From assembly GCA_034003725.1 (NCBI GenBank), contig JAVEYB010000002.1, positions 329,392 through 393,391 on the forward strand: DNA of 64,000 nt. The letters are read 5' to 3'. The notes beneath the pieces were generated by a model. That model saw only the letters and a program-made list of their open reading frames with translations. It did no database searches and was not told the origin of the DNA. Shown here one piece after another: positions 1 to 64,000 of the stretch (positions within the stretch are counted from its first letter, which is position 1; each line of letters begins with the position of its first letter). Both the position numbers and the translations under genes were made by a program. The stretch comes from Candidatus Zixiibacteriota bacterium. Its GTDB lineage: Bacteria; Zixibacteria; MSB-5A5; GN15; FEB-12.

Positions 1-326
1 GAGTCCGTAAGTTAGTTATTCCTAACGTATTTTACCGGCCAATTCAAGAAAAAACCCAGAGTCTACAGGATTGGGGGGAGTCCTCTTACGGCCGTCGGGT
101 GCCGGCTGTATGACGCTTGTATGCATTGATTTCACTTAAGTCCCGGCGGGCATGTACCGACCTATTCCAAAGATGAGGAAATAGCTCTAATTGGCCCATA
201 AAGTGAAAAAATTCACTTGCGCGAAGATAGTGCCACGTGTATCTTCGTGTCCAGATTGACAGATAACGCGTCGTCGTCCCGGGCATCAAGGACCGGAAGA
301 CGGACACTTTTGTTGGGAGACAAAGC
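1..326. other. non-coding leader upstream of the cytochrome cluster
   Basis: No convincing coding sequence is seen here. The stretch holds a 7-bp inverted repeat, AAGTGAA-N4-TTCACTT, at 201-218, and a third TTCACTT at 131-137. A TTGACA hexamer at 256-261 has no acceptable -10 partner at 16-18 nt, so I do not call a promoter. The left edge of the window cuts whatever lies further upstream. Confidence 0.4.
201..218. promoter_or_regulatory. operator-like inverted repeat AAGTGAA-N4-TTCACTT
   Basis: The arms at 201-207 and 212-218 are perfect 7-bp reverse complements around four A residues, and the same half-site TTCACTT recurs at 131-137. The position, about 110 nt before the first cytochrome start, suits a transcription-factor site. 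The identity of the factor is unknown; the sequence does not match the FNR consensus TTGAT-N4-ATCAA. The repeat is seen; the role is inference. Confidence 0.3.
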
Positions 327-2384
327 GTGCACGAACCCACCTTGCTTCAATTCCGTGGATCGTCGTTCGACGGCCGCTCAACGGGAGTTCTTCTTCGATG
401 CCAGTCAGCGGGACTGACCGCTGTCCTGCTTCTGGCAGCCATCCTCCTTGCCTTTGGCGGACCCGTATTGGCCCAGGAGGAAGATCCCGGCAATTCCGAA
501 AACTGCCTCATGTGTCACGAGGGGGCCGTCATTGAAAGCGAGCCTTCGGTCATGGAAGCCCACAACGGCTCCACTCACGAGGGCATGGCGTGCATAGACT
601 GTCACTCCGGCATCACGGAACTCCCCCACGCCGAGGAATTGCCCAGAGTTGCCTGTGGCGACTGTCATGATGACGCGGCCGGTGAATACCATCGTCACGG
701 CCGACTGACATTCCCCGGCGGCGAGGATATTCCCGACTGCGCTGATTGCCACGGCAAACACGACATTCTCCCCTCTTCGAACAAGCAGTCGCGTGTCAAC
801 CCGATGAACCTTCCGGCCACCTGTGGATCCTGCCACGAAGACATCGACCTGACCGAGAAGCACGAGATTCTGTTCGGGCGGGCGGTGGATTTGTACAAAT
901 CCTCGGTTCACGGAACGGCTTCATTGGGCGGGGTCTACTTCGCTGCGACCTGCAACGACTGCCATTCGACCGGCGGCACGGCCCACAGAATTTATTCACC
1001 GGATCATCCGGAGTCATCAATCAATCACTTCAATATTCCGTCGACCTGTGGCCGGTGTCATCATAATGTCGAGATGGACTTCTGGGAGGGGATCCACGGC
1101 AAACTCGTGAAGCGCGGCGAGACGGACGCCCCCGTGTGCACCGACTGCCACGGCGAGCATGGCATTATATCGCCGGACAACCCGGAGTCCCGTGTCAGTC
1201 CGACACGAGTCGCGGAGGCAACCTGTGCGCCGTGCCACGAATCGGCCCGTTTAAATGAAAAGTACGGCACCCCGGTAGGCCGGGTCCAGAGTTGGGTGGA
1301 CAGCTATCACGGGTTGAAGAGCCGCGCCGGTGACCTGACGGTGGCGAACTGCGCTTCCTGTCACGGAGCCCATCGGATTCTCCCCCATACCGACTCGACA
1401 TCGTCAATCCACCCGTCGAATCTGAAGGAAACCTGCGGGCAATGTCACGCCGGTATCACCGAACAGATGGCGGCTGCAACCCAGATTCACGGACAGCCGG
1501 GCGTCTCGCAGACCAATCTGGCCAATATCATCAAGAGCATCTACATTGTGATCATCGTCGTCGTGATCGGCGTGATGATCGTACACTGGCTCATTGACCT
1601 GCTTAAGCAGATCCGGGGTCTGAACAAGCTGCCTCAGATACGCCGCATGACACCGAACGAGGTCTGGCAACACACATTCCTCATGGTGACGTTCATCGTC
1701 CTGGTCATTTCAGGATTTTCGCTCCGATTTTACGAGGCCTGGTGGAGCCAGTGGCTTTTTGGCTGGGAGGGCGGCGCCGATCTCCGTGGTATCATTCATC
1801 GCGTCGCTGCAGTGCTGTTCATGTTGACGACTATCTGGCACGTGATTTACCTCACAGGGCACCGGGGCCGTCAGTTCGTCCGCGACATGCTACCCACCTG
1901 GAAAGACATTACCCAGTTCGTGCACATGGTTACGTACAACCTCGGCTTCCGGAAAGACCATCCTGATTTCGGCCGATTCAGCTATGTCGAGAAGGCCGAA
2001 TACTGGGCTCTTGTCTGGGGTACGATCGTTATGGCGTTAACCGGCATCGCTCTGTGGTTCGATAATCTCGTTGTCATGCTGTTCCCCAAAGGGGCGCTCG
2101 ACGTCATGCTTGTCATTCATTATTATGAGGCATGGCTGGCCACGTTAGCCATTCTCGTGTGGCACATGTACTCGACCGTCTTCAATCCGAAGGTGTATCC
2201 GATGAATCCGTCCTGGTACACGGGCAAGATGCCGATCGATATGCTTCGAAGCGAACACCCGGAAGACCCCTCTTTGCTGGCATTGGACGGGCGATCTCAC
2301 GGTGAGACCCGACATCCGGTGATGGAAAGCCCTTCAGGCTCCGGAGCCGCCGGCGACGACCCAGGTACGGATAACGTCAAGTAA
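327..2384 (+). CDS. 11-haem c-type cytochrome fused to a b-type membrane cytochrome
   Basis: Predicted exported electron-transfer protein of 685 aa. A hydrophobic signal/anchor lies at about residues 28-50. Eleven CXXCH haem sites follow up to about residue 375 (first CLMCH, last CGQCH). From about residue 395 come four to five membrane helices with paired histidines (HTFLMV, HRVAAV, WH, HYYEAW), as in the formate dehydrogenase gamma/thiosulfate reductase cytochrome b family. Haem pairs sit in repeated units of the type CHG.H.I...N...TCG.CH. The GTG start is preceded by GGGAGA about 6 nt away. The stop lies 4 nt before the next gene, so they are surely co-transcribed. Likely role: quinol oxidation at b haems with electrons passed to the periplasmic haem chain. 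The terminal acceptor is unknown. Confidence 0.85.
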   Translation: MHEPTLLQFRGSSFDGRSTGVLLRCQSAGLTAVLLLAAILLAFGGPVLAQEEDPGNSENCLMCHEGAVIESEPSVMEAHNGSTHEGMACIDCHSGITELPHAEELPRVACGDCHDDAAGEYHRHGRLTFPGGEDIPDCADCHGKHDILPSSNKQSRVNPMNLPATCGSCHEDIDLTEKHEILFGRAVDLYKSSVHGTASLGGVYFAATCNDCHSTGGTAHRIYSPDHPESSINHFNIPSTCGRCHHNVEMDFWEGIHGKLVKRGETDAPVCTDCHGEHGIISPDNPESRVSPTRVAEATCAPCHESARLNEKYGTPVGRVQSWVDSYHGLKSRAGDLTVANCASCHGAHRILPHTDSTSSIHPSNLKETCGQCHAGITEQMAAATQIHGQPGVSQTNLANIIKSIYIVIIVVVIGVMIVHWLIDLLKQIRGLNKLPQIRRMTPNEVWQHTFLMVTFIVLVISGFSLRFYEAWWSQWLFGWEGGADLRGIIHRVAAVLFMLTTIWHVIYLTGHRGRQFVRDMLPTWKDITQFVHMVTYNLGFRKDHPDFGRFSYVEKAEYWALVWGTIVMALTGIALWFDNLVVMLFPKGALDVMLVIHYYEAWLATLAILVWHMYSTVFNPKVYPMNPSWYTGKMPIDMLRSEHPEDPSLLALDGRSHGETRHPVMESPSGSGAAGDDPGTDNVK

Positions 2385-2388
2385 TGCG

Positions 2389-5244
2389 GTGGGTATGACA
2401 GCATTGATACGACACGACGCCAGCAAAGCGCCTTCTACCTGCGCACAACAGGTAATTGACAAGCCAATTACCTTATGGGCCGTTGTGGCCGTTACTTTGA
2501 TCTCTATTCTGCCATGTTTGTCGGTGGGACAGAGTAACGATGACTGCCTGATGTGCCACGATGATCCGGGGTTAACGGCTCGGCGCGCCGGCGTAACGAT
2601 CTCTCTCTACACCGACCCCGACGCGCTCGGAGAGTCCGTCCACCGCGAGCTTGAGTGTGTCGACTGCCATCAGGAGCTGGCCGGTGTGGAACTGCCGCAT
2701 GAACCGGAAGTGGGCGATGTCGATTGCGGGATGTGCCACGACGACGTGTCGGACGTGTACAACAAGAGCCTGCACGGCAGGCTGGCGCTGGCCGGAGAAG
2801 ACCTCGCCCCGCAGTGCTGGGATTGTCACGGAAAGCACAGTGTCTTGCCGAAGGAGCATCCCGCCTCACAGGTCACGAAGTTCAATATCCCCGTCATGTG
2901 TGCGACGTGCCACCAGGAGGGCACCGAGGTAACGCGGAAGTACGACATTCCAGTCGACTCGGTCTTCCACTATTACTCTGAATCGATCCACGGAGAGGGG
3001 TTGTACCAGCAAGGCCTGACCGTGACGGCGGTGTGCAGCGACTGCCATACCGCTCACAACGTGTTGCCGCACACCGACGCTTCATCCAGCATACATCGAA
3101 ACAACGTCGCCGCCACCTGTCAGGCCTGTCACGGACGAATCGAGCAGGTGCACACGAAAGTCATACGGGGTGAGTTGTGGGAGAAAGAGCCGCACAAAGT
3201 GCCGGCGTGTGTCGACTGCCATCGACCGCACGAAATTCGGCGCCTTTACTACGATGAGGGCATCGCAGACAGGGAGTGCATGACCTGCCACGGCAAAACG
3301 GATTTGTTCGCGACGCGCGATGGCGAACGGGTTTCGATGTATGTCGATACCAGCGAGGTTCAGCACTCTATTCATCGGTCGGTCCAGTGCGCCCAGTGTC
3401 ATACGGGTGCAACGCCCGGCCACGGCAGCCGACCCTGTACAACAGTGATCCCGAAGGTAGACTGCTCGATATGCCATTCCGAGGTCGTGGCAACGTACAA
3501 TACAAGCACTCACGGCAAGCTGGCCGAGCGCGGCGATCCGGACGCCCCCGTCTGTGAGACGTGCCACGGAACCCACGGCATCCAGAACCGGCAGGCTTCT
3601 TCGTCCCCCACGTTCCCGACCAACGTCCCGGACCTCTGCTCGAAATGCCACGGTGAAGGTGGTCGTGCAACGGCGAGGTATGCCGATGGTAACCGCAATG
3701 TGGTGGAAGAATACAAGCACGGGACCCACGGTGTCGGTCTGCTGGCCAGCGGGCTCGTGGTTACGGCCATGTGCACGGACTGCCACACGGCGCACCATGA
3801 ATTGCCGCCGGGTGACCCGCAATCCACTGTTCACCGCGACAACATCCCGCAAACGTGCGCCAAGTGCCACAATGGGATTTACGAGCAGTTCAGCAAGAGC
3901 ATCCACTCCAAGCTGGTGAATGACACCGACGAGAAGTTGCCGATCTGCTCCGACTGTCATCAATCGCACAATATCACGGAGTCAAACCTGTCGGGGTTCC
4001 GCCTGGAGATCATGCAGCAATGCGGCGATTGCCATACCGACGTTACGGAAAGCTACTTCCAGACCTTTCATGGCAAAGTATCGCAGCTCGGCTACTCGGC
4101 GGCCGCCATGTGCTACGATTGCCACGGTGCGCATGATATCCTTCCCCCCGAAGAACCGGCATCGCATCTGTCTCGGCAGAATGTGGTCCAGACCTGCGGG
4201 AAGTGCCACGAAGGCTCTCACCTGCAGTTCGCCGGGTACCTGTCGCATGCCACCCATCATGACAGAACCAAGTATCCGATACTGTTCTACACCTTCTGGT
4301 TCATGACGAGCCTGCTGGTGGGTACGCTGATCATTGCGGGGACGCATACGCTGCTGTGGTTGCCGCGGTCATTCCAGGCGATGAAGGTCGCCAAAGCGCT
4401 GCGTCTGGCCACGCGGGGACAGCTGGAGTACCAGCGGTTCAAGCCGCTCCATCGCCGGCTGCATATCATGGTTGTCATCAGTTTCCTCGGCCTCGCGATC
4501 ACCGGAATGACGCTTAAGTTCTCCTATCTGGGGTGGGCACAATGGATAGCCGAGTTGCTCGGCGGCGCCGAATCCGCAGGCTTCATCCACCGCGTCTGCG
4601 CGGTAATCACGTTCGCCTATTTCGGCATTCACCTGTTCGATCTGATTCGCGAGAAGCAGAAGTCGGGACGAACGTGGTTGTCCTACCTGACGGGTGAAGA
4701 ATCGATGATGCCCAATCGCAACGACTGGCGCGACTTGAAGGGCACGCTCAAGTGGTTCATCGGGATGGGGCCACGACCGGAGTACGGACGCTGGACATAC
4801 TGGGAGAAATTCGACTATTTCGCCGTGTTCTGGGGCGTCACCATTATCGGATCCACCGGATTGTTGCTGTGGTTCCCGGAGTTTTTCACTATCTTCCTGC
4901 CCGGCTGGATCATCAATGTGGCGACCATCGTGCACTCCGACGAGGCTTTGTTGGCGGTGGCGTTCATTTTCACCGTCCACTTCTTCAACACACACTTCCG
5001 TCCGGACAAATTCCCCATGGATACCGTGATTTTCACTGGACGGATGCCGGTCGAAGAGCTGAAGCATGATCGGCCTCGCGAATACCGGGAACTCATCCGT
5101 TCACGCCAAATCCGCAAACACCTCGTGGAGCCCTTGCCGCCGTACGTGGTGAGGGGATTAAAGATTTTCGGGACCATCGCGCTCTTTATTGGACTTGCGC
5201 TCATTCTCCTGATTATCTATGCTGAGGTGTTCGGATATCGGTAG
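2389..5244 (+). CDS. 19-haem c-type cytochrome fused to a b-type membrane cytochrome
   Basis: Paralogue of the upstream gene, 951 aa. A signal/anchor helix lies at about residues 27-47. Nineteen CXXCH motifs fill residues 50 to about 615, arranged in recurring units: CSDCHTAHNVLP, then a Ser/His spacer, then TCQACH, then an IHGK/THGKL element. A b-type cytochrome domain follows (HRRLHIMVV, FIHRVCAV, IHLFDL, TIVHSDEALL), with a last helix near the C-terminus (GLKIFGTIALFIGLAL). The extra haems relative to the first gene look like added copies of the same unit. Start is GTG 2389 or ATG 2395; neither has a strong Shine-Dalgarno, which fits translational coupling to the gene ending 4 nt upstream. 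Probable role as for its neighbour, with a longer periplasmic wire. The partner is not known. Confidence 0.85.
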   Translation: MGMTALIRHDASKAPSTCAQQVIDKPITLWAVVAVTLISILPCLSVGQSNDDCLMCHDDPGLTARRAGVTISLYTDPDALGESVHRELECVDCHQELAGVELPHEPEVGDVDCGMCHDDVSDVYNKSLHGRLALAGEDLAPQCWDCHGKHSVLPKEHPASQVTKFNIPVMCATCHQEGTEVTRKYDIPVDSVFHYYSESIHGEGLYQQGLTVTAVCSDCHTAHNVLPHTDASSSIHRNNVAATCQACHGRIEQVHTKVIRGELWEKEPHKVPACVDCHRPHEIRRLYYDEGIADRECMTCHGKTDLFATRDGERVSMYVDTSEVQHSIHRSVQCAQCHTGATPGHGSRPCTTVIPKVDCSICHSEVVATYNTSTHGKLAERGDPDAPVCETCHGTHGIQNRQASSSPTFPTNVPDLCSKCHGEGGRATARYADGNRNVVEEYKHGTHGVGLLASGLVVTAMCTDCHTAHHELPPGDPQSTVHRDNIPQTCAKCHNGIYEQFSKSIHSKLVNDTDEKLPICSDCHQSHNITESNLSGFRLEIMQQCGDCHTDVTESYFQTFHGKVSQLGYSAAAMCYDCHGAHDILPPEEPASHLSRQNVVQTCGKCHEGSHLQFAGYLSHATHHDRTKYPILFYTFWFMTSLLVGTLIIAGTHTLLWLPRSFQAMKVAKALRLATRGQLEYQRFKPLHRRLHIMVVISFLGLAITGMTLKFSYLGWAQWIAELLGGAESAGFIHRVCAVITFAYFGIHLFDLIREKQKSGRTWLSYLTGEESMMPNRNDWRDLKGTLKWFIGMGPRPEYGRWTYWEKFDYFAVFWGVTIIGSTGLLLWFPEFFTIFLPGWIINVATIVHSDEALLAVAFIFTVHFFNTHFRPDKFPMDTVIFTGRMPVEELKHDRPREYRELIRSRQIRKHLVEPLPPYVVRGLKIFGTIALFIGLALILLIIYAEVFGYR

Positions 5245-5276
5245 TTGGCGTGCCCGACGGCTCAGACGGGATTACG

Positions 5277-5304
5277 ACCGGGAGACGACTGATCGACTCC
5301 CGGT
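5277..5304 (+). other. hairpin between cytochrome genes (weak terminator or processing site)
   Basis: ACCGGGAG (5277-5284) pairs perfectly with CTCCCGGT (5297-5304) across a 12-nt loop. It is followed by a pyrimidine-rich TCTCTTT rather than a clean U-run. It could attenuate transcription between the 19-haem gene and the NapC-like gene, or stabilise the upstream message. Confidence 0.35.
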
Positions 5305-5368
5305 TCTCTTTGGCGGTCCACCCGGGAGCCCCGACGGTCCGAGAAGCAGCACTTGATTAGGAGGCAGC

Positions 5369-6883
5369 GTGGAAAAACCGATACAGACGCGCACCGTATT
5401 TCGCCACCCGCTGGCCGCCGTTGGCGGCGCGTTGTTTCTCGCGGGCGGGTTCCTGTTTCTGATTTTGCTTTTTTTCGATTTTACCGCCGGTAACGAAAAC
5501 CCCTATCGGGCCCTCGTGACGTGGGTCGGTGTGCCGTTTGTCATCACTGTCGGCTTTTTGATGTTCATGCTGGCGATTCGCCAGCAGGTGCGGCAGGCGC
5601 GCCGTGAGGGGCGCAAAGTCAGGTTCAATCTCTCCATCGACCCGAGCGATCCCGTGTACATGCGCAACCTCTGGCTCTTCCTCGCGCTCTGTGCCGGATT
5701 GCTGTTGTTGGTCGTGTACAGCGGCACGCAGGCTTACGAAGCGACCGACTCCGTGGCATTTTGCGGCGAGACCTGTCACACCGTGATGGAACCGCAGGCG
5801 GTCACCTATCATAACTCCGCTCACGCCCGTGTCCCCTGCGTTGAGTGCCACATCGGTCCGGGGGCGTCTTTTTATGTACGATCGAAGGTCGACGGCATTC
5901 GGCAGCTCTTCGCCACCGCGCTCAACACCTACTCGCGTCCGATCGAAACGCCCGTCGCCAATCTGCGACCCTCCCGCGAGACCTGTGAGAACTGCCACTG
6001 GCCGCAGCAATTCTACGGTGAGAAGCTCGTCACCCGTACCTATTACAAGACTGATGAGACCAATTCACCGTGGACGATCAGCCTCCTGCTCAAGATCGGC
6101 GGCGGCAATCCACGAACCGGGGTGAAGGAGGGCATCCACTGGCACATGGTGACGGCTAATGAAATCCAGTACGTGGCGGCGGACCCCAAGAGGCAGGATA
6201 TCAGATGGGTTCGAATGGTAAGTCAGGAAGGCGACACAGTAATCTATACCAAACAGGGATCAGACCTGCCGGACTTCACGAGCTCGGAAACGGATGTTCG
6301 GACGTTTGACTGCATGGATTGCCACAATCGCCCGTCTCACAAGTTCCTCGCTCCCGCAACGTCACTCAACCTGGCCCTGTCGACGCACCAGATTTCCAAG
6401 GACATCCCGTACATCAGACAGGTCGGGCTGGAGGTGCTCAACGCCGAGTACGGCACCCGCGAGGAGGCACAGCGGCGTATTCGTGACGATCTGCAGTCCT
6501 ATTACGAGGAGAACTATCCCGATTATCTGACCGCCAATGCCGATGTCGTCGAACAGGCAACCGAGCGAATCCTGCATATATACAACAGCAATTTCTTCCC
6601 GGAAATGAAAACAGACTATCGGGAGCGCGAGAATCACCTCAGTCACTTCGTCAATGACGGTTGCTTCCGCTGTCACAATCCCGAAATGCAGGATGCTGAA
6701 GGCAATGCGATCAGCAGTGACTGCAATTCCTGCCATCTCATCATCGCGCAGGGCCCGTCCGAGTCACCGGACAGCCTGCAAACCGATATCGCAGGGCTGT
6801 TTTTCGAACACCCCGAGGATATCGACGGCATGTGGCAGGACATGAAGTGTACGGATTGTCACACGCCCGAACAGGGGTACTGA
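5369..6883 (+). CDS. NapC/NirT-family multihaem cytochrome c (7 haem sites)
   Basis: Membrane-anchored cytochrome of 504 aa. Three hydrophobic segments come first (about 15-37, 47-68, 108-128), then the periplasmic haem domain. The first haem site is CGETCH, a CX3CH motif followed by a Met (TVMEP) as in NapC/NrfH-type proteins. Six CXXCH sites follow: CVECH, CENCH, CMDCH, CFRCH, CNSCH and CTDCH. At 504 aa it is much longer than a classic 4-haem NapC (about 200 aa); the extra length carries haems 4-7. GTG start with AGGAGG at 5359-5364, 4 nt upstream. Likely quinol dehydrogenase or electron relay working with the two preceding cytochromes; the enzyme it feeds is not in the window. Confidence 0.85.
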   Translation: MEKPIQTRTVFRHPLAAVGGALFLAGGFLFLILLFFDFTAGNENPYRALVTWVGVPFVITVGFLMFMLAIRQQVRQARREGRKVRFNLSIDPSDPVYMRNLWLFLALCAGLLLLVVYSGTQAYEATDSVAFCGETCHTVMEPQAVTYHNSAHARVPCVECHIGPGASFYVRSKVDGIRQLFATALNTYSRPIETPVANLRPSRETCENCHWPQQFYGEKLVTRTYYKTDETNSPWTISLLLKIGGGNPRTGVKEGIHWHMVTANEIQYVAADPKRQDIRWVRMVSQEGDTVIYTKQGSDLPDFTSSETDVRTFDCMDCHNRPSHKFLAPATSLNLALSTHQISKDIPYIRQVGLEVLNAEYGTREEAQRRIRDDLQSYYEENYPDYLTANADVVEQATERILHIYNSNFFPEMKTDYRERENHLSHFVNDGCFRCHNPEMQDAEGNAISSDCNSCHLIIAQGPSESPDSLQTDIAGLFFEHPEDIDGMWQDMKCTDCHTPEQGY

Positions 6884-6902
6884 TATTGACTCGTCTTTCT
6901 TG

Positions 6903-6933
6903 CACCCGGCAATAGAGACGGTGTTGCCGGGTG
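6903..6933 (+). terminator. hairpin terminator of the cytochrome cluster
   Basis: CACCCGGCAA (6903-6912) and TTGCCGGGTG (6924-6933) form a perfect 10-bp stem with an 11-nt loop, 19 nt after the NapC-like stop. The following U-run is weak (TCATT), so termination may need Rho. Confidence 0.55.
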
Positions 6934-7252
6934 TCATTAGTCCGACTGATTCGATGGCGCCAAGGGGTTCCCGCCTCGAGCAGCGCGTCGCTTTACGCTC
7001 GTAACACACACTTAAACAATGCGTTACGCGTAGCGCGGCCGGCCTCATCCGAATTCATTCCAATCGACAATTTGACTTTTAACCCGCGTGGTCCAATTTG
7101 TCTAAGTTGAAGCGAGAACCGCGAGGCGGCCGACGTGTTTCAATTAACGAATCTTCTTTGAAAAATGGACTAATATTGTATATTCTGCAGTGGGAACTTG
7201 CGATACCTTACCGCCTGAGTAAGACACATCTGATAGGAACAGGAAGGAAGAA
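6934..7252 (+). promoter_or_regulatory. intergenic region with candidate promoter for the metalloprotease gene
   Basis: About 320 nt without a gene. The last third is clearly AT-rich. A sigma70-like pair is TTGAAA at 7158-7163 (or TTTGAA one base earlier) and TATATT at 7179-7184, spaced 15-16 nt. This leaves a leader of about 65 nt before the start at 7253/7256, where AGGAAGG serves as ribosome binding site. Confidence 0.35.
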
Positions 7253-9133
7253 GTGATGGGACGTATCGTATCACGCGTCGCGCCTGAGATGTCGCCCGTT
7301 CGCCTTGCTTCGATTCTCATTCTGGCCGCCGGGCTTCTGCTTGCGGCCGGCGCCGTGCGGGGCGATGAGAATCCGCCGAGCGAACAGAACCTCCTAAGCG
7401 AGTCCGGCAGCTACTTTGGCACCCCCGGCGGGGTTGAACATTGCTGGACGCAGATCATTTACAACCAAAAGTATGCCACCAAAGACGCGCAGGCCTGCAC
7501 TCCGCAGGGCCCGTGTGACGATCCCGGTCTCCGCGACTCGTGGATTCCGGATGGGAGCGTTCCGATTACCTATATCAAGCTCTTCTTCCATATCGTGAGG
7601 AATACAGACGGCACGAACGCCGCCACAACTCCGGAAATGGTGGCGGCGCAGGTGGCGCATCTCAATCAGGACTATCTGCCCTATCGCATCCAGTTTGAGT
7701 ACGACTGGCAGTTCGTGAACAATTCCGCGTACCGCTTCCTCGATGACAACGAGATGGACCCGATGAAGACCGCGTATGCGGTCCAGCCGGACTCGCAGCT
7801 GAACATCTTCGTTTCATACGTAAATGAGTCGTATTCATTCGGGACATTTCCCTGGGACAATGACGCGCTCACGGTGCGGGGCGGGATCGTCATGACTCAG
7901 GGTCATTTCTCGTCCGTACAGTCCGTGCTTGCACACGAAATCGGCCACTGTCTCGGTCTCTGGCACACGCACCACGGGGTTTCCGAAGTCAGCCAGTGCG
8001 GCCAGTGCTACGAGCGTGTCGGTGCGGGCGACCGCGATTTCACCGGCGATTTCTGTTCCGATACCGATCCGACCCCCACCAACTACGCATGCAACGGCCC
8101 GGGTGGAACCGATGTCTGCTCCGGTCAGTCGTGGGGACCGACCGATCCGCAGAACTTCATGGGATACGGACCGGACTACTGCATCACGGAGTTCTCGCCT
8201 CAACAGTCGGGGCGCATTCACTGCTGGATAAATGCAGAACTGTCAAGCTGGGTTGAAGGAGTCAAGTTCGCCGCAACCAACACGTTCGGCCCCGTTCCCC
8301 TCACCTCCAGTTTCCAGGGCATTACCGGCAAAAGCGTCAACGAGTGGGACTGGGACTTCGGTGACGGCGGCTCTGCCGGCGTGCAGTCACCCGATCACAC
8401 CTACACCACACCCGGCAATTACACCGTCGAGGTAACCATCAACGCTACCGACGGTGTGTATGCATCACAGCAGAAAAACATCATTTTCGCCTACGCAGAC
8501 ACGACTCGCGTGGTCGATGCGGTTGGAAACGCCGGGCAGCAGGTCCGAATTGATATCGAAGCTGTGAACTACGTTCCGCTGCAGACAATCCAGATTCCGT
8601 TTTCGTGGGCGGGAGATTACAGCCTTCTGTTTGACTCGGTGAGCACGGTCGGACTCCGCACGGCTTCCGTGACGCAGAAGACCTTTGTGAACTACGCCCC
8701 GGCTGCCAAACGGGCCACCTACTTGTTTGACATGGCCGCCAATCAGGAAGTGCTTGATCCGGGCGCCGGTCCAATACTCAGTCTGTTTTTCAGGATACCC
8801 GTCGGTGCGACCGGCAACCCAAATCCGATAACGATAGCGCCCTATACCTCGTACGTCTATCAGTTCACGACCGTACAGGGATCGTACCAACCGGTGCTGT
8901 ATAACGGATTTGTGACGCTGGATGCCTGTTTGGCCGGTGATGTGACCAACGACACCATCGGACCCGATCTAACCGATCTCATATATCTGGTGAATTTTCT
9001 TTTCCAGGGCGGACCGGCCCCGACCGACACCAGACAGGCGAATGTGAACGGCCTGGGCGACGTTGACCTGTCGGACCTCATTTACCTTGTGAATTATCTG
9101 TTTAGCGGGGGCCCGGACCCGATCTGTCCGTAG
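7253..9133 (+). CDS. secreted M43-like zinc metalloprotease with PKD domain and dockerin repeat
   Basis: Exported protease of 626 aa. Signal peptide at about 14-37. The metzincin motif HEIGHCLGLWH is at 228-238 and a Met-turn NFMGYG at 301-306, as in the pappalysin (M43) family. A PKD domain (WDWDFGDG ... HTYTTPGNYTV) spans about 345-410. A beta-sandwich stretch of unknown type follows, possibly cohesin-like. Residues about 570-626 hold a two-fold dockerin-like repeat, each half ending DLxDLIYLVNFLF or DLSDLIYLVNYLF. Start is GTG 7253 or, equally well, ATG 7256. Likely an extracellular peptidase whose tail attaches it to a surface partner. No cohesin scaffold is visible nearby. Confidence 0.85.
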   Translation: MMGRIVSRVAPEMSPVRLASILILAAGLLLAAGAVRGDENPPSEQNLLSESGSYFGTPGGVEHCWTQIIYNQKYATKDAQACTPQGPCDDPGLRDSWIPDGSVPITYIKLFFHIVRNTDGTNAATTPEMVAAQVAHLNQDYLPYRIQFEYDWQFVNNSAYRFLDDNEMDPMKTAYAVQPDSQLNIFVSYVNESYSFGTFPWDNDALTVRGGIVMTQGHFSSVQSVLAHEIGHCLGLWHTHHGVSEVSQCGQCYERVGAGDRDFTGDFCSDTDPTPTNYACNGPGGTDVCSGQSWGPTDPQNFMGYGPDYCITEFSPQQSGRIHCWINAELSSWVEGVKFAATNTFGPVPLTSSFQGITGKSVNEWDWDFGDGGSAGVQSPDHTYTTPGNYTVEVTINATDGVYASQQKNIIFAYADTTRVVDAVGNAGQQVRIDIEAVNYVPLQTIQIPFSWAGDYSLLFDSVSTVGLRTASVTQKTFVNYAPAAKRATYLFDMAANQEVLDPGAGPILSLFFRIPVGATGNPNPITIAPYTSYVYQFTTVQGSYQPVLYNGFVTLDACLAGDVTNDTIGPDLTDLIYLVNFLFQGGPAPTDTRQANVNGLGDVDLSDLIYLVNYLFSGGPDPICP

Positions 9134-9152
9134 TCTCCCTTCGTGGAAGCCT

Positions 9153-9187
9153 GAGGGCGGGGCGTTCATTGCGCCCGCCCTCTTTTT
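9153..9187 (+). terminator. intrinsic terminator after the M43-like gene
   Basis: GAGGGCGGG (9153-9161) pairs with CCCGCCCTC (9174-9182), immediately followed by a T6 run. This is a textbook Rho-independent terminator. Confidence 0.9.
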
Positions 9188-9215
9188 TCGAGTCACAGCA
9201 GCCTCCCGGGCGCCG

Positions 9216-10124
9216 ATGGACATCTACTCGAGTATAGCAAATGGTCCGTTACCCGTCCTTGCCGACGGCGCGATGGGTTCTTTGCTGCTTAACCGCATAA
9301 AACGCGATGACGAGCGATGGCGAGGGTGTTACCCCTGCTGCGAGATCCTGAACCTCACGGCGCCAGAGACAGTTACGAGTATTCATGCCGACTATATTCG
9401 CGCGGGTGCCCGACTGATTCGTTCCAACAGCTTTTGCGGCTCCCCACCGATGCTGGACCGATTCGGGCTCGCCGGATCATCACCCGACCTTAACCATCGA
9501 GCGGCCCGAATTGCATGCGACGCTCGAGACCGTTACGCGTCGCACGGCGAGGTTTGGGTGGCCGGCGTGGTCGGACCTGTCATTGTCGACGGCGCCGTCC
9601 AACAAGACGTAGAAGCTTCGTACGGAGAACAAGTTCGCAGCCTGCTCTCAGGGGGCGTTGATCTCATTCTGATTGAGACAGCTGTCTCGATGGACCAGGT
9701 TAGAAACGCTCTGAGTGCCCTGCGAAGTCTGCCCGATGGAAAGGGGGTTCCCGCATGGGTCTCTATCAGTGCTGGAATGGCATCGCTTGCATTTGACCAG
9801 GTGGTCGAGGTGTGCCGTACCTATCAAGTCTCGCTTTTAGGGGTCAACTGCGGTTCAGGACCAGAGTCGTTTGGATCCGACCTCGCCTCATTGACACAAT
9901 ACTATGACGGTCCCCTGTATTGCTCGCCGTCGGCCGGCATTCCCGATTCGACCGGTGCGGCGGCCCGCTATCCGATCAATGCAGGGAAATTCGTTACCGA
10001 GTTTGCGGCGCTCCTGCAATCATATCGTATATTGGTCGCAGGTGGTTGCTGTGGCACCACTCCTGAGTATATTGCCGAAATGCAGACGTTGCAGAGCGGC
10101 GCGATCGGAAAACTACGACCTTGA
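9216..10124 (+). CDS. homocysteine S-methyltransferase-family protein
   Basis: Cytoplasmic 302-aa protein of the Pfam S-methyl_trans family (BHMT, MmuM, MetH N-terminal domain). The three zinc-binding cysteines are present: Cys212 in GVNCG, and Cys278-Cys279 in GGCCGTTP. The N-terminal strand LADGAMGSLLL is typical. Expected chemistry is transfer of a methyl group to homocysteine zinc thiolate, giving methionine. The methyl donor (S-methylmethionine, betaine or other) cannot be read from the sequence. It stands alone between exported-protein genes, with no other methionine genes nearby and no recognisable SAM riboswitch in the short 5' gap. The ribosome binding site is weak. Confidence 0.8.
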   Translation: MDIYSSIANGPLPVLADGAMGSLLLNRIKRDDERWRGCYPCCEILNLTAPETVTSIHADYIRAGARLIRSNSFCGSPPMLDRFGLAGSSPDLNHRAARIACDARDRYASHGEVWVAGVVGPVIVDGAVQQDVEASYGEQVRSLLSGGVDLILIETAVSMDQVRNALSALRSLPDGKGVPAWVSISAGMASLAFDQVVEVCRTYQVSLLGVNCGSGPESFGSDLASLTQYYDGPLYCSPSAGIPDSTGAAARYPINAGKFVTEFAALLQSYRILVAGGCCGTTPEYIAEMQTLQSGAIGKLRP

Positions 10125-10176
10125 CTGGACATTTTGTGTGGCCGAATCGTTCTATAGTGATAAAAGGAAACCTCCC

Positions 10177-10203
10177 ATGCCTCCGGTTGGCGATTTGACA
10201 TGA
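10177..10203 (+). CDS. 8-codon leader mini-ORF overlapping the subtilase start
   Basis: ATG at 10177 encodes MPPVGDLT and stops at TGA 10201-10203. This forms an ATGA overlap with the ATG (10200) of the protease gene. The mini-ORF has a good AAAGGA at 10163-10168, whereas the protease ATG has no Shine-Dalgarno of its own. Ribosomes reaching the mini-ORF stop could re-initiate on the protease, so it may set translation of the whole three-gene operon. It could also be chance. Confidence 0.35.
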   Translation: MPPVGDLT

Positions 10204-13200
10204 CCTGGCGAACAACAACAGTGATTCACTCCGTGCTGGCCGTTTTGGCGGCGCTGGCATTCGCTGCCGATTCAGCCGGCCAACCGACGGCCCGCACCGG
10301 CCCCGTACCGGGCAGATTCATCGTGAAACTCCAGCCCCGCGTCAACGCCGCCACGGTTGCGGCATCGCTTGACAACCAGACGCTTTTTCAACGAGTAGTC
10401 GCAGAGATGCCGCTCGCGGCCGTGCCGGCCGCCCCTGAAGTTGACCGGTACTATATTTATGCAAGCCCGGACAGCACCCTGCGCGCTATCGATGTCATCG
10501 CCGCCGTCGGCGCCGACCGGGTCGCCCATGTCGAGCCCGACTATTATCTTGAATTATTTGAATTCCCCGCCGACAGTCTCTTCTCCAATCAGTGGGGGCT
10601 GTACAACTATGGTCAGCCGTATCTCGGTATTGACCGACTTCCGGGGATTGGCGATGACACCCTCGCCGTGAAATCGGGGCTTGTCGGCAAGGACATTCAC
10701 CTGGCTCCGTTTTATCTTTCACCGCCCGGTGATTCGAGCAGCATTATCGTGGGTGTGATCGATTCCGGGACCGACCTGCTCCATCCTGAGTTGAGTGGCC
10801 GATTGTGGCGCAATCCCGGCGAGATTCCGGGAAACGGACTTGATGACGATCACAACGGCTTGGTGGATGACACGCTCGGATATGACATGTCCGGCGATGA
10901 AGCAACGATCGTGGATATAGTCCCGGATAACGACCCAACGGACGAACACGGTCACGGCACACACATCGCGGGGATCATCGCCGCGAATAACGACGGTCGC
11001 GGCGTAGTGGGTATCGCACCGTGGGTCAAAATTCTCCCCGTCAAAATCCTCCCTAACGCGACCAGTGCCGTCGGGGCGGCAGCCATAATCTATGCCGTCA
11101 ATGCCGGCGCTAAAGTTCTCAATCTCAGTTGGGGTTCCCCATACGAGTCGCTGCTGTTGGAGGAAGCCATTACGTACGCCCGCCTGAATGGTGTCATGGT
11201 CGTAGCGGCAGCGGGCAATTCCGGCAGGCGGGAATTCTACTACCCTGCGAACACACCGGGCTCGTTCACCGTGGGCGCAGGTAACTCCCGCGGCCTGGTA
11301 ACTTACTTTTCTACCTACGGTGAGCACCTTGATCTAATCGCGCCGGGCGAAGACATTCTCTCGCTCAGGGCGGCAGGAACAGACATGTACGCCGAACAGG
11401 GCGAACCCGGTGTTCGCATCATCGGGTCGGACTCACGGTACTACCTGTCCGACGGTACATCGATGGCCGCTCCGGTCGTGGTCGGGGCCGCGGCCCTGCT
11501 CTGGTCGTACCGACCCGACCTGTCGCTGTCCGAACTCGAAGACATTCTGCGACTCGGCGCCACCGATCTCGTTGATCCCTTCGACGCCGGCGACACCTTG
11601 ATCGGATTTGATTCGCTGTCGGGGTGGGGATATCTCAACATAGCGGGGTCATATAATCTCCTCGATGAGGGCGGCATCGCGATCGTCGACCCGGGGCCCA
11701 GGACTCGTCATGTCGGTCCGGTCGCCATCCGGATCGCATCGGTGGCCGGTTATCTTGGAGGCTGGCGCCTCGATTATTCGGTCGGTATCGGATCAATCGA
11801 TTGGCAACCACTGGATTCCGGATCATTCCTTCCCCCCGACTCCGTTGCACACGTCTTTGAAAGCGCGCAGGTCTCCGGGTTCATAAACATGCGACTCACC
11901 GACGACAACGGCAGACAATCGATTGCTACCTTCATTTACAGCGGCTTCAACAACCTTGCTATCGACAGCCCCGTCAATGGAGCCGAGCTTCAGTATGCCG
12001 TCCCGATCATTGGTTCCGCATTCGGCCCGGACTATGACTCGCTCCGCGTGGAATACGAGACTCTGTCCCAGCCACCGACCGCGCTCTTTTCAACCTCCGC
12101 TGAATTCTTTGACAGCCTATTGTTCACGTGGAACCTTTCCGGAATTGAGGCCGGCGACTACACGGTGATTGTTCGAGGATTCTTCGGGCCGGAAGAATCG
12201 TCCGACAGCGTCGGAATAACTATCCTGAACTCCTTCGCTTCCGGCTGGCCACAGCAGCTGCCGGGCCGGGCCGCTCAAAGTCCGGTATGCGCCGACCTCG
12301 ATCGCGACGGCCTGCTGGAAATCGTCGTGGCATCCTCGTACGGCTTGCTGGTTTACCACAGCGATGGCACGGTGATGGACGGCTTCCCCGTCCTGCCCGG
12401 CGTTGATCTCCGATGTGTTCCCGCAATCTATGACGTCAATCACGATGGATACGACGATATCATCTGCACCAGCGGCGACGGCCTGCATGTGTTTGACAGG
12501 ACCGGGGCCTACGTAGACGGCTGGCCGCGAGACTGCGTGACGGGACAGCTCACGTTCGGGTTCCCAACGCCGTCGGTCGTACGACTGGGCGGGGCCGTGC
12601 CTGACAGCGCAATCGCTTTTATCAACAATCAAGGACGAATACTCGCATACGATTTCGAGGGTAATTCCCATTTCTACTCGATGAACGGGTGGTTCGCAGA
12701 CTTCGGTCCAAGCCCGAGCGTCTCGTTTTTCTATGGTGGCAATTCGGTGGTGTCTCACGACCTCAACGGCGATAATTTGCCGGAGGTGGTGGCGACCTAC
12801 TCCAATTCCCTCCCCCATGCCGGAAACGCCGTGTTTGATGCCCGGACCGGCCAGACCGCATGGGATTTGGTGAGCCCATTGACGATGGACGCCAACGTCG
12901 TCTACGGCTCGATCATGGCCGACCTGAACGGCGACGACCTTCCGGAAATCATCACCACCGGCTATCGCGATAATTCATCCCGTACGATCTGGGCCAAAAC
13001 GCTCGGTGTCGTGGATCTTCCCGGGTGGCCGATCACCATACCTGAACTCGGCGGGTGGCTGGGGAACATCCCGACTGTCGCCGATCTCGACATGGACGGT
13101 ACCCCCGAGGTCCTGTGCACGTTTTTCGAGTTTGACATTGCGGGTCTTTATATCTTCAGTGCTGACGGCACGCCATATTCGCAGTTGAGCGGACGACCGT

Positions 13201-13886
13201 ACGGCGAAGCGTTCTACTTCCCATCGACACTGGGTCCGCCGATCGTCGCCGATCTGCTTGGCGACGAAGCCCCTGAGGTCGTCATGAGAGGGGGCTACAT
13301 CCTTCCGGGCACCGGCAATGAGAAGCTCATAATCGTGGATAATCGTGGTGAGCTCGTGCCCGGCTGGCCCATTGACACTCCTAATCGCCCGAGCACGGTG
13401 TTCTCCACGGCGTATGCACCGTATGTCGAGGACCTCGATGGCGATGGGTTGGTGGAACTGGTGATGTTCGGCGACGACAATCAGGTGTATGTCTGGGACT
13501 TCACGTCGTCGTCTCGGAACGGTGCAAACCGAGGGCGACTGTATGTTGATGCCGTGAATTCCGGAGTCCTGGGCATCAACGATATCCCTACCGATGCTTC
13601 AGACAATCCGCCGTCGGTTCCTTTGACGTTTGAACTTTCTCAGAACTACCCGAATCCGTTCAATCCGTCCACCATAATCGAGTTTGAACTCCCCGCACGA
13701 GCGGAAACGAAAGTCGAGGTCTTCAATATTCTGGGGCAACGGCTTCTTACGTTGGTCGATGAAACGTTGTCGGCCGGGCGCCACGCCGTACTGTTTGACG
13801 GTTCCGGGTATGCATCGGGGGTGTACCTCTATCGGCTGAAAGCGGGAGAACTCGAAATGACCAGAAAGATGGTGTTGGTCAAATGA
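10200..13886 (+). CDS. secreted S8 subtilisin-like protease with FG-GAP repeats and Por/T9SS-type tail
   Basis: Exported serine protease of 1,228 aa. Signal peptide about 1-27 and propeptide about 35-120. The catalytic triad is complete: Asp188 (VIDSGTD), His252 (HGHGTHIAG) and Ser421 (DGTSMAAP), with oxyanion Asn340 (AAAGN). Residues about 690-1120 hold at least six FG-GAP/VCBS-type units (DLDRDGLLEIVV, DVNHDGYDDIIC, DLNGDNLPEVVA, DLNGDDLPEIIT and others), expected to form a calcium-binding propeller. The C-terminus (about 1143-1228) is a secretion/sorting domain with NYPNPFNPSTII, FNILGQ and the final RKMVLVK. The start lies inside an ATGA overlap with a mini-ORF and has no clear Shine-Dalgarno. 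First gene of an overlapping three-gene operon. Confidence 0.9.
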   Translation: MTWRTTTVIHSVLAVLAALAFAADSAGQPTARTGPVPGRFIVKLQPRVNAATVAASLDNQTLFQRVVAEMPLAAVPAAPEVDRYYIYASPDSTLRAIDVIAAVGADRVAHVEPDYYLELFEFPADSLFSNQWGLYNYGQPYLGIDRLPGIGDDTLAVKSGLVGKDIHLAPFYLSPPGDSSSIIVGVIDSGTDLLHPELSGRLWRNPGEIPGNGLDDDHNGLVDDTLGYDMSGDEATIVDIVPDNDPTDEHGHGTHIAGIIAANNDGRGVVGIAPWVKILPVKILPNATSAVGAAAIIYAVNAGAKVLNLSWGSPYESLLLEEAITYARLNGVMVVAAAGNSGRREFYYPANTPGSFTVGAGNSRGLVTYFSTYGEHLDLIAPGEDILSLRAAGTDMYAEQGEPGVRIIGSDSRYYLSDGTSMAAPVVVGAAALLWSYRPDLSLSELEDILRLGATDLVDPFDAGDTLIGFDSLSGWGYLNIAGSYNLLDEGGIAIVDPGPRTRHVGPVAIRIASVAGYLGGWRLDYSVGIGSIDWQPLDSGSFLPPDSVAHVFESAQVSGFINMRLTDDNGRQSIATFIYSGFNNLAIDSPVNGAELQYAVPIIGSAFGPDYDSLRVEYETLSQPPTALFSTSAEFFDSLLFTWNLSGIEAGDYTVIVRGFFGPEESSDSVGITILNSFASGWPQQLPGRAAQSPVCADLDRDGLLEIVVASSYGLLVYHSDGTVMDGFPVLPGVDLRCVPAIYDVNHDGYDDIICTSGDGLHVFDRTGAYVDGWPRDCVTGQLTFGFPTPSVVRLGGAVPDSAIAFINNQGRILAYDFEGNSHFYSMNGWFADFGPSPSVSFFYGGNSVVSHDLNGDNLPEVVATYSNSLPHAGNAVFDARTGQTAWDLVSPLTMDANVVYGSIMADLNGDDLPEIITTGYRDNSSRTIWAKTLGVVDLPGWPITIPELGGWLGNIPTVADLDMDGTPEVLCTFFEFDIAGLYIFSADGTPYSQLSGRPYGEAFYFPSTLGPPIVADLLGDEAPEVVMRGGYILPGTGNEKLIIVDNRGELVPGWPIDTPNRPSTVFSTAYAPYVEDLDGDGLVELVMFGDDNQVYVWDFTSSSRNGANRGRLYVDAVNSGVLGINDIPTDASDNPPSVPLTFELSQNYPNPFNPSTIIEFELPARAETKVEVFNILGQRLLTLVDETLSAGRHAVLFDGSGYASGVYLYRLKAGELEMTRKMVLVK

Positions 13887-16036
13887 TGCGCCGCCTGTGC
13901 CTGACAGTGATACTCGGGTTGCTGTGGTCGCCGGTTGCAGCGGTAATTCCCGGAACTCCGGACCATACGCTCTTGTGGAACAACTTCAGCGCCGTTTCGG
14001 TGGTCGACAACTTCGCCGTTACTTCTTCGCCGTCCGGCCTCGCCGTATTCACGCGAAATGACAGCACCGGCTACTACCGACAGGTGAATCAGCTTTTCCT
14101 TCCGGTATATCCGATTTCTCACAAACGGTACGACTCGGTACTGGTCGTGCGAACCGATGCCGACATCCTCTACTTCGTTAACCTGAACGCACTGCCGTCG
14201 CTGGAAATCATGGGAGAGGCCGATCTGGCCGGTCCGTTCGAAGACTTCGCTGTGATTGACCAGGACCTGTACGTCGCGAAAGGATTCGACGGGCTTTGGC
14301 GGTATCGCTTATCCGGGTTCGACAATCCTCAGTTCGCGGACTCAAGCATGCTGGGAATTCACTATACACGGGTCGAATCCTACGGCAGCGAATTGTATGC
14401 GCTCGATGATTACAACGGAATCCTCCGCCACGACATTCGGACTGACGGAGTTCCGGTGTATCGTGACTATCTATTTCTCCCGTTTCAGGCGACATCCTTC
14501 GTTCGCTCGGATTCGCTGCTCGTTGTACCCGTCACAGGATCTCGGTTGTTGATTGCCGATGTCTCACTTTCGCCCCCGGCGCTGATCGACACCGTGCCGC
14601 TGCTTTTCCCGGCGTCGAGGGTTTTCGCGAGCGACGACCTCGTGGCCGTATTCAATCGAAACGCGCCGACTATAGAGATTTTCGATCTCAACGATCGTAT
14701 CCCCGTCGTGACCCAGCTCGCGCAGCTGCCTGACACGTCGCTGAATGGCGAGATGTTCAGCCGTTCCGACTCAACGCTGCTGATCCTTCCGGGAAGCGAT
14801 GGCGGACTCGCGACGTATCGGATCGCTGCAGGAATCGCCGATCCAGTTGGCCAGAGCGTACTGGAACGACCGGGACCGGTTACAGCTCTCTCTGTACGAG
14901 ACGGCAGACTCTTCACCGGCGGGGCGAAAAACCCGTTGGAATCTTACACATTGGCGGGCGACGGTGAACCCGTCTATGACACGACCTTCTACGCCGGCCT
15001 CCGGGGAATCGGGGGCCTGGAATTCAACGGCGATACGATGTTTGTGATGTATGCCGATCTGACCCGCATCTTCATGATCGACCTCACCAACGATACGCTG
15101 CCGTTTCTGGGATCGGTCTCTCCTCAGGTGACTGGCATTCGTAAGATTTTCATGGCGAATCGACCGATCGATACGCTCGGTGCATTATTCGCGGTAGGAT
15201 CCAATGGGATCGAACTCTTCTCGATTTCCGACTCCGCCGGCGTGGCCTCACGGGGTATTCTGAATTCGCTGGATGGCATCACTGGCGCTGCCTTCCTCGA
15301 CTCTCTCCTGTTCGTTGCCTCGAACAAAACCGGTGTTCGCGTCTACCGCCTCTTCAACAATTTCACGGTCGAGTATCGCTCCAGCATCTCGTTTGGCGTT
15401 CAGCCGTCCCATATCACCGTTTTCGGTAACCGCCTGTTTGCTTTCGCCGGACGAGATTTGCTCGTGTACGCCGTATCCGACCCGCGCCAGATTGAACTCG
15501 ACACGACCATATTTCTCCCACGGCCGGTAACGCAGTCGTCGATCGACGGCTCGCTTATGTACACAGTCGGACCGTCCGGTATGTCCGTATTCGACCTTGG
15601 TGGCTCGGAACCCGTCTTGCTCGACGAGGGAGGACTTCCCGGAAACCTGATTTCCGTTCACCACGGGCTGGCAGCTGTCAGCGACGGGCACGCGCTGAAT
15701 ATCTTCAGAGTCCTTGGCACGCCTACGGATGTCATTGACGACGATTTGGTGCTGCCTCGCATCGCGCAGTTGTACCAGAACTACCCAAACCCGTTTAATC
15801 CGTCCACAACTATCGGTTTCTCTCTCGGCGCGCGTACTGATGTCTCTCTATCGATATACAATATCCTCGGGCAACAGGTGGCTGTCCTGATCGATGATGT
15901 CCGGCCGGCGGGAGACTATCAGATTGTCTGGGACGGACGGGACGAGCGCGGGGTTCCGGTCGCGAGCGGAGTGTACTTCTACCGCCTGGTCACCCGCGAT
16001 GTCAGCGAATCCCGCAAGATGATCCTGGTTAAATGA
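13883..16036 (+). CDS. secreted beta-propeller-like protein with Por/T9SS-type tail
   Basis: 717 aa. Signal peptide about 1-20. The body (about 25-620) is made of short beta-rich repeats such as LYVAKGFDGLWRYRL, SELYALDDYNGILRH and LLFVASNKTGVRVYRL, resembling LVIVD-type propeller blades. The C-terminal about 85 residues form a sorting domain (LYQNYPNPFNPSTTIGF, YNILGQQV, GVYFYRL, final RKMILVK). The ATG overlaps the stop of the upstream subtilase by 4 nt (ATGA), so the two are translationally coupled. No catalytic motif was seen. It may be a binding or display protein working with the protease; that is inference. Confidence 0.75.
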   Translation: MMRRLCLTVILGLLWSPVAAVIPGTPDHTLLWNNFSAVSVVDNFAVTSSPSGLAVFTRNDSTGYYRQVNQLFLPVYPISHKRYDSVLVVRTDADILYFVNLNALPSLEIMGEADLAGPFEDFAVIDQDLYVAKGFDGLWRYRLSGFDNPQFADSSMLGIHYTRVESYGSELYALDDYNGILRHDIRTDGVPVYRDYLFLPFQATSFVRSDSLLVVPVTGSRLLIADVSLSPPALIDTVPLLFPASRVFASDDLVAVFNRNAPTIEIFDLNDRIPVVTQLAQLPDTSLNGEMFSRSDSTLLILPGSDGGLATYRIAAGIADPVGQSVLERPGPVTALSVRDGRLFTGGAKNPLESYTLAGDGEPVYDTTFYAGLRGIGGLEFNGDTMFVMYADLTRIFMIDLTNDTLPFLGSVSPQVTGIRKIFMANRPIDTLGALFAVGSNGIELFSISDSAGVASRGILNSLDGITGAAFLDSLLFVASNKTGVRVYRLFNNFTVEYRSSISFGVQPSHITVFGNRLFAFAGRDLLVYAVSDPRQIELDTTIFLPRPVTQSSIDGSLMYTVGPSGMSVFDLGGSEPVLLDEGGLPGNLISVHHGLAAVSDGHALNIFRVLGTPTDVIDDDLVLPRIAQLYQNYPNPFNPSTTIGFSLGARTDVSLSIYNILGQQVAVLIDDVRPAGDYQIVWDGRDERGVPVASGVYFYRLVTRDVSESRKMILVK

Positions 16037-16047
16037 GCGTGTGAGCG

Positions 16048-18618
16048 ATGCGCCCCTTTCATTGTATCATAGTTCTCTCGCTGCTGGTGCTTCCTGTGGG
16101 CTCGGTCTCTTCGGCCGATTTCTCGGTCACGACCGGTGTCGACCAGCCGGATCAGCATCCCGGTGACGGTATCTGTGAAAGCGGGGCGGGCTGCACCCTG
16201 AGGGCGGCCGTCCAGGAAGCCAACGCACTGCCCGGCGTTGACACGATTCAGGTATCGATTGGCGCCTCGCCCATCCGCATTTTGCTCGGCCCAGTCACGC
16301 TCACCGACAACTACACCGTGATCGCCGGGGACGGCGGCCTGCCCGTCATAGACGGAATCGATAACATCTTCGAGGCGCCATCGCTGTTGATCCGAGCGGA
16401 CAGTTGTGTCGTCACCGGTCTCTGGTTCCGTCGATCCCGTGGCGACGCATTGAGAATCGAGGGTGCATGGAACCGAATCGGAGGATTCTCCGCCTCCGAC
16501 CGTGTCCTGTTCACCGCGAACGGTCTGGACAAAAACGACGCCGCTGCCGTCAAAATCACCGGCACCACCGCATCCGATAACCAGATCATCGGGTGCCTGA
16601 TTGGATCCTACGGCAACGGGATGATGGTGGACGGAAATGAAATCGGTATTACCGTCACTGACAGCGCCCGCAATAACTACATAGGCGATACGACCGGAAC
16701 CGTCAGCACGATAGTTGTCGACAACGCGCGGTACGGTGTGTGGATCACCGGTGGCGCGTACGGCACCGTCGTCAGTAACTGCCATGTGGGAATACTTGCC
16801 GACGGCGTGTCGCCATCTGGCAACGGCTGGGGCGGTATCCGGATCGACGGCGGCGCCCGAAGAAATCACGTCGGTGGTTCTTCCGAATCGAGACGCTGCC
16901 TCGTCGGCGGCAATTCCGGCAACGGCGTTACTATTGCCGGTCCCACGACCGCTCAGAACAGAATACACGGATGCCATATCGGACTCGACATCAACGGTCT
17001 GGTCTCGGTCGGCAATCGAGGAGACGGCGTGGCGATTCTCGGTGCATCGGACAATACCGTGGGCGGTTCGTCACCGGGAGACCGCAATCTCATCTCATCT
17101 AATCGTGGTGACGGTGTACTCATTGCCGGATTGGAAGCGCGACAGAACCTGATCGCAGGGAATTACGTCGGGGTTGACATCGATGGACGGAGAACGCGAG
17201 GAAACGGTCTCGATTCAGGGCACGGAATAACGGTCACCGACGGTGCATCCCGGAACACGATCGGCGGTAACGGTCCCCTCATGCGAAATGTAGTCTCTGG
17301 CCAGTTGTTGTTCGGCATCATGTTATCCGGGGCACATGACAATACCGTCGCCGGCAACTTCGTGGGGTGCAATTCCGAAGGAACGTTCTCGGTACCGAAC
17401 GGCGCGGGCATCGTCGTCTGTAGCAGCGCCACAGGCAACACGATCGGCGGTAGTACGATCGGCGAACGCAACCTTGTCTCCGGCAACTGGGGCGATATTT
17501 TCCCCTACGGAAGCGGGCTCATGCTGCTTGACCCGGGCACAACGGGAAACGCCGTCCTCGGGAACTTCATCGGAACCGATACCAGCGGGGCGCGGTCTGT
17601 ACCCAACCGGGAAGCCGGGGTTCTAATTGGACAAGGCGCTTCTTACAACAACATCGGTGGATCTTTCCCCGGCGAAGGAAACGTCATCTCGGGGAACGGG
17701 TTCGGTACGCTTCTGCCCACGCTCGGACGGGGCATACATGTCTTTGGAACGGGAACGGTCGGCAATCGGATTGCCGGCAACCGGATCGGAACCACGGCGG
17801 ACGGAACCGCTGCACTGCGCAATTATGGACACGGAATCGCTGTCCTTGCCGGGGCGGAAGGTACCGTTATCGGCGGCACGGATGTGACGTCTGAAAATCG
17901 GATCGCCCGAAACAGCTACCATGGAATCTACATCGCGGATCGAACCACCCGATTTACTACGATACGATTTAATGTCATAGGACCAAACGACTCAACCTCA
18001 ATCGTCATAGCGGACAGCGCTCAGGAGTCAATCGCACCACCGCAGTTGATTGCTGCCACCATAGCATCGGTCAGCGGCCATTCAGCACCGCCAGGCGGAA
18101 CGGTGGATTTCTACGCAACGTCCTCGGGCGTACTCAAGGCCGGCACTTCCGCCGTACGATACGTCGCCGGCGCCGTCGCTGACCACCTGGGCAACTTCTC
18201 GGCTTCCGTAATCGATGTTCACCCGGGTGACTCACTCACGGCCATTGCGACCGATGTCCGGGGCAACTCATCGGCCCTCGCGGTCCCGGTTGCAGTTGCT
18301 GAGGTAACCGACTTTGCCGATGTGGAAACACTCGCGCCGGCCTCATTTGCGTTGTTCCAGAACTTCCCAAACCCGTTCAATCCCTCGACGACCATCCGGT
18401 ACACCCTGCCGCTCGCTTCATCGGTGGAACTGGAGATTGTCAATGTACTCGGGCAACGGGTGAAAACGCTGGTTCGGACATACCAGCCCGCTGGTGAATA
18501 CTCGATCGAATGGGATGGGAGTAACGACGACGGCGCGCAAGTAGCCGGGGGCGTGTATCTTTACCGGCTATCGTCCGATCAAAACACCGTGACTCGCAAG
18601 ATGCTGCTTCTCAAGTAG
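16048..18618 (+). CDS. secreted CSLREA/right-handed beta-helix protein with Por/T9SS-type tail
   Basis: 856 aa. Signal peptide about 1-22. A CSLREA-type N-terminal motif follows (GDGICE ... CTLRAAVQEANA, about 45-75). A long parallel beta-helix comes next, with many copies of an N-x-IGG ... NLISGN / NRIAGN / GNFIGT repeat (about 100-650). After a short Ig-like stretch, the sorting domain carries LFQNFPNPFNPSTTIRY, VNVLGQRV, GVYLYRL and final RKMLLLK (about 770-856). It lies 11 nt after the preceding stop, third in the operon. Beta-helix proteins of this kind are often surface polysaccharide-binding or lyase-like proteins. No lyase active-site pattern was recognised. Confidence 0.8.
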   Translation: MRPFHCIIVLSLLVLPVGSVSSADFSVTTGVDQPDQHPGDGICESGAGCTLRAAVQEANALPGVDTIQVSIGASPIRILLGPVTLTDNYTVIAGDGGLPVIDGIDNIFEAPSLLIRADSCVVTGLWFRRSRGDALRIEGAWNRIGGFSASDRVLFTANGLDKNDAAAVKITGTTASDNQIIGCLIGSYGNGMMVDGNEIGITVTDSARNNYIGDTTGTVSTIVVDNARYGVWITGGAYGTVVSNCHVGILADGVSPSGNGWGGIRIDGGARRNHVGGSSESRRCLVGGNSGNGVTIAGPTTAQNRIHGCHIGLDINGLVSVGNRGDGVAILGASDNTVGGSSPGDRNLISSNRGDGVLIAGLEARQNLIAGNYVGVDIDGRRTRGNGLDSGHGITVTDGASRNTIGGNGPLMRNVVSGQLLFGIMLSGAHDNTVAGNFVGCNSEGTFSVPNGAGIVVCSSATGNTIGGSTIGERNLVSGNWGDIFPYGSGLMLLDPGTTGNAVLGNFIGTDTSGARSVPNREAGVLIGQGASYNNIGGSFPGEGNVISGNGFGTLLPTLGRGIHVFGTGTVGNRIAGNRIGTTADGTAALRNYGHGIAVLAGAEGTVIGGTDVTSENRIARNSYHGIYIADRTTRFTTIRFNVIGPNDSTSIVIADSAQESIAPPQLIAATIASVSGHSAPPGGTVDFYATSSGVLKAGTSAVRYVAGAVADHLGNFSASVIDVHPGDSLTAIATDVRGNSSALAVPVAVAEVTDFADVETLAPASFALFQNFPNPFNPSTTIRYTLPLASSVELEIVNVLGQRVKTLVRTYQPAGEYSIEWDGSNDDGAQVAGGVYLYRLSSDQNTVTRKMLLLK

Positions 18619-18638
18619 CAACTATGTTTATTCTGAGA

Positions 18639-19115
18639 TTACTCGTAGTCGTTCATCAGCTTCAGAATAATCTTCCATTCCTCCGGTTTCACCGGCTGGA
18701 CCGATAGCCGACTTCCCCGCTGAACAACCATCATGTCTTCCAGGCCGGGGGTCTGCTTCTCAACGGACAGGGGGAGAACCCGGCAAAGTCTTTTCTTCAA
18801 CGTCACATCGACCATGTACCAGATAGGATTGTCCGGTGACGCTTTCGGATCAAAGTGTTCAGACTCCGGATCCCACGCCGTATGGTCCGGATAGCCCGCT
18901 CGGCTGACGACACAAATGCCCGCAATCCCGGTGGGGTCGGCGCTGCTATGATAGAAAAATGCCTCATCCCCCATTTTCACGTCGTCTCGCAATGTGTTAC
19001 GAGCCTGATAATTACGAACGCCGTCCCAGTGCTCCGTCTGGTTTGGAGCAGCCCGAAGATGATCTATCGAGAAACAGTCGGGCTCTGACTTCAACAGCCA
19101 GTATCTCTTCGCCAT
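18639..19115 (-). CDS. EVE-domain protein
   Basis: About 158 aa. It begins MAKRYWLLKSEPD and contains WDGVRNYQARN, GDEAFFYHS and WYMVDV, the signature of EVE/thymocyte nuclear protein 1-like domains, which bind modified bases (5-methylcytosine, 6-methyladenine) in DNA or RNA. The frame stays open upstream to 19238, but the start at 19115 is preferred. It has GGAGG and AAAGGA just upstream, the family begins there, and the extension would run into the promoter region of the divergent gene. It ends 20 nt from the beta-helix gene (convergent). The cellular target is unknown. Confidence 0.85.
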   Translation of the reverse strand: MAKRYWLLKSEPDCFSIDHLRAAPNQTEHWDGVRNYQARNTLRDDVKMGDEAFFYHSSADPTGIAGICVVSRAGYPDHTAWDPESEHFDPKASPDNPIWYMVDVTLKKRLCRVLPLSVEKQTPGLEDMMVVQRGSRLSVQPVKPEEWKIILKLMNDYE

Positions 19116-19231
19116 TCCTTTTATCGCCTCCTTCGGTGGACGAGGACCCAACGCCTCACCGCGGATGATACCCGCGCCGCCAAAGTTAGTCAAGAATTCA
19201 TATAATGCCAAATGCTCCAACGAGATGGCGG

Positions 19232-19259
19232 TTGACAACGTACAGCTTTCGCATATATT
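19232..19259 (+). promoter_or_regulatory. sigma70-like promoter for the second subtilase
   Basis: TTGACA at 19232-19237 and TATATT at 19254-19259 with a 16-nt spacer, about 70 nt before the ATG at 19332. Together with GGAAGGG before that ATG, this is one of the clearest promoter-plus-RBS arrangements in the window. Confidence 0.5.
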
Positions 19260-19331
19260 GTGTGAGACCAGTTAGATCGATTATACCGCCGTACCCGTAA
19301 CCCGCCTGTGTCAAGTTAGGAAGGGACTCAG

Positions 19332-22300
19332 ATGCTCAGACCTCTTCGTGCCGCTTGTCTGGTCGGAATAGCCGTAGCGCTCGTTGCCGGCTCGGTATTT
19401 GCCGACTTCGATTACACCGTGAAGCTTCAGTCCGGAGAATTCACGCCCGCGCCGCTTCGCTGGCAGGCGACTGCATCGACATCGTTTGAGAACAAGCATG
19501 TCTTCGTGCAGTTCGAGCAGCCGCTTACCGACTCCGACAAAGACCGGCTCCAGAGTCGTGGAGTGATTCTGCTGGACTACGTTCCCAACCTGACATTTAC
19601 GGCACGAGTTGAGACGGCCCTCGACCAGTCACTCGTTGATGAGTTCGGCATTCGGTGGATCGGACAGATTCAGCCCAGCCAGAAGGTCTCCCCGCTGATA
19701 ACCGAATACGGCATTTTCGAGTGGGCACGTCGCGGCGGAGATCAGGTGCAGTTTGTGGTTGTCCTTCACCGGGACGAGGACGCCGGGCTCTGGATGCAGC
19801 GATTCACCACCGACTACGGCGCCCGGATTATCGGCCACGAGCCGACCATGAATTCGATCGACCTGATTCTTCCCGAACAGGCATACTTCCGCTTGTCAGA
19901 GCTCGACGCGGTGTTGTGGATCGAGCAGGCATACCCCTATCCGGAGGAACACAATGACGGAGCCCGGGCGAATATCGGCGCTTCGATACTGCAGGCGCCA
20001 CCATGGAATCTCACCGGAGCGGGCGTTGTCGTGAGTGAGTGGGATGGCGGCTCGGTGGATGACCTGCATCCGGACCTCCTCGGGCGCGTCCAGAAGATGG
20101 ACTTCTCGGGTGACTCGGATCACGCCACGCACGTCGCCGGCACGGTGATGGGCAACGGCACCATGAGCGGCGGCACGTACCGGGGTATGGCGCCCAGCGC
20201 ATCGTTGAAGGCACACCTTTGGTGGAACAGCGCATCCGAGGCCCAAAATGAATACAGCTACGTGATATCCAATTACAACGCCCGCATCGGCACCAATTCC
20301 TGGGGTTACGGGGTCGGAGACCCGGCCAGTCAGGGTGCCTGCGAGTCGACGATGGGCAATTACTTCTCCGTGTGCGGGACGATCGATAACATCGTTCGCG
20401 GCGCATCAGGCGCACCAATAGCGATCGCGTGGTCGGCCGGAAATCAGCGCTCATCATCGAGCCAATACTGCGGTTCGCTGGGATGGACGTATAACACCGT
20501 AACCCCGCTTCCGACCAGCAAAAACGTAATCGCCGTCGGCGCTATCAACTCCAACAACAACAGCATGACGTCGTTTTCGTCATGGGGACCGACCGACGAC
20601 GGTCGCCTGAAGCCCGATATTGTCGGCCCCGGATGTGAATCCGGCGGCGGCATCACCTCCACTCGCCCGGGAAACGGCTACACCACGATGTGTGGTACCT
20701 CGATGTCCTGTCCGGCCGTTGCCGGGACCATGGCGCTCATACTCGAGCGCTGGGACCAGACGATTGGTACCGGCACTTTGCTCTCGTCCACCGTTAAAGG
20801 CATTCTCATCAACAGTGCGCAGGATCTGGGTGCGGTAGGCCCGGATTTTGTCTTCGGTCACGGCAAGGTCGATGGTGTGGCAGCGGTCGAGAAGATCGGG
20901 TTCGGTGAAGGTTCGTATGTGCAGAACGAAATATCGACCGGGGCCTCGCACTTGTACGATCTCACCGTACCGGGCGGCACGACCAAACTCAAAGTGACGC
21001 TGGTGTGGGACGATCCGGGCGGCACCGTGAATTCCACGCAGCACCTGATCAACGATCTGGACCTTGCCCTGATCGATCCGTTCAGCGGCGAGGAACTGCC
21101 CTGGGTTCTGAATCCGGCGAACCCTTCGCAGGCAGCCACACAGGGAATCGACCGCCGCAATAATGTCGAGACGGTCGAGATCAATAGCCCGACTCCGGGT
21201 TTGTGGAAAGCGCGTGTTTCGGGATACAACATTCCGAACGGCCCGCAGTCGTATTCCATCATCTTCACCCCTGATGACATCAATACCCCCGGCAATCTTG
21301 CGGCTCTGGCAGTATTCGATCTGGGGCTGGTCGAACAACAGCCCGGGCAGGCCGCCCCGGTCGACTTCTATGTGACCAACATCGGCGCCAATATCGACTC
21401 CGTATCGGTATCGGTCGGAGGAGTTAACGGATGGTTGACCGGCGGTATCGCCGACTCCGTCGTCCTTCTCGGACCGTGGGACTCCGCCCAGTTCAGCCTG
21501 ACCGCGAATGTTCCGCCCGCGGCGCTCGCAGGAGAGTACGACCTGATCACCTGCACCGCCGTCAGCCTCACCAGCGCACAGGTGACGGCTGAGCGCGAGA
21601 CCCGGGTGCAGGCAGGCGCATACTACGAGGTCGATTTCGTTCCACCGCCGACCGATACCACGGCCTCTCCAGATACCGTCACGTTTCTGATGACGGTTAC
21701 CAACACCGGCAACGATACCGATGTTGTGATCGTGACCCCGACCAACGACTCCGGATGGACCATCATACCCGAGTTCAGGCAGACTCCTCTTGATCCGGGA
21801 GAAGGCGCCAACCTTTCATTTGCCATTGCCGTGCCGGCAGAGGTACCCGATGCGGCGCAGACACCGGTCAACGTCGCCGTTACATCCGAGGGTGGCGTTA
21901 ATGAGCAGAGCAGCTTCACGCTATATACGTGTAACCCCTATTTCCCACCCGCACTCGTGGCCCCGAATGACAGGACGTATCTACGGGATGGCAAAGTCTC
22001 GTTCGAGTGGGCTGCCACGGCCGACAGCTACACGCTGTATGTCGCCGAGGACTCCCTGATAACGACGATCGTTCGGCAGTATCCGGGCTTGACAGCAACC
22101 TCGTTCTCTATTCCGGCGGGTGACTCGTTAGCCGACGGAGGCTACTATTGGGCAGTCCGTCTGTTTGTCGGTTCGGACTCCTCGTCTTTACAGCGGCATT
22201 CACGGCTTCTGGTCGTAGATAATATTCCGCCCAACGACCTGATTCCGCAGTATCCGGCCAACAACTCATACATCAAAAACTCGACTTTCTCGTTTGGGTA

Positions 22301-23057
22301 CTCAATATCTCCCACTAAGGGCCCTGAGGATACCTCGCCGGTCGTAAATCTGATCCAGCTCGCGGCGGATTCGAACTTCACGCAGGCTCTCGAGACGTTT
22401 GGCCCGGTCGCAGGACAGAATTACCCGGTATCCGCACCGCTCGCGGATGGAAGATGGTACTGGCGTGCCTTTGCGATCGACTCGGCCGGCAATATGTCAG
22501 ATACGTCGCTGGACAATACGTTCATCGTTGACACCCAGGCCCCGCCCGTACCGACTCCGCTGCGCCCCGCGAACGGCGGGTACGTGTCGGGAGACACCGT
22601 TTCGTTTGCGTGGACGCTGGCGCCCGATCTCGGCGTCGAGAGCTCGCCCGACCACTTCTATGTACATATCTCCACGACCTCGAACTTCTCTGACTTCAAT
22701 ACATTCACCGGATACGTGTACTCCGACAGTCTCCTGCTGCCGTCATCCGAGCTGGTACTTGGACAGACCTACTACTGGCGGGTGAAAGCGTTTGATTCGG
22801 CGGGATGGTATTCCGACTACTCCGCGGCAAAAACGTTCACCTACCAAACGTATGTGTGCGGCGACGTCAATGCGAGCGACGGAGATCCGGATTTGAGCGA
22901 TTTGATCTATCTGGTCAATTTCCTGTTCATGGGCGGACCGCCCCCGACCAACTTTAGTGCCGCCGACGTCAACTGCTCGGGTGATACCGACTTGTCGGAC
23001 GTTGTCGCACTGGCCAACTTCCTGTTCCTTGGAGGCGGTGGTCTCTGTTGTTTGTGA
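19332..23057 (+). CDS. secreted S8 subtilase (KP-43-like) with dockerin-type C-terminus
   Basis: 1,241 aa. Signal peptide about 1-24 and propeptide-like region about 50-205. The triad reads Asp238 (SEWDGGSV), His264 (DHATHVAG) and Ser457 (CGTSMSCPA), with Asn371 (SAGN) as oxyanion residue. The Asp context (WDGG instead of DTG/DSG) is unusual but seen in oxidatively stable KP-43-type subtilases. A proprotein convertase-like jelly-roll (about 520-640) and Ig/FN3-like modules (about 650-1165) follow. The last 65 residues hold two dockerin-like repeats (DLSDLIYLVNFLF, DLSDVVALANFLF). Unlike the first subtilase it has no NYPNPFNPST tail, so it is probably retained or displayed in a different way. 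Confidence 0.85.
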   Translation: MLRPLRAACLVGIAVALVAGSVFADFDYTVKLQSGEFTPAPLRWQATASTSFENKHVFVQFEQPLTDSDKDRLQSRGVILLDYVPNLTFTARVETALDQSLVDEFGIRWIGQIQPSQKVSPLITEYGIFEWARRGGDQVQFVVVLHRDEDAGLWMQRFTTDYGARIIGHEPTMNSIDLILPEQAYFRLSELDAVLWIEQAYPYPEEHNDGARANIGASILQAPPWNLTGAGVVVSEWDGGSVDDLHPDLLGRVQKMDFSGDSDHATHVAGTVMGNGTMSGGTYRGMAPSASLKAHLWWNSASEAQNEYSYVISNYNARIGTNSWGYGVGDPASQGACESTMGNYFSVCGTIDNIVRGASGAPIAIAWSAGNQRSSSSQYCGSLGWTYNTVTPLPTSKNVIAVGAINSNNNSMTSFSSWGPTDDGRLKPDIVGPGCESGGGITSTRPGNGYTTMCGTSMSCPAVAGTMALILERWDQTIGTGTLLSSTVKGILINSAQDLGAVGPDFVFGHGKVDGVAAVEKIGFGEGSYVQNEISTGASHLYDLTVPGGTTKLKVTLVWDDPGGTVNSTQHLINDLDLALIDPFSGEELPWVLNPANPSQAATQGIDRRNNVETVEINSPTPGLWKARVSGYNIPNGPQSYSIIFTPDDINTPGNLAALAVFDLGLVEQQPGQAAPVDFYVTNIGANIDSVSVSVGGVNGWLTGGIADSVVLLGPWDSAQFSLTANVPPAALAGEYDLITCTAVSLTSAQVTAERETRVQAGAYYEVDFVPPPTDTTASPDTVTFLMTVTNTGNDTDVVIVTPTNDSGWTIIPEFRQTPLDPGEGANLSFAIAVPAEVPDAAQTPVNVAVTSEGGVNEQSSFTLYTCNPYFPPALVAPNDRTYLRDGKVSFEWAATADSYTLYVAEDSLITTIVRQYPGLTATSFSIPAGDSLADGGYYWAVRLFVGSDSSSLQRHSRLLVVDNIPPNDLIPQYPANNSYIKNSTFSFGYSISPTKGPEDTSPVVNLIQLAADSNFTQALETFGPVAGQNYPVSAPLADGRWYWRAFAIDSAGNMSDTSLDNTFIVDTQAPPVPTPLRPANGGYVSGDTVSFAWTLAPDLGVESSPDHFYVHISTTSNFSDFNTFTGYVYSDSLLLPSSELVLGQTYYWRVKAFDSAGWYSDYSAAKTFTYQTYVCGDVNASDGDPDLSDLIYLVNFLFMGGPPPTNFSAADVNCSGDTDLSDVVALANFLFLGGGGLCCL

Positions 23058-23084
23058 TCGCCAGTCCAATGGCGCAATAATAAG

Positions 23085-23110
23085 GGCCGGTCACCTGACC
23101 GGCCTTTTTT
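23085..23110 (+). terminator. intrinsic terminator after the second subtilase
   Basis: GGCCGGTC (23085-23092) pairs with GACCGGCC (23097-23104) around a tight loop, followed by T6. Strong Rho-independent terminator. Confidence 0.9.
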
Positions 23111-23160
23111 CTTTGCGTCTTGAAACGGCACATGTATCGTAGGGAGGAAAGGAACCTGAG

Positions 23161-23829
23161 GTGATTCGATCACAAGCGGAAGACGAGGCTCGGTTGGCGG
23201 CCGAGCGAGCGGAGATGGTCGACCGTCAAATCGTCGACCGGGGCGTCGCTGATGCCCGTGTTCTCAGAGCCATGCGATCAATACCGAGACACCTGTTCCT
23301 GCCGGAGCGATATCGACACGAAGCGTACGCGGATTCGCCGGTGTTGATCGGACATCAGCAGACAATTTCACAACCATACATTGTCGCGTCCATGACGGAG
23401 CACTTGTGCCTCGATCAGTCGGATCGGGTTCTGGAAATCGGAACCGGGTGCGGCTACCAGACAGCCGTTCTTGCGGAGCTGGCACGTTTCGTCTACTCGA
23501 TCGAGCGCATTGACGACTTCGTTCAACCGGCTATAGCAAGGCTCGCCGACCTTGGTTATCAGAATGTTCGGATAAAGGGGGGTGACGGCTCGCGTGGATG
23601 GCCCGAGGAGGCGCCGTTTGACGCCATAATTGTCACGGCAGCGGCCACCCGGCTGCCCCAAAGCCTTCTCCGTCAACTGCGGATCGGCGGGCGAATGGTG
23701 ACCCCCCTGGCAACAACCTACGGCCAACAACTCGTTAAGCTGACAAAAACGGAACACGGCGTCGAAGAGCAGTATTTGTACGCCGTTCGATTTGTCCCGC
23801 TGATCGAAGACGGCCCCGACTCATGCTAA
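23161..23829 (+). CDS. pcm: protein-L-isoaspartate O-methyltransferase
   Basis: 222-aa cytoplasmic repair enzyme that methylates L-isoaspartyl residues in damaged proteins using S-adenosylmethionine. Diagnostic features are DRQIVDRGVADARVLRAM, HEAYADSPVLIGHQQTIS, the SAM-binding LEIGTGCGYQTAVLA, and DAIIVTAAA near the C-terminal third. Length is normal for the family. GTG start at 23161 with AGGAAAGGAAC upstream. The stop overlaps the stop of the convergent DUF819 gene by 4 nt. Confidence 0.93.
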   Translation: MIRSQAEDEARLAAERAEMVDRQIVDRGVADARVLRAMRSIPRHLFLPERYRHEAYADSPVLIGHQQTISQPYIVASMTEHLCLDQSDRVLEIGTGCGYQTAVLAELARFVYSIERIDDFVQPAIARLADLGYQNVRIKGGDGSRGWPEEAPFDAIIVTAAATRLPQSLLRQLRIGGRMVTPLATTYGQQLVKLTKTEHGVEEQYLYAVRFVPLIEDGPDSC

Positions 23830-25001
23830 CCCGCGACCAACCGGCATAGCTGTGCTGCCACCCAGGCGCCGTAGTTGCCTACGGCATAACCCACCATAGC
23901 CATCAGGATCGATACCGGAACAAGAGTGGGATTGTGATAGCCGGCCACAATCGGGGCGGAGGCGGCCCCGCCGATATTGGCAGCCGAAGAGATGGCGGCC
24001 GTGTGGACATCGACTCGGAAAATCCGCGCGGCAAAAACCAGAAACGCTCCGTGAATGAAAATCCATATATAGGCGCCGAGCAGAAACCAGAACACCGACA
24101 TCGACAGATTTGACAGGTCGGCCCGCGCTCCCATGCGCGCCACGAATAGATAGATGAGCGCCATCGCAAACGCGTGTGACCCGGGAATACGGCTTGCCCG
24201 TGTGAAGGAAAGGCCGATGCCGATCAGGGTGACGAGAAATATCGTGTAGGTGCTCGTGGAGAAGTACGGCTCGATAACGGGAAGCCGTGCGGCGATCCAT
24301 CCCGCAGTTGCCGCTCCGGCGAAACCGAGAAACAACAGGTACAGGATGTGGCGCATTTCCATGGGGCCCTTATCCTGTATCAGTTCTTTTGCGGCCGCCT
24401 CCATCACCTCGAGCCGTCTCGGATCGACTCGGGTAAAACGGTGAAATCTTTCGGCCAGATTTTTCGATCCCAGCATAATCGGCAGCCAGATGAGATACAC
24501 CATGTTGTCCGCAATCACGCCGTATCCAAACGCCAGCGATGAGTCGCTCAGATCGATACTTCGCGCCACCGCGGCCATGTTCGCGGTGCCTCCGATCCAG
24601 CTGCCCGCCAGTGCCCCGAAGCCTTTCCACATCTCCGGTTCGAGGCCGCCCTGGACGACAAAATACGCGATCGGGGCGCCGATTATGACGCCCAGCGTGC
24701 CCAGCAACATGACAAACAGCCCCTTGCCCATCACCCGGACTGTCGCCAGCAGATTGACTTCAAGTAACATGATGACGAGGAATACCGGCAGGACGTGATC
24801 CCCCATAAAGTCATAGACCGGGGACTGCTGCGGAATCACTCCCGTGTTCGAGAGAATAACCGGCACGACATAAATGAAAATCAGCGGCGGCAGATAGTTG
24901 AACAACTTCCATTTGGTTTTCTTCTCCACCAGGAAGAAGAACGAGGTCACGGCCGCCAGGGCAGCAATTACCCCGGCTTGTGATGAGATCAAAGCGTCCA
25001 T
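23826..25001 (-). CDS. DUF819-family membrane protein
   Basis: 391 aa, about ten hydrophobic helices. Conserved DUF819 segments are visible: KLFNYLPPLIFIYVVPVILS, LEVNLLATVRVMGKG, GSWIGGTANMAAV and SAANIGGAASAPIVA. The family is of unknown function and is thought to be a transporter or permease. The two glycine-rich GG-containing re-entrant-like segments (about 142-155 and 345-360) suggest an inverted-repeat carrier fold. Single-gene unit with start at 25001; GGAG lies just upstream on the minus strand. Confidence 0.8.
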   Translation of the reverse strand: MDALISSQAGVIAALAAVTSFFFLVEKKTKWKLFNYLPPLIFIYVVPVILSNTGVIPQQSPVYDFMGDHVLPVFLVIMLLEVNLLATVRVMGKGLFVMLLGTLGVIIGAPIAYFVVQGGLEPEMWKGFGALAGSWIGGTANMAAVARSIDLSDSSLAFGYGVIADNMVYLIWLPIMLGSKNLAERFHRFTRVDPRRLEVMEAAAKELIQDKGPMEMRHILYLLFLGFAGAATAGWIAARLPVIEPYFSTSTYTIFLVTLIGIGLSFTRASRIPGSHAFAMALIYLFVARMGARADLSNLSMSVFWFLLGAYIWIFIHGAFLVFAARIFRVDVHTAAISSAANIGGAASAPIVAGYHNPTLVPVSILMAMVGYAVGNYGAWVAAQLCRLVAG

Positions 25002-25113
25002 GGGGCTCCTTAGGGTTCGAACGGTGGAGCCAGTATAGTTGCCATCGGATAAAAAATCAACGTGAAAGGCCCGGCCCGCTTTCCTTCGGCGTCGTCGCTG
25101 TGTATATTCTCGC

Positions 25114-25623
25114 GTGACCCCGCCACCCAGATTGAAAGAACAGTACGTTTTGGCCCGGTGCTGCTCACCATCGTCCCCGGACCGATTGATCGGCTACTAC
25201 AGCCGCGAAAACGTACTCAAGGTACATCGAGCCGGGTGCTCTGCCCTGGCGAACGCCGATCAGGCACGACTCGTTTCGCTGTCGTGGACCGACATCCTCG
25301 CGCCGGAACCGTTTCGACCCGGTGATGATTACCCGGGCCTCGATGATGTGGACTTCCGGATTCTGGCGCACCATGATCGGTACGGTATCGACTATTCGCT
25401 CGCGGTGGCCCGTCATCTATCGGTCGATCGCGACACGGCGTTCGCGCGACATCGTTCTCTTCGCGATCGCGGTTTGCTCGAACGAGTGGAACCGACGATG
25501 GTGCAGTACAAAAAGGGATTTGTGAACAACAAGTGGATCAAACACCGAAATCACACGTACTATGCAATTACGGACCGGGGTCGGGCCTACCTTTCATTCT
25601 ACCGCGAGCATTCCGAACAATGA
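25114..25623 (+). CDS. RelA-type zinc-finger domain joined to a winged helix (DUF2250-like)
   Basis: 169 aa. Residues about 13-45 read like the zinc-finger/RIS domain of RelA/SpoT proteins: ARCCSPSSPDRLIGYYS, then VHRAGC, with candidate ligands Cys16, Cys17, His38 and Cys42 in the CC...H-x3-C pattern. The rest (about 75-165) looks like a winged-helix module (DFRILAHHDRYGIDYSLAVA ... HRSLRDRGLLERVEP ... HTYYAITDRGRAYLSFY), compatible with DUF2250. There is no synthetase or hydrolase domain. GTG start without a Shine-Dalgarno; TATATT lies at 25103-25108, so a leaderless message is possible. Possibly a transcription regulator sensing zinc or ribosome state; function unknown. Confidence 0.65.
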   Translation: MTPPPRLKEQYVLARCCSPSSPDRLIGYYSRENVLKVHRAGCSALANADQARLVSLSWTDILAPEPFRPGDDYPGLDDVDFRILAHHDRYGIDYSLAVARHLSVDRDTAFARHRSLRDRGLLERVEPTMVQYKKGFVNNKWIKHRNHTYYAITDRGRAYLSFYREHSEQ

Positions 25624-25718
25624 CAAACGCTCCCTCCCCGGCATTGCAACAAATGAAGCTCTCATACGTTTCACACATGAAGACACGATCACACGAATAG
25701 CCTGAAGAAAGGGAACCC

Positions 25719-28430
25719 ATGCGCACCAGACTGTTCAGCATTTTGATCTCTGTGTTTGTGCTCCTTCTCGTGGCGCCGTCTCCGGCCACTGCGGGGAGCC
25801 TCAAGCGAACACTGACCGGGCTGCAGAAGTCCTCTCCGACCAAAACGCAACCCGCCGCCAAGAAACCCGACGAACCAAAACCGTACGCAACCGTGATCAA
25901 GGACATGGTCAGAATCGACGGTCTGTTTACGTTTTACCGCGACACGACCAATAACAGTGTCTTGATGTCGGTAACGCCTGAGCAGTTCGGGGCGATATTC
26001 CTGTGCGGCGAGACGGTGTCGAAATCCGAAGGTGTGTTCTCGGACAACGGGCGCATGTACCGGACTTACCCTTTCTATCTGACTAAGGTCGGCGAGAGTG
26101 TGCGGTTTCTGGAAAAAAACGTCCGACTTCGCGCCGACAGTACATCGACCCTGTTTCGGGCGGTCGAGGCCGGCATTTCAGACCACCTGTTGGCAACCGC
26201 CGCAATCAAGTCGAAGCCGCACGACTCCACGGGCGCCATTCTCATCGATCCGTCTGAGTTTTTCGTGACCGACGTTACCAACCTCTCGTATTTCGCCGGC
26301 AAAATCGCCAAAACCGGCTTCTCCTTCGACAAGAAGAACAGCTATGTGGAGACCATTCAGGGTTTCCCGCTGAACAGCGAGATTGACGTGCGGCTGCACT
26401 ACAATTCCAGCCAACCGCTGAACGCCAATACCATGCAGAATCCGTATTCGGCTTTTCAGGTGATCCGCTATTCTTTCTCCGCGTTGCCGGAGAGCGACTA
26501 CCAGCCCCGCTTCGGCGACGAGCGTATGGGTCACTTCATGACCGTGTATCAGGACTACACCAGCCCTGCGACCGAGACCCCGTATGTACGCTATGTCGAG
26601 CGCTGGAACCTGAAGAAGAAAGACAGGGCTGCCGAATTATCCGAACCGGTCCAGCCGATCGTCTACTGGGTTGAAAACACGGTGCCGGAGGACTACCGCC
26701 AGTGGGTGGCCGAAGGAATCGAATTCTGGAATCCCGCGTTCGAAAAGATAGGCTACAAGAACGCTGTCGTCGCAAAGCAGATGCCGGACACGGCGTCGTG
26801 GGATCCGGCCGATATTCGGTACAGCACCGTGCGGTGGATCGTCCCCGGCAGTGGCCCGGCGGTCGGTCCAAGCCGCGCAAACCCGTTTACGGGCGAGATA
26901 TTTGACGCCGACATCCGTATCCCGGCCGACTTCATCCGCCACATGTTCAATACGGCCGGCCAGTATATCCGGCCACTGGCATTCGACGGTCGTGAGGTGG
27001 ACAGCGAAAACCCCCTTGATGCGCTGGAAAACTGGGCACACGGCGATGGTTCGCACAACGGCCCCGTCTGTAACTACGTAAGAGAATCCTTCGAGAATGC
27101 GGCCCTCGGCTATTCGCTCATCTCCAGCCTGCCGAGCGACTTTGTCGGCAAGGACTCGCTGCAGAAAGAGTATATCCGCCAGTACATCATTCAGCTGGTG
27201 GCGCACGAAGTCGGTCACACCCTTGGATTCCGCCATAACTTCAAAGCGTCAAGCGTATACAATTTCGACCAGATCAACAACCGGGAGTTCACCAGCCGGC
27301 ACGGCAACCTCGGTACCATCATGGACTATCCGTCGGTCCACGTCGCAGGAGCCGACATGACCGATCAGGGGGACTTCTACAGCACGGTGCCGGGCCCCTG
27401 GGATGAATGGGTCGTGGAGTATGCGTATTCGGACTTCGGCGACCTCTCCCCCGAGTCCGAACTGCCGAAGCTGGAGGCAATCGCCGCCCGCAGCGGCGAT
27501 CCGTTGCTGGCGTACGGCACCGATGAGGATGGCTTCGGATACAGCATCAAGTCGCCCGACCCGATGTGCAACCTGTTCGATCTCGGCAACGACCCCCTTC
27601 GGTTCTGCGAGCACCAGGTGTCGTTGACGAAGAAACTCTGGGCCGATGCGACCGCAAAGTTCGCCGTCACGGGCGCCCGCTACCCGACCATCTACAACGT
27701 GTTTAACCGTGGGTGGTCCGCATACAGCCAGGCGGCCCGCATTTCGTCCAAGTATATCGGCGGCCTCTATCGCTTCCGCAGTCGGGTCGGTGATGACAAT
27801 GCGCTTCCGCCGTTCGTGCCGGTGTCGGCCGACCACCAGCGTCGTGCCATGTCTTTCCTGCGTGACCACATTTTCGCGGCGGACGCCTTTGACTTCCCGC
27901 CTGATCTGCTGAACATGCTGCAGTACGAACAGATGCCCGATTTCGCCTGGTCCATGTATTCCGTCTCACAGACCGACTTCCCAATCCACCAACGGGTGCT
28001 CTACGTGCAGCAGACCGCTCTCAGCCGGCTGTACAGCCCGGAGGTGATCGGTCGCTTGCTGAACAACCTCGAACGCGTGAATCCCGGTGACGACGTGTAT
28101 ACGATGTACGACATGTTCACAGACGTTCGCAGGGCCATCTGGAGCGAAGTGACCGGACCGTCCAACGTCAATAGCTACCGGCGCCAACTGCAGATGGCGC
28201 ATCTGAACCATATCATGAACATCTACCTTGGCCCGACGGTCATGTACCCGATGGACGCGCGCACCCTTGCCGCCAACGATCTCGACATTCTCGAACAGGC
28301 GGCACGGTCGGCAGTCCAGTCATCGCGAATCGATGATATGTCGCGCGCACACTTCAAAGAGGTGCTCCGTCAGATTACCTCGACAAAAGACGCGCGCCGC
28401 GACTATACCGGCATGATATCCCGCCCGTGA
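25719..28430 (+). CDS. secreted zinc metalloprotease, DUF5117/DUF5118/DUF4953 type
   Basis: 903 aa. Signal peptide about 1-26. The N-terminal half (MVRIDGLFTFYRDT, FLEKNVRLRAD, PQNPYSAF-like PYSAFQVIRYSFSALPESDY) matches the DUF5118-DUF5117 pattern. The catalytic motif HEVGHTLGFRH is at 496-506, followed by a NFKAS segment and a Met-turn-like TIMDYPS, as in the zincin family that carries DUF4953. The family is common in Bacteroidetes-type bacteria and usually periplasmic or outer-membrane. No sorting tail was recognised at the C-terminus. GAAAGGGAA sits just before the ATG. It is followed by its own terminator. Confidence 0.85.
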   Translation: MRTRLFSILISVFVLLLVAPSPATAGSLKRTLTGLQKSSPTKTQPAAKKPDEPKPYATVIKDMVRIDGLFTFYRDTTNNSVLMSVTPEQFGAIFLCGETVSKSEGVFSDNGRMYRTYPFYLTKVGESVRFLEKNVRLRADSTSTLFRAVEAGISDHLLATAAIKSKPHDSTGAILIDPSEFFVTDVTNLSYFAGKIAKTGFSFDKKNSYVETIQGFPLNSEIDVRLHYNSSQPLNANTMQNPYSAFQVIRYSFSALPESDYQPRFGDERMGHFMTVYQDYTSPATETPYVRYVERWNLKKKDRAAELSEPVQPIVYWVENTVPEDYRQWVAEGIEFWNPAFEKIGYKNAVVAKQMPDTASWDPADIRYSTVRWIVPGSGPAVGPSRANPFTGEIFDADIRIPADFIRHMFNTAGQYIRPLAFDGREVDSENPLDALENWAHGDGSHNGPVCNYVRESFENAALGYSLISSLPSDFVGKDSLQKEYIRQYIIQLVAHEVGHTLGFRHNFKASSVYNFDQINNREFTSRHGNLGTIMDYPSVHVAGADMTDQGDFYSTVPGPWDEWVVEYAYSDFGDLSPESELPKLEAIAARSGDPLLAYGTDEDGFGYSIKSPDPMCNLFDLGNDPLRFCEHQVSLTKKLWADATAKFAVTGARYPTIYNVFNRGWSAYSQAARISSKYIGGLYRFRSRVGDDNALPPFVPVSADHQRRAMSFLRDHIFAADAFDFPPDLLNMLQYEQMPDFAWSMYSVSQTDFPIHQRVLYVQQTALSRLYSPEVIGRLLNNLERVNPGDDVYTMYDMFTDVRRAIWSEVTGPSNVNSYRRQLQMAHLNHIMNIYLGPTVMYPMDARTLAANDLDILEQAARSAVQSSRIDDMSRAHFKEVLRQITSTKDARRDYTGMISRP

Positions 28431-28456
28431 GACTTGAGATAGTCTCCGAAAATCAA

Positions 28457-28487
28457 AAGGCCGGACCCGCAGGTCCGGCCTTCTTTG
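28457..28487 (+). terminator. intrinsic terminator after the DUF4953-type protease
   Basis: AAGGCCGGACC (28457-28467) and GGTCCGGCCTT (28472-28482) form a perfect 11-bp stem with a CGCA loop, followed by CTTTG. It lies between convergent genes and may also stop the minus-strand LOG transcript. Confidence 0.85.
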
Positions 28488-28538
28488 TTGAATGCCGGTG
28501 ATGTCAGCTTGGGCTGAGTAAGCGCGCTTCACGCGCAA

Positions 28539-29423
28539 TCAAAACGTAGCCGTGGATATCCCGTTCTGACGATCGTTGGACTCCTGCTCTTCCCAGAAGT
28601 ACTTGATGTACTTCCAGGCCTCTTCGGCCTTATCACAATAAACGAACAACTTGAGATCTTCCTCGTCGATTGTCCCCTGCTCCACGAGATAATTCATATT
28701 GATCAGGCCGCGCCAGTACTTCTCGCTGAACAGCACGATCGGCAACGGACGCACCTTTTTCGTCTGGACCAGCGTCAGAGCCTCAAACAACTCATCGAGG
28801 GTACCAAACCCTCCCGGAAACGCCACCAGCGCCTTTGCCCGGAGCATGAAGTGCATCTTGCGAATCGCAAAGTAATGGAATTGAAGACACAACTCAGGAG
28901 TAATGTACGCGTTCGGTTCCTGTTCCAGCGGCAGCGTGATATTGAGCCCGATCGATTTCGCGCTGACATCATGCGCGCCCCGGTTGGCCGCCTCCATGAT
29001 GCCCGGTCCGCCCCCCGTCACGATAACGAACTCACGGCCGTTGTGATTTTGTCCCTCGGTCGACACGATCTGGCCGAACCGCCGTGCTTCATCATAATAG
29101 GGCGACTTCGCGAGTATCGATTTCGCGATCCGCAATTGCTTTTTCAACTCTCGGTCGCCGGGCGTCTTCTGCAGTTTCCCGGCGATCGCCGCCACCCGGC
29201 GAGCGGCCTTCCGTTCCTCCTGGATGCGTGTACCGCCGAACACCACAATGGTCGAATAAATCTTGTGATGTCGAAAGGTATACTCCGGTTTCATCAACTC
29301 GGTCTGGAGCCGAATCGGTCGGGCGTAACTATGATCGAGAAAGTCAGGGTCTCGATAGGCAATTCGGTACGCTTGTGACCGCTTCAGGCGTGCGGTCATT
29401 TTGGCGAGTTCTTTCTTGTTCAT
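28539..29423 (-). CDS. LOG-family protein (Rossmann-fold nucleotide-binding)
   Basis: 294 aa. The LOG/TIGR00730 signature is clear: FVIVTGGGPGIMEAANRGA and PGGFGTLDELFEALTLVQTKK. Such proteins hydrolyse nucleoside 5'-monophosphates (cytokinin riboside phosphoribohydrolase activity in studied members) and are often misnamed lysine decarboxylases. It carries an N-terminal extension of about 60 residues before the Rossmann core. It starts 38 nt downstream of the phosphofructokinase stop on the same strand, so the two are probably co-transcribed. There is no clear Shine-Dalgarno; a CG/AT palindrome sits just upstream of the start. Confidence 0.85.
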   Translation of the reverse strand: MNKKELAKMTARLKRSQAYRIAYRDPDFLDHSYARPIRLQTELMKPEYTFRHHKIYSTIVVFGGTRIQEERKAARRVAAIAGKLQKTPGDRELKKQLRIAKSILAKSPYYDEARRFGQIVSTEGQNHNGREFVIVTGGGPGIMEAANRGAHDVSAKSIGLNITLPLEQEPNAYITPELCLQFHYFAIRKMHFMLRAKALVAFPGGFGTLDELFEALTLVQTKKVRPLPIVLFSEKYWRGLINMNYLVEQGTIDEEDLKLFVYCDKAEEAWKYIKYFWEEQESNDRQNGISTATF

Positions 29424-29429
29424 ATATTC

Positions 29430-29444
29430 CGCGATATCGCGATA
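29430..29444. promoter_or_regulatory. overlapping palindromes before the LOG start
   Basis: CGCGATATCGCG (29430-29441) and TATCGCGATA (29435-29444) are both perfect palindromes, placed 7 nt before the LOG-family ATG on the minus strand. The RNA could fold over the initiation region, or a dimeric protein could bind. The pattern is seen; the function is inference. Confidence 0.3.
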
Positions 29445-29461
29445 ACAGACGCCCGGGCCGT

Positions 29462-30640
29462 TCAGCCGGCCCCGGTGGTCCGATGCTCCTTTTTAGTGTT
29501 TTTGCCGCCATACGAGGCGACATATTCGTTCAGGTCGACGCCGTCCGGCACGCCCAGACTCAGGCCGATCGAACGGGCCGCCCTGACCCAGTCGTGGTCG
29601 GGAGTGACGATTCGAGTCTTGCCGGCAACCTCGGAGATCGCCACCGATGACATTTTGCCGTCGCGCAGCGCAACCATCCGCCCGACTTCGCCTCGATCGA
29701 CCATACGAACCGCTTCGACCCCGAAACCCGTCGCAAGCATGCGGTCGCGGGCGGTCGGTGATCCCCCTCGCAGCAGGTGGCCCAGAATCGTGACGCGGGA
29801 CTCTACTTCGATCAGACCTTCGATCTGGGACGCGATTCGATTCGATACGCCGCCGAGACGAATCGCGTCCGGCGAGTTCTCGACCGTCCTGCTGACGGTC
29901 ATCGAGCCTCCGACCGGTTTGGCCCCCTCGCCGACAACGACAATCGAGAACTTCTTTCCGCGCGAATTCCGGAGCCTGATATGATCACACACGGCTGCGA
30001 TGTCATACGGAAATTCCGGAATCAAAATGATGTCGCCGCCGCCGGCCAGTCCTGAACCTAACGCCAACCAGCCCGCGTACCGGCCCATCACCTCGATTAT
30101 CATCACCCGGTGGTGCGACTGCGCCGTCGTGTGGATGCGGTCAATGGCATCGGTGGCCGTCTGAAGCGCCGTATCAAAACCGAACGTGACCTCGGTTCCT
30201 TCCAGGTCGTTGTCGATGGTCTTCGGAACACCGACGATGGGAATGCCCAGATCCATCAATCCTGCGGAGGCCGCCATCGTGCCGTCGCCTCCGATGGCGA
30301 TCAGGGCGCTCAGCCCGAGTGCGTCGAAGTTTCTCACGCATTGACTGCTGCGGTCGAGATACACGTATTCCTCGCCCTGCAGCACGGGGTATCTGAACGG
30401 GTCTGCCCGGTTTGACGTGCCGAGGATCGTCCCCCCACGCGTCAGAATACCGGACACATCTTCGTCATCGAGATTATCATAGCGGTTCTGCACGAGCCCC
30501 TCGTACCCGTCGAAGAACCCCACCACTTCCATCCCGCATTCGTTGTTGGCAGTCTTCGCTACCGCCCGAATGACGGCATTTAATCCGGGGCAGTCGCCGC
30601 CGCCGGTCAATACACCGATACGCTTTTTTTGTTTTCCCAT
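29462..30640 (-). CDS. 6-phosphofructokinase (group III type, probably ATP-dependent)
   Basis: 392 aa. Catalyses phosphorylation of fructose 6-phosphate, the committing step of glycolysis. Motifs: GVLTGGGDCPGLNAVIR (9-25), GGDGT (117-121), PKTIDND (139-145), and MGRYAGW. In the PFK superfamily Gly in GGDGT favours ATP, while Lys in PKTIDND is shared with PPi enzymes. The G/K combination is that of the mixed-substrate group III, including the ATP-using actinobacterial enzymes. Phosphate donor is therefore likely ATP but not certain. Divergent from the glucan phosphorylase gene across about 230 nt, fitting joint use of stored glucan. Confidence 0.9.
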   Translation of the reverse strand: MGKQKKRIGVLTGGGDCPGLNAVIRAVAKTANNECGMEVVGFFDGYEGLVQNRYDNLDDEDVSGILTRGGTILGTSNRADPFRYPVLQGEEYVYLDRSSQCVRNFDALGLSALIAIGGDGTMAASAGLMDLGIPIVGVPKTIDNDLEGTEVTFGFDTALQTATDAIDRIHTTAQSHHRVMIIEVMGRYAGWLALGSGLAGGGDIILIPEFPYDIAAVCDHIRLRNSRGKKFSIVVVGEGAKPVGGSMTVSRTVENSPDAIRLGGVSNRIASQIEGLIEVESRVTILGHLLRGGSPTARDRMLATGFGVEAVRMVDRGEVGRMVALRDGKMSSVAISEVAGKTRIVTPDHDWVRAARSIGLSLGVPDGVDLNEYVASYGGKNTKKEHRTTGAG

Positions 30641-30871
30641 AGTCCCGAACTTACTACATTCAAAGTGGCAGCAAAAGGATAAATCGGTTGGGCACGCCCC
30701 TGCGTACCGTTACATCCATATCGGCAAAGTGCCCCAAAGGTTGATCGGCGCCGCATCGACAACGGGTCCTGAAAGGCTGTCGCGTATAAACTTACGCACG
30801 ATCCTGCCGATATATCCAGGGTATGCCCGTGTAGACGACGGATTGCTCTACATTACGAAACAGGATGCTCC

Positions 30872-33433
30872 ATGCGCGTTAAACAACTGCTCGTGCTCCC
30901 CCGCCTCCCCGAGCGTATCACCAAGCTCCAGGAACTGGCCAACAACCTGTGGTATTCCTGGAACTGGGATCTGGTCAAGCTCTTTATCCGGCTGGATTCC
31001 GATATGTGGGAACGAACGTATCAGAACCCGGTCGAAATGTTGACGCGCTTGCCGCAGCACGTGCTGCAGCGCGCCGCAGACGATGAGGCGTTTGTAGTCA
31101 CGCTCGACCGTGTCTACGAAAAATACCAGAATTATCTCCGACTCAAAAAGTGGTTCGGCTACAAGTACGGCGGTTATAAGAACTGCCCCATCGCCTACTT
31201 TTCGCTGGAATACGGTCTCGATACCGGTCTACCCGTCTATTCCGGCGGCCTGGGAGTGCTGTCGGGAGACACGCTGAAAACGGCGTCGGATTTGGGGCTG
31301 CCGATGGTAGCCACGGGCCTGCTGTACCGGTACGGCTACTTCCGTCAAACGCTGTCAAAGGACGGCTGGCAGCAGGAACGCTACGAAGAAAACGACTGGT
31401 ACCACATGCCCGTCGCCCTGGTCAAGGACGATCAGGACCGACCGCTGCGGGTGCTGATTCAGCTGGAAGACGTCCCGGTACAGATCCAGATATGGAAAGT
31501 CATGGTCGGTGAGATTCCGCTGTACCTGCTCGATACCAACATCCCCGAGAATTCTTCCAAGGCGCGCGAGATCACGTCGGTGCTCTACGGTGGCGACAAA
31601 AACATGCGCATTCGCCAGGAAATCGTCCTCGGCATTGGCGGCGTCAAGGCCCTGAATGCGCTCGGCATCAAACCCATGATCTATCACTCGAACGAAGGAC
31701 ACTCGTGGTTTCTGACGCTCGAGAGACTTCACAATCTGATGCAGCAGGAAGGCCTGTCTTTCCGGGAAGCCGCCGAGTACGTCTGGTCGACCACGGTATT
31801 CACCACGCACACTCCAGTGCCGGCCGGCAACGAGCAATTTGACCCCATCCTCGTCCATCGATACCTGGGCCGCATTGTCGAACAGCTCGGTATCAGCTGG
31901 CAGGACTTCCTGGCGATGGGCCGAGTTAACCCCGAAGACGAACGTGAAGCGTTCGGGATGACGGTTGCCGCCCTCAAGTTTTCGGCGTTTTGCAACGGCG
32001 TCTCCGAACTGCACGGCACGGTCTCGCGCGACATGTGGCACAACATCTGGCCGAACCTCCCCAGGGAAGAGATCCCGATCAAGTCGATTACCAACGGCGT
32101 GCACTATCCGTCGTGGATTTCCCACGACATGAGCGATCTATACGAGTCGTACTTCGGACCGCAGTTCACCGAACGGCCCGGTTCGCCGGAGATATGGGAG
32201 AAGGTACATACGATCCCCGATGTCGAGCTGTGGCGCATACACAATCGTCGGCGCGAACGGCTCGTGTTTTTCGCACGCAAACGTCTCAATCAACAACTCA
32301 TTCGGCGCGGCGCCAGCCACCTCGAGATTCAAAAAGCGGAGCAGCTGTTGAACCCGGCGACGCTCACGATCGGGTTCGCGCGGCGCTTCAGTACCTATAA
32401 GCGCGGCAATCTGCTCTTCTATGATATCGAGCGTCTCGCCGCCATGCTCAATAATCATGACTTCCCGGTTCAAATCGTTATGTCCGGCAAGGCCCATCCT
32501 CTGGACACACCCGGCAAAGAAATCATCAAGGACATCATCCAGCACGCTACCGACGAGCGTTTCCGTAACAAAATCGTCTTCCTTGAGGACTACGATATAA
32601 ACGTCGGCCGGTACCTTGTGCAAGGCGCCGACGTGTGGCTGAATAACCCCCGCCGCCCGCAGGAGGCCTCGGGAACGTCCGGAATGAAGGCCGCACTCAA
32701 CGGCGTGCTGAATGTCTCGGTGCTCGACGGCTGGTGGGACGAAGGATTCAGCGACGATGTCGGGTTCAAAATCGGAAACGGGGAGGACTATGAGTCGGTC
32801 GAGACTCAGGATCGTATGGACGCTGAGTCAATGTACAACGTTTTCGAGCGCGAGGTGATTCCGCTGTTCTACGACCGTGACGACAACGGGGTGCCGCGAG
32901 AATGGGTTGCCAAGATGAAGGGCTCGATTCACATGGCCGGGCAGCGATTCTCCGCGCATCGCATGCTGATGGACTATACGAATCACTTCTATGTGCCCGC
33001 GATCGACGCGGCACGACGGTTGAGCGACAACAAGTATGCCCTGTGCCGTGAAGTAACGGCCTGGGAAAGCCGAATCAGCCAGAGCTGGAACGACATACAC
33101 ATTTCCGATATCGAACTGCCCGAACTCGGCCCCACCGTGTACGTCGGCCAACGCATTCCTGTCAAAATGCACGTGCATCTTGGCGCCATCACACCCGATG
33201 ACGTCCGAGTCGAAATCGTCTCCGGACGAATAAACTCTCAGGATGAGCTGCAGAACTACGCGCCGACAGGCGCAGGTCTGGATGGCGCCTCGCCGTCCGG
33301 GGCCGGAACGTACGTGTATAAGGGCGAAGTCGAGTGTCTCGAGTCGGGCAGATTCGGGCTCACTGCTCGCGTCATCCCGAAAAATGAACATCTCGTGCAC
33401 ACCAGGAAGCCCAAACTGATAAGCTGGTGGTAA
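30872..33433 (+). CDS. glgP: alpha-glucan (glycogen) phosphorylase
   Basis: 853 aa, the GT35 short form (TIGR02094 type) with a DUF3417-like N-terminus (LPERITKLQELANNLWYSWNW). It releases glucose 1-phosphate from alpha-1,4-glucan using phosphate and pyridoxal phosphate. The PLP lysine is Lys606 in EASGTSGMKAALNG. Other signatures are FSLEYGLDTGLPVYSGGLGVLSGD, HSNEGHSWF and KSITNGVHYPSW. A C-terminal beta-rich extension of about 130 residues is typical of this subfamily. Start ATG 30872 has only a modest AGGA upstream. It ends at a strong shared terminator. Confidence 0.92.
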   Translation: MRVKQLLVLPRLPERITKLQELANNLWYSWNWDLVKLFIRLDSDMWERTYQNPVEMLTRLPQHVLQRAADDEAFVVTLDRVYEKYQNYLRLKKWFGYKYGGYKNCPIAYFSLEYGLDTGLPVYSGGLGVLSGDTLKTASDLGLPMVATGLLYRYGYFRQTLSKDGWQQERYEENDWYHMPVALVKDDQDRPLRVLIQLEDVPVQIQIWKVMVGEIPLYLLDTNIPENSSKAREITSVLYGGDKNMRIRQEIVLGIGGVKALNALGIKPMIYHSNEGHSWFLTLERLHNLMQQEGLSFREAAEYVWSTTVFTTHTPVPAGNEQFDPILVHRYLGRIVEQLGISWQDFLAMGRVNPEDEREAFGMTVAALKFSAFCNGVSELHGTVSRDMWHNIWPNLPREEIPIKSITNGVHYPSWISHDMSDLYESYFGPQFTERPGSPEIWEKVHTIPDVELWRIHNRRRERLVFFARKRLNQQLIRRGASHLEIQKAEQLLNPATLTIGFARRFSTYKRGNLLFYDIERLAAMLNNHDFPVQIVMSGKAHPLDTPGKEIIKDIIQHATDERFRNKIVFLEDYDINVGRYLVQGADVWLNNPRRPQEASGTSGMKAALNGVLNVSVLDGWWDEGFSDDVGFKIGNGEDYESVETQDRMDAESMYNVFEREVIPLFYDRDDNGVPREWVAKMKGSIHMAGQRFSAHRMLMDYTNHFYVPAIDAARRLSDNKYALCREVTAWESRISQSWNDIHISDIELPELGPTVYVGQRIPVKMHVHLGAITPDDVRVEIVSGRINSQDELQNYAPTGAGLDGASPSGAGTYVYKGEVECLESGRFGLTARVIPKNEHLVHTRKPKLISWW

Positions 33434-33457
33434 GCGTACGGACAGAGGAGAAACAGG

Positions 33458-33489
33458 AAACGGCAGGAGATTCTCTCCTGCCGTTTTCC
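33458..33489. terminator. bidirectional intrinsic terminator
   Basis: AAACGGCAGGAGA (33458-33470) and TCTCCTGCCGTTT (33474-33486) form a perfect 13-bp stem with a 3-nt loop. On the plus strand TTTTCC follows; on the minus strand TTTCCTGTTT follows. It serves the glucan phosphorylase and the convergent VWA gene. Confidence 0.85.
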
Positions 33490-33514
33490 GTTGGAGATCG
33501 CTCGCGTCACCGGG

Positions 33515-35470
33515 TTACCGCTTTGTATGGTAGTAGTTCAGGCCCCCGGCAGTCTGGATAAGGTCGAGCAGTTCGAAAGTCTGTTCGGACGGGTTTTCCT
33601 CGGCCAATACTGACGCGTACTCGTACAGTTCAGCATAACTGAGATCGCGAACATACCGCGTCTCTTTGAGTTTCTCCGCGAATTTGGCGGCGGTCAGCGC
33701 CAGACGAAGAGTCGGGGCGCACTCCTCACGACCAGCGCGATTGTCCAGGGTAATCGGCTGGTTCAACTCGGAAATCTCCCGACCGTCCGCATCCTTCCAG
33801 CGCAGCGCGAGCGTGCCGACAGCGCCCTTGCGGCCGCGTCCGTTCAGGACCAATTCGTACACCGCGGTGACTTCGTGACCCGCCCCGATCTCACCGCCGT
33901 CACGTTCGTTGTCGCGGAAGCGATTGTCCTCCACGGCCCGGTTTTCATAACCGAGCAGCCTGTAAGATCGAACGGCCCGATGATCGAACTGCATCTGGAT
34001 TTTGACGTCGCGCGCCAGTATTTCAACCGTGCTGACAAAATCCACAGCCATCAGCCGATAGGCCTCTTCCCGGTTGTTGATGTACGAGTACTTCCCGTTC
34101 CCCTGCTTGGCCAGCTTCTCGAGAAGAACGTCATTGTAGTTGCCCATTCCCACTCCGAACGAATGCAAAGATACGCCCTCCCGGGCCCGGTCCTGGATGG
34201 TCTCCATCAAATCCTCGGCGTGGGTAAGTCCGACATTGGCGACACCGTCGCTGCACAGAATGATCTGGTTGTTATGCCCGGAAACGAACTGGCGTTCTGC
34301 CATCGCATACCCCATGCGCAGACCCGCCTCGGCGTTGGTCGAACCTCCGGGGCGGAGGCTTTCAATGCGACTCAGGATCTCCCGCTTGTTCGATGCGTTC
34401 ACCGGCTCGAGTACTCGTCGCGCGCCGCTACCGTACGTGACGATACCGATCCGGTCGTTTCGACCAAGCTGATCGACAAGCTCACGCAGCGCATACTTCA
34501 CCAGCTCCAGCCTGTTGTCGTATCCCATTGAGCCGGAGACGTCGATGACAAACGTCAGGTTGAGCGGCTTACGCTCCCGGCGGTCGATCTCGCGGCCCTT
34601 GATGCCGATCGCGAGAATGGTCGTGGAATCATCGAAGGGCGATATCATGGTCGACGAGATCACCTGAAACTTGCTGTACGAAGGGGCCGGGTAGTCGTAG
34701 TCGAAGTGATTTACGAACTCCTCCACACGGATAGCGTCACGCGGCGGCTGATTCCCATCGTGCAGGTACTGCCTGGCCACGCCGTACGAGGCGTCATCGA
34801 CGTCGGCGGCGAAGGTTGACAACGGGTCACGGCGGGTTTCAACAAACCGGTTCGTGCCGTAGTTCTGGAAATTCATGTCGAACGGCGGCAGCCCGTAATA
34901 CTCGTCGTATTCGTACTCGTGAGGCGGAATGTACTTCGGCGGAGTCGGCACAGGCGTCACCGGCTTTGATCGCCGATCGACGCTCTTGCCCGATCCGGGT
35001 TCATTTGACCACTCCTCCGTCAGCCCCTGGCTGACTGCCGGGGCCTCTCGGCCGGAAATCGCATCCGCCATGCTGTCGAGCAGACCGATTGATTTCTTGA
35101 TTTCCTGACGGGCCACGACCTCCCCGGCCGGCGGGGCGATTCGTCGGGTCAATTGTATCGTGCAGCTCAATATCCGATCGCCCGTTACTTCCTGACCGCT
35201 TAGCATCATGGGCTCGAACTCTGAATGTGATACTTCAACCATGTATTGACCCGCCGGTACCTTCGAAAAGGTAAACTCGCCCCGGTCGTTCGAAACGACG
35301 GAATCACCGGGAGGGAATAAATAGACTACCGCGCCGGACACCGGACTTCCGGTGCTCCGGTCGATGACGTGGCCGGTAACGGTTCCGGCGCGCACGGCCG
35401 ACGACATGGCGACGGCCAGCAGAATTGCCAACAGGCAACCGGCGGCGATTTTGTAGCGTGGGCGGTTCAT
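33515..35470 (-). CDS. exported YfbK-like von Willebrand factor A protein
   Basis: 651 aa. Signal peptide about 1-28. A carboxypeptidase-regulatory-like Ig domain (VTGHVIDRSTGSPVSGAVVYL, about 29-115) and a low-complexity linker follow. The vWF_A_N-type region comes next (YGTNRFVETRRDPLSTFAADVDDASY), then the VWA domain with its MIDAS (DVSGSMG) and NIILCSDG-like strand. A DUF3520-type C-terminus carries EILARDVKIQMQFDHRAV and LSYAELYEYASVLAEENP. Such proteins probably bind ligands through a metal ion at the cell surface; E. coli YfbK is the known relative. Divergent from the M16 pair over a 290-nt region. GGAGG lies close upstream of the ATG on the minus strand. Confidence 0.85.
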   Translation of the reverse strand: MNRPRYKIAAGCLLAILLAVAMSSAVRAGTVTGHVIDRSTGSPVSGAVVYLFPPGDSVVSNDRGEFTFSKVPAGQYMVEVSHSEFEPMMLSGQEVTGDRILSCTIQLTRRIAPPAGEVVARQEIKKSIGLLDSMADAISGREAPAVSQGLTEEWSNEPGSGKSVDRRSKPVTPVPTPPKYIPPHEYEYDEYYGLPPFDMNFQNYGTNRFVETRRDPLSTFAADVDDASYGVARQYLHDGNQPPRDAIRVEEFVNHFDYDYPAPSYSKFQVISSTMISPFDDSTTILAIGIKGREIDRRERKPLNLTFVIDVSGSMGYDNRLELVKYALRELVDQLGRNDRIGIVTYGSGARRVLEPVNASNKREILSRIESLRPGGSTNAEAGLRMGYAMAERQFVSGHNNQIILCSDGVANVGLTHAEDLMETIQDRAREGVSLHSFGVGMGNYNDVLLEKLAKQGNGKYSYINNREEAYRLMAVDFVSTVEILARDVKIQMQFDHRAVRSYRLLGYENRAVEDNRFRDNERDGGEIGAGHEVTAVYELVLNGRGRKGAVGTLALRWKDADGREISELNQPITLDNRAGREECAPTLRLALTAAKFAEKLKETRYVRDLSYAELYEYASVLAEENPSEQTFELLDLIQTAGGLNYYHTKR

Positions 35471-35764
35471 GGCGACCTCCTTTAAGATTCAATGGGCCAG
35501 GCTTGCTTGCCTGTAGTACCAAATCGGGGTTCCGCCTCTTCCCGGATTTTTTCACAACCGCTGCCATCTTTCGTCGTATACATAATGGCCGATCTATCAT
35601 TGGTTTATCGTGCGATCGTAAAAAGCTGACGGCTGTGGCGGGGGCGATCCCGGGTTGGTCCATAATCTCCTATCCGATTATCTGCTTGACGCTTACGCCA
35701 ATGACTGGTTTATTCGCAGAAACTACATACCACCACTACACCAAGTAAAGGCATGGAGGAACTA
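35471..35764. promoter_or_regulatory. divergent intergenic region with promoter for the M16 pair
   Basis: About 290 nt between the VWA gene and the M16 genes. For the plus strand, TTGACG at 35686-35691 and TTTATT at 35709-35714 are spaced 17 nt and lie about 50 nt before the start. For the minus strand I see AT-rich sequence but no convincing hexamer pair. Confidence 0.4.
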
Positions 35765-37270
35765 ATGAAACGGAAAGCAATCGGGCTGTTGGTAGCCGCG
35801 TTTGCCCTTGCTCTGACGGCAGCGCCGTCGGCGACCGCGTTTGAGTTCACCGAGGTTGAAAACCAGGTGGTCGAACACACGCTTGACAACGGGTTGAAAA
35901 TCCTGATCGTGCCCCGCCACGAGGCGCCGGTCGCGTCTTTTGTCACATGGGCAAATGTCGGGTCGGCTGACGACCCCAAGGGCTACACGGGCCTCGCCCA
36001 CATGTTCGAGCATATGGCCTTCAAGGGAACCACAACCCTGGGGACCAGGGATATCAAGGCCGAAATGAAAGCTATTGCGGTCGAGGATTCTCTTTTCATG
36101 CTGTTACGCGCCGAGCGCAACAAAGGTCGTCTGGCCGATTCCACCCGGCTGGCCGAGCTGGAGGAGGCGTATAACGCTGCCCGCGAGGCGTCCTATGAAC
36201 TCGTAATTCCCAACGAATTCGGAAACGTGATTGACCGCGAAGGCGGGGTCGGGCTGAATGCCTTTACATCCAACGACCAAACCGCCTATTTCTTCAGCCT
36301 GCCTTCGAACAAAGTGGAACTGTGGATGGCGCTCGAATCAGAACGCTTCCTCAACCCGGTCCTTCGCGAAATGTACAAGGAACGCGACGTGGTCGCCGAA
36401 GAACGCCGGATGCGCACCGAGTCCAACCCCATCGGCAAGGCGATCGAGGAATTCCTGTGCCTGGCCTTCAAGGCTCACCCCTACGGTGTGCCGGGTGTCG
36501 GCCATATGAGCGACATCATGAATTACTCTCGCGTGGAAGCAAAGGCCTTCTTCGAAAAGTACTACGGGCCGTCCAACCTGACAGTCGCTGTCGTGGGCGA
36601 CGTGGTTCCCAACGATGTCATCAAACTTGCCGAGAAGTACTGGGGCCGTATCGCTTATCGCCCGGCCCCCGAACGCATCGCCACCGTAGAACCCGAGCAG
36701 ATCGGCGAGCGCCGAATGGTGATGGAAGACCCGGCGCAGCCGGTCTATTTGGCCGGATGGCACATCCCGGAGATCACGCACCCGGACCGCACAGCGGTTG
36801 ACATGCTCATGGAATATCTTGGTCAGGGTCGCACTTCCGTGCTGTATGAAACCATGGTCAAGGAGAAGAAAATCGCCATTCAGATCGGGGCGTTCTCCGG
36901 ATTTCCGGGCGACAAATACGCAACCATGTGCCTCATGTTCGCCATGCCCTCGCAGGGACATGACAATTTCGAATGCGAACAGGAAATTTTCGCGGCTGTC
37001 GAAAAGACCAAGTCAGAACTGGTGACCCCGGCAGATCTCGAGAAGATGCGCGCCCGCGCCAAATCGTCCTTCATCAACAGCATCGCCTCCAACAACGGCT
37101 TCGCAATGCAGTTGTGCCAGGCGCAGCAGTATTACGGCGACTGGCGTGAGATGTTCCGGCAACTCGACAAGATCAATGCCGTGACGGCTGAGGACATTCA
37201 GCGCGTCGCAAACCAGTACTTGACTGAAGAGAACCGGGTCGTGGTCATGATGAACACGGCCAAGAGCTGA
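35765..37270 (+). CDS. M16-family zinc peptidase, catalytic subunit
   Basis: About 501 aa from the preferred ATG at 35765, which has GGAGGA 4-9 nt upstream and begins a clean signal peptide (MKRKAIGLLVAAFALALTAA). An in-frame ATG at 35753 is possible. The inverted zinc motif HMFEH sits at residues 79-83, followed by NAFTSNDQTAYFFSLP, as in M16B peptidases. Expected to be a periplasmic clam-shell peptidase degrading short peptides, working with the non-catalytic partner encoded next. Its stop shares one base with an upstream start candidate of that partner. Confidence 0.9.
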   Translation: MKRKAIGLLVAAFALALTAAPSATAFEFTEVENQVVEHTLDNGLKILIVPRHEAPVASFVTWANVGSADDPKGYTGLAHMFEHMAFKGTTTLGTRDIKAEMKAIAVEDSLFMLLRAERNKGRLADSTRLAELEEAYNAAREASYELVIPNEFGNVIDREGGVGLNAFTSNDQTAYFFSLPSNKVELWMALESERFLNPVLREMYKERDVVAEERRMRTESNPIGKAIEEFLCLAFKAHPYGVPGVGHMSDIMNYSRVEAKAFFEKYYGPSNLTVAVVGDVVPNDVIKLAEKYWGRIAYRPAPERIATVEPEQIGERRMVMEDPAQPVYLAGWHIPEITHPDRTAVDMLMEYLGQGRTSVLYETMVKEKKIAIQIGAFSGFPGDKYATMCLMFAMPSQGHDNFECEQEIFAAVEKTKSELVTPADLEKMRARAKSSFINSIASNNGFAMQLCQAQQYYGDWREMFRQLDKINAVTAEDIQRVANQYLTEENRVVVMMNTAKS

Positions 37271-37284
37271 TGGGAGCCGTGATA

Positions 37285-39429
37285 ATGAAACGAATAGCTT
37301 CTGTATTGATCATTGCGGTCGCGGCGCTTCTGCTCGGGGCCGCACTGCAGGCTCAGGACGTCGACAAGCTGAAGTATCCCAAGCTCAACCCGCTGGTGGT
37401 ACCGGAAGTCGACAAGGTGACCCTGCCCAACGGCATGCGCCTCTACGTCCTTGAAGATCATATGCTGCCGGTCTTCCGCGCCTCTGTGCGGATCAATGTC
37501 GGCGGCTATCTCGAACCTGCCGACAAGGTCGGCATGGCATCGATGGTCGGTGAGGTGCTCCGCACCGGCGGTACGGCGAAGTGGACCGGCGATGAAATCG
37601 ACGAAATGCTCGAAGGCATCGGCGGATCCGTGGAAACGTCGATCGACAACCTTTCCGGCAACGCCTCCGTCAATGTCCTCTCCGAGTACACTGATCTGGG
37701 GCTCGAAGTCCTCGCCCAGATTCTGCGCAATCCGACCTTTGACGCAGACAGAGTAGAACTGGCGAAAGTCGGACAGCGGTCCAATATCTCCCGCCGTAAC
37801 GATGACCCCATGACCATCGCAATGCGGGAATTCCGCAAAGTGGTTTACGGTCCGGAGTCCGTGTACGCCCGACACCCGGAATATATGACTGTCAACGCCG
37901 TGAATCGCGAGGATATGGTGGCCTTCCACCAGCAGTGGTTCCACCCGGAGAATATCCAGATTGCCGTCTGGGGTGATTTCGACAAAGCCGAGATCGTAGA
38001 GAAAATAAAAACCTGGTTCGGTGACTGGGAAAAGGGCAATGTCACCGTCCCGCCGCCGCCCGAAGTCACATACGAATACGACCAGCACGTCTATTACGCT
38101 GAAAAGTCCGACGTCAACCAGAGCAACGTCCTCGTCGGACACCTCGGCGGTAAGGTCACCGACCCCGACTACGCCGACCGTATCGTGATGAATGCCATCT
38201 TCGGCGGCAGCTTCGGCAGTCGCATGTTCAACAACGTGCGCTCGAAAGAAGGTCTCGCCTACGCCACCTTTGGCTCGTATACGGCAAACATCTCGTACCC
38301 GGGCGTTTTCGTCGCCTTTGCGTCGACCAAGTCCGAGACCACCGGCAAGGCGGTCCGAGAAATCGTCAAGCAGGTCGAGGGAATGCAGACGAACCCGCCG
38401 ACTCCTGACGAGATGCGCATGGGCAAGGACGGCTACCTCAATTCGTTTGTTTTCAACTTCGATAATCGCGCCGAGGTAGTCAACCGCCTCATGAATTATG
38501 ACTTCTACAATCTCCCCGAAGACTTCCTCGTTCAGGAGAAAGAAAAGGTCGAACAGGTGACCGCCGAAGCGGTGGTTGAAGCCGCCAAGCGCAATCTGCA
38601 CCCCGAAAAACTCCGGGTGCTCGTGGTCGGAAATCAGGCCGATTTTGAAGTCCCGCTCGAGGACCTCAACATGGGACCGGTTACCGAAATCGACATAACG
38701 ATCCCATCCGGCGAGGAAAAGAAGGAACTCGCGATCACCCCCGAAAACCTGGCCAGAGGCGCCGAACTCCTGGAGAAAGCCGCTGCTGCGCACGGCGGCA
38801 CCAGTGCGTTTGCAGCGGTGAAGACGATGTCCGTCAAAGCTCAGGTCGTGATATCGACGCCGCAGGGTGACTTCCCCTTTCCGATCGAGTCCACGGACAT
38901 TCTCCCCGACAAATCATACACGGTCGCCACGATGATGGGCCAGAAGATGTATGACGTTCGGGACGGATCCAAGGGTTGGAAGACGATCGCCCCTGGCCAA
39001 CTCGGCGACAAAACCGAAGAGGACATCCTCAAAGAGAAAGAGGATCAGCTGAGGGATCTCGTCATGATCTTCTCTCATCTGAAAGCCGATCCATACTTCC
39101 AGGCCGTGTACGAAGGTCCCGGTCAGCTCGACCAGAAAGCGGTCGAATGGATTACCCTGGTCGACATGCAGGGTGAGCCCATCTGCCGTCTGGCGATAGA
39201 CCCCCAGACAACAGCTGTCGCCGGTCGCAGCTATTGGGGCTCCGGAATGATGGGCGGGGAAGGAACGATCACCGAGACATTTGAAACGATGACCGAGGCC
39301 GGCGGCATCAAACTGCCCGGCAGGGTCGTCAGGATGATGGATGGTCAGAAAATGGCCGTCGTGGAGATTCAGGAGATGACGGTGAATGCCGATGTCTCCC
39401 CGGATCTCTTCACTAAGCCGACCATGTAA
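37285..39429 (+). CDS. M16-family inactive partner with LolA-like C-terminal extension
   Basis: 714 aa from ATG 37285 (GGGAG 8-12 nt upstream, followed by signal peptide MKRIASVLIIAVAALLLGAA). ATG 37270, overlapping the previous stop by one base, is the other option. The N-terminal 440 residues are M16-like but lack the HxxEH motif (RINVGGYLEPADKVGMASMV in its place). They keep the partner-subunit R/Y signature in SRMFNNVRSKEGLAYATFG. This is the usual active/inactive M16B pair. About 260 further residues (AAAHGGTSAFAAVKTMSVKAQVVI ... LPGRVVRMMDGQKMAVVEI) resemble the LolA/LolB-type outer-membrane lipoprotein-sorting fold; that call is by pattern only. Confidence 0.85.
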   Translation: MKRIASVLIIAVAALLLGAALQAQDVDKLKYPKLNPLVVPEVDKVTLPNGMRLYVLEDHMLPVFRASVRINVGGYLEPADKVGMASMVGEVLRTGGTAKWTGDEIDEMLEGIGGSVETSIDNLSGNASVNVLSEYTDLGLEVLAQILRNPTFDADRVELAKVGQRSNISRRNDDPMTIAMREFRKVVYGPESVYARHPEYMTVNAVNREDMVAFHQQWFHPENIQIAVWGDFDKAEIVEKIKTWFGDWEKGNVTVPPPPEVTYEYDQHVYYAEKSDVNQSNVLVGHLGGKVTDPDYADRIVMNAIFGGSFGSRMFNNVRSKEGLAYATFGSYTANISYPGVFVAFASTKSETTGKAVREIVKQVEGMQTNPPTPDEMRMGKDGYLNSFVFNFDNRAEVVNRLMNYDFYNLPEDFLVQEKEKVEQVTAEAVVEAAKRNLHPEKLRVLVVGNQADFEVPLEDLNMGPVTEIDITIPSGEEKKELAITPENLARGAELLEKAAAAHGGTSAFAAVKTMSVKAQVVISTPQGDFPFPIESTDILPDKSYTVATMMGQKMYDVRDGSKGWKTIAPGQLGDKTEEDILKEKEDQLRDLVMIFSHLKADPYFQAVYEGPGQLDQKAVEWITLVDMQGEPICRLAIDPQTTAVAGRSYWGSGMMGGEGTITETFETMTEAGGIKLPGRVVRMMDGQKMAVVEIQEMTVNADVSPDLFTKPTM

Positions 39430-39455
39430 GCGATAGTCTCAGTCCGAAGAATCCA

Positions 39456-39490
39456 AACCGGCTCCGCCTGACGGCGGGGCCGGTTATTTA
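39456..39490 (+). terminator. intrinsic terminator after the M16 pair
   Basis: AACCGGCTCCGCC (39456-39468) pairs with GGCGGGGCCGGTT (39473-39485), with one U-G pair and a 4-nt loop, followed by ATTTATT. Confidence 0.75.
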
Positions 39491-39496
39491 TTGATA

Positions 39497-39524
39497 TTGA
39501 CCCCGGCGGGAAATGTAGTATCTT
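39497..39524 (+). promoter_or_regulatory. candidate promoter for the small dockerin protein gene
   Basis: TTGACC (39497-39502) and TATCTT (39519-39524), 16-nt spacer, directly after the previous terminator. Fit to the sigma70 consensus is moderate. Confidence 0.3.
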
Positions 39525-39643
39525 GAAATGCAGCCGCAAAGGGTACTTATCGAGACTTCGCTAACGGTAACAGATCCAGGTGTTGACGACACGTGCGTAT
39601 TCAAGCACGGGTTCGTCTATTACTGACCACGGGAAGGTGCCGT

Positions 39644-40564
39644 ATGCGGCCTGCGTTCAGGTTTGTCCCCACCGCGATTTACTCCGCGGTCCTGCTTCTC
39701 TGCAGTACTGCCACCGTATTCTCCCAGGTTCCGCGAGTGGTCGTTTCGGTCGGCGACACGAGCTTCGTCGCCGGAAGCCGGAATAACTACCTGTCCTTAC
39801 GCCTGTACAATTTCGAAGACAGCATAGCCGGCGTCGGACTGCAGTTGAAATCAGAGCGACCTGACCTCGTTACGTTCAACTTCAGTGGTGTCGCATTTGA
39901 CACCGTCGGCACCCTCGTCTCCGGATGGGAATACTGCGTGGTGGTAGACTCGCTGAGTAACGGCGTGTTCTGGCGACTGGCCGCAGCGGCCGATTTCTTC
40001 CCCGACCAGAACCGACCTCCGGCTATACCTCCGCAATCGGGAGGAATTGTCGTTCGCGTTCCCCTGAATACACCCCCGAATCCCGATACCTCCCTGCCAC
40101 TGATTGCCCCGATTACGATGTTCGGCCGTCAGGAGTTCTCTACAACTGGCGGTCAACTGATTGGCGTGGTAACCGACACAATCGTAGACACCAGCTACCT
40201 GGCATGCCAAAACTGGCTCGGTGACAGCTGCACGCTGTGGTTCGAGGTCGATCCCTCCATCAGTCCGTACGATTCAATCGCCTATGACAGCAGCCTGGTC
40301 GGCCAGATTGACACCACGGTGGTCGTATCAATCGGCGGTTCTGTGAGCCTCATTCCAACCCTGCAGTGTGATATCACGGCCGACAATTCTGTTGACCTGT
40401 CCGACCTGATCTGCCTTGTCAATTTCCTGTTCCTCGGCCAGACAAGCGGGGGTTGCGTGTATTTTGGTTACTGTGATCCCGACTCCAGCGGCGGTACCGA
40501 TCTGTCCGATCTGATCCAGCTCGTGAATTACCTGTTCCTCGGCGGGAATCAGCTTACCCATTGA
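39644..40564 (+). CDS. secreted dockerin-repeat protein with cohesin-like N-terminal region
   Basis: 306 aa from ATG 39644, which has GGGAAGG 6 nt upstream and opens a signal peptide (MRPAFRFVPTAIYSAVLLLC). A GTG at 39593 would only add 17 unlikely residues. The middle part begins VVVSVGDTSFVAGS and LRLYNFEDSIAGVGLQL, reminiscent of cohesin-type beta sandwiches. The C-terminus holds two dockerin-like repeats (DLSDLICLVNFLFLG, DLSDLIQLVNYLFLG) with calcium-loop Asp/Asn residues. If both calls hold, one small protein carries both kinds of docking partner. It stands just upstream of the four tandem paralogues. Confidence 0.7.
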   Translation: MRPAFRFVPTAIYSAVLLLCSTATVFSQVPRVVVSVGDTSFVAGSRNNYLSLRLYNFEDSIAGVGLQLKSERPDLVTFNFSGVAFDTVGTLVSGWEYCVVVDSLSNGVFWRLAAAADFFPDQNRPPAIPPQSGGIVVRVPLNTPPNPDTSLPLIAPITMFGRQEFSTTGGQLIGVVTDTIVDTSYLACQNWLGDSCTLWFEVDPSISPYDSIAYDSSLVGQIDTTVVVSIGGSVSLIPTLQCDITADNSVDLSDLICLVNFLFLGQTSGGCVYFGYCDPDSSGGTDLSDLIQLVNYLFLGGNQLTH

Positions 40565-40675
40565 TCTGCTCCGTCCCGATTGCCGCTTGACAGAACTCCC
40601 GGAATACTGAATCTTGAAGCTGTCGGCAGATGTGGAATGCCGGTTCGGCTTAAGTCTCGGAAGGAAATCAACCTC

Positions 40676-43336
40676 ATGCCGCGATTGTCTTTCGGCTTGC
40701 TGGCAGCGCTCGTTATAGGCCTGTCCGCGGAAGCGACGGCGCGCACCATGCGACCCGCCGACAACAACCACGACAATCCCTACGCTGCAACCGCCGCGCC
40801 GGCGTATTGCGCGACAAATCATACGGTAGGTAAGCTGGTCCTCTCTGTCACCAACTACGGTGTATTTGCGGCCGAAGATGACGCTCTCATAACGACGGCC
40901 GACTGTTTTACCGGCAACCGGGTTCTCGCCTGCGAGTATCCCAAACGGTCCGGAACCCAGTACGCATTCTCCGGCGCCTTCTGGATCGGAGCGGTGGTCG
41001 GACGAGATACTCTTGTGTCGGTCGGTGCCGACGGGTGGCAAAACGCGCATGAGATGTTTCCCGATCAGTCTCCGTTCGGCGATATGCGCAAGAGATCCAT
41101 CATCGACCCGGAAGCGGCCGAGTTTGAGGGTGCCGTTTCCGAGCAGGATTTCATCGCCGTATACACCGATACGTACACTTCGGGCGTCGCTGGCCTGTCC
41201 AACGATTTTTTCGGACGTCCCCACATCCCGCTCCATGTCGAAGTCACCCAGCGCTCCTACGCGTGGTCGTACCCGTACGCCGATGATTTCGTGCTGTTTG
41301 ACTACTCGCTCCGCAATATCGGCTTCGAGCGGCTGTCCCGAGTGTACATGGGGATTTATGTGGATGCGGACTGCGCGCCCGGCGGCGGATTGGCCGATGC
41401 CACGCCGGGCGATCTCGGCGCAGGAGCAGAATTCCAGGATGACATCTGCGGATTCCTTGAAACTAGCGTTGAGACCCTTCGCGTCGGCAATACCGACGTT
41501 CCCTATATCGACACGGTCAACACCGCATGGATCGCCGATGTCAGCGGCGACCTTAACGACATCGGGCAAACCCCGCTGCCCGCTGTCACGTCCTGCCGTA
41601 TAGTCCGCACCCCGGCCGAAGAACTCGATGTTTCCTTCAACTGGTGGATCAGCCAGGGCGATGCGACTCAGGACTTCGGCCCCCAGGCCATCGCCACCTA
41701 TCGCAACTTTACGACCGGCGGCACGGGAACGCCTGAGGGCGACGTAAACAAGTACTATGTCCTCAGGAACCGCGAATTCGATTACGACCAGGTTTTCACC
41801 GGGCGCGTCGGTCCAAACGACCCGACCTGGCTGGTCCCCCCCGTCGATCTGGCGCAGGAATTTGCAAACGGCTATGACACGAGATTTCTCCTCTCGTTCG
41901 GACCATTCACGATCGACCCCGGGCAGACTCTGCCGATTTCGTTCGCTTATGTGGCCGGAGACAATTTTCACGTCTTGCCGAACAACGCCAACGTCAACCT
42001 CGGTGACTCCTACAACCCCGAGATATATTACGCCAACCTCAATTTCGATGAATTGTCGACCAATTCCCGCTGGGCGTCCTGGGTGTACGATAATCCCGGA
42101 GTCGACACGGACACGGATGGGTATCTGGGCAAGTTCCTGGTCGTCTGCGATGACACCACCGGGTACAGCATCGACACATCAGTGGTCGGTGGCGACACCC
42201 TGATCGACACGGTCGGCGTGGTCGGCACGCAGTGTGACACGGCCTACTACGAGGGCGACGGGGTGCCCGACTTCAGGGGCGCCTCCCCGCCTCCCGCGCC
42301 TGACGTTTGGCTCATCCCGGAGTTGGGCCGGATTCGCGTCCGGTTTAACGGTCGCCGGTCGGAAACGACACGTGACGTCTTCTCCCGTGAACTCGATTTC
42401 GAAGGGTACCGGGTGTACCTCGCCCGCGATGATCGTGAACCCAGCTACATGCTGCTCGCCGCCTATGATCGCGAGAATTACAACAAATTCGTTTATCAGT
42501 CGTCCGCCAACGAATACAAGCTGTTTGACTCACCGTTCACGCTTGACTCGCTGCGCACGTTGTACGCTGCGGGTGACCCAAACTGGGATCCGCTCGCCTT
42601 CACCCGCACCCGGCCATACTTCCTCGGCATCGACTCCGCCTTCGCCTTTGAGGCGCAGGGATACAACCAGTCGGTGTTCGGCGTGACCACGCCCATCAGA
42701 AAGGTTTATGACGACTGGGAGGATCTCGACCCTGCCGCGTATGGCATAAGTGTCCCCGATTCCGTACCCGACAGTCTGAGTTTCCTGCTGACCGACGACG
42801 GCTACTTCAAGTACTACGAGTATGAGTTTATTGTCGATGATTTGCTACCGACCGTGCCGTACTACGTAAACGTAACCGCAGCGGATTACGGATCACCCGC
42901 GTCAGGTCTCCCTTCCCTCGAGACGTCAAAGACCGTCAATTCCAGAAACGCCTACGCGCTGGAGACTTCGGCTAACGGCACGGCGGGTGAGCTTGATGTA
43001 TACGTGTGGCCGAATCCATATCGGGCGGATGCCGGATATCTCGAAACGGGCTTCGAAGGTCGCTTCAGTCCGTACGCACAGCCGATTCCTGATCGCGAAC
43101 GCCGGATTCACTTCGCCAATCTGCCGCCGAAATGCACGATCAGTATCTTCACACTCGACGGCGACCTCGTCCGGCAGTTCGAACACGATATGGATCCGTC
43201 CGATCCTAACGCCATGCACGATGAGTGGGACCTGATTACCCGAAATACCCAGATGGTAGTGTCGGGCATATATTATTTCACGGTGGAAGAACCGAACGGC
43301 CGCACTCAGATCGGCAAAATCGTCATCATTATGTGA
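40676..43336 (+). CDS. exported tandem paralogue 1 of unknown function
   Basis: 886 aa from ATG 40676 (AAGGAAAT upstream; signal peptide MPRLSFGLLAALVIGLSAEA). Upstream in-frame codons to 40580 are less likely. The family core contains PAYCATNHTVGKLVLSVTNYG, SGAFWIGAVVGRDTLVSVG, RSYAWSYPYADDFVLFDY, TGGTGTPEGDVNKYYVLRNR and YLLSFGPFTIDPGQTLP-type segments. The C-terminal about 115 residues (VYVWPNPYRADAGY, HFANLPPKCTISIFTLDGD, SGIYYFTVE, final KIVIIM) look like a variant of the Por/T9SS sorting domain. No enzymatic motif was found. First of four paralogues on the same strand. Confidence 0.75.
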   Translation: MPRLSFGLLAALVIGLSAEATARTMRPADNNHDNPYAATAAPAYCATNHTVGKLVLSVTNYGVFAAEDDALITTADCFTGNRVLACEYPKRSGTQYAFSGAFWIGAVVGRDTLVSVGADGWQNAHEMFPDQSPFGDMRKRSIIDPEAAEFEGAVSEQDFIAVYTDTYTSGVAGLSNDFFGRPHIPLHVEVTQRSYAWSYPYADDFVLFDYSLRNIGFERLSRVYMGIYVDADCAPGGGLADATPGDLGAGAEFQDDICGFLETSVETLRVGNTDVPYIDTVNTAWIADVSGDLNDIGQTPLPAVTSCRIVRTPAEELDVSFNWWISQGDATQDFGPQAIATYRNFTTGGTGTPEGDVNKYYVLRNREFDYDQVFTGRVGPNDPTWLVPPVDLAQEFANGYDTRFLLSFGPFTIDPGQTLPISFAYVAGDNFHVLPNNANVNLGDSYNPEIYYANLNFDELSTNSRWASWVYDNPGVDTDTDGYLGKFLVVCDDTTGYSIDTSVVGGDTLIDTVGVVGTQCDTAYYEGDGVPDFRGASPPPAPDVWLIPELGRIRVRFNGRRSETTRDVFSRELDFEGYRVYLARDDREPSYMLLAAYDRENYNKFVYQSSANEYKLFDSPFTLDSLRTLYAAGDPNWDPLAFTRTRPYFLGIDSAFAFEAQGYNQSVFGVTTPIRKVYDDWEDLDPAAYGISVPDSVPDSLSFLLTDDGYFKYYEYEFIVDDLLPTVPYYVNVTAADYGSPASGLPSLETSKTVNSRNAYALETSANGTAGELDVYVWPNPYRADAGYLETGFEGRFSPYAQPIPDRERRIHFANLPPKCTISIFTLDGDLVRQFEHDMDPSDPNAMHDEWDLITRNTQMVVSGIYYFTVEEPNGRTQIGKIVIIM

Positions 43337-43524
43337 TGATTTAACGTTGCACGGGTCGTGACTGCAACTGGTCTATGTGGTAAGTGGGTGATACTCGGGG
43401 CGCCCAGCGCCCCGATCGCTTGGAAGTTGAAAGTAAGGTATCCGACCAGCGGCGGATGTCGGCGGGCACGCTCTCGCTCGGTCGGATTGCAGTATGGTCA
43501 TGCAATTCTGTCCGGGAGGGCAGC

Positions 43525-46197
43525 GTGTCAAAATGGTTAGGATTTATCAGTGTTGTCGCTCTGGTGGCATTCGCATCGAGCAATTCACTGGGGCGCACGA
43601 AGTTGATTGAAGGAGGTTACCCGCACGATGATCCGTACATTGTTATGGCGGCGCCCGCATACTGCGCCACCAACCACAGTGTCGGTCGCCTCGTTCTGTC
43701 GGTAACGAACTACGGCGTGTTCGCTGCGGAAGAAGACGCCCTCATCACCACCGCTGACTGCTTCACCGGGTCCGCTGTACTCGCGTGTGAATATCCCAAA
43801 CGGTCGGGCTCGCAGTATTCTTATTCCGGGGCGTTCTGGATCGGCGCTGTCGTCGGCCGTGACACACTTGTGTCGGTCGGTGCCGACGGCTGGCAGCGCA
43901 CGCGAGAAATGTTCCCCGATGAATCCCCGTTCGGCGACATGATCCGTCGTTCGATCCTCGACCCGCTCGCAACGGAGTACGAGGGCGCTATCTCCGAACA
44001 GGACTTCATCGCCGTATATACGGACACCTATACCTCCGGTGTCTCCGGACTCGCGAATGACTTCTTTGGCAGGCCCCATATCCCCCTGTTTATCGAGGTC
44101 ACGCAGCGGTCCTATGCATGGTCGTATCCCTACGCCGATGACTTCGTCTTGTTCGACTACTCGATCAGGAATATCGGCAGTGAACGGCTTACGAAGGTGT
44201 ACATGGGCGTTTATGTCGATGCGGACGTCGGACCGGCAGGACAGGTCGATGACGTCGAAGGAGACCTGTCGCCGGGCGCACTCGAATTTCAGGACGACAT
44301 CTGCGGCTTCCGCGAAACCAATGTCGAAACCCTTCTGGTTGGAAGTGTCCCCGTTGAATACGTGGACACCGTCAATATCGCGTGGATTGCCGACGTCAGC
44401 GGCGATCTTGACGACCTCGGTCAGGTTCCGGTACCCGGCGTGACTGCGACGCGAATCGTCAGAACGCCTGCCGAGGAACTTGACGTGTCATTCAACTGGT
44501 GGATCGGAAGCGGCGATGCCACCCAGGACTTCGGCCCTCAGGCGATCCATACGTACCGCAACTACACGACCGGCGGAACGGGTACGCCGGAAGGCGACAT
44601 CAACAAATACCACGTGCTTCGCAACCGTGAGTTTGATTACGATCAGATCTTCACCGGCCGGATACCTCCGAATGATCCGGTCTGGCTCACTCCACCGGTC
44701 GCCCTCGCACAGGAGTTCGCCAACGGTTACGATACCCGCTACCTGCTGTCGTTCGGACCGTTTACGATCGATCCCGGTCAAACGTTACCCGTGTCCTTCG
44801 CGTACGTTGCAGGCGACGCCTTCCACCAGGATGCACAGAATGCTATCCGCAACCTGGGTGACGCCTATAATCCCGAGATCTATTACGAGAACCTCAACTT
44901 CGATAACCTCGCGACCAACTCCCGCTGGGCCTCCTGGGTATACGACAACCCCGGCGTCGATACCGACACCGACGGCTATGCGGGCAAGTTCCTCGAAGTG
45001 TGCGGTGACTCGATCGGCATCGATATCGACACCATCCGGGATACCAACGGCGTGATCATCGACATCGACACCAACGTCGTTTACCAGAACGGCTGCGATA
45101 CGGCCTACTATGCCGGCGACGGCGTGCCTGATTTCCGGGGCGCTTCTCCGCCTCCCGCACCCGATCTCTGGCTGATCCCGCAGGTCGGCAGCATCACGGT
45201 CCGGTTCAACGGCCGCCGATCCGAAACCACCCGCGACGTCTTCTCACGTGATCTGGATTTCGAGGGCTACAAGGTTTACATCGCCCGCGACGACCGGGAG
45301 CCCAGTTACACCCTGGTGGCTTCCTACGACCGGGAGAACTACAACAAGCTGGTCTACGATTACACTTCCCGTGAGTTCAAGCTGATCGACGTGCCCTATA
45401 CCCTGGACTCGCTGCAGACGATCTACGGCGGTGGCGATCCCGACTGGGATCCGGCCGTTTACACCCGGACCAATCCGTACCGGGGAGCGGCCGATTCGGC
45501 CTTTGCCTTTGAGGCTCAGGGGTTCAACCGGTCGCGCTTCGGGGTGGACACACCGATCCGGAAGGCATACGACAACTGGGAAGAGCTGTTCCCGGGCGAC
45601 TACGGGATCAGCAGCCCGGACTCGGTGCCGGACAGTCTGGCGTTTCTGCTGACGGAGGACGGGTATTTCAAGTACTACGAGTACGAGATTACGATCGACA
45701 ATCTGCTGCCCACGGTGCCGTGGTATGTGAACGTGACCTCGTCGGACTACGGGTCCCCGGCCTCGGGTCTGCCGGCGCTGGAGACGTCGAAGACGGTGAA
45801 CGCCAGAAACACCTATGCGCTGGAGTCGGTGCAGCGGGTGCAGGAGGCGGGGGCGAAAGTGTATGTGTGGCCGAACCCCTACCGGGCTGACGGCGAATAC
45901 CTGACGGAAGGATTTGAGGGGCGGTTCAGTCGCTTCTCGACGCCGATCCCGGACCGTGAGCGGCGGATACACTTCGCCAACTTGCCGCCCAAATGTACGA
46001 TCAAGATTTTCACCCTGGACGGCGATCTGGTGCGCCAGATCGATCACGACATGGATCCGGGTGATCCCAATGCCGTGCATGAGGAGTGGGACATGATCAC
46101 CCGAAACACCCAGATGGTGGTTTCCGGCATCTACTACTGGACGGTCGAAGTTCCCAACGGCGAAACTCAGATCGGCAAACTCGTCATCATCATGTAA
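43525..46197 (+). CDS. exported tandem paralogue 2 of unknown function
   Basis: 890 aa from GTG 43525, chosen because GGGAGGG ends 4 nt upstream. The signal peptide (VSKWLGFISVVALVAFASS) begins there, and the length then equals that of paralogue 3. The frame is open upstream to 43384. Same architecture as paralogue 1. The last 1,635 bp (from 44563 to the stop) appear identical to paralogue 3, while the first third differs at many positions. Codon choice in the 3' part (about 45400-46140) leans visibly more to G/C third bases than in paralogue 1. Confidence 0.75.
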   Translation: MSKWLGFISVVALVAFASSNSLGRTKLIEGGYPHDDPYIVMAAPAYCATNHSVGRLVLSVTNYGVFAAEEDALITTADCFTGSAVLACEYPKRSGSQYSYSGAFWIGAVVGRDTLVSVGADGWQRTREMFPDESPFGDMIRRSILDPLATEYEGAISEQDFIAVYTDTYTSGVSGLANDFFGRPHIPLFIEVTQRSYAWSYPYADDFVLFDYSIRNIGSERLTKVYMGVYVDADVGPAGQVDDVEGDLSPGALEFQDDICGFRETNVETLLVGSVPVEYVDTVNIAWIADVSGDLDDLGQVPVPGVTATRIVRTPAEELDVSFNWWIGSGDATQDFGPQAIHTYRNYTTGGTGTPEGDINKYHVLRNREFDYDQIFTGRIPPNDPVWLTPPVALAQEFANGYDTRYLLSFGPFTIDPGQTLPVSFAYVAGDAFHQDAQNAIRNLGDAYNPEIYYENLNFDNLATNSRWASWVYDNPGVDTDTDGYAGKFLEVCGDSIGIDIDTIRDTNGVIIDIDTNVVYQNGCDTAYYAGDGVPDFRGASPPPAPDLWLIPQVGSITVRFNGRRSETTRDVFSRDLDFEGYKVYIARDDREPSYTLVASYDRENYNKLVYDYTSREFKLIDVPYTLDSLQTIYGGGDPDWDPAVYTRTNPYRGAADSAFAFEAQGFNRSRFGVDTPIRKAYDNWEELFPGDYGISSPDSVPDSLAFLLTEDGYFKYYEYEITIDNLLPTVPWYVNVTSSDYGSPASGLPALETSKTVNARNTYALESVQRVQEAGAKVYVWPNPYRADGEYLTEGFEGRFSRFSTPIPDRERRIHFANLPPKCTIKIFTLDGDLVRQIDHDMDPGDPNAVHEEWDMITRNTQMVVSGIYYWTVEVPNGETQIGKLVIIM
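44563..46197 (+). repeat. 1,635-bp direct repeat, copy A
   Basis: Identical to 47628-49262 at every base in the stretches I compared (44563 to about 45000 line by line; beyond that I compared translations and several nucleotide stretches, including the 3' end). The constant offset of 3,065 bp shows no net indel. Identity breaks at 44562 (C versus T) upstream and directly after the TAA stop downstream. Confidence 0.85.
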
Positions 46198-46589
46198 AGT
46201 CTGCGCAGTGCGTGCGGCTGCCGGCTTAATGCCGTCAGCCGCACCCGCCTTCCTCCCTATCTCCCTGTGCTACGGCGTCTTGTCTGGTTGAACAAGTTCC
46301 CCCGCGGGAATCCTGAGACACAAGAAGGAGACCATTTCGCATTAGACAATTCGCCCCGCAGCACAGTCTATAATCTATCGAATGAGACAGTACAGGTATG
46401 CCCGACGGGCGCGATGGTAGACGCTGGTTTTCGGGTGACAGAACCATGTGCGCGCCAACAGATTGGCCCCCGTCGGTGGAGCTAATCCGTTGAGGCATTT
46501 GTGCCTTGACAGGGACAACGGTAACCCGCATATTTCGTGCTTTAGGTTTGGGAAAAGTTACTAGTCCATAGAGATAGAAGGAAGATACA
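46198..46589 (+). promoter_or_regulatory. 392-nt gap between paralogues 2 and 3 with hairpin and promoter
   Basis: A long hairpin at 46212-46244 (14-nt arms with one mismatch, loop TTAAT) lies 15 nt after the stop but has no T-run, so it is a weak terminator candidate. TTGACA at 46506-46511 and CATATT at 46529-46534, spaced exactly 17 nt, form a plausible promoter for paralogue 3. AGAAGGAAG precedes its GTG. Nothing coding is seen in between. Confidence 0.45.
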
Positions 46590-49262
46590 GTGAGAAATCG
46601 GGTAACGACGTTCTGGCTTCTTGTGTTGGTCGTTCTATTGCCGGCCTCGCTAATGGCTCGGACCAAGCTGGTTGAGAACGGTCCCTCCAACGATGACCCT
46701 TACATTTCACTTGCCGCACCCGCTTATTGCGCTACCAATCACAATGTCGGCCGCCTCGTTCTCTCCGTGACAAACTATGGCATATTCGCTGCGGAAGGCG
46801 ACGCGTTGATTACGGAATCCGACTGCTTCACCGGAGCGCGCGTTTCAGCCTGCGAGTATCCAAAACGCTCCGGTACCGTCTACTCCTTCTCGGGGGCGTT
46901 CTGGATCGGTGCTGTCGTCGGCCGTGATACGCTCGTGTCGGTCGGCGCCGACGGCTGGCAGACGACAAACGAAATGTTTCCCGATGAATCCCCGTTCGGT
47001 AACATGATTCGGCGTTCTATTATTGATCCTGAGTCCCCGGATTACGAGGGCGCTATCTCCGAACAGGACTTCATCGCCGTGTACACTGACACCTATACCT
47101 CCGGCGTATCCGGACTTGACAACGATTTTTTCGGTCGCCCCCACATTCCGCTGAATATTGAAGTTACGCAGCGGTCCTACGCATGGTCGTACCCCTACGC
47201 CGATGATTTCGTGCTGTTTGATTACTCGATCAGGAACATCGGCGTACAACGACTGACGAAAGTCTACATGGGAATGTACGTTGACGCTGACGTTGGTCCG
47301 GGCGGCGATCAGCTCAGCACCACCCCCGGTGACTTTGGCGCCGGCGGTGAGTTTGCCGACGACATCTGCGGTTTCCGCGAGACCAGTCTTGAGACGCTTC
47401 GTGTCGGCAACGTCGACGTCGAGTATATCGATACGGTCAACATCGCATGGATCGCGGACGTCACAGGCGACCTCAATGATCTCGGTCAGGTGGCAGTGCC
47501 GGCAGTGACAGCTACCCGCATTGTTCGTACGCCTGCCGAGGAGCTCGACGTGTCATTCAACTGGTGGATCGGCAACGGCGATCCGACTCAGGACTTCGGC
47601 CCTCAGGCGATCCAAACGTACCGCAATTACACGACCGGCGGAACGGGTACGCCGGAAGGCGACATCAACAAATACCACGTGCTTCGCAACCGTGAGTTTG
47701 ATTACGATCAGATCTTCACCGGCCGGATACCTCCGAATGATCCGGTCTGGCTCACTCCACCGGTCGCCCTCGCACAGGAGTTCGCCAACGGTTACGATAC
47801 CCGCTACCTGCTGTCGTTCGGACCGTTTACGATCGATCCCGGTCAAACGTTACCCGTGTCCTTCGCGTACGTTGCAGGCGACGCCTTCCACCAGGATGCA
47901 CAGAATGCTATCCGCAACCTGGGTGACGCCTATAATCCCGAGATCTATTACGAGAACCTCAACTTCGATAACCTCGCGACCAACTCCCGCTGGGCCTCCT
48001 GGGTATACGACAACCCCGGCGTCGATACCGACACCGACGGCTATGCGGGCAAGTTCCTCGAAGTGTGCGGTGACTCGATCGGCATCGATATCGACACCAT
48101 CCGGGATACCAACGGCGTGATCATCGACATCGACACCAACGTCGTTTACCAGAACGGCTGCGATACGGCCTACTATGCCGGCGACGGCGTGCCTGATTTC
48201 CGGGGCGCTTCTCCGCCTCCCGCACCCGATCTCTGGCTGATCCCGCAGGTCGGCAGCATCACGGTCCGGTTCAACGGCCGCCGATCCGAAACCACCCGCG
48301 ACGTCTTCTCACGTGATCTGGATTTCGAGGGCTACAAGGTTTACATCGCCCGCGACGACCGGGAGCCCAGTTACACCCTGGTGGCTTCCTACGACCGGGA
48401 GAACTACAACAAGCTGGTCTACGATTACACTTCCCGTGAGTTCAAGCTGATCGACGTGCCCTATACCCTGGACTCGCTGCAGACGATCTACGGCGGTGGC
48501 GATCCCGACTGGGATCCGGCCGTTTACACCCGGACCAATCCGTACCGGGGAGCGGCCGATTCGGCCTTTGCCTTTGAGGCTCAGGGGTTCAACCGGTCGC
48601 GCTTCGGGGTGGACACACCGATCCGGAAGGCATACGACAACTGGGAAGAGCTGTTCCCGGGCGACTACGGGATCAGCAGCCCGGACTCGGTGCCGGACAG
48701 TCTGGCGTTTCTGCTGACGGAGGACGGGTATTTCAAGTACTACGAGTACGAGATTACGATCGACAATCTGCTGCCCACGGTGCCGTGGTATGTGAACGTG
48801 ACCTCGTCGGACTACGGGTCCCCGGCCTCGGGTCTGCCGGCGCTGGAGACGTCGAAGACGGTGAACGCCAGAAACACCTATGCGCTGGAGTCGGTGCAGC
48901 GGGTGCAGGAGGCGGGGGCGAAAGTGTATGTGTGGCCGAACCCCTACCGGGCTGACGGCGAATACCTGACGGAAGGATTTGAGGGGCGGTTCAGTCGCTT
49001 CTCGACGCCGATCCCGGACCGTGAGCGGCGGATACACTTCGCCAACTTGCCGCCCAAATGTACGATCAAGATTTTCACCCTGGACGGCGATCTGGTGCGC
49101 CAGATCGATCACGACATGGATCCGGGTGATCCCAATGCCGTGCATGAGGAGTGGGACATGATCACCCGAAACACCCAGATGGTGGTTTCCGGCATCTACT
49201 ACTGGACGGTCGAAGTTCCCAACGGCGAAACTCAGATCGGCAAACTCGTCATCATCATGTAA
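46590..49262 (+). CDS. exported tandem paralogue 3 of unknown function
   Basis: 890 aa from GTG 46590 (AGAAGGAAG upstream; signal peptide MRNRVTTFWLLVLVVLLPASLMA). The N-terminal third resembles paralogue 2 with scattered differences. From residue about 347 onward the protein is the same as paralogue 2. It has the variant C-terminal tail (VYVWPNPYRADGEY, HFANLPPKCTIKIFTLDGD, SGIYYWTVE, final KLVIIM). Own promoter and own terminator, so expression may be separate from the other copies. Function unknown. Confidence 0.75.
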   Translation: MRNRVTTFWLLVLVVLLPASLMARTKLVENGPSNDDPYISLAAPAYCATNHNVGRLVLSVTNYGIFAAEGDALITESDCFTGARVSACEYPKRSGTVYSFSGAFWIGAVVGRDTLVSVGADGWQTTNEMFPDESPFGNMIRRSIIDPESPDYEGAISEQDFIAVYTDTYTSGVSGLDNDFFGRPHIPLNIEVTQRSYAWSYPYADDFVLFDYSIRNIGVQRLTKVYMGMYVDADVGPGGDQLSTTPGDFGAGGEFADDICGFRETSLETLRVGNVDVEYIDTVNIAWIADVTGDLNDLGQVAVPAVTATRIVRTPAEELDVSFNWWIGNGDPTQDFGPQAIQTYRNYTTGGTGTPEGDINKYHVLRNREFDYDQIFTGRIPPNDPVWLTPPVALAQEFANGYDTRYLLSFGPFTIDPGQTLPVSFAYVAGDAFHQDAQNAIRNLGDAYNPEIYYENLNFDNLATNSRWASWVYDNPGVDTDTDGYAGKFLEVCGDSIGIDIDTIRDTNGVIIDIDTNVVYQNGCDTAYYAGDGVPDFRGASPPPAPDLWLIPQVGSITVRFNGRRSETTRDVFSRDLDFEGYKVYIARDDREPSYTLVASYDRENYNKLVYDYTSREFKLIDVPYTLDSLQTIYGGGDPDWDPAVYTRTNPYRGAADSAFAFEAQGFNRSRFGVDTPIRKAYDNWEELFPGDYGISSPDSVPDSLAFLLTEDGYFKYYEYEITIDNLLPTVPWYVNVTSSDYGSPASGLPALETSKTVNARNTYALESVQRVQEAGAKVYVWPNPYRADGEYLTEGFEGRFSRFSTPIPDRERRIHFANLPPKCTIKIFTLDGDLVRQIDHDMDPGDPNAVHEEWDMITRNTQMVVSGIYYWTVEVPNGETQIGKLVIIM
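47628..49262 (+). repeat. 1,635-bp direct repeat, copy B
   Basis: Second copy of the block at 44563-46197, in the same orientation and reading frame. The copies are separated by 1,430 bp of non-identical sequence. The ends coincide with a codon within the gene and with the stop codon, not with inverted repeats or target-site duplications. This argues against an insertion sequence. Confidence 0.85.
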
Positions 49263-49284
49263 GCACACTGAGTGTCTAATATCG

Positions 49285-49324
49285 AAAGGCCGCCGACAGC
49301 TCGATCTGATCGGCGGCCTTTTCG
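49285..49324 (+). terminator. intrinsic terminator after paralogue 3
   Basis: AAAGGCCGCCGA (49285-49296) pairs perfectly with TCGGCGGCCTTT (49310-49321), 13-nt loop, then TTC. It separates paralogue 3 from paralogue 4. Confidence 0.8.
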
Positions 49325-49335
49325 GTAAGGTCACT

Positions 49336-51975
49336 ATGGCGCGCACTATATCATATCCGTCACGTCGTACTCCATGTACGATCGCGAGTTTTCTGGCCGT
49401 ATCAGTCCTGCTGTGCGGCCTTCCTCTCGACCTTGTGGCCCGGTCGAATACGCCACTCTCGCGTGAGGAAGCCATCAGTCGACATCTCGAACACGCCGCG
49501 ACTGCCCGACCCGTCGTGCTCTACACGGCGCACAACAGGGGCAATATCCAGCTGGCGATTGCCAACAACGGCACCTTCGGTACCTACGGACAGGATATCC
49601 CTGATCCCTTCACAGGTCAACGGATCCCCTCCTGCGTGTATCCAAAAAACAGCGATCATGTCTATCTTTGGGTGGGTGCGTTCTGGATCGGAGCCGTCGT
49701 GGGGCGGGACACGCTCGTTTCGGTGGGAACTGAAGACTTCTATGTCACGCAGGAATTCTGGCCCGATCCTCCCCCCTTCGGAGAGTTCGACTACAAATCC
49801 ATAGACGTCAACAGCCAGTTTTACGATCCCAACGCGTACTCCGAAGAAGACATCTTGTGCCGGTATACCGATACGGTAACTGACCCATCGCTGGTTTCCG
49901 CCGATCCCCTTACCAACATCGCGCACCGGCCGCTCGGGATTGAAGTCACGCAGCGGTCCATGGCGTGGAGCTATGAGTACGCTGACGACTTCATCCTGTT
50001 CGACTACCAGATTCGCAATATCGGTCAGCAACGGCTCAATCGCGTTTATATGGGGATCTGGATAGACGGTGACGTGTGGCATGTCTCGCGCAACGGCCCC
50101 GAGGGGTGGAACGACGATATCGTCGGGTTTCTGCGCGATCACCCCGCTCCGGAAGGCTGCGGTTTCCTCGATACGGTGAATGTCGCATACACCGCTGACA
50201 ACGACGGCGACCCCGACGGCGCCAGCTGGGACTACCGCTCGCCGCGAGGCGTTGTCGGAGCGCGGGTCGTAAGAACGCCGTCGGACTCGCTCGACTATTC
50301 CTACAACTGGTGGATCATCAACTACTCGGATCCCAGCCGTGACTTCGGCCCGCGGATGCTGAGCGCGCCGGGTGATCCGTACTTCGATTTTGGCACCTCC
50401 CGACTTGGCACACCCGAGGGAGACGTCAACAAGTATTACGTGCTCAGCCACCGGGAGTTCGATTACGACCTGATCACCACGGCCACGAACCACGAGGGCG
50501 AGGGGTATCGCCCCCCTCCTCCGGAAGCCGAAGACTACGCACGGGGATACGACACGCGATACCTGCTGTCTTTCGGGCCCTTCACTATAGACCCCGGGCA
50601 GACTCTGCCCATTTCTCTCGCCTGGGTTGCGGGTGAAAACCTGCATCGCCAGCCCCAGGACTTTGAACGGCTGTTTGATCCCGATTTCCCTCAGTTCTTC
50701 TATGAGGCACTGGACTTTTCGAGCCTCGCCTTGAACTCGCGCTGGGCGTCGTGGGTGTACGACAACCCTGGCCGTGATACCGACGGCGACGGGTACGCAG
50801 GTAAATTCCGGGTCTGTGCGTTCGACTCACTGATCGATCATATCGATACCACGTTCGTGGGCGGCAACCCGGTCGTTGACACGATTTACCGATACACCCG
50901 GGCTGACACCAGTTACTATGAGGGTGATGGTGTACCGGACTTCGCGGGGGCCGGTCCACCCCCCGCGCCGCGCCTGCGTGTGGTCCCGGAAAGCGGTAGA
51001 CTCACGATCCGATGGAATGGCTACCGATCCGAAACGACAAAGGACGTATTCCTCGGTGAAATCGACTTCGAAGGTTATCGCGTCTATGTCGGCCTCGATG
51101 ATCGGCTCACCAGTTTCACGCTGCTCCAGTCTTACGACCGCGAGGACTACAATCGCTACCGGTACGGTGAACTGCCCGACGGCAGACCCGGCTGGGTGCT
51201 CGATGAAGTGCCGTTTACGATCGACTCGCTAAGACTGATGTTCGATGACCCCTCGTTCGACCCGCTGGCATACACGCAGGCACGGCCCTTTGCCTGGGAA
51301 GGCGAGTACTACTCCTTCACCCGGCAGGACTACAACCAGTCCGACCTCACCCGCCCCGACGGCATTCGAAAGGTCTATCCCGATGCCCCTCCCCCGGACA
51401 CCGACACCTCGTCATGGACCGACGACGACGTCACACTCGATTACGGTGATCCGCTTCCAAAGTACTACGAATACGAATACGTGATAGAGAACCTCCTTCC
51501 GACCATCCCTTATCACGTGGCGGTAACGGCGTTCGATTACGGTTCCCCCGCTTCGGGCCTGCCGGCTCTCGAAACCAATCCCACCAACAACATGATCCGT
51601 GAATACCCACAGACGCCCGCCGACACCGTTGAGAGGTACGGTCTCGACGTATACGTCTACCCCAACCCGTATGTCGGTGACGGCGAGTATTCGCGGTTGG
51701 GGTTCGAAAACCGTGACCGCAGCCGGGCTCCGGAACGGGCACGGTTGATCCATTTCGCGAATCTGCCGCGCGTGTGCAACATTTCGATTTTCTCTCTGGA
51801 CGGAGACCTGGTTCGGGAGATTGCGCATAATTACCCCGGTGGAGGTCCGGAGTCGATGCATGCGACCTGGGATTTGATCACACGCAATACCCAGGCGGTG
51901 GTCTCAGCGATATACTATTGGGTGGTGGAGTCCGCGGATCGTACGCAGATGGGTAAGCTAGTGATTGTTAAGTGA
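49336..51975 (+). CDS. exported tandem paralogue 4 of unknown function (divergent)
   Basis: 879 aa. Signal peptide about 15-35. It keeps the family landmarks but with clear divergence: VGAFWIGAVVGRDTLVSVG, RSMAWSYEYADDFILFDYQIRNIG, EGDVNKYYVLSHREFDYD, YLLSFGPFTIDPGQTLPI, SRWASWVYDNPGRDTD and GDGVPDFAGAGPPPAP. The N-terminal CATNH segment is replaced by TAHNRGNIQLAIANNG. The C-terminal tail is VYVYPNPYVGDGEY, HFANLPRVCNISIFSLDGD, AIYYWVVE, ending KLVIVK, closer to the canonical LVK ending. The last 18 nt overlap the convergent MFS gene. Function unknown. Confidence 0.75.
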   Translation: MARTISYPSRRTPCTIASFLAVSVLLCGLPLDLVARSNTPLSREEAISRHLEHAATARPVVLYTAHNRGNIQLAIANNGTFGTYGQDIPDPFTGQRIPSCVYPKNSDHVYLWVGAFWIGAVVGRDTLVSVGTEDFYVTQEFWPDPPPFGEFDYKSIDVNSQFYDPNAYSEEDILCRYTDTVTDPSLVSADPLTNIAHRPLGIEVTQRSMAWSYEYADDFILFDYQIRNIGQQRLNRVYMGIWIDGDVWHVSRNGPEGWNDDIVGFLRDHPAPEGCGFLDTVNVAYTADNDGDPDGASWDYRSPRGVVGARVVRTPSDSLDYSYNWWIINYSDPSRDFGPRMLSAPGDPYFDFGTSRLGTPEGDVNKYYVLSHREFDYDLITTATNHEGEGYRPPPPEAEDYARGYDTRYLLSFGPFTIDPGQTLPISLAWVAGENLHRQPQDFERLFDPDFPQFFYEALDFSSLALNSRWASWVYDNPGRDTDGDGYAGKFRVCAFDSLIDHIDTTFVGGNPVVDTIYRYTRADTSYYEGDGVPDFAGAGPPPAPRLRVVPESGRLTIRWNGYRSETTKDVFLGEIDFEGYRVYVGLDDRLTSFTLLQSYDREDYNRYRYGELPDGRPGWVLDEVPFTIDSLRLMFDDPSFDPLAYTQARPFAWEGEYYSFTRQDYNQSDLTRPDGIRKVYPDAPPPDTDTSSWTDDDVTLDYGDPLPKYYEYEYVIENLLPTIPYHVAVTAFDYGSPASGLPALETNPTNNMIREYPQTPADTVERYGLDVYVYPNPYVGDGEYSRLGFENRDRSRAPERARLIHFANLPRVCNISIFSLDGDLVREIAHNYPGGGPESMHATWDLITRNTQAVVSAIYYWVVESADRTQMGKLVIVK

Positions 51976-53202
51976 CGCCTGGGCTTCGTTGACATGAGCC
52001 GGCAACCGCCGGCCCAGCCACCAGAATCCGAACGCCGCCACCAGTGCCAGTGACGATATCACCCACCACGCGTGTATCCAGTCGTGCTGGAATCCATCGA
52101 GGATCGCACCACCGTACAGCGGTCCCAGCGACCACCCCAGCGTAACGAAGAATCCGTAGACGCCCATGTACCGACCGGTCCGACCTTCGGGGGCGAGACG
52201 CGACGTCAGTGTCATCGTGGGCGGTGAGATCAGCAGCTCGCCGATCGTAACGACGAAAATCAGGCCCATAAACCACCAGAATCCGACCAGCGTGCCCATC
52301 AGGGCATAACCCGCGAAATACAATGCGGCCCCGATCGACAGGAGGGTCGTGAGTCGGTACCGGTCCGTCAGGCGCGTCACCGGCAACTGCAAAAGCACCA
52401 CCATCGTCCCGTTCAGCGCAAGCAGGTGTCCGAGGTCTGACTCGTGAAGGCCGACCATGCTGACCGCGTACACCGACAACGGCATCACCAGCTGAGCCAC
52501 GACAAGATAGAGGCAGAGCGTCAGCGCGGCATGCCAGGCAAACGACGGATCTTTGCGCAGCGCCACCAGATCGGCGAACCGGAAGCGATCGCGCGGAGCG
52601 ACGGACTCGGGAATGCGAAGGTACTTCAGAAAGACAAGCCCACCGACAAGCGTGACTGCCGCCGAGAAGTAGAACAACTCGGCATAGGACGACGCCGCGA
52701 GATAGCCGCCGATCGCCGGGCCGATTGCCCAGCCCGCGTTGCCGGCCGACCGGCTGATGGCGTACCCGTCGAGCCGCTTGTCGGACGGGACGATGTCCGA
52801 AACGCTCGCCATAACCGCCGTGAGGAACATCGACCCGGTCATGAAATTACAGAGCAAGATCACGGCGATCGGCCAGAAGCCCCATTCGAACTGCACGGCC
52901 AGCGCCAGCGCGACAAAGGTGATGATCCGATAGAACGGCATCTGGATCAGCAACGGGCGGCGGCCGATGCGGTCCGAGATCTCGCCGCCCGCGGCCTGGA
53001 AGCTCGCGCGGACGATGGCCATGACGGCGAAGAAAGTACCAATCTGGGTGGTCGACATCCCGAGGCGGTTGTGGAAGTAGATGGAGATGAATGGAATCGA
53101 CGCCGCGAAGCCGAGCGAGGCGATCAGCCAGCCCAAAGAGAGAATCCACAGCCCACGGTCAAACTGAGCCAGGTACGTCCGCAGCCTCGCTACGTGCGAC
53201 AT
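51958..53202 (-). CDS. MFS transporter
   Basis: 414 aa from ATG 53202; a TTG 12 nt further upstream is the only alternative. About twelve hydrophobic helices. The MFS motif between helices 2 and 3 is clear (GEISDRIGRRPLL), with a second-half counterpart TRLTDRYRLTTLL. Similar drug/H+ antiporter-type families export small molecules; the substrate cannot be told. The 3' end overlaps paralogue 4 by 18 nt in convergent orientation. No linked regulator. Confidence 0.88.
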   Translation of the reverse strand: MSHVARLRTYLAQFDRGLWILSLGWLIASLGFAASIPFISIYFHNRLGMSTTQIGTFFAVMAIVRASFQAAGGEISDRIGRRPLLIQMPFYRIITFVALALAVQFEWGFWPIAVILLCNFMTGSMFLTAVMASVSDIVPSDKRLDGYAISRSAGNAGWAIGPAIGGYLAASSYAELFYFSAAVTLVGGLVFLKYLRIPESVAPRDRFRFADLVALRKDPSFAWHAALTLCLYLVVAQLVMPLSVYAVSMVGLHESDLGHLLALNGTMVVLLQLPVTRLTDRYRLTTLLSIGAALYFAGYALMGTLVGFWWFMGLIFVVTIGELLISPPTMTLTSRLAPEGRTGRYMGVYGFFVTLGWSLGPLYGGAILDGFQHDWIHAWWVISSLALVAAFGFWWLGRRLPAHVNEAQASLNNH

Positions 53203-53254
53203 AATCTGCCACAATAAAGTACGCCCCGACCTGCCGCCAGCGATTTTTTGGTTA

Positions 53255-54469
53255 TCAGGCGGAAAACCGATCGATCAGAAAAGTCGCGATCCGGTCGAAG
53301 CCGTCAATCGGGAAAGCTCGCCAACAGGCTGCCGCCATCGTCTCCAGTTGCCCTGATGCTCGCAGATCATTGACCCGGGAACCGAATGTCTTAGCGGCTT
53401 CGGATCCTCCGATCACGGCAGCGACCCCCAGCCGCAGAAGTTCGTCGCGATTCAACGGAGCGTACGGCCCGATACACGGTTCCACGATGAACATTGGAAG
53501 CCCGAGTCCCACCGCCCAGTTCGAGCGTTCGTGAGCCGGCGCGACGAAATAGTCCAGCGTGGGAAACAGCCGGGCGGTCAGTGCATTTTCCTCCCGCCGG
53601 TTCGAGTGCTCGATTATGGTCGCGGAGGGTAACTCCATCTGAAACACGTTGCTTTTGTCGACGACGGCGAAGTTACGCCGGGACTGCTGCATGGCGTGAA
53701 GCGCCGCTCGCGCGAGCTTTCCCCCACGCTTTGCAAATACGATAACACGATGGCCGTTACGAAGCCCCGACAGGGCGGCATCGGCGATCGTATCCACATG
53801 CTGAGAGGGCTCTGCCCCCGACGAGAAGAACGCTCCGGTGAGCGGCTGCAAACCGCCGTATCGAATCACGCGCGCAGCGAATGCATCGACCGCCTGCCGC
53901 GCGAGACCGGGCTCGATACACAGACCGGTGACGACGATTGACTGTCGGTCGTACCCGGCGGCGAGAAACGAGAGCGCCACCTCTTCGGTCGGAACAAACA
54001 CGATCTGCGCTCCCACGACCTGAGACTCGGCAGGGGCGACCAGTTCACCGTGCTGATAGCAAAGCATCGGATGCCCCGCCAGAAACCCCACAAGGCTTGG
54101 GTGAGCGACGATCACGGGGCCGGCGAGAGATAGATATTCCCGCCGAAGATCACGGGCCATTATATATGACAGCAGGCCCTTGCGACTGTAATCCGCATCC
54201 TTTCGCAGACGACGGTACAAGAACCCGGCGAACCCTCCGGACGAGCCTGCGCGGTACAGGCGGCGGGCGGTTCGCCAGGCGATCTGAGACACACCGCGCG
54301 AAATCTCGAAAACATCGCGTTCGCGGCGTACCAGATTGATCTGCCCCCGTCGAATCAACGCCTCCGCGATGCCATCCAGATAAAACGGGTGCCCGCGCCC
54401 GATATTCGTGTACAGGAACTCCAGCCGGGCCGGGAGAATCTGCGGTGATCTCTCCATGTCCAGCAACAT
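53255..54469 (-). CDS. GT-B-fold glycosyltransferase-like protein
   Basis: About 404 aa from ATG 54469 (GGTGG upstream); TTG 54493 and ATG 54457 are alternatives. The N-terminus LEFLYTNIGRGHPFYLDGIAEAL resembles the first nucleotide-fold strand and glycine loop of MurG/MGDG-synthase-type enzymes. The C-terminal half has SATIIEHSNRREENAL and FVAPAHERSNWAVGLGLPMFIVEP, like the sugar-nucleotide-binding lobe. No signal peptide. The donor and acceptor are unknown and the family call is tentative. Could be a lipid or polysaccharide glycosyltransferase. Confidence 0.5.
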   Translation of the reverse strand: MLLDMERSPQILPARLEFLYTNIGRGHPFYLDGIAEALIRRGQINLVRRERDVFEISRGVSQIAWRTARRLYRAGSSGGFAGFLYRRLRKDADYSRKGLLSYIMARDLRREYLSLAGPVIVAHPSLVGFLAGHPMLCYQHGELVAPAESQVVGAQIVFVPTEEVALSFLAAGYDRQSIVVTGLCIEPGLARQAVDAFAARVIRYGGLQPLTGAFFSSGAEPSQHVDTIADAALSGLRNGHRVIVFAKRGGKLARAALHAMQQSRRNFAVVDKSNVFQMELPSATIIEHSNRREENALTARLFPTLDYFVAPAHERSNWAVGLGLPMFIVEPCIGPYAPLNRDELLRLGVAAVIGGSEAAKTFGSRVNDLRASGQLETMAAACWRAFPIDGFDRIATFLIDRFSA

Positions 54470-54520
54470 AGGTGAGGCCACCGGACATGTCAAATGCAGC
54501 CGCGAGGGCGGCAGTCTCCC

Positions 54521-54880
54521 CTATTTTGGAGCCGATTCAAACAACCCAAAGAGATTTCCCGACGGGTCCTTGAATTGCGCGTACCATGCGCCTTCGTGGA
54601 TGACGGTCTTCGGAAGGGTGACTTTGCCTCCGCGTTTCTGAAGTTCGGCCTCGGTGTCATCGATGCTGTCGACCCAGATGTAAACGACGACCGCAGAGCG
54701 CTCCGGCACATTGTCCGAGCGTGAGATTCCTCCACCAATGGTATCCGTGATCATAAACTGGTAGTATTCCGGCGACGATTCCTTGATGAAGTTCCAGCCA
54801 AACAGCTCTTCAAAGAAACCGGCGGCCGCGACCGGGTCGGGCGCCCCAAAATCAATCCAGCAAACAGGGCAGGGTTTCAT
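54521..54880 (-). CDS. VOC (glyoxalase/bleomycin-resistance fold) protein
   Basis: 119 aa from ATG 54880, which has AAAGGAG immediately upstream; the open frame extends to 54937 without support. Begins MKPCPVCWIDFGAPDPVAAAGFFEELFGW and ends KDPSGNLFGLFES, the paired beta-alpha-beta-beta-beta modules of the VOC superfamily. Some VOC proteins of this length are dioxygenase- or lactoylglutathione lyase-like; the metal ligands are not obvious. Substrate unknown. Confidence 0.8.
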   Translation of the reverse strand: MKPCPVCWIDFGAPDPVAAAGFFEELFGWNFIKESSPEYYQFMITDTIGGGISRSDNVPERSAVVVYIWVDSIDDTEAELQKRGGKVTLPKTVIHEGAWYAQFKDPSGNLFGLFESAPK

Positions 54881-55535
54881 AGTTGCTCCTTTCCTCACCC
54901 ATGGAGTCACACCGACCGACACGAAATCGTAATGCATTGTACTGCAATGCGTTTATCGGGCATAAATGAAGCGACACGATATACCGCCAGATCAAAAAAG
55001 TCGTTGTACAAATGTGTGTTTGAGCGTGTTACGGGGAAATGGCTTTGTTTTGTCATTTTTAGAGGCTCCAATCTGTTCCCTTTCCCCGGCAAGACGGCAA
55101 ACCGGCAACGAGTACGTTGCGATTGTCGCCGACTCCCCGGCCGAGCGATTGTAACATCCAGTACATCGCGGTGCAGGTAACCATCCGTCATCAGAAACCA
55201 TCCCTCCGTGAGTGATCTTGCTTCCAGTCCCGCCCTTTCTAAAGCAGATCCTTCAATTATCACCTTCGATGTGGTAGCGTTTCCGAGCCGACAGGGTGTA
55301 TCGCATGGTACAATCATGGAGTCGGATGGTCCATCACATTTTGCTTATGGCGCGGTGTGGTTCGATCAAGTCGGTGAAAAGACCTTGAATACCTCACCGT
55401 TCAAGCGGTAGATTGGAGAGCATGAAGCGATCGCCGCTCCTGCGGGCTTGTCGCGGGGTGCGGCAACGATCCGGAATTGTATAACGGGCGGCAGATAGGA
55501 AGGCAGGGCGGAGTATCCGCCCCGAACAGAAAGCC
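54881..55535. other. 655-nt region without a recognisable gene
   Basis: Short open frames on both strands (up to 136 codons) lack ribosome binding sites and family-like sequence. The segment 54950-55070 is more AT-rich than its surroundings. I see no tRNA, riboswitch, repeat or terminator pattern. It might be a decayed gene or hold a small RNA; neither is supported. Confidence 0.4.
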
Positions 55536-55976
55536 ATGATGGAGTACTACCGGCGCACGCAGTACGGGATTGCGCTTCTGACTCCGACCCTCCTTGTGGC
55601 CGGACCGCTGATTGTAATCGGCGCGCTGGGCGGGCGACCGGAGTTGATCGTGCTGGGGGCGTTTTTTCTGTTTCTCTGCACCCTGTTCTATCGCATGGTG
55701 GTCACTGTGCGGGCAGACGAGGTTGAGATCAAATTCGGTATCGGGTTGATCAAAAAACGCATAATGGTGGACGACATAGTTGCCGCCCGCCCGGTGCGCA
55801 ACCGCTGGTGGTATGGCTGGGGAATCAGGTATTTCCCCGGCGGATGGCTCTACAATATCTGGGGGCTCGATGCGGTTGAGCTTCAGATGAAGAAGTACCC
55901 CCGGTATTGGATCGGGACCGATGATCCGGTGGGCCTGACCGGCGCCGTGCAGGCACGTATCACGACAAAATTCTGA
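55536..55976 (+). CDS. small membrane protein with PH-like domain
   Basis: 146 aa. Two hydrophobic helices (about 12-31 and 33-51) are followed by a beta-rich part with VRADEVEIKFGIGLIKKRIMVDDIVAARP and a Gly/Trp-rich segment (YGWGIRYFPGGWLYNIWG), then WIGTDDPVGLTGAV. The layout resembles bacterial PH-domain (bPH) membrane proteins. ATG 55536 or 55539; ribosome binding site weak. Followed by a strong terminator. Function unknown. Confidence 0.65.
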   Translation: MMEYYRRTQYGIALLTPTLLVAGPLIVIGALGGRPELIVLGAFFLFLCTLFYRMVVTVRADEVEIKFGIGLIKKRIMVDDIVAARPVRNRWWYGWGIRYFPGGWLYNIWGLDAVELQMKKYPRYWIGTDDPVGLTGAVQARITTKF

Positions 55977-55988
55977 GGGCAGATATAA

Positions 55989-56014
55989 AAAGGCCGGTCA
56001 AGCGACCGGCCTTT
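55989..56014. terminator. bidirectional intrinsic terminator
   Basis: AAAGGCCGGTC (55989-55999) and GACCGGCCTTT (56004-56014) form a perfect 11-bp stem with AAGC loop. The minus-strand side is followed by TTTTATAT, the plus-strand side by GTCAT, so it mainly ends the cheW transcript and also serves the upstream plus-strand gene. Confidence 0.85.
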
Positions 56015-56057
56015 GTCATACTAACAGCGTATGGACGCTCACTGAGGTCGTCTACTG

Positions 56058-56549
56058 TTATACAAGCGAGGCTACCTCGCCGACATCGATTACTTTGGAC
56101 AAATCGAGGAAAATCAACAGGCGGTCTTCCAGCTTGGCGACGCCCTTGATATACTCCGAGTTGATTCCGGTCACGAGTTCGGGCGGCGGCTCGATCGTGT
56201 CGCTGGGCAGACGCAGCACTTCGGAAACGGCGTCCACAATCATCCCCATGATGTTCCCGCCGATATCGACAACCACGATCCGGGTGTTCTTATCGTGAGC
56301 CTTTACTTCGAGAGAGAAACGCTTGCGAAGGTCGATGATCGGAATGACTTTCCCGCGCAGGTTTATCACACCCTCGACATAGTGCGGCGCCTGGGGCACT
56401 TTGGTGATATCAACCATCCGGTTGATTTCCTGAACTTTGAGGATATCGACGCCGAACTCCTCGGAGCCGATATTGAATGACACCAGCTGGAGCAGCTCCG
56501 AGGAGCCGTCACTTTTCTTCTCGCCCTGCTTGTGGACATCGGTTTTCAT
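56058..56549 (-). CDS. cheW: chemotaxis coupling protein CheW
   Basis: 163 aa from ATG 56549 (GAGAGGTGG upstream); the frame is open 15 codons further. A single CheW domain: LQLVSFNIGSEEFGVDILKVQEI, YVEGVINLRGKVIPIIDLRKRF, and MIVDAVSEVLRLP. CheW links methyl-accepting receptors to the CheA kinase at the inner membrane. No other chemotaxis gene is in the window, so it is an orphan here. It may serve a distant chemotaxis or type IV pilus system. Confidence 0.92.
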   Translation of the reverse strand: MKTDVHKQGEKKSDGSSELLQLVSFNIGSEEFGVDILKVQEINRMVDITKVPQAPHYVEGVINLRGKVIPIIDLRKRFSLEVKAHDKNTRIVVVDIGGNIMGMIVDAVSEVLRLPSDTIEPPPELVTGINSEYIKGVAKLEDRLLIFLDLSKVIDVGEVASLV

Positions 56550-56803
56550 GTTCTTAACCACCTCTCCGCGTGAAGTTTCTCCATATTCAGACACCGTCCC
56601 TCTCCCGGGCGTGGCCCAAGCATAGCAGGCCCATCGCCACCCACGGGCAACTGCGCGTCAAAACCGCCGGCGAGGCGGGCAGACGTGCGCACCCTGTATC
56701 TTCTTACTCTATCGGAATTCGGCCGGGACTCTTTAGACGCGGTTGGGAGCCGCAAGGACCAAGTCCCGCAGCAGGTTGAAGGAGGTTACGGGGACACCGG
56801 GGT

Positions 56804-57559
56804 CTATGACCCGTTGACGAGGCCGGCAAGCTGCCGGGCGGTAGTCGGGGAATGGCCCGTGTAATGGTTGTTGATGTAGATGAAGACGTCGGTTCCCTGC
56901 TGAGCCGCCCCGCGTATGACATCGCGCCACGAACGCAAATCATCCTCCCGTTCATCCCGGACGAAGCTGAAGTCCGACTCGATCTTTTTGCGGTCCCCCA
57001 GCAACCGGATGTATTGAAACGGGCCCGTCCGGACGGTCAGGCGCGGCATCCACGGATGATCGATAAGGCAAAGCGAGATATTGCGATCTTTCAGCAGGGT
57101 GTACAGTTGATCGGTCAGCCACTTTTTGTTGCGAAGTTCGACACTGACGGCCAGACCCTCCGGCATGGCGGAGACAATCGACTCAAGAACGCCGAATTCC
57201 TCCGGCTTGAATCCATAGGGAAACTGCAGCAGCAGCGGTCCCAGTTTTGAGCCCAGTTCCCGAATCGCGTCGATAAACCGTCCGGCCTCGTCGACCCGCT
57301 GACCCGGTTCACCTTCGTGGGTGACGGTGCGCGGGAATTTTGCCGCAAACACGAAGTCCTCCGGCGTGGTGTCGGCCCACTTGCGCACGGTGCCTGCGGC
57401 GGGAATCCGGTAAAACGTGGAGTCGATCTCCACGGTATTGAACTGCGACGAGTAGTAGCGCAGGAAATCCCGGTCCGGGCAAAAGTTCGGATAGAAGTTC
57501 CCGAGCCAGTCTTTGTAGGAAAAGCCCGAGGTTCCGATTCTGATTTTTCCGTGTTCCAC
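56804..57559 (-). CDS. DUF72-family protein (YecE-like)
   Basis: 251 aa. Conserved DUF72 features: IRIGTSGFSYKDWLGNFYP, FNTVEIDSTFYRIP, FVFAAKFPRTVTHE, LLLQFPYGFKP, and VFIYINNHYTGHSPTTARQLA. Probably a TIM-barrel protein; biochemical role not established in the family. Length is normal. Divergent from the M29 gene with about 145 nt between. The 254 nt separating it from cheW downstream hold no recognised feature. Confidence 0.88.
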   Translation of the reverse strand: MEHGKIRIGTSGFSYKDWLGNFYPNFCPDRDFLRYYSSQFNTVEIDSTFYRIPAAGTVRKWADTTPEDFVFAAKFPRTVTHEGEPGQRVDEAGRFIDAIRELGSKLGPLLLQFPYGFKPEEFGVLESIVSAMPEGLAVSVELRNKKWLTDQLYTLLKDRNISLCLIDHPWMPRLTVRTGPFQYIRLLGDRKKIESDFSFVRDEREDDLRSWRDVIRGAAQQGTDVFIYINNHYTGHSPTTARQLAGLVNGS

Positions 57560-57704
57560 GCCCGTAGAACACCGGGCGGGGACGAATGTTCTCCGCCCGA
57601 TCTCGCTAAATCGGTATCCTTTCCGGGCTCCCCCGGTTGCGGTTACGGGGTGTTGTGTGTATCTTGCCGGCAGTGCACGATAATATCAAGCGATTGGAGT
57701 CGGC

Positions 57705-58844
57705 ATGAAAGACAAGCGCAACGAAGTACTCGCCCGCCAGTTACTCGATTATTCGGTCAGGCTCAAGAAGGGCGACGTGTTGTATCTCGAGATAAAGGGT
57801 AAGGAAACGCTGGAACTGGGCAAGCAGGTCATCCGACTGGCCACCGAGCGCGGCGCCACGACGTTTTACTACTATAACGATGAATCGCTGCTGCGCCAGT
57901 TTGTCCGGGCCGCCGGTGACGACCAGTTCAAGACTCTGGCAGGCCTCCATCTGCCCCTTATGCAGCGGGCGGACGCCTATATCGGCCTGCGCGGCTCCGA
58001 CAATCCGTTTGACATGGCGGATATCGACCAGGGCCAGATCGACAAGCAGAACTCCCTATTTTACAAGCCGGTCCATCTCGAGGAGCGGGTCAAGCGCACC
58101 CGGTGGGTCGTGCTTCGCTACCCCAACAACGCGATGGCCCAGCTTGCGGAGACGTCGCAGGAAGCGTTCGAGGATTTCTATTTCGATGTGTGCTGCGCCG
58201 ACTACGCCAAGATGTCAAAGGCTCAGGACAAGCTGTTCGCGTTGATGGAGGCCACGGACAAAGTTCATATCAAGGCGCCCGGGACCGACCTGACATTCTC
58301 GATCAAGGGAATCCCCTGTGTCAAATGCGACGGACTTCGTAATATCCCCGACGGCGAGGTGTACACGGCTCCGGTGCGCGACTCGGTCAACGGCGTCATC
58401 ACCTACAACTGCCCGTCGCTGTACCAGGGTAGCCTGTACAACAACATTTCGTTTACGTTTGAGAAGGGCAAAATCGTCAGGGCGACCTGTACCGGCGACA
58501 GCGCGAAGTTGAACAAGATTCTGGATACCGATGGCGGCTCGCGCTATGTCGGCGAGTTCGCGATCGGCGTCAACCCGTTTATCCTGCATCCCATGCGCGA
58601 CACGCTGTTCGACGAGAAGATCGCGGGATCGTTTCATTTCACGCCCGGCCAGTGTTACGACGAAGCGCCCAACGGCAATCAGTCGGCCATCCACTGGGAC
58701 CTTGTCCTCATTCAGCGGTCCGATTACGGCGGCGGCGAGATCTGGTTCGACGACAAACTGATTCGCAAAGACGGTGTGTTCACGGATCCCCAGCTCGAGC
58801 GCGAGTTCTCGCGCGAGAACCTTCGCCGGAGCGACATGGATTGA
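57705..58844 (+). CDS. M29-family aminopeptidase
   Basis: 379 aa, thermophilic-type metallo-aminopeptidase (AmpS/aminopeptidase T family). Candidate metal ligands are in place: Glu218 (PDGEVYTAP), Glu284 (VGEFAIGVNP), His311 (SFHFTPGQ), and His330/Asp332 (AIHWDLV). Cytoplasmic, removes N-terminal residues from peptides. The ATG has no strong Shine-Dalgarno (GGAG about 11 nt upstream). The next gene follows after 31 nt, so they may share a message. Confidence 0.9.
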   Translation: MKDKRNEVLARQLLDYSVRLKKGDVLYLEIKGKETLELGKQVIRLATERGATTFYYYNDESLLRQFVRAAGDDQFKTLAGLHLPLMQRADAYIGLRGSDNPFDMADIDQGQIDKQNSLFYKPVHLEERVKRTRWVVLRYPNNAMAQLAETSQEAFEDFYFDVCCADYAKMSKAQDKLFALMEATDKVHIKAPGTDLTFSIKGIPCVKCDGLRNIPDGEVYTAPVRDSVNGVITYNCPSLYQGSLYNNISFTFEKGKIVRATCTGDSAKLNKILDTDGGSRYVGEFAIGVNPFILHPMRDTLFDEKIAGSFHFTPGQCYDEAPNGNQSAIHWDLVLIQRSDYGGGEIWFDDKLIRKDGVFTDPQLEREFSRENLRRSDMD

Positions 58845-58875
58845 TCGGGCACACTCAACGATACCGGAAGGATGA

Positions 58876-59409
58876 ATGGTCATGGACAACATATTCGAGT
58901 TTGCGATGCAGATGGAGCTCGACGGGCGCCAGTTTTATCTCGACGGCGCAGAGAAGACGAAAAACCTCGGTTTGCAGAAGATTTTCAAGCAGCTCGCCGA
59001 CGAGGAGCATCGGCACTATCACGTATTCAAGCGTCTGAGCGAAGGTGAAGTCAGCGATGCGGCCGCGGAGATGAAGACGGCGCGGGGCGGGTTGACGCTG
59101 ACCAAGTCGCTTTTTCGCGAGATGGCCGAGCAGGGGAAATCGACCTTGCCGGGCGACACGGAGCGCGCGGTCTGGACCGAGGCGCGGGAGATCGAGGAAA
59201 AGTCGGTTCAGTTGTACAGCGACGAGGCGGAGCGCCAGACGGATGCGAAGCGCAAGGCGCTGTTGCATCTGCTCGCCGACGAAGAGCGCACGCACGTGTA
59301 TTTGATTGATAATATTCTGACGTTTCTGACTGATCCGTCGGGATTTCAGGAGAGCCAGGACTACCGCAATTTTATGTCGTGGGAAGGGCATGATAAGAGC
59401 GGGTGGTAA
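58876..59409 (+). CDS. ferritin-like (rubrerythrin-type diiron) protein
   Basis: 177 aa, ATG 58876 or 58882 with GGAAGG upstream. A four-helix bundle with repeated E..x(n)..ExxH pattern: MELDGRQFYL, ADEEHRHYHVF, EARE-IEEKSVQLY and ADEERTHVYLI. No C-terminal rubredoxin domain is present. Likely a diiron protein involved in peroxide or iron handling. The C-terminal phrase LTDPSGFQ echoes the other ferritin-like protein in the window (VKDPAGWF), suggesting paralogy. Confidence 0.82.
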   Translation: MVMDNIFEFAMQMELDGRQFYLDGAEKTKNLGLQKIFKQLADEEHRHYHVFKRLSEGEVSDAAAEMKTARGGLTLTKSLFREMAEQGKSTLPGDTERAVWTEAREIEEKSVQLYSDEAERQTDAKRKALLHLLADEERTHVYLIDNILTFLTDPSGFQESQDYRNFMSWEGHDKSGW

Positions 59410-59451
59410 GGCGACCACTGCAGATTTTTCACTCAACACTGGGGAGGTTCT

Positions 59452-60066
59452 ATGATCAGCCGGCTGGTTCGTGGGTCCATTTGGTTAGTAACTATCAGTG
59501 TGATCTCGTGCGCATCTACTCCGAACATGCATACCGCGTCGCACGTCCGGGGCGAATACTCATTTTCAGGCAAGGAGCCCGTGATCCTGGCGCTTCCGAA
59601 TGGCTCCGATCCCGATGACGAAGCCCTGATGGAAATGGCGCGAGAGAGACTGGCCTTTCGCGGGATGTCGATAGTGGAGGACGTTTCAGAGGCGAAGCGC
59701 ATTCTCACATTCAATGTGACGAGGCATGTCGAAATAGAGACGTCTGTCTCGCTGATGCGTGCTGAGGCCAGCCGCTCAGGACTCGATATCGGGGATGACA
59801 AACTGAAATGGCGCGAAGTCGCGAGCAATACGGCGATCGATACCGCAAAGACGATCGTCTCCGTTGAGATGCTGGACATCGCGCGGGCGGTATCGCAGGA
59901 GGACCCGGTTATCTGGGAAGCGCGGATAGCCGTGAATGACGAGCACTACGAAGAATACCCGGAAGCGGTTCTCGACAACCTGCTGGAAGCGTATGGGAAG
60001 AATGTCGTCCGCGAGGGCAGGTTTAAGCCGCCATTCCAGAGAAAGGATAAGACGAGTCCGGACTGA
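59452..60066 (+). CDS. putative lipoprotein of unknown family
   Basis: 204 aa. The N-terminus has a basic start, a hydrophobic stretch and a plausible lipobox ending at Cys20 (VISC-AST). The mature part alternates strands and helices (EPVILALPNGSD, DEALMEMARERLAFRGM, RILTFNVTRHVEIET). It ends with a segment containing VIWEARIAV, slightly like DUF4136 lipoproteins; I would not assign it. GGGGAGG lies 5 nt before the ATG. Convergent with the DMT gene, 7 nt between stops. Confidence 0.6.
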   Translation: MISRLVRGSIWLVTISVISCASTPNMHTASHVRGEYSFSGKEPVILALPNGSDPDDEALMEMARERLAFRGMSIVEDVSEAKRILTFNVTRHVEIETSVSLMRAEASRSGLDIGDDKLKWREVASNTAIDTAKTIVSVEMLDIARAVSQEDPVIWEARIAVNDEHYEEYPEAVLDNLLEAYGKNVVREGRFKPPFQRKDKTSPD

Positions 60067-60073
60067 TCGCCGC

Positions 60074-60925
60074 TCAGGTTTCCGACAGCACCACTCCCGC
60101 CATCACGACGAGGCCGCCGATCACAAAGGCGGCCCCGATCTGTTCGCCCAGGAAGAAATATGCGGTGATCGATGCTACGACCGGCTGGATGTTCTGAAAC
60201 ACCGCCGCCCGGGAGGCATCCATGTACTTCAGCAGCCAATACCAGATGAGATAGACGATCACCGATAGCCCGACAGCCAGATAGCCGACCGACAGCCAGG
60301 CGGCGTAGGTGACGCCGCTGTAGTCGAAGGCGATCGCACGGTACAAACCGAACGGGAAGTACAGCGCCGCGCCGCTGGAGAGCGCATAGGCGGTGATCCG
60401 CAGGGCGCCGTATTTCCGCACCAGGTCTTTGCCCAGAATCGAATAATACGCCCATGCGATGACGGCGACGAAGATGATCGAATCGCCGAGCAGATATTCC
60501 GTACCGGCGGTCCGGAGCCCGCTCCACATGATCAGCCCGACTCCCAACAGACCCATCACGATACCGGTCAGCCGCCGGACGGTGGTGCGCTCTTTCAAGT
60601 GAATGCGCGCCAGCAGGAAAACGAACAGCGGCGTAGTCGCGAAAAGAAACGCGCCGTGGCCGGCGGCGGTCATCGCCTGCCCAACCAGGAATAACGTCTG
60701 GTTGAGCGGGATAATGAGGATGCCGAGCAGGACGATTCGTGGGTAGTCCTTGCGCTCGATAGCGAGATCGTGGCGTCTGGACTTTACGATTGCCAGCAAC
60801 ACCACCGAGGCGATGGTGAAGCGGAAGAACGCAAGGGTGAACGCCTCCATCTCGGCCAGCCCGACCTTCGCGACCGGGTAGACGAGCGAGGCGATGAGCT
60901 GCTGTATCAGGATGGCCGACAGCAG
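60074..60925 (-). CDS. DMT-family (EamA) exporter with unclear start
   Basis: Two EamA repeats, about ten helices. The first ATG (60850) gives 258 aa and cuts into the first helix. The frame stays open upstream for 40 codons to the TAG of the SDR gene, and these codons encode sensible family sequence (LIASLVYPVAKVGLAEM joins directly to MEAFTLAFFRF). No ATG, GTG or TTG occurs in that stretch. I place a provisional start at a CTG (60925); an ATC codon just after GAGGAG at about 60952 is another choice. Probably the third gene of an operon with the M20 and SDR genes. Substrate unknown. Confidence 0.7.
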   Translation of the reverse strand: MLSAILIQQLIASLVYPVAKVGLAEMEAFTLAFFRFTIASVVLLAIVKSRRHDLAIERKDYPRIVLLGILIIPLNQTLFLVGQAMTAAGHGAFLFATTPLFVFLLARIHLKERTTVRRLTGIVMGLLGVGLIMWSGLRTAGTEYLLGDSIIFVAVIAWAYYSILGKDLVRKYGALRITAYALSSGAALYFPFGLYRAIAFDYSGVTYAAWLSVGYLAVGLSVIVYLIWYWLLKYMDASRAAVFQNIQPVVASITAYFFLGEQIGAAFVIGGLVVMAGVVLSET

Positions 60926-60970
60926 GTGGTTTCGCGTGGGCGGCGGGTTGATACGCTCCTCGATCGGTGC

Positions 60971-61756
60971 CTATAACAATGAACGGTGCAAACCGCCGTC
61001 GACCGGGATCGAAGCGCCCGTGATATAGGCCGCCCGGTCACTGGCGAGGAAGGCCACGAGGGCGCCGAGTTCCTCGGGACGGCCGACCCGCGCGGCGGGA
61101 ATCATGCGGGCGAACTCATCCATGACGTCTTCCCGGGTCTTGCCGCTGCTGTGGGCGCGGGTTGTCGCCAGACTCACGAGCCGTTCGGTCGCCGTGTATC
61201 CGGGACAGACACAGTTGGCGGTGATCCGATGATGCGCGTAGTTGTTCGAGATCGTCTTGCACATCCCGGTCACCGCGGCCCGATAGGCGTTCGACAGCAC
61301 GAGATCGTCCACCGGCTGAAGGACACCAACCGACGAGATATAGATCAACCTGCCCCAGGCGCGTTTTATCATTCCCGGCAGGACCATTCGCGTCAGGGCG
61401 GCTGCCGATTCCAGCACGAGTTTCCCGGCGCCTTCCCACGTTTCCGCGTCGTGATCGAGGAACTGGCCGGCCGGGGGGCCTCCCCCGTTGGAGACAAGTA
61501 TGTCGACAGGCAGCCGGGCGACGGCCTTCTCAATTGCGGCCAGTCCTTTGTCGGTGGCGATGTCTCCCACGACCATCTGGGGACGAGTGCCGCACGCCGC
61601 CTCAATCGTGTCGGCGGCGGCACTCAGCCGTTTTTTGTCGCGCGCGTTGACGATGACACGGACACCCTCGGCGGCCAGGGCGGTCGCACAGGCGGCCCCC
61701 AGGCCCGATGACGCGCCCGTCACCAGCGCCAGCTTGCCGTTCAGCGCAAGGTCCAT
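60971..61756 (-). CDS. SDR-family oxidoreductase lacking the YxxxK lysine
   Basis: 261 aa, NAD(P)-binding Rossmann fold: TGASSGLG (13-20), NGG-type NAG motif (SNGGGPP), catalytic Ser141/Ser142 (YISSVG), Tyr158. The residue four after Tyr158 is Val162, not Lys; the nearest lysine is Lys167. The segment SNAYRAAVTGMCKT resembles a minor FabG-like SDR subgroup with similar substitutions. The start overlaps the stop of the dipeptidase gene (TGATG). May have altered or no dehydrogenase activity. Confidence 0.85.
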   Translation of the reverse strand: MDLALNGKLALVTGASSGLGAACATALAAEGVRVIVNARDKKRLSAAADTIEAACGTRPQMVVGDIATDKGLAAIEKAVARLPVDILVSNGGGPPAGQFLDHDAETWEGAGKLVLESAAALTRMVLPGMIKRAWGRLIYISSVGVLQPVDDLVLSNAYRAAVTGMCKTISNNYAHHRITANCVCPGYTATERLVSLATTRAHSSGKTREDVMDEFARMIPAARVGRPEELGALVAFLASDRAAYITGASIPVDGGLHRSLL

Positions 61757-63123
61757 CAGCGCTTCACCGCGGCGAGCTCATACGGAAGATAGGTCGCCGT
61801 GCGGCAGCCACGTTCGAAGTCGACGACGCGGAACCGCTCGTTCGGCGAATGGATATTGTCGTCGTTTTGACCGAATCCGATCAGCAGCGTATCGAGGCCG
61901 AGTACCTGCTTGAAATCGACGACGATCGGGATGGAGCCGCCTTCTTTCATAAAGACAGGTTTCTTGCCGAATCCTTTTTCGATCGCCCGCGCAGCGGCAT
62001 CGAGCCACGGTCCATCGGTCGGCACCACGACAGCCCGAGCACCACCGCCCTTGTGGACCTTGATCCGCACCGACTTCGGCGCCAGTTTTTTCAGGTGTTT
62101 CTCGAGCTTGTTGCAGACATCCGCCGGATCCTGCCCCGGCACCAGGCGCATGGTTATTTTGCACGAGGCGTGCGACGCGATAATCGTCTTTGCGCCTTCG
62201 CCCTGGTAGCCGCCTTTAATCCCGTTTACGTCGAGGGTCGGTCTATCCCATGCCCGCTCGTAGGTCGTAAAGCCCTTCTCGCCGTGCAGGGCCGTGATAT
62301 CCAGTTCCTTCATGAAGGTCCTCTCCCGATTCGGGAGTTTTTTGTACTGCGCCTTGAGCCATTTCGACACGGGCTTGACGCCGGCATAGAAGCCCGGGAC
62401 CGTCACGCGCCCGTTTTTGTCGTGCAACTGCGCGACTATCTGACAGAGGATGTTGATCGGATTGGCAATGGTGCCGCCGTACGTTCCGGAATGCACGTCG
62501 CGATTCGGTCCATACACGTAGAGCTCGGCCGCCGCGATCCCCCGAAGGCCAAACGTCACCGCGGGGAGGTCTTTCGAGAACTGCGAGGTGTCGGAAACGA
62601 CGACGATGTCCGCCCCGAGCTTGCTTTTCTCTTTTCGAATAAACGCCGGGAGGTTGACCGAATGACTCTCTTCTTCACCCTCGATCAGCATTTTCACATT
62701 CACCGGCAAAGTCCCGGTGGTCTTGAGAATGGCTTCGAGTCCCTTGATGTGCGTAAAGGTTTGCCCTTTGTCATCGGATGCGCCCCGGGCGCAAATCGCG
62801 CCGCCGCGAATTTGCGGTTTGAAGGCAGAGGTTTTCCATAGCTCGAGCGGCTCGGGCGGCTGGACGTCGTAGTGGCCGTAGTACATCACGGTCGGCAGGT
62901 CTTTGCCCGCTTTGTACTCGGCGTACACCAACGGATGTCCCTTGGTCTTTACCAGCCGGGTGGTGAACCCGATACCTTTCAGATGCCCGGTCAGCCACTG
63001 TGCACAGTCGACCAGGTCCTTCTTGTGTTCAGATTTGGCGGAAACCGACGGAAACGAGAGAAATTCAAACAGCTCAGCCATCCTCTTTTTCTCTGTTTTC
63101 TTGAGATACTCAACGGGCGTCAT
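61756..63123 (-). CDS. M20-family dipeptidase
   Basis: 455 aa, di-zinc peptidase of the CNDP/DapE-like group. Ligand and catalytic positions visible: His84 and Asp86 (YGHYDVQPP), Asp117 (GASDDKG), Glu150/Glu151 (EGEEES), and the C-terminal His in DNIHSPNE. A dimerisation insert lies at about 200-330. Cytoplasmic hydrolysis of dipeptides. AGGAGAT lies just upstream of the ATG. First gene of an operon with the SDR and DMT genes. Confidence 0.9.
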   Translation of the reverse strand: MTPVEYLKKTEKKRMAELFEFLSFPSVSAKSEHKKDLVDCAQWLTGHLKGIGFTTRLVKTKGHPLVYAEYKAGKDLPTVMYYGHYDVQPPEPLELWKTSAFKPQIRGGAICARGASDDKGQTFTHIKGLEAILKTTGTLPVNVKMLIEGEEESHSVNLPAFIRKEKSKLGADIVVVSDTSQFSKDLPAVTFGLRGIAAAELYVYGPNRDVHSGTYGGTIANPINILCQIVAQLHDKNGRVTVPGFYAGVKPVSKWLKAQYKKLPNRERTFMKELDITALHGEKGFTTYERAWDRPTLDVNGIKGGYQGEGAKTIIASHASCKITMRLVPGQDPADVCNKLEKHLKKLAPKSVRIKVHKGGGARAVVVPTDGPWLDAAARAIEKGFGKKPVFMKEGGSIPIVVDFKQVLGLDTLLIGFGQNDDNIHSPNERFRVVDFERGCRTATYLPYELAAVKR

Positions 63124-63265
63124 GGCGCGATCTCCTTATCAGAATCAAAAACACCATCGTTACTACTGGTGGAATATAGACGTGGAGATCGCCCGTGTAA
63201 AGTCAAGAGCACAGGGATTTGTTGCAGTAGTGGGCCGGAGTGGATGGATCGGCTGAGGGAACGAT

Positions 63266-63784
63266 CTAACCGTCCTGCTTGCGAAACCAGCCGGCCGGGT
63301 CTTTGACGAACCGAATACAGGACTCGAGCAGTTCGGCGTGACGTTCTTCTTCGCGAATGAGCCAGCGGTAGAACTCCCGTATCGCCGGTTTGTCCGCGTT
63401 CTCCGCCTGCTCGGCGTAAAACGCCTCGGCCCCGTTTTCGAACTGCAAAGCCGTCTGGTATGCTTCGAGATCCGATGCGTCCGGTGACAGTGACGCTCTC
63501 AGGCGGTCAAGCTGCTGCCGGAGCGATTCAAATCGTTCGTCGGTGGCTGCATCATCAACTACCGGCGGTACGGCGTCGGCGGAGTCAACGAGGGACTGAT
63601 AAAACTGCTCGATATGCTCGATGTGCTTGTCTTCCTCAGACGCCAGAAACTGAAAGGTCCGGCGAGGGAGCTGCCCCTCACATCGCATGGCAGCCTCGGA
63701 GAAGAACTGCTTCCCTTCGTGTTCGAGCCGCAGCGCGATGCGCAGCGGCTCCAGAATTCCGCTGTCAGATGGCTCTTTGCTCAT
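63266..63784 (-). CDS. ferritin-like (rubrerythrin-type) protein
   Basis: 172 aa. Two helix pairs with Glu/His ligands: LRLEHEGKQFF, SEEDKHIEHIEQF, LQFENGAEAFYAEQ and IREEERHAELLESC. No rubredoxin domain. Ends VKDPAGWFRKQDG. Same architecture as the protein at 58876-59409 but with a longer linker between the halves (about 70-105). Likely peroxide or iron stress protein. It is 39 nt from the partial ABC permease gene upstream on the same strand. Confidence 0.82.
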   Translation of the reverse strand: MSKEPSDSGILEPLRIALRLEHEGKQFFSEAAMRCEGQLPRRTFQFLASEEDKHIEHIEQFYQSLVDSADAVPPVVDDAATDERFESLRQQLDRLRASLSPDASDLEAYQTALQFENGAEAFYAEQAENADKPAIREFYRWLIREEERHAELLESCIRFVKDPAGWFRKQDG

Positions 63785-63823
63785 CGAATTGAGTACCCTT
63801 CCCGAATGTCGTTTTTCCTTCGA

Positions 63824-64000
63824 CTAATAATCCTTGCGGCGGAATGCCCATACCGACAGCCCGTACATCGCAACGGCAAACAACAGCGAACTCCACAACG
63901 GCAGCCAGTCCGGGACCGGCCTGCCTACCGCCAGGGCCACAAAGAGATCGCCGTTCTCGGAGTGTTTGGGCAGTATGTAATAGCAGATGTCGAGCGCTAT
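63824..64000 (-). CDS. ABC-2-type transporter permease, C-terminal fragment
   Basis: The last 58 codons of a gene that continues beyond the window. It reads LDICYYILPKHSENGD, then a hydrophobic helix (WLPLWSSLLFAVAMYGLSVW) and ends FRRKDY. A closing helix and an RRKD/E-Y/F end are typical of ABC-2 permeases, whose ATPase would be expected further out. Fragmentary, so the family call is modest. Confidence 0.55.
   Translation of the reverse strand: MALDICYYILPKHSENGDLFVALAVGRPVPDWLPLWSSLLFAVAMYGLSVWAFRRKDY

Follow-up and report, generated by a model that had tools for sequence, protein, structure and literature searches.

The array lies on the plus strand at positions 40676–51975 of the window, the 64,000-nucleotide stretch of a Candidatus Zixiibacteriota genome analysed here, and consists of four consecutive paralogous open reading frames (ORFs; Table 1). 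The genome sequence amounts to 3.73 Mb in 35 contigs, with the array on contig C2, and includes six full-length members of the family, four in the array and one each on contigs C17 and C11. The C11 member (L009:1402-4101, equivalent to G000:C11:120221-122821) has one in-frame TAG, which indicates either a pseudogene or a sequencing error. The start codons given for the four copies are the likely ones; the ORF list has starts at 40580 for copy 1 and at 43384 for copy 2, which would place extra N-terminal residues ahead of the signal peptide. An SD-like GGAAGGA is found upstream of copy 1. Copy 1 is 76% identical to both copy 2 and copy 3 and 50% identical to copy 4, values far above chance, and copies 2 and 3 are 91.6% identical to one another, giving a range of 76–92% among copies 1–3. 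The segments FWIGAVVGRDTLVSVG and SRWASWVYDNPG are common to all four copies, and YLLSFGPFTIDPGQTLP is exact in copies 2–4, with FLLSFG... at this place in copy 1. The ORFs and the shared FWIGAVVGRDTLVSVG and SRWASWVYDNPG bear out an earlier note on this DNA, which had described a row of four plus-strand paralogues with common landmarks and had named copy 4 as the most diverged, as is also found (about 50% identity versus 76–92% among the others).

Table 1. Features of the array, its surroundings and related operons (positions in the window unless a locus is named).
Feature	Position	Strand	Remarks
Two exported M16 peptidase genes	35753..39429	+	conserved upstream of the array in 9-10 loci
Exported dockerin-like protein	39593..40564	+	323 aa; two dockerin-like repeats by eye
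Copy 1, array-family gene	40676..43336	+	ATG start, 886 aa
Copy 2, array-family gene	43525..46197	+	GTG start, 890 aa; extra relative to the three-gene arrays of two same-genus genomes
Identical block, copy 2 part	44563..46197	+	1635 nt, equal to 47628-49262 of copy 3
Hairpin after copy 2	46208..46248	+	stable, z -5.72; without T run
Promoter footprint before copy 3	46494..46557	+	GGCATTTGTGCC inverted repeat; TTGACA 46506-46511; CATATT 46529-46534
Copy 3, array-family gene	46590..49262	+	GTG start, 890 aa; AlphaFold2 model made
Super-beta-sandwich head, copy 3 residues 42-539	46713..48206	+	AlphaFold2 model, structure comparison
Identical block, copy 3 part	47628..49262	+	1635 nt, equal to 44563-46197 of copy 2
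FN3-like domain with insert, copy 3 residues 540-767	48207..48890	+	FN3 chains, Z about 8
T9SS C-terminal domain, copy 3 residues 773-890	48906..49259	+	tail profile and structure match
Terminator-like hairpin between copies 3 and 4	49285..49322	+	T run; z -5.69
Copy 4	49336..51975	+	ATG start, 879 aa; ancient last-position paralogue
MFS transporter	51958..53214	-	convergent; adjoins the last array gene in 12 other loci
TonB-dependent receptor, distant family member, PorV (C9 operon)	L108:931-7631 (G000:C9)		
TonB-dependent receptor, distant family member, PorV (C1 operon)	L131:3125-10236 (G000:C1)		

Genes for a glucan phosphorylase, a VWA protein, the two M16 peptidases and the dockerin-like protein lie upstream of the array. 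The M16 peptidases may have a link to processing. The dockerin-like protein gave no match in Pfam and, as judged by eye, perhaps has a cohesin-like front; it is conserved near the array in 6 loci, and its gene shows very low codon adaptation (1.6th percentile). Further upstream, the window includes multihaem cytochrome c genes together with cytochrome b561-type membrane parts (327–6883), and a subtilase and two proteins with weak to clear type IX secretion system (T9SS) tails (PF18962) at 10200–18618, which are probable T9SS cargo encoded near the array.

Copies 2 and 3 share a block of perfect identity, absent from the earlier note, that ends exactly at the stop codon, whereas their 5′ parts and flanks outside the block differ. 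In the 42 array-ORF pairs that were listed, the longest identical run after this one measures 109 nt and is only an overlap of two reading frames. The identity fits gene conversion or a very recent duplication, as judged from the sequence, though it may be an artefact of assembly.

Members of the family were found well beyond this genome. Matches at E≤1e-20, 3–19 per genome, were present in all 61 genomes of the set made up of the window genome and those of the same genus, family or order, and the divergent matches of each genome were scattered over several loci. A search across the phylum found family matches at E≤1e-10 in 132 of 132 genomes, usually in more than one copy, the copy counts from this search being lower bounds. 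Homologues across the phylum sample were 40–78% identical to copy 3. Forty-six loci came from a pattern-based scan of named genomes; Candidatus Zixiibacteriota is the title of 32, Hydrothermota and Calditrichota of one each, and the remainder include GN15 and FCB titles. The relatives in the Hydrothermota genome are weaker (best E 7.9e-46). At least two family ORFs, and up to five, are consecutive on one strand at 22 of these 46 loci. In two of the loci, L031 and L039, adjacent family genes have reading frames with an overlap of ~31 nt, which hints at translational coupling there.

Phylogenetically, copy 4 is one of 15 members of a clade (SH-aLRT 100) to which the last array gene of each of the 12 MFS-flanked loci also belongs, and the last array position is thus occupied by an ancient paralogue. 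The 5′ copies, by their sequences, look like products of lineage-specific and recent duplication. The arrays in two genomes of the same genus comprise three genes, and since both the promoter footprint and the best match make copy 3 the orthologue of the second gene of these relatives, copy 2 is the extra gene. The tandem expansion proposed in the earlier note is hence apt for the 5′ copies and does not extend to the last position.

The earlier note had also proposed that the copies may be expressed separately, since at least two have promoter or terminator signals of their own. A motif scan of the array region was at chance level, with 6 promoters where 5.7 were expected and 12 terminators where 10.9 were expected, and the signals therefore prove nothing by themselves. 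No RNA match to Rfam was obtained within the window. Control signals were instead judged by comparison across three genomes, those of the window and of loci L017 and L018. The 390-nt gap 5′ of copy 3 has diverged from the L017 and L018 gaps except for an island, GGCATTTGTGCCTTGACAG...CCCGCATATTTCG...TTTAGGTTTGGGAA, and a stretch running into the start codon. Within the island the TTGACA and CATATT boxes are separated by a spacer of 17 nt, and the GGCA-TTTG-TGCC inverted repeat that abuts the −35 box could be an operator. The exact 17-mer GCATTTGTGCCTTGACA occurred in 9 of 159 loci, all 9 being copies of the same three genomic sites. All three genomes retain the hairpin that separates copies 3 and 4, and changes in one arm are matched by changes in the other. 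Given the conserved footprint before copy 3 and the conserved terminator before copy 4, these two copies are likely to be controlled separately, and to this extent the proposal stands, while the signals from the scans do not sustain it.

No known family was recognised by sequence. Pfam gave no match for the four copies (E≤1) or for ten homologues (E≤0.1), a sequence search of solved structures returned nothing below E 0.9, a search of the copies against NCBIfam yielded nothing usable, and the hits in a viral fold library were a mere scatter of multi-FN3 and GH65-like structures with low TM. Copy 3 was modelled with AlphaFold2 using 65 sequences (mean pLDDT 84.2, pTM 0.76), and a second model of its residues 521–890 (pLDDT 85.3) resolved the FN3-like and C-terminal domains. 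The head (residues 42–539) matched the N-domain of a GH15 dextran dextrinase (9ju0) with Z 19.5 and an rmsd of 3.2 over 259 aligned residues, followed by GH116 (Z about 18) and GH94 and GH65 (Z 15–18). This fold is known as the super-beta-sandwich in the N-domains of GH15, GH65, GH94 and GH116. Foldseek TM-scores were ~0.2, which is low since one domain was compared within a long chain, and the Foldseek matches included the periplasmic domain of YidC, a super-beta-sandwich in a non-glycan role. The (alpha/alpha)6 catalytic barrel was not predicted, the secondary structure after residue 358 consisting of scattered short helices, the longest of 14 residues. The copies therefore lie outside the GH15, GH65, GH94 and GH116 families while sharing their scaffold. 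Among 65 homologues, 75 or so columns are invariant, with many Asp, Asn, His, Trp and Glu in the head, and in the alignment the linker after the head carries a DTDxDG-type loop, a putative calcium site. The absence of a known family claimed in the earlier note thus holds at the level of sequence, with Pfam and solved structures blank, and gives way at the level of fold, where structure comparison of the copy 3 models shows a GH-type super-beta-sandwich, an FN3 module and a T9SS C-terminal domain.

All four copies have a hydrophobic N-terminal stretch consistent with a signal peptide by inspection, seen in the copy 3 model as a helix of residues 2–21. The best solved match of the copy 3 C-terminal domain was PorZ (Z 11.5, rmsd 2.1 over 90 residues, 27% identity), and it also matched PorU (Z 8.7) and the T9SS substrate NucA (Z 7.7). 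Every curated tail model (Por_Secre_tail/CHU_C) scored under its cut-off, TIGR04183 giving 11.9 bits on copy 1 (cut-off 23) and PF18962 at best 15.0 bits (cut-off 27). A tail profile of the family compared with 18 T9SS tails of the window genome scored 44.2, against 20.2 for the best of 200 shuffles and 23.3 for the reversed sequence; the 18 were taken from 20 tails picked by the PorU model, with L111 (read in a wrong frame) and L114 (family relative) left out. Conversely, with a model built from the 18 tails, 62 of 71 family members were detected at E≤0.01; the four array copies are among them, with E values from 2e-5 to 4.7e-7. With only the three Pfam-matched T9SS tails, the score was near noise (21.0 versus 18.5 shuffled and 20.8 reversed). 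The result of a first tail profile (99.2%) was discarded, as it had been inflated by two intermediate sequences that are distant paralogues of the family itself.

The window genome encodes SprA (588 bits joined, cut-off 200) and PorU (673 bits, cut-off 420), the latter adjoined by a PorV-family gene. Ten PorV-family proteins exceed the cut-off, on contigs C1, C3, C8, C9, C10, C12 and C15, which suggests dedicated PorV partners. Export of the array proteins to the outer surface by T9SS is well supported by the modelled fold of the tail, their surface location being predicted. The variant sorting tail and the surface display anticipated in the earlier note are in keeping with these data, the tail being below curated cut-offs in sequence and of T9SS fold in structure, and SprA, PorU and PorV being encoded in the genome. 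The array genes represent a new family, phylum-wide in its occurrence, whose members are probable T9SS surface proteins and have the scaffold of carbohydrate enzymes as their head. No report on type IX secretion in Zixibacteria was found among open-licence papers under that spelling, and papers retrieved with 'secretion system' had nothing on T9SS surface arrays, as judged by title and the start of the abstract.

At two further loci of the window genome, on contigs C9 and C1, the gene of a distant family member has a TonB-dependent receptor gene on one side and a PorV gene on the other. The C9 paralogue (913 aa) scored 191.6 with the N-domain profile over 286 columns, the best of 60 shuffles scoring 26.8; the C1 relative (1071 aa) is weaker, and its whole-protein E of 4.6e-27 is largely owed to the tail. 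An orthologue of the C9 paralogue was found in 38 of 41 genomes, with one match in all but one, and the receptor-cargo-PorV order of the C9 type was present in 20 of 20 relatives examined, PorV lying beyond the contig end in one. A third relative, on contig C3, has the same N-domain (E 2.9e-73) joined to an fn3 domain and a tail that passes the cut-off of FlgD_ig but not that of Por_Secre_tail. SusD (PF07980, the sole SusD model used) had no match in the window genome, the Bacteroides control being positive, and no SusD_RagB domain was matched by Pfam in the four copies. A TonB receptor and PorV lie downstream at 2 of the 46 array-family loci (L033 and L042, which are near-identical).

Since the distant paralogues sit in TonB receptor-cargo-PorV operons, the reading favoured here is that the array encodes T9SS-delivered, putative ligand-binding proteins of the outer surface that serve TonB-type uptake (probability about 0.45). 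For the array copies themselves, we infer binding, the type of ligand and the partnership with a receptor. No TonB receptor or PorV is present among the genes scanned adjacent to the array, where M16 peptidases, a dockerin-like protein and an MFS gene are the conserved neighbours, which counts against this reading. So do the non-glycan roles of the super-beta-sandwich, the tail scores below the curated cut-offs and the near-noise result with three T9SS tails.

The alternative that the paralogues are structural S-layer or sheath proteins exported by T9SS, as are TfsA and TfsB of Tannerella forsythia, would account for the T9SS tail, for the acidic composition of the array proteins (pI 4.2–4.5, Lys 1–2%) and for the occurrence of the family in all 132 genomes searched. 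In T. forsythia, according to PMC4175972, T9SS mutants lack the S-layer of TfsA and TfsB. However, the codon adaptation of copies 1–4 is ordinary (49th, 77th, 67th and 23rd percentile of 128 genes, in a genome where codon selection is weak, ribosomal-cluster values being 0.64–0.75 against a baseline mean of 0.64), the copies are numerous and divergent and occupy several separate loci, and the operon of a distant paralogue includes a TonB receptor. A coat is considered unlikely, and the S-layer-like role suggested in the earlier note finds no support in the codon bias, the scattered divergent copies (3–19 per genome) or the paralogue in the TonB operon.

A head that is itself enzymatic, with the super-beta-sandwich working on glycans as, say, an epimerase or a lyase, is considered quite improbable. 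The 75 or so invariant columns among the homologues, with many Asp, Asn, His, Trp and Glu in the head, and a fold common to carbohydrate enzymes would suit such an activity, but no Pfam enzyme family was matched at the thresholds given above and the modelled secondary structure is devoid of an (alpha/alpha)6 barrel. Attachment to particles, minerals or other cells, in which the array genes would provide antigenic or ligand variation, is possible without specific support and just as improbable, for although an FN3 stalk, T9SS display, copy turnover and the identical block in copies 2 and 3 would be compatible with adhesins, the family shows good conservation in the phylum sample and no hypervariability, and a single-copy paralogue lies in the TonB operon.

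If the array proteins capture ligands for TonB-type uptake, the signal peptide would take each precursor across the inner membrane, and the C-terminal beta-sandwich would be read by the type IX translocon (SprA) and passed to PorV/PorU, leaving the protein displayed outside. The FN3 module would then serve as the stalk of a working head made up of the N-terminal super-beta-sandwich, which is the scaffold of glycan enzymes minus their catalytic barrel. What this head most likely does is bind a substrate outside the cell, probably a glycan or an oligomer, so that it can be taken up by the TonB-dependent route, which is the role of SusD and surface glycan-binding proteins in Bacteroidota. The paralogues may have diversified for differing ligands or conditions, copy 4 being presumably an old, positionally fixed subtype and copies 1–3 appearing to turn over via duplication and sequence exchange. 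A more specific and rather doubtful proposal is that Candidatus Zixiibacteriota practise SusD-free TonB-dependent capture, in which a T9SS super-beta-sandwich serves as a lid or bait held at the receptor by the dedicated PorV of the receptor-cargo-PorV operon, and that the array supplies free-standing, separately regulated baits loaded in trans. If the operon works in this way, it would represent a second design for SusCD-like uptake machinery and would provide a handle for learning what Zixiibacteriota eat.

Type IX secretion is best studied in Bacteroidota, and the family described here, found in every genome searched of an uncultured phylum, usually in many copies and with neither a Pfam entry nor an assigned role, is tied by its folds to the cell surface via this route and to carbohydrate-enzyme architecture. 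Like the T9SS cargo PorZ, PorU and NucA, the array proteins have a signal peptide and a C-terminal beta-sandwich, in a genome with T9SS genes, but their tail, at about 115 aa, is the longer one, has an insert after PNPY and scores below curated cut-offs. The head shares the N-terminal super-beta-sandwich of GH15, GH65, GH94 and GH116 enzymes (Z 15–19.5), whereas the array model has no (alpha/alpha)6 domain, identity is about 10% and Pfam gives no match. TfsA and TfsB of T. forsythia are T9SS-dependent surface proteins (PMC4175972), as is predicted for the array products, which differ in showing no sign of S-layer-level codon bias and in their many divergent copies, this likeness being one of description only. 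The resemblance to SusCD-type uptake of Bacteroidota lies in the distant paralogue encoded between a TonB receptor and PorV; the differences are that the window genome has no SusD match, that PorV is within the operon, and that the place of the SusD-type lipoprotein is taken in the C9-type operon by a beta-rich T9SS cargo.

What the first reader, a model, noticed from the sequence alone, without database searches (positions are those of the whole stretch)
44563..49262. Two tandem surface-protein genes share an apparently identical 1,635-bp 3' block
Paralogues 2 and 3 have clearly diverged 5' thirds, then become identical from 44563/47628 to the stop codon. No indel is seen, and identity ends exactly at TAA. 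Synonymous sites are identical too. This points to very recent gene conversion or partial duplication that keeps the C-terminal two-thirds uniform while the N-terminal part varies, a layout known from variable surface proteins. An assembly artefact must be excluded.
Basis: partly seen in the sequence, partly recalled or inferred. Interest (0 to 1): 0.8.

Follow-up and report, generated by a model that had tools for sequence, protein, structure and literature searches.

The report
Gene conversion between tandem secreted-protein genes
Two neighbouring genes for large secreted proteins in an uncultured Zixibacteria-type bacterium share an identical back half, most likely because one gene overwrote the end of the other by ordinary recombination, although the assembly method means that the exact identity is not proven.

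Summary
The 5' parts are old: about 75% nucleotide identity and saturated synonymous divergence (dS ~1.5), against 0 differences at 387 synonymous sites in the block. Genus relatives have three genes here; the window has four, gene 2 being the extra one. Protein trees put gene 2's block with gene 3 and its orthologue (support 100), but its 5' part is not closest to gene 3. This fits recent one-sided gene conversion, probably gene 3 into gene 2, ending at the stop codon because homology ends there.

Similar, weaker tracts recur between neighbouring paralogues in the family (7/125 within genomes versus 4/500 between). The 'variable surface protein' reading is not supported: the 5' part is under strong purifying selection (dN/dS 0.08) and no further copy of the block is found.

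Caveat: the genome is a k=127 short-read assembly (many contig ends share exactly 127 bp; one begins with an Illumina adapter remnant). Both copies are probably one graph edge printed twice. Near-identity is likely real; exactness is unproven.

The parts
40676..43336 (+). gene 1 (W1), orthologue of gene A in two genus relatives
   Evidence: ORF, probable ATG start with upstream GGAAGGA; 85.6%/81.9% aa identity (5'/3' part) to G002 gene A
43525..46197 (+). gene 2 (W2), the extra gene, probable recipient of the conversion; likely GTG start at 43525, 890 aa
   Evidence: ORF; GTG preceded by GGGAGGGC; no counterpart in G001 or G002
44563..46197 (+). identical block, copy 1 (C-terminal 544 codons plus stop of gene 2)
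   Evidence: exact match to 47628-49262
44464..44562 (+). shoulder of raised identity (90 of 99 bases) before the block
   Evidence: higher than orthologue comparisons over the same stretch
46198..46589 (+). unique intergenic DNA between genes 2 and 3, with a promoter-like site at 46506-46534; its 3' part is conserved upstream of gene B in both relatives
   Evidence: blastn of intergenic stretches, 82% over 242 bp to G002 and 79% over 172 bp to G001; promoter scan
46590..49262 (+). gene 3 (W3), orthologue of gene B, probable donor
   Evidence: ORF; 85.7%/82.2% aa identity to G002 gene B; conserved upstream DNA
47628..49262 (+). identical block, copy 2
   Evidence: exact match to 44563-46197
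49336..51975 (+). gene 4 (W4), orthologue of gene C, about 52% aa identity to the block of gene 3; preceded by a hairpin ending in CCTTTTCGG at about 49285-49325
   Evidence: ORF; 84-86% aa to G002 gene C; hairpin read from sequence

Best explanation
A recent, one-sided gene conversion between two neighbouring paralogues replaced the last 1,635 bp of one with the copy of the other, most likely gene 3 (donor) into gene 2 (recipient). The tract begins in a well-conserved stretch of the genes and runs to the stop codon, where homology between the paralogues ends, so the exact end at TAA needs no special mechanism. The genes encode proteins with a signal-peptide-like start whose last ~80 residues resemble, below curated cut-offs, the type IX secretion sorting domain. 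The host genome carries SprA, C25 peptidases and about 40 such tails over cut-off, so they are probably secreted or surface proteins. Shown: the identity as assembled, the sharp contrast with the 5' part, the gene's absence from two relatives, the tree conflict, and similar tracts in the family. Inferred: RecA-type homologous recombination, the direction, and secretion.
For: Exact block with sharp edges. Synonymous divergence saturated in the 5' part (dS ~1.55) and zero in the block. Synteny and orthology: relatives have genes A, B, C; W1~A, W3~B, W4~C, W2 extra. Protein trees: 3' block W2+W3 with G002 gene B at support 100, 5' part does not join W2 to W3. No homology between intergenic sequences after the stops, so homology ends at TAA. 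Localised runs of identical synonymous codons: 7/125 within-genome pairs at p<0.01 (the window pair among them) versus 4/500 between-genome pairs (Fisher p 0.002), 6 of the 7 between neighbours, including 3 pairs in the single-contig genome G019. T9SS markers in the genome.
Against: The genome is a short-read k=127 assembly. Two copies of a 1.6-kb repeat inside one contig are probably one graph edge traversed twice, so zero differences is partly by construction. The direction rests on synteny and a tree whose 5' part is poorly resolved around W2 (supports 50-53). The recurrence test counts 3 pairs from one genome and uses random, on average more diverged between-genome pairs as control, so it is suggestive. 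Sorting-domain scores are below cut-off.
Confidence: 0.78

Rival explanations
1. Assembly effect: the two 3' halves differ by some percent, or gene 2's own middle part was dropped, and the assembler printed one consensus edge twice when it walked a simple loop (gene 2 5' part, block, intergenic plus gene 3 5' part, block, gene 4).
For: Many contig ends share exactly 127 bp and one contig begins with an Illumina adapter remnant; 127 is the largest k in SPAdes, and SPAdes leaves overlaps at contig ends (PMC5481147). Other repeats of the genome break contigs.
Against: If it is such a graph, all four junctions of the block must exist as real 127-mers, and the only path using them in one chromosome is the printed one. 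Bubbles of ~25% divergence are not normally collapsed (own knowledge). A 3' bias of identity is also seen in a single-contig relative.
Confidence: 0.15
2. Recent partial tandem duplication or unequal crossing-over created gene 2's 3' half, rather than conversion of an existing full gene.
For: The genes are direct tandem paralogues with one more copy than in relatives.
Against: Unequal crossing-over would copy the DNA downstream of the stop as well; identity stops at TAA and the downstream sequences share nothing. Gene 2's 5' part and upstream DNA are not recent copies.
Confidence: 0.05
3. A surface-variation system in which conversion exchanges cassettes to vary the N-terminal part while the C-terminal part is kept uniform.
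For: Secreted-type proteins, 5' divergent, 3' uniform.
Against: 5' part dN/dS 0.08, divergence equal to orthologues; only two copies of the block in the genome and no silent cassette found; gene 1 and gene 4 orthologues are evenly diverged along their length.
Confidence: 0.02

Closest known systems
Gene conversion / concerted evolution of bacterial paralogues (for example the prokaryotic cases in PMC6053082)
   Same: Paralogues in one genome more alike than orthologues, over a bounded tract, with synonymous sites homogenised
   Different: Here a single partial tract in an uncharacterised secreted-protein family of an uncultured phylum; long-lasting homogenisation is not shown for the window pair
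Helicobacter pylori bab outer-membrane adhesin paralogues (gene conversion between babA and babB; from general knowledge, lead papers)
   Same: Paralogous envelope-protein genes exchanging sequence by conversion
   Different: No evidence here of expression switching, host pressure or phase variation; 5' parts are under purifying selection
Type IX secretion cargo with C-terminal sorting domain (TIGR04183 / PF18962)
   Same: N-terminal signal-like segment, C-terminal ~80 residues with a weak resemblance, host genome carries T9SS markers
   Different: Scores of these proteins lie below the curated cut-offs

Membership tests
Gene conversion between paralogues | Bounded tract of high identity between paralogues whose flanks are old, synonymous sites included | tested here: met
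   dS ~1.55 outside, 0 of 387 synonymous sites inside; maximal-segment permutation p 0.001
Gene conversion between paralogues | Tree conflict between tract and flank | tested here: met
   3' tree W2+W3 support 100 within gene B clade; 5' tree does not join them, with weak support for W2's exact place
Gene conversion between paralogues | Tract real in the organism, not an assembly product | tested here: inconclusive
   k=127 short-read assembly; no reads available
Antigenic-variation system by gene conversion | Silent donor cassettes in the genome | tested here: not met
   Whole-genome DNA search finds the block only twice, next hit 72% in gene 1
Antigenic-variation system by gene conversion | Diversifying or relaxed selection on the variable part | tested here: not met
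   5' part dN/dS 0.08 for W2-W3
Type IX secretion cargo (Por_Secre_tail, TIGR04183/PF18962) | C-terminal sorting domain above the curated cut-off | tested here: not met
   W1 11.9 bits against 23 for TIGR04183; best Pfam member E 0.017
Type IX secretion cargo (Por_Secre_tail, TIGR04183/PF18962) | Host has a T9SS | tested here: met
   SprA_N, five C25 peptidases and about 40 tails over cut-off in the genome; other T9SS parts not searched

The most novel reading that the evidence does not exclude
Tandem arrays of this secreted-protein family in Zixibacteria undergo recurrent conversion biased to the middle and 3' parts, which keeps the C-terminal half including the export tail uniform while N-terminal parts diverge to separate roles. 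None of the 7 detected tracts lies in the N-terminal third, but the number is small and lower 5' identity alone could explain it.
Probability: 0.2. Interest if true: 0.4.

Novelty: new member of a known kind. Interest (0 to 1): 0.22.

Why it matters
It is a clean example of gene conversion between tandem genes for an uncharacterised secreted-protein family found in all 54 genomes of this bacterial family examined. It also shows that perfect repeats inside a contig of a short-read metagenome assembly carry less information than they seem to. Biologically it is ordinary.

Tried and rejected
A first permutation test with a fixed 25-codon window could not detect the window pair, because its maximum saturates; it was replaced by a maximal-segment test. 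Direction of conversion from divergence to G002/G001 was tried and is not resolvable, since synonymous sites are saturated. Fold search of the AlphaFold model (mean pLDDT 65.7) gave only weak matches of a beta-supersandwich type (GH116 and phosphorylase domains, YidC periplasmic domain; TM by query at most 0.20), not used for function. Pfam and NCBIfam gave no family above cut-off. The sequence search of solved structures gave nothing meaningful. No other genome of the same species was available for strain comparison.

Full report
Observation. The window carries four tandem paralogues on the + strand: W1 (40676-43336), W2 (probable start 43525, stop 46197), W3 (46590-49262) and W4 (49336-51975). 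Comparison at offset 3065 gives a single exact block, 44563-46197 = 47628-49262, 1635 bp without mismatch or indel. It starts in the middle of the genes (codon 347 of W3) and ends on the last base of both TAA stops. Before it lies a 99-bp shoulder with 9 differences, and upstream of that the genes are about 75% identical. No other exact repeat of 100 bp or more exists in the window, and the genome holds the block only twice.

Is it more than constraint? Yes. In the 5' part W2 and W3 differ at 150 of 230 synonymous sites (dS about 1.55), against 0 of 387 in the block. Orthologue pairs across species (W1-G002 A, W3-G002 B, W4-G002 C) show similar saturated divergence in both parts. Nonsynonymous change in the 5' part is low (dN/dS 0.08), so the N-terminal part is conserved by selection rather than diversified.

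Relatives. W1, W3 and W4 are the orthologues of A, B and C; W2 is the extra gene. The 3' part of the intergenic stretch upstream of W3 is conserved upstream of gene B in both relatives. In protein trees the shared block sits with G002 gene B (support 100), while the 5' part of W2 does not join W3, its exact place being weakly supported. This favours W3 as donor and W2 as recipient. The exact end at the stop codon is explained by the lack of homology between the downstream intergenic sequences. Unequal crossing-over would have copied DNA beyond the stop.

Recurrence. The family is in all 54 genomes of the taxonomic family searched, often in tandem arrays, up to eight or nine in G019. Using runs of identical synonymous codons at conserved residues with permutations, 7 of 125 within-genome pairs have a significant tract (p<0.01), the window pair among them, against 4 of 500 random between-genome pairs (Fisher p 0.002). 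Six of the seven are between neighbours. Three are in G019, assembled as one contig, and one in G020. Controls were random pairs, so this is suggestive rather than final.

Assembly. Of the 70 contig ends of this genome, many share exactly 127 bp with another end, and contig C11 begins with an Illumina adapter remnant. 127 is the largest k in SPAdes, whose contigs overlap at their ends (PMC5481147). The genome is thus a short-read de Bruijn assembly. A 1,635-bp exact repeat is longer than any such read; it most likely stayed inside the contig because the graph is a simple loop with one possible path (inference). Then both printed copies are the same edge, small differences could have been merged, and the number of loop copies could be higher than two. 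A gene 2 with a clearly diverged 3' half is unlikely but not excluded.

Protein. Pfam finds no family; the C-terminus weakly resembles T9SS sorting domains below cut-off. The genome has SprA, five C25 peptidases and about 40 sorting tails over cut-off, so T9SS export is plausible. The fold model is of modest confidence.

Verdict. An ordinary process in an uncharacterised family.

Noticed in passing
G000:C11 start (L182:1-30): Contig begins with TTCCATACACGACGCTCTTCCGATCT, an Illumina adapter remnant, followed by a tandem repeat of about 50 bp; related repeats end contigs C3 and C9.
   Followed up: partly
L076 and L096 (G019:C1:1157000-1178330): Eight to nine tandem copies of the same gene family, two neighbours 85% identical with a graded rise of identity towards the 3' end.
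   Followed up: partly
L021 (G000:C11:120221-122821): A further family member in the same genome has one in-frame TAG; it may be a pseudogene or contain a sequencing error near the contig end.
   Followed up: no
L056 (G001:C86): Genes A and B of G001 are closer to each other than to the A and B genes of the other two genomes in both halves (support 100), which suggests older homogenisation or a separate duplication.
   Followed up: partly
39593-40564: Small secreted-type gene with a dockerin-like C-terminal repeat (DNSVDLSDLICLVNFLF and a second similar unit), with an ORF of like size at the same place in both relatives; no Pfam or NCBIfam match.
   Followed up: no
G000 contigs C4, C5, C11, C15, C22 ends: Ends share a multi-copy sequence (CTGGTTCGCTTCCACGGCATATCCTGG...), probably the edge of a mobile element that breaks the assembly.
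   Followed up: no
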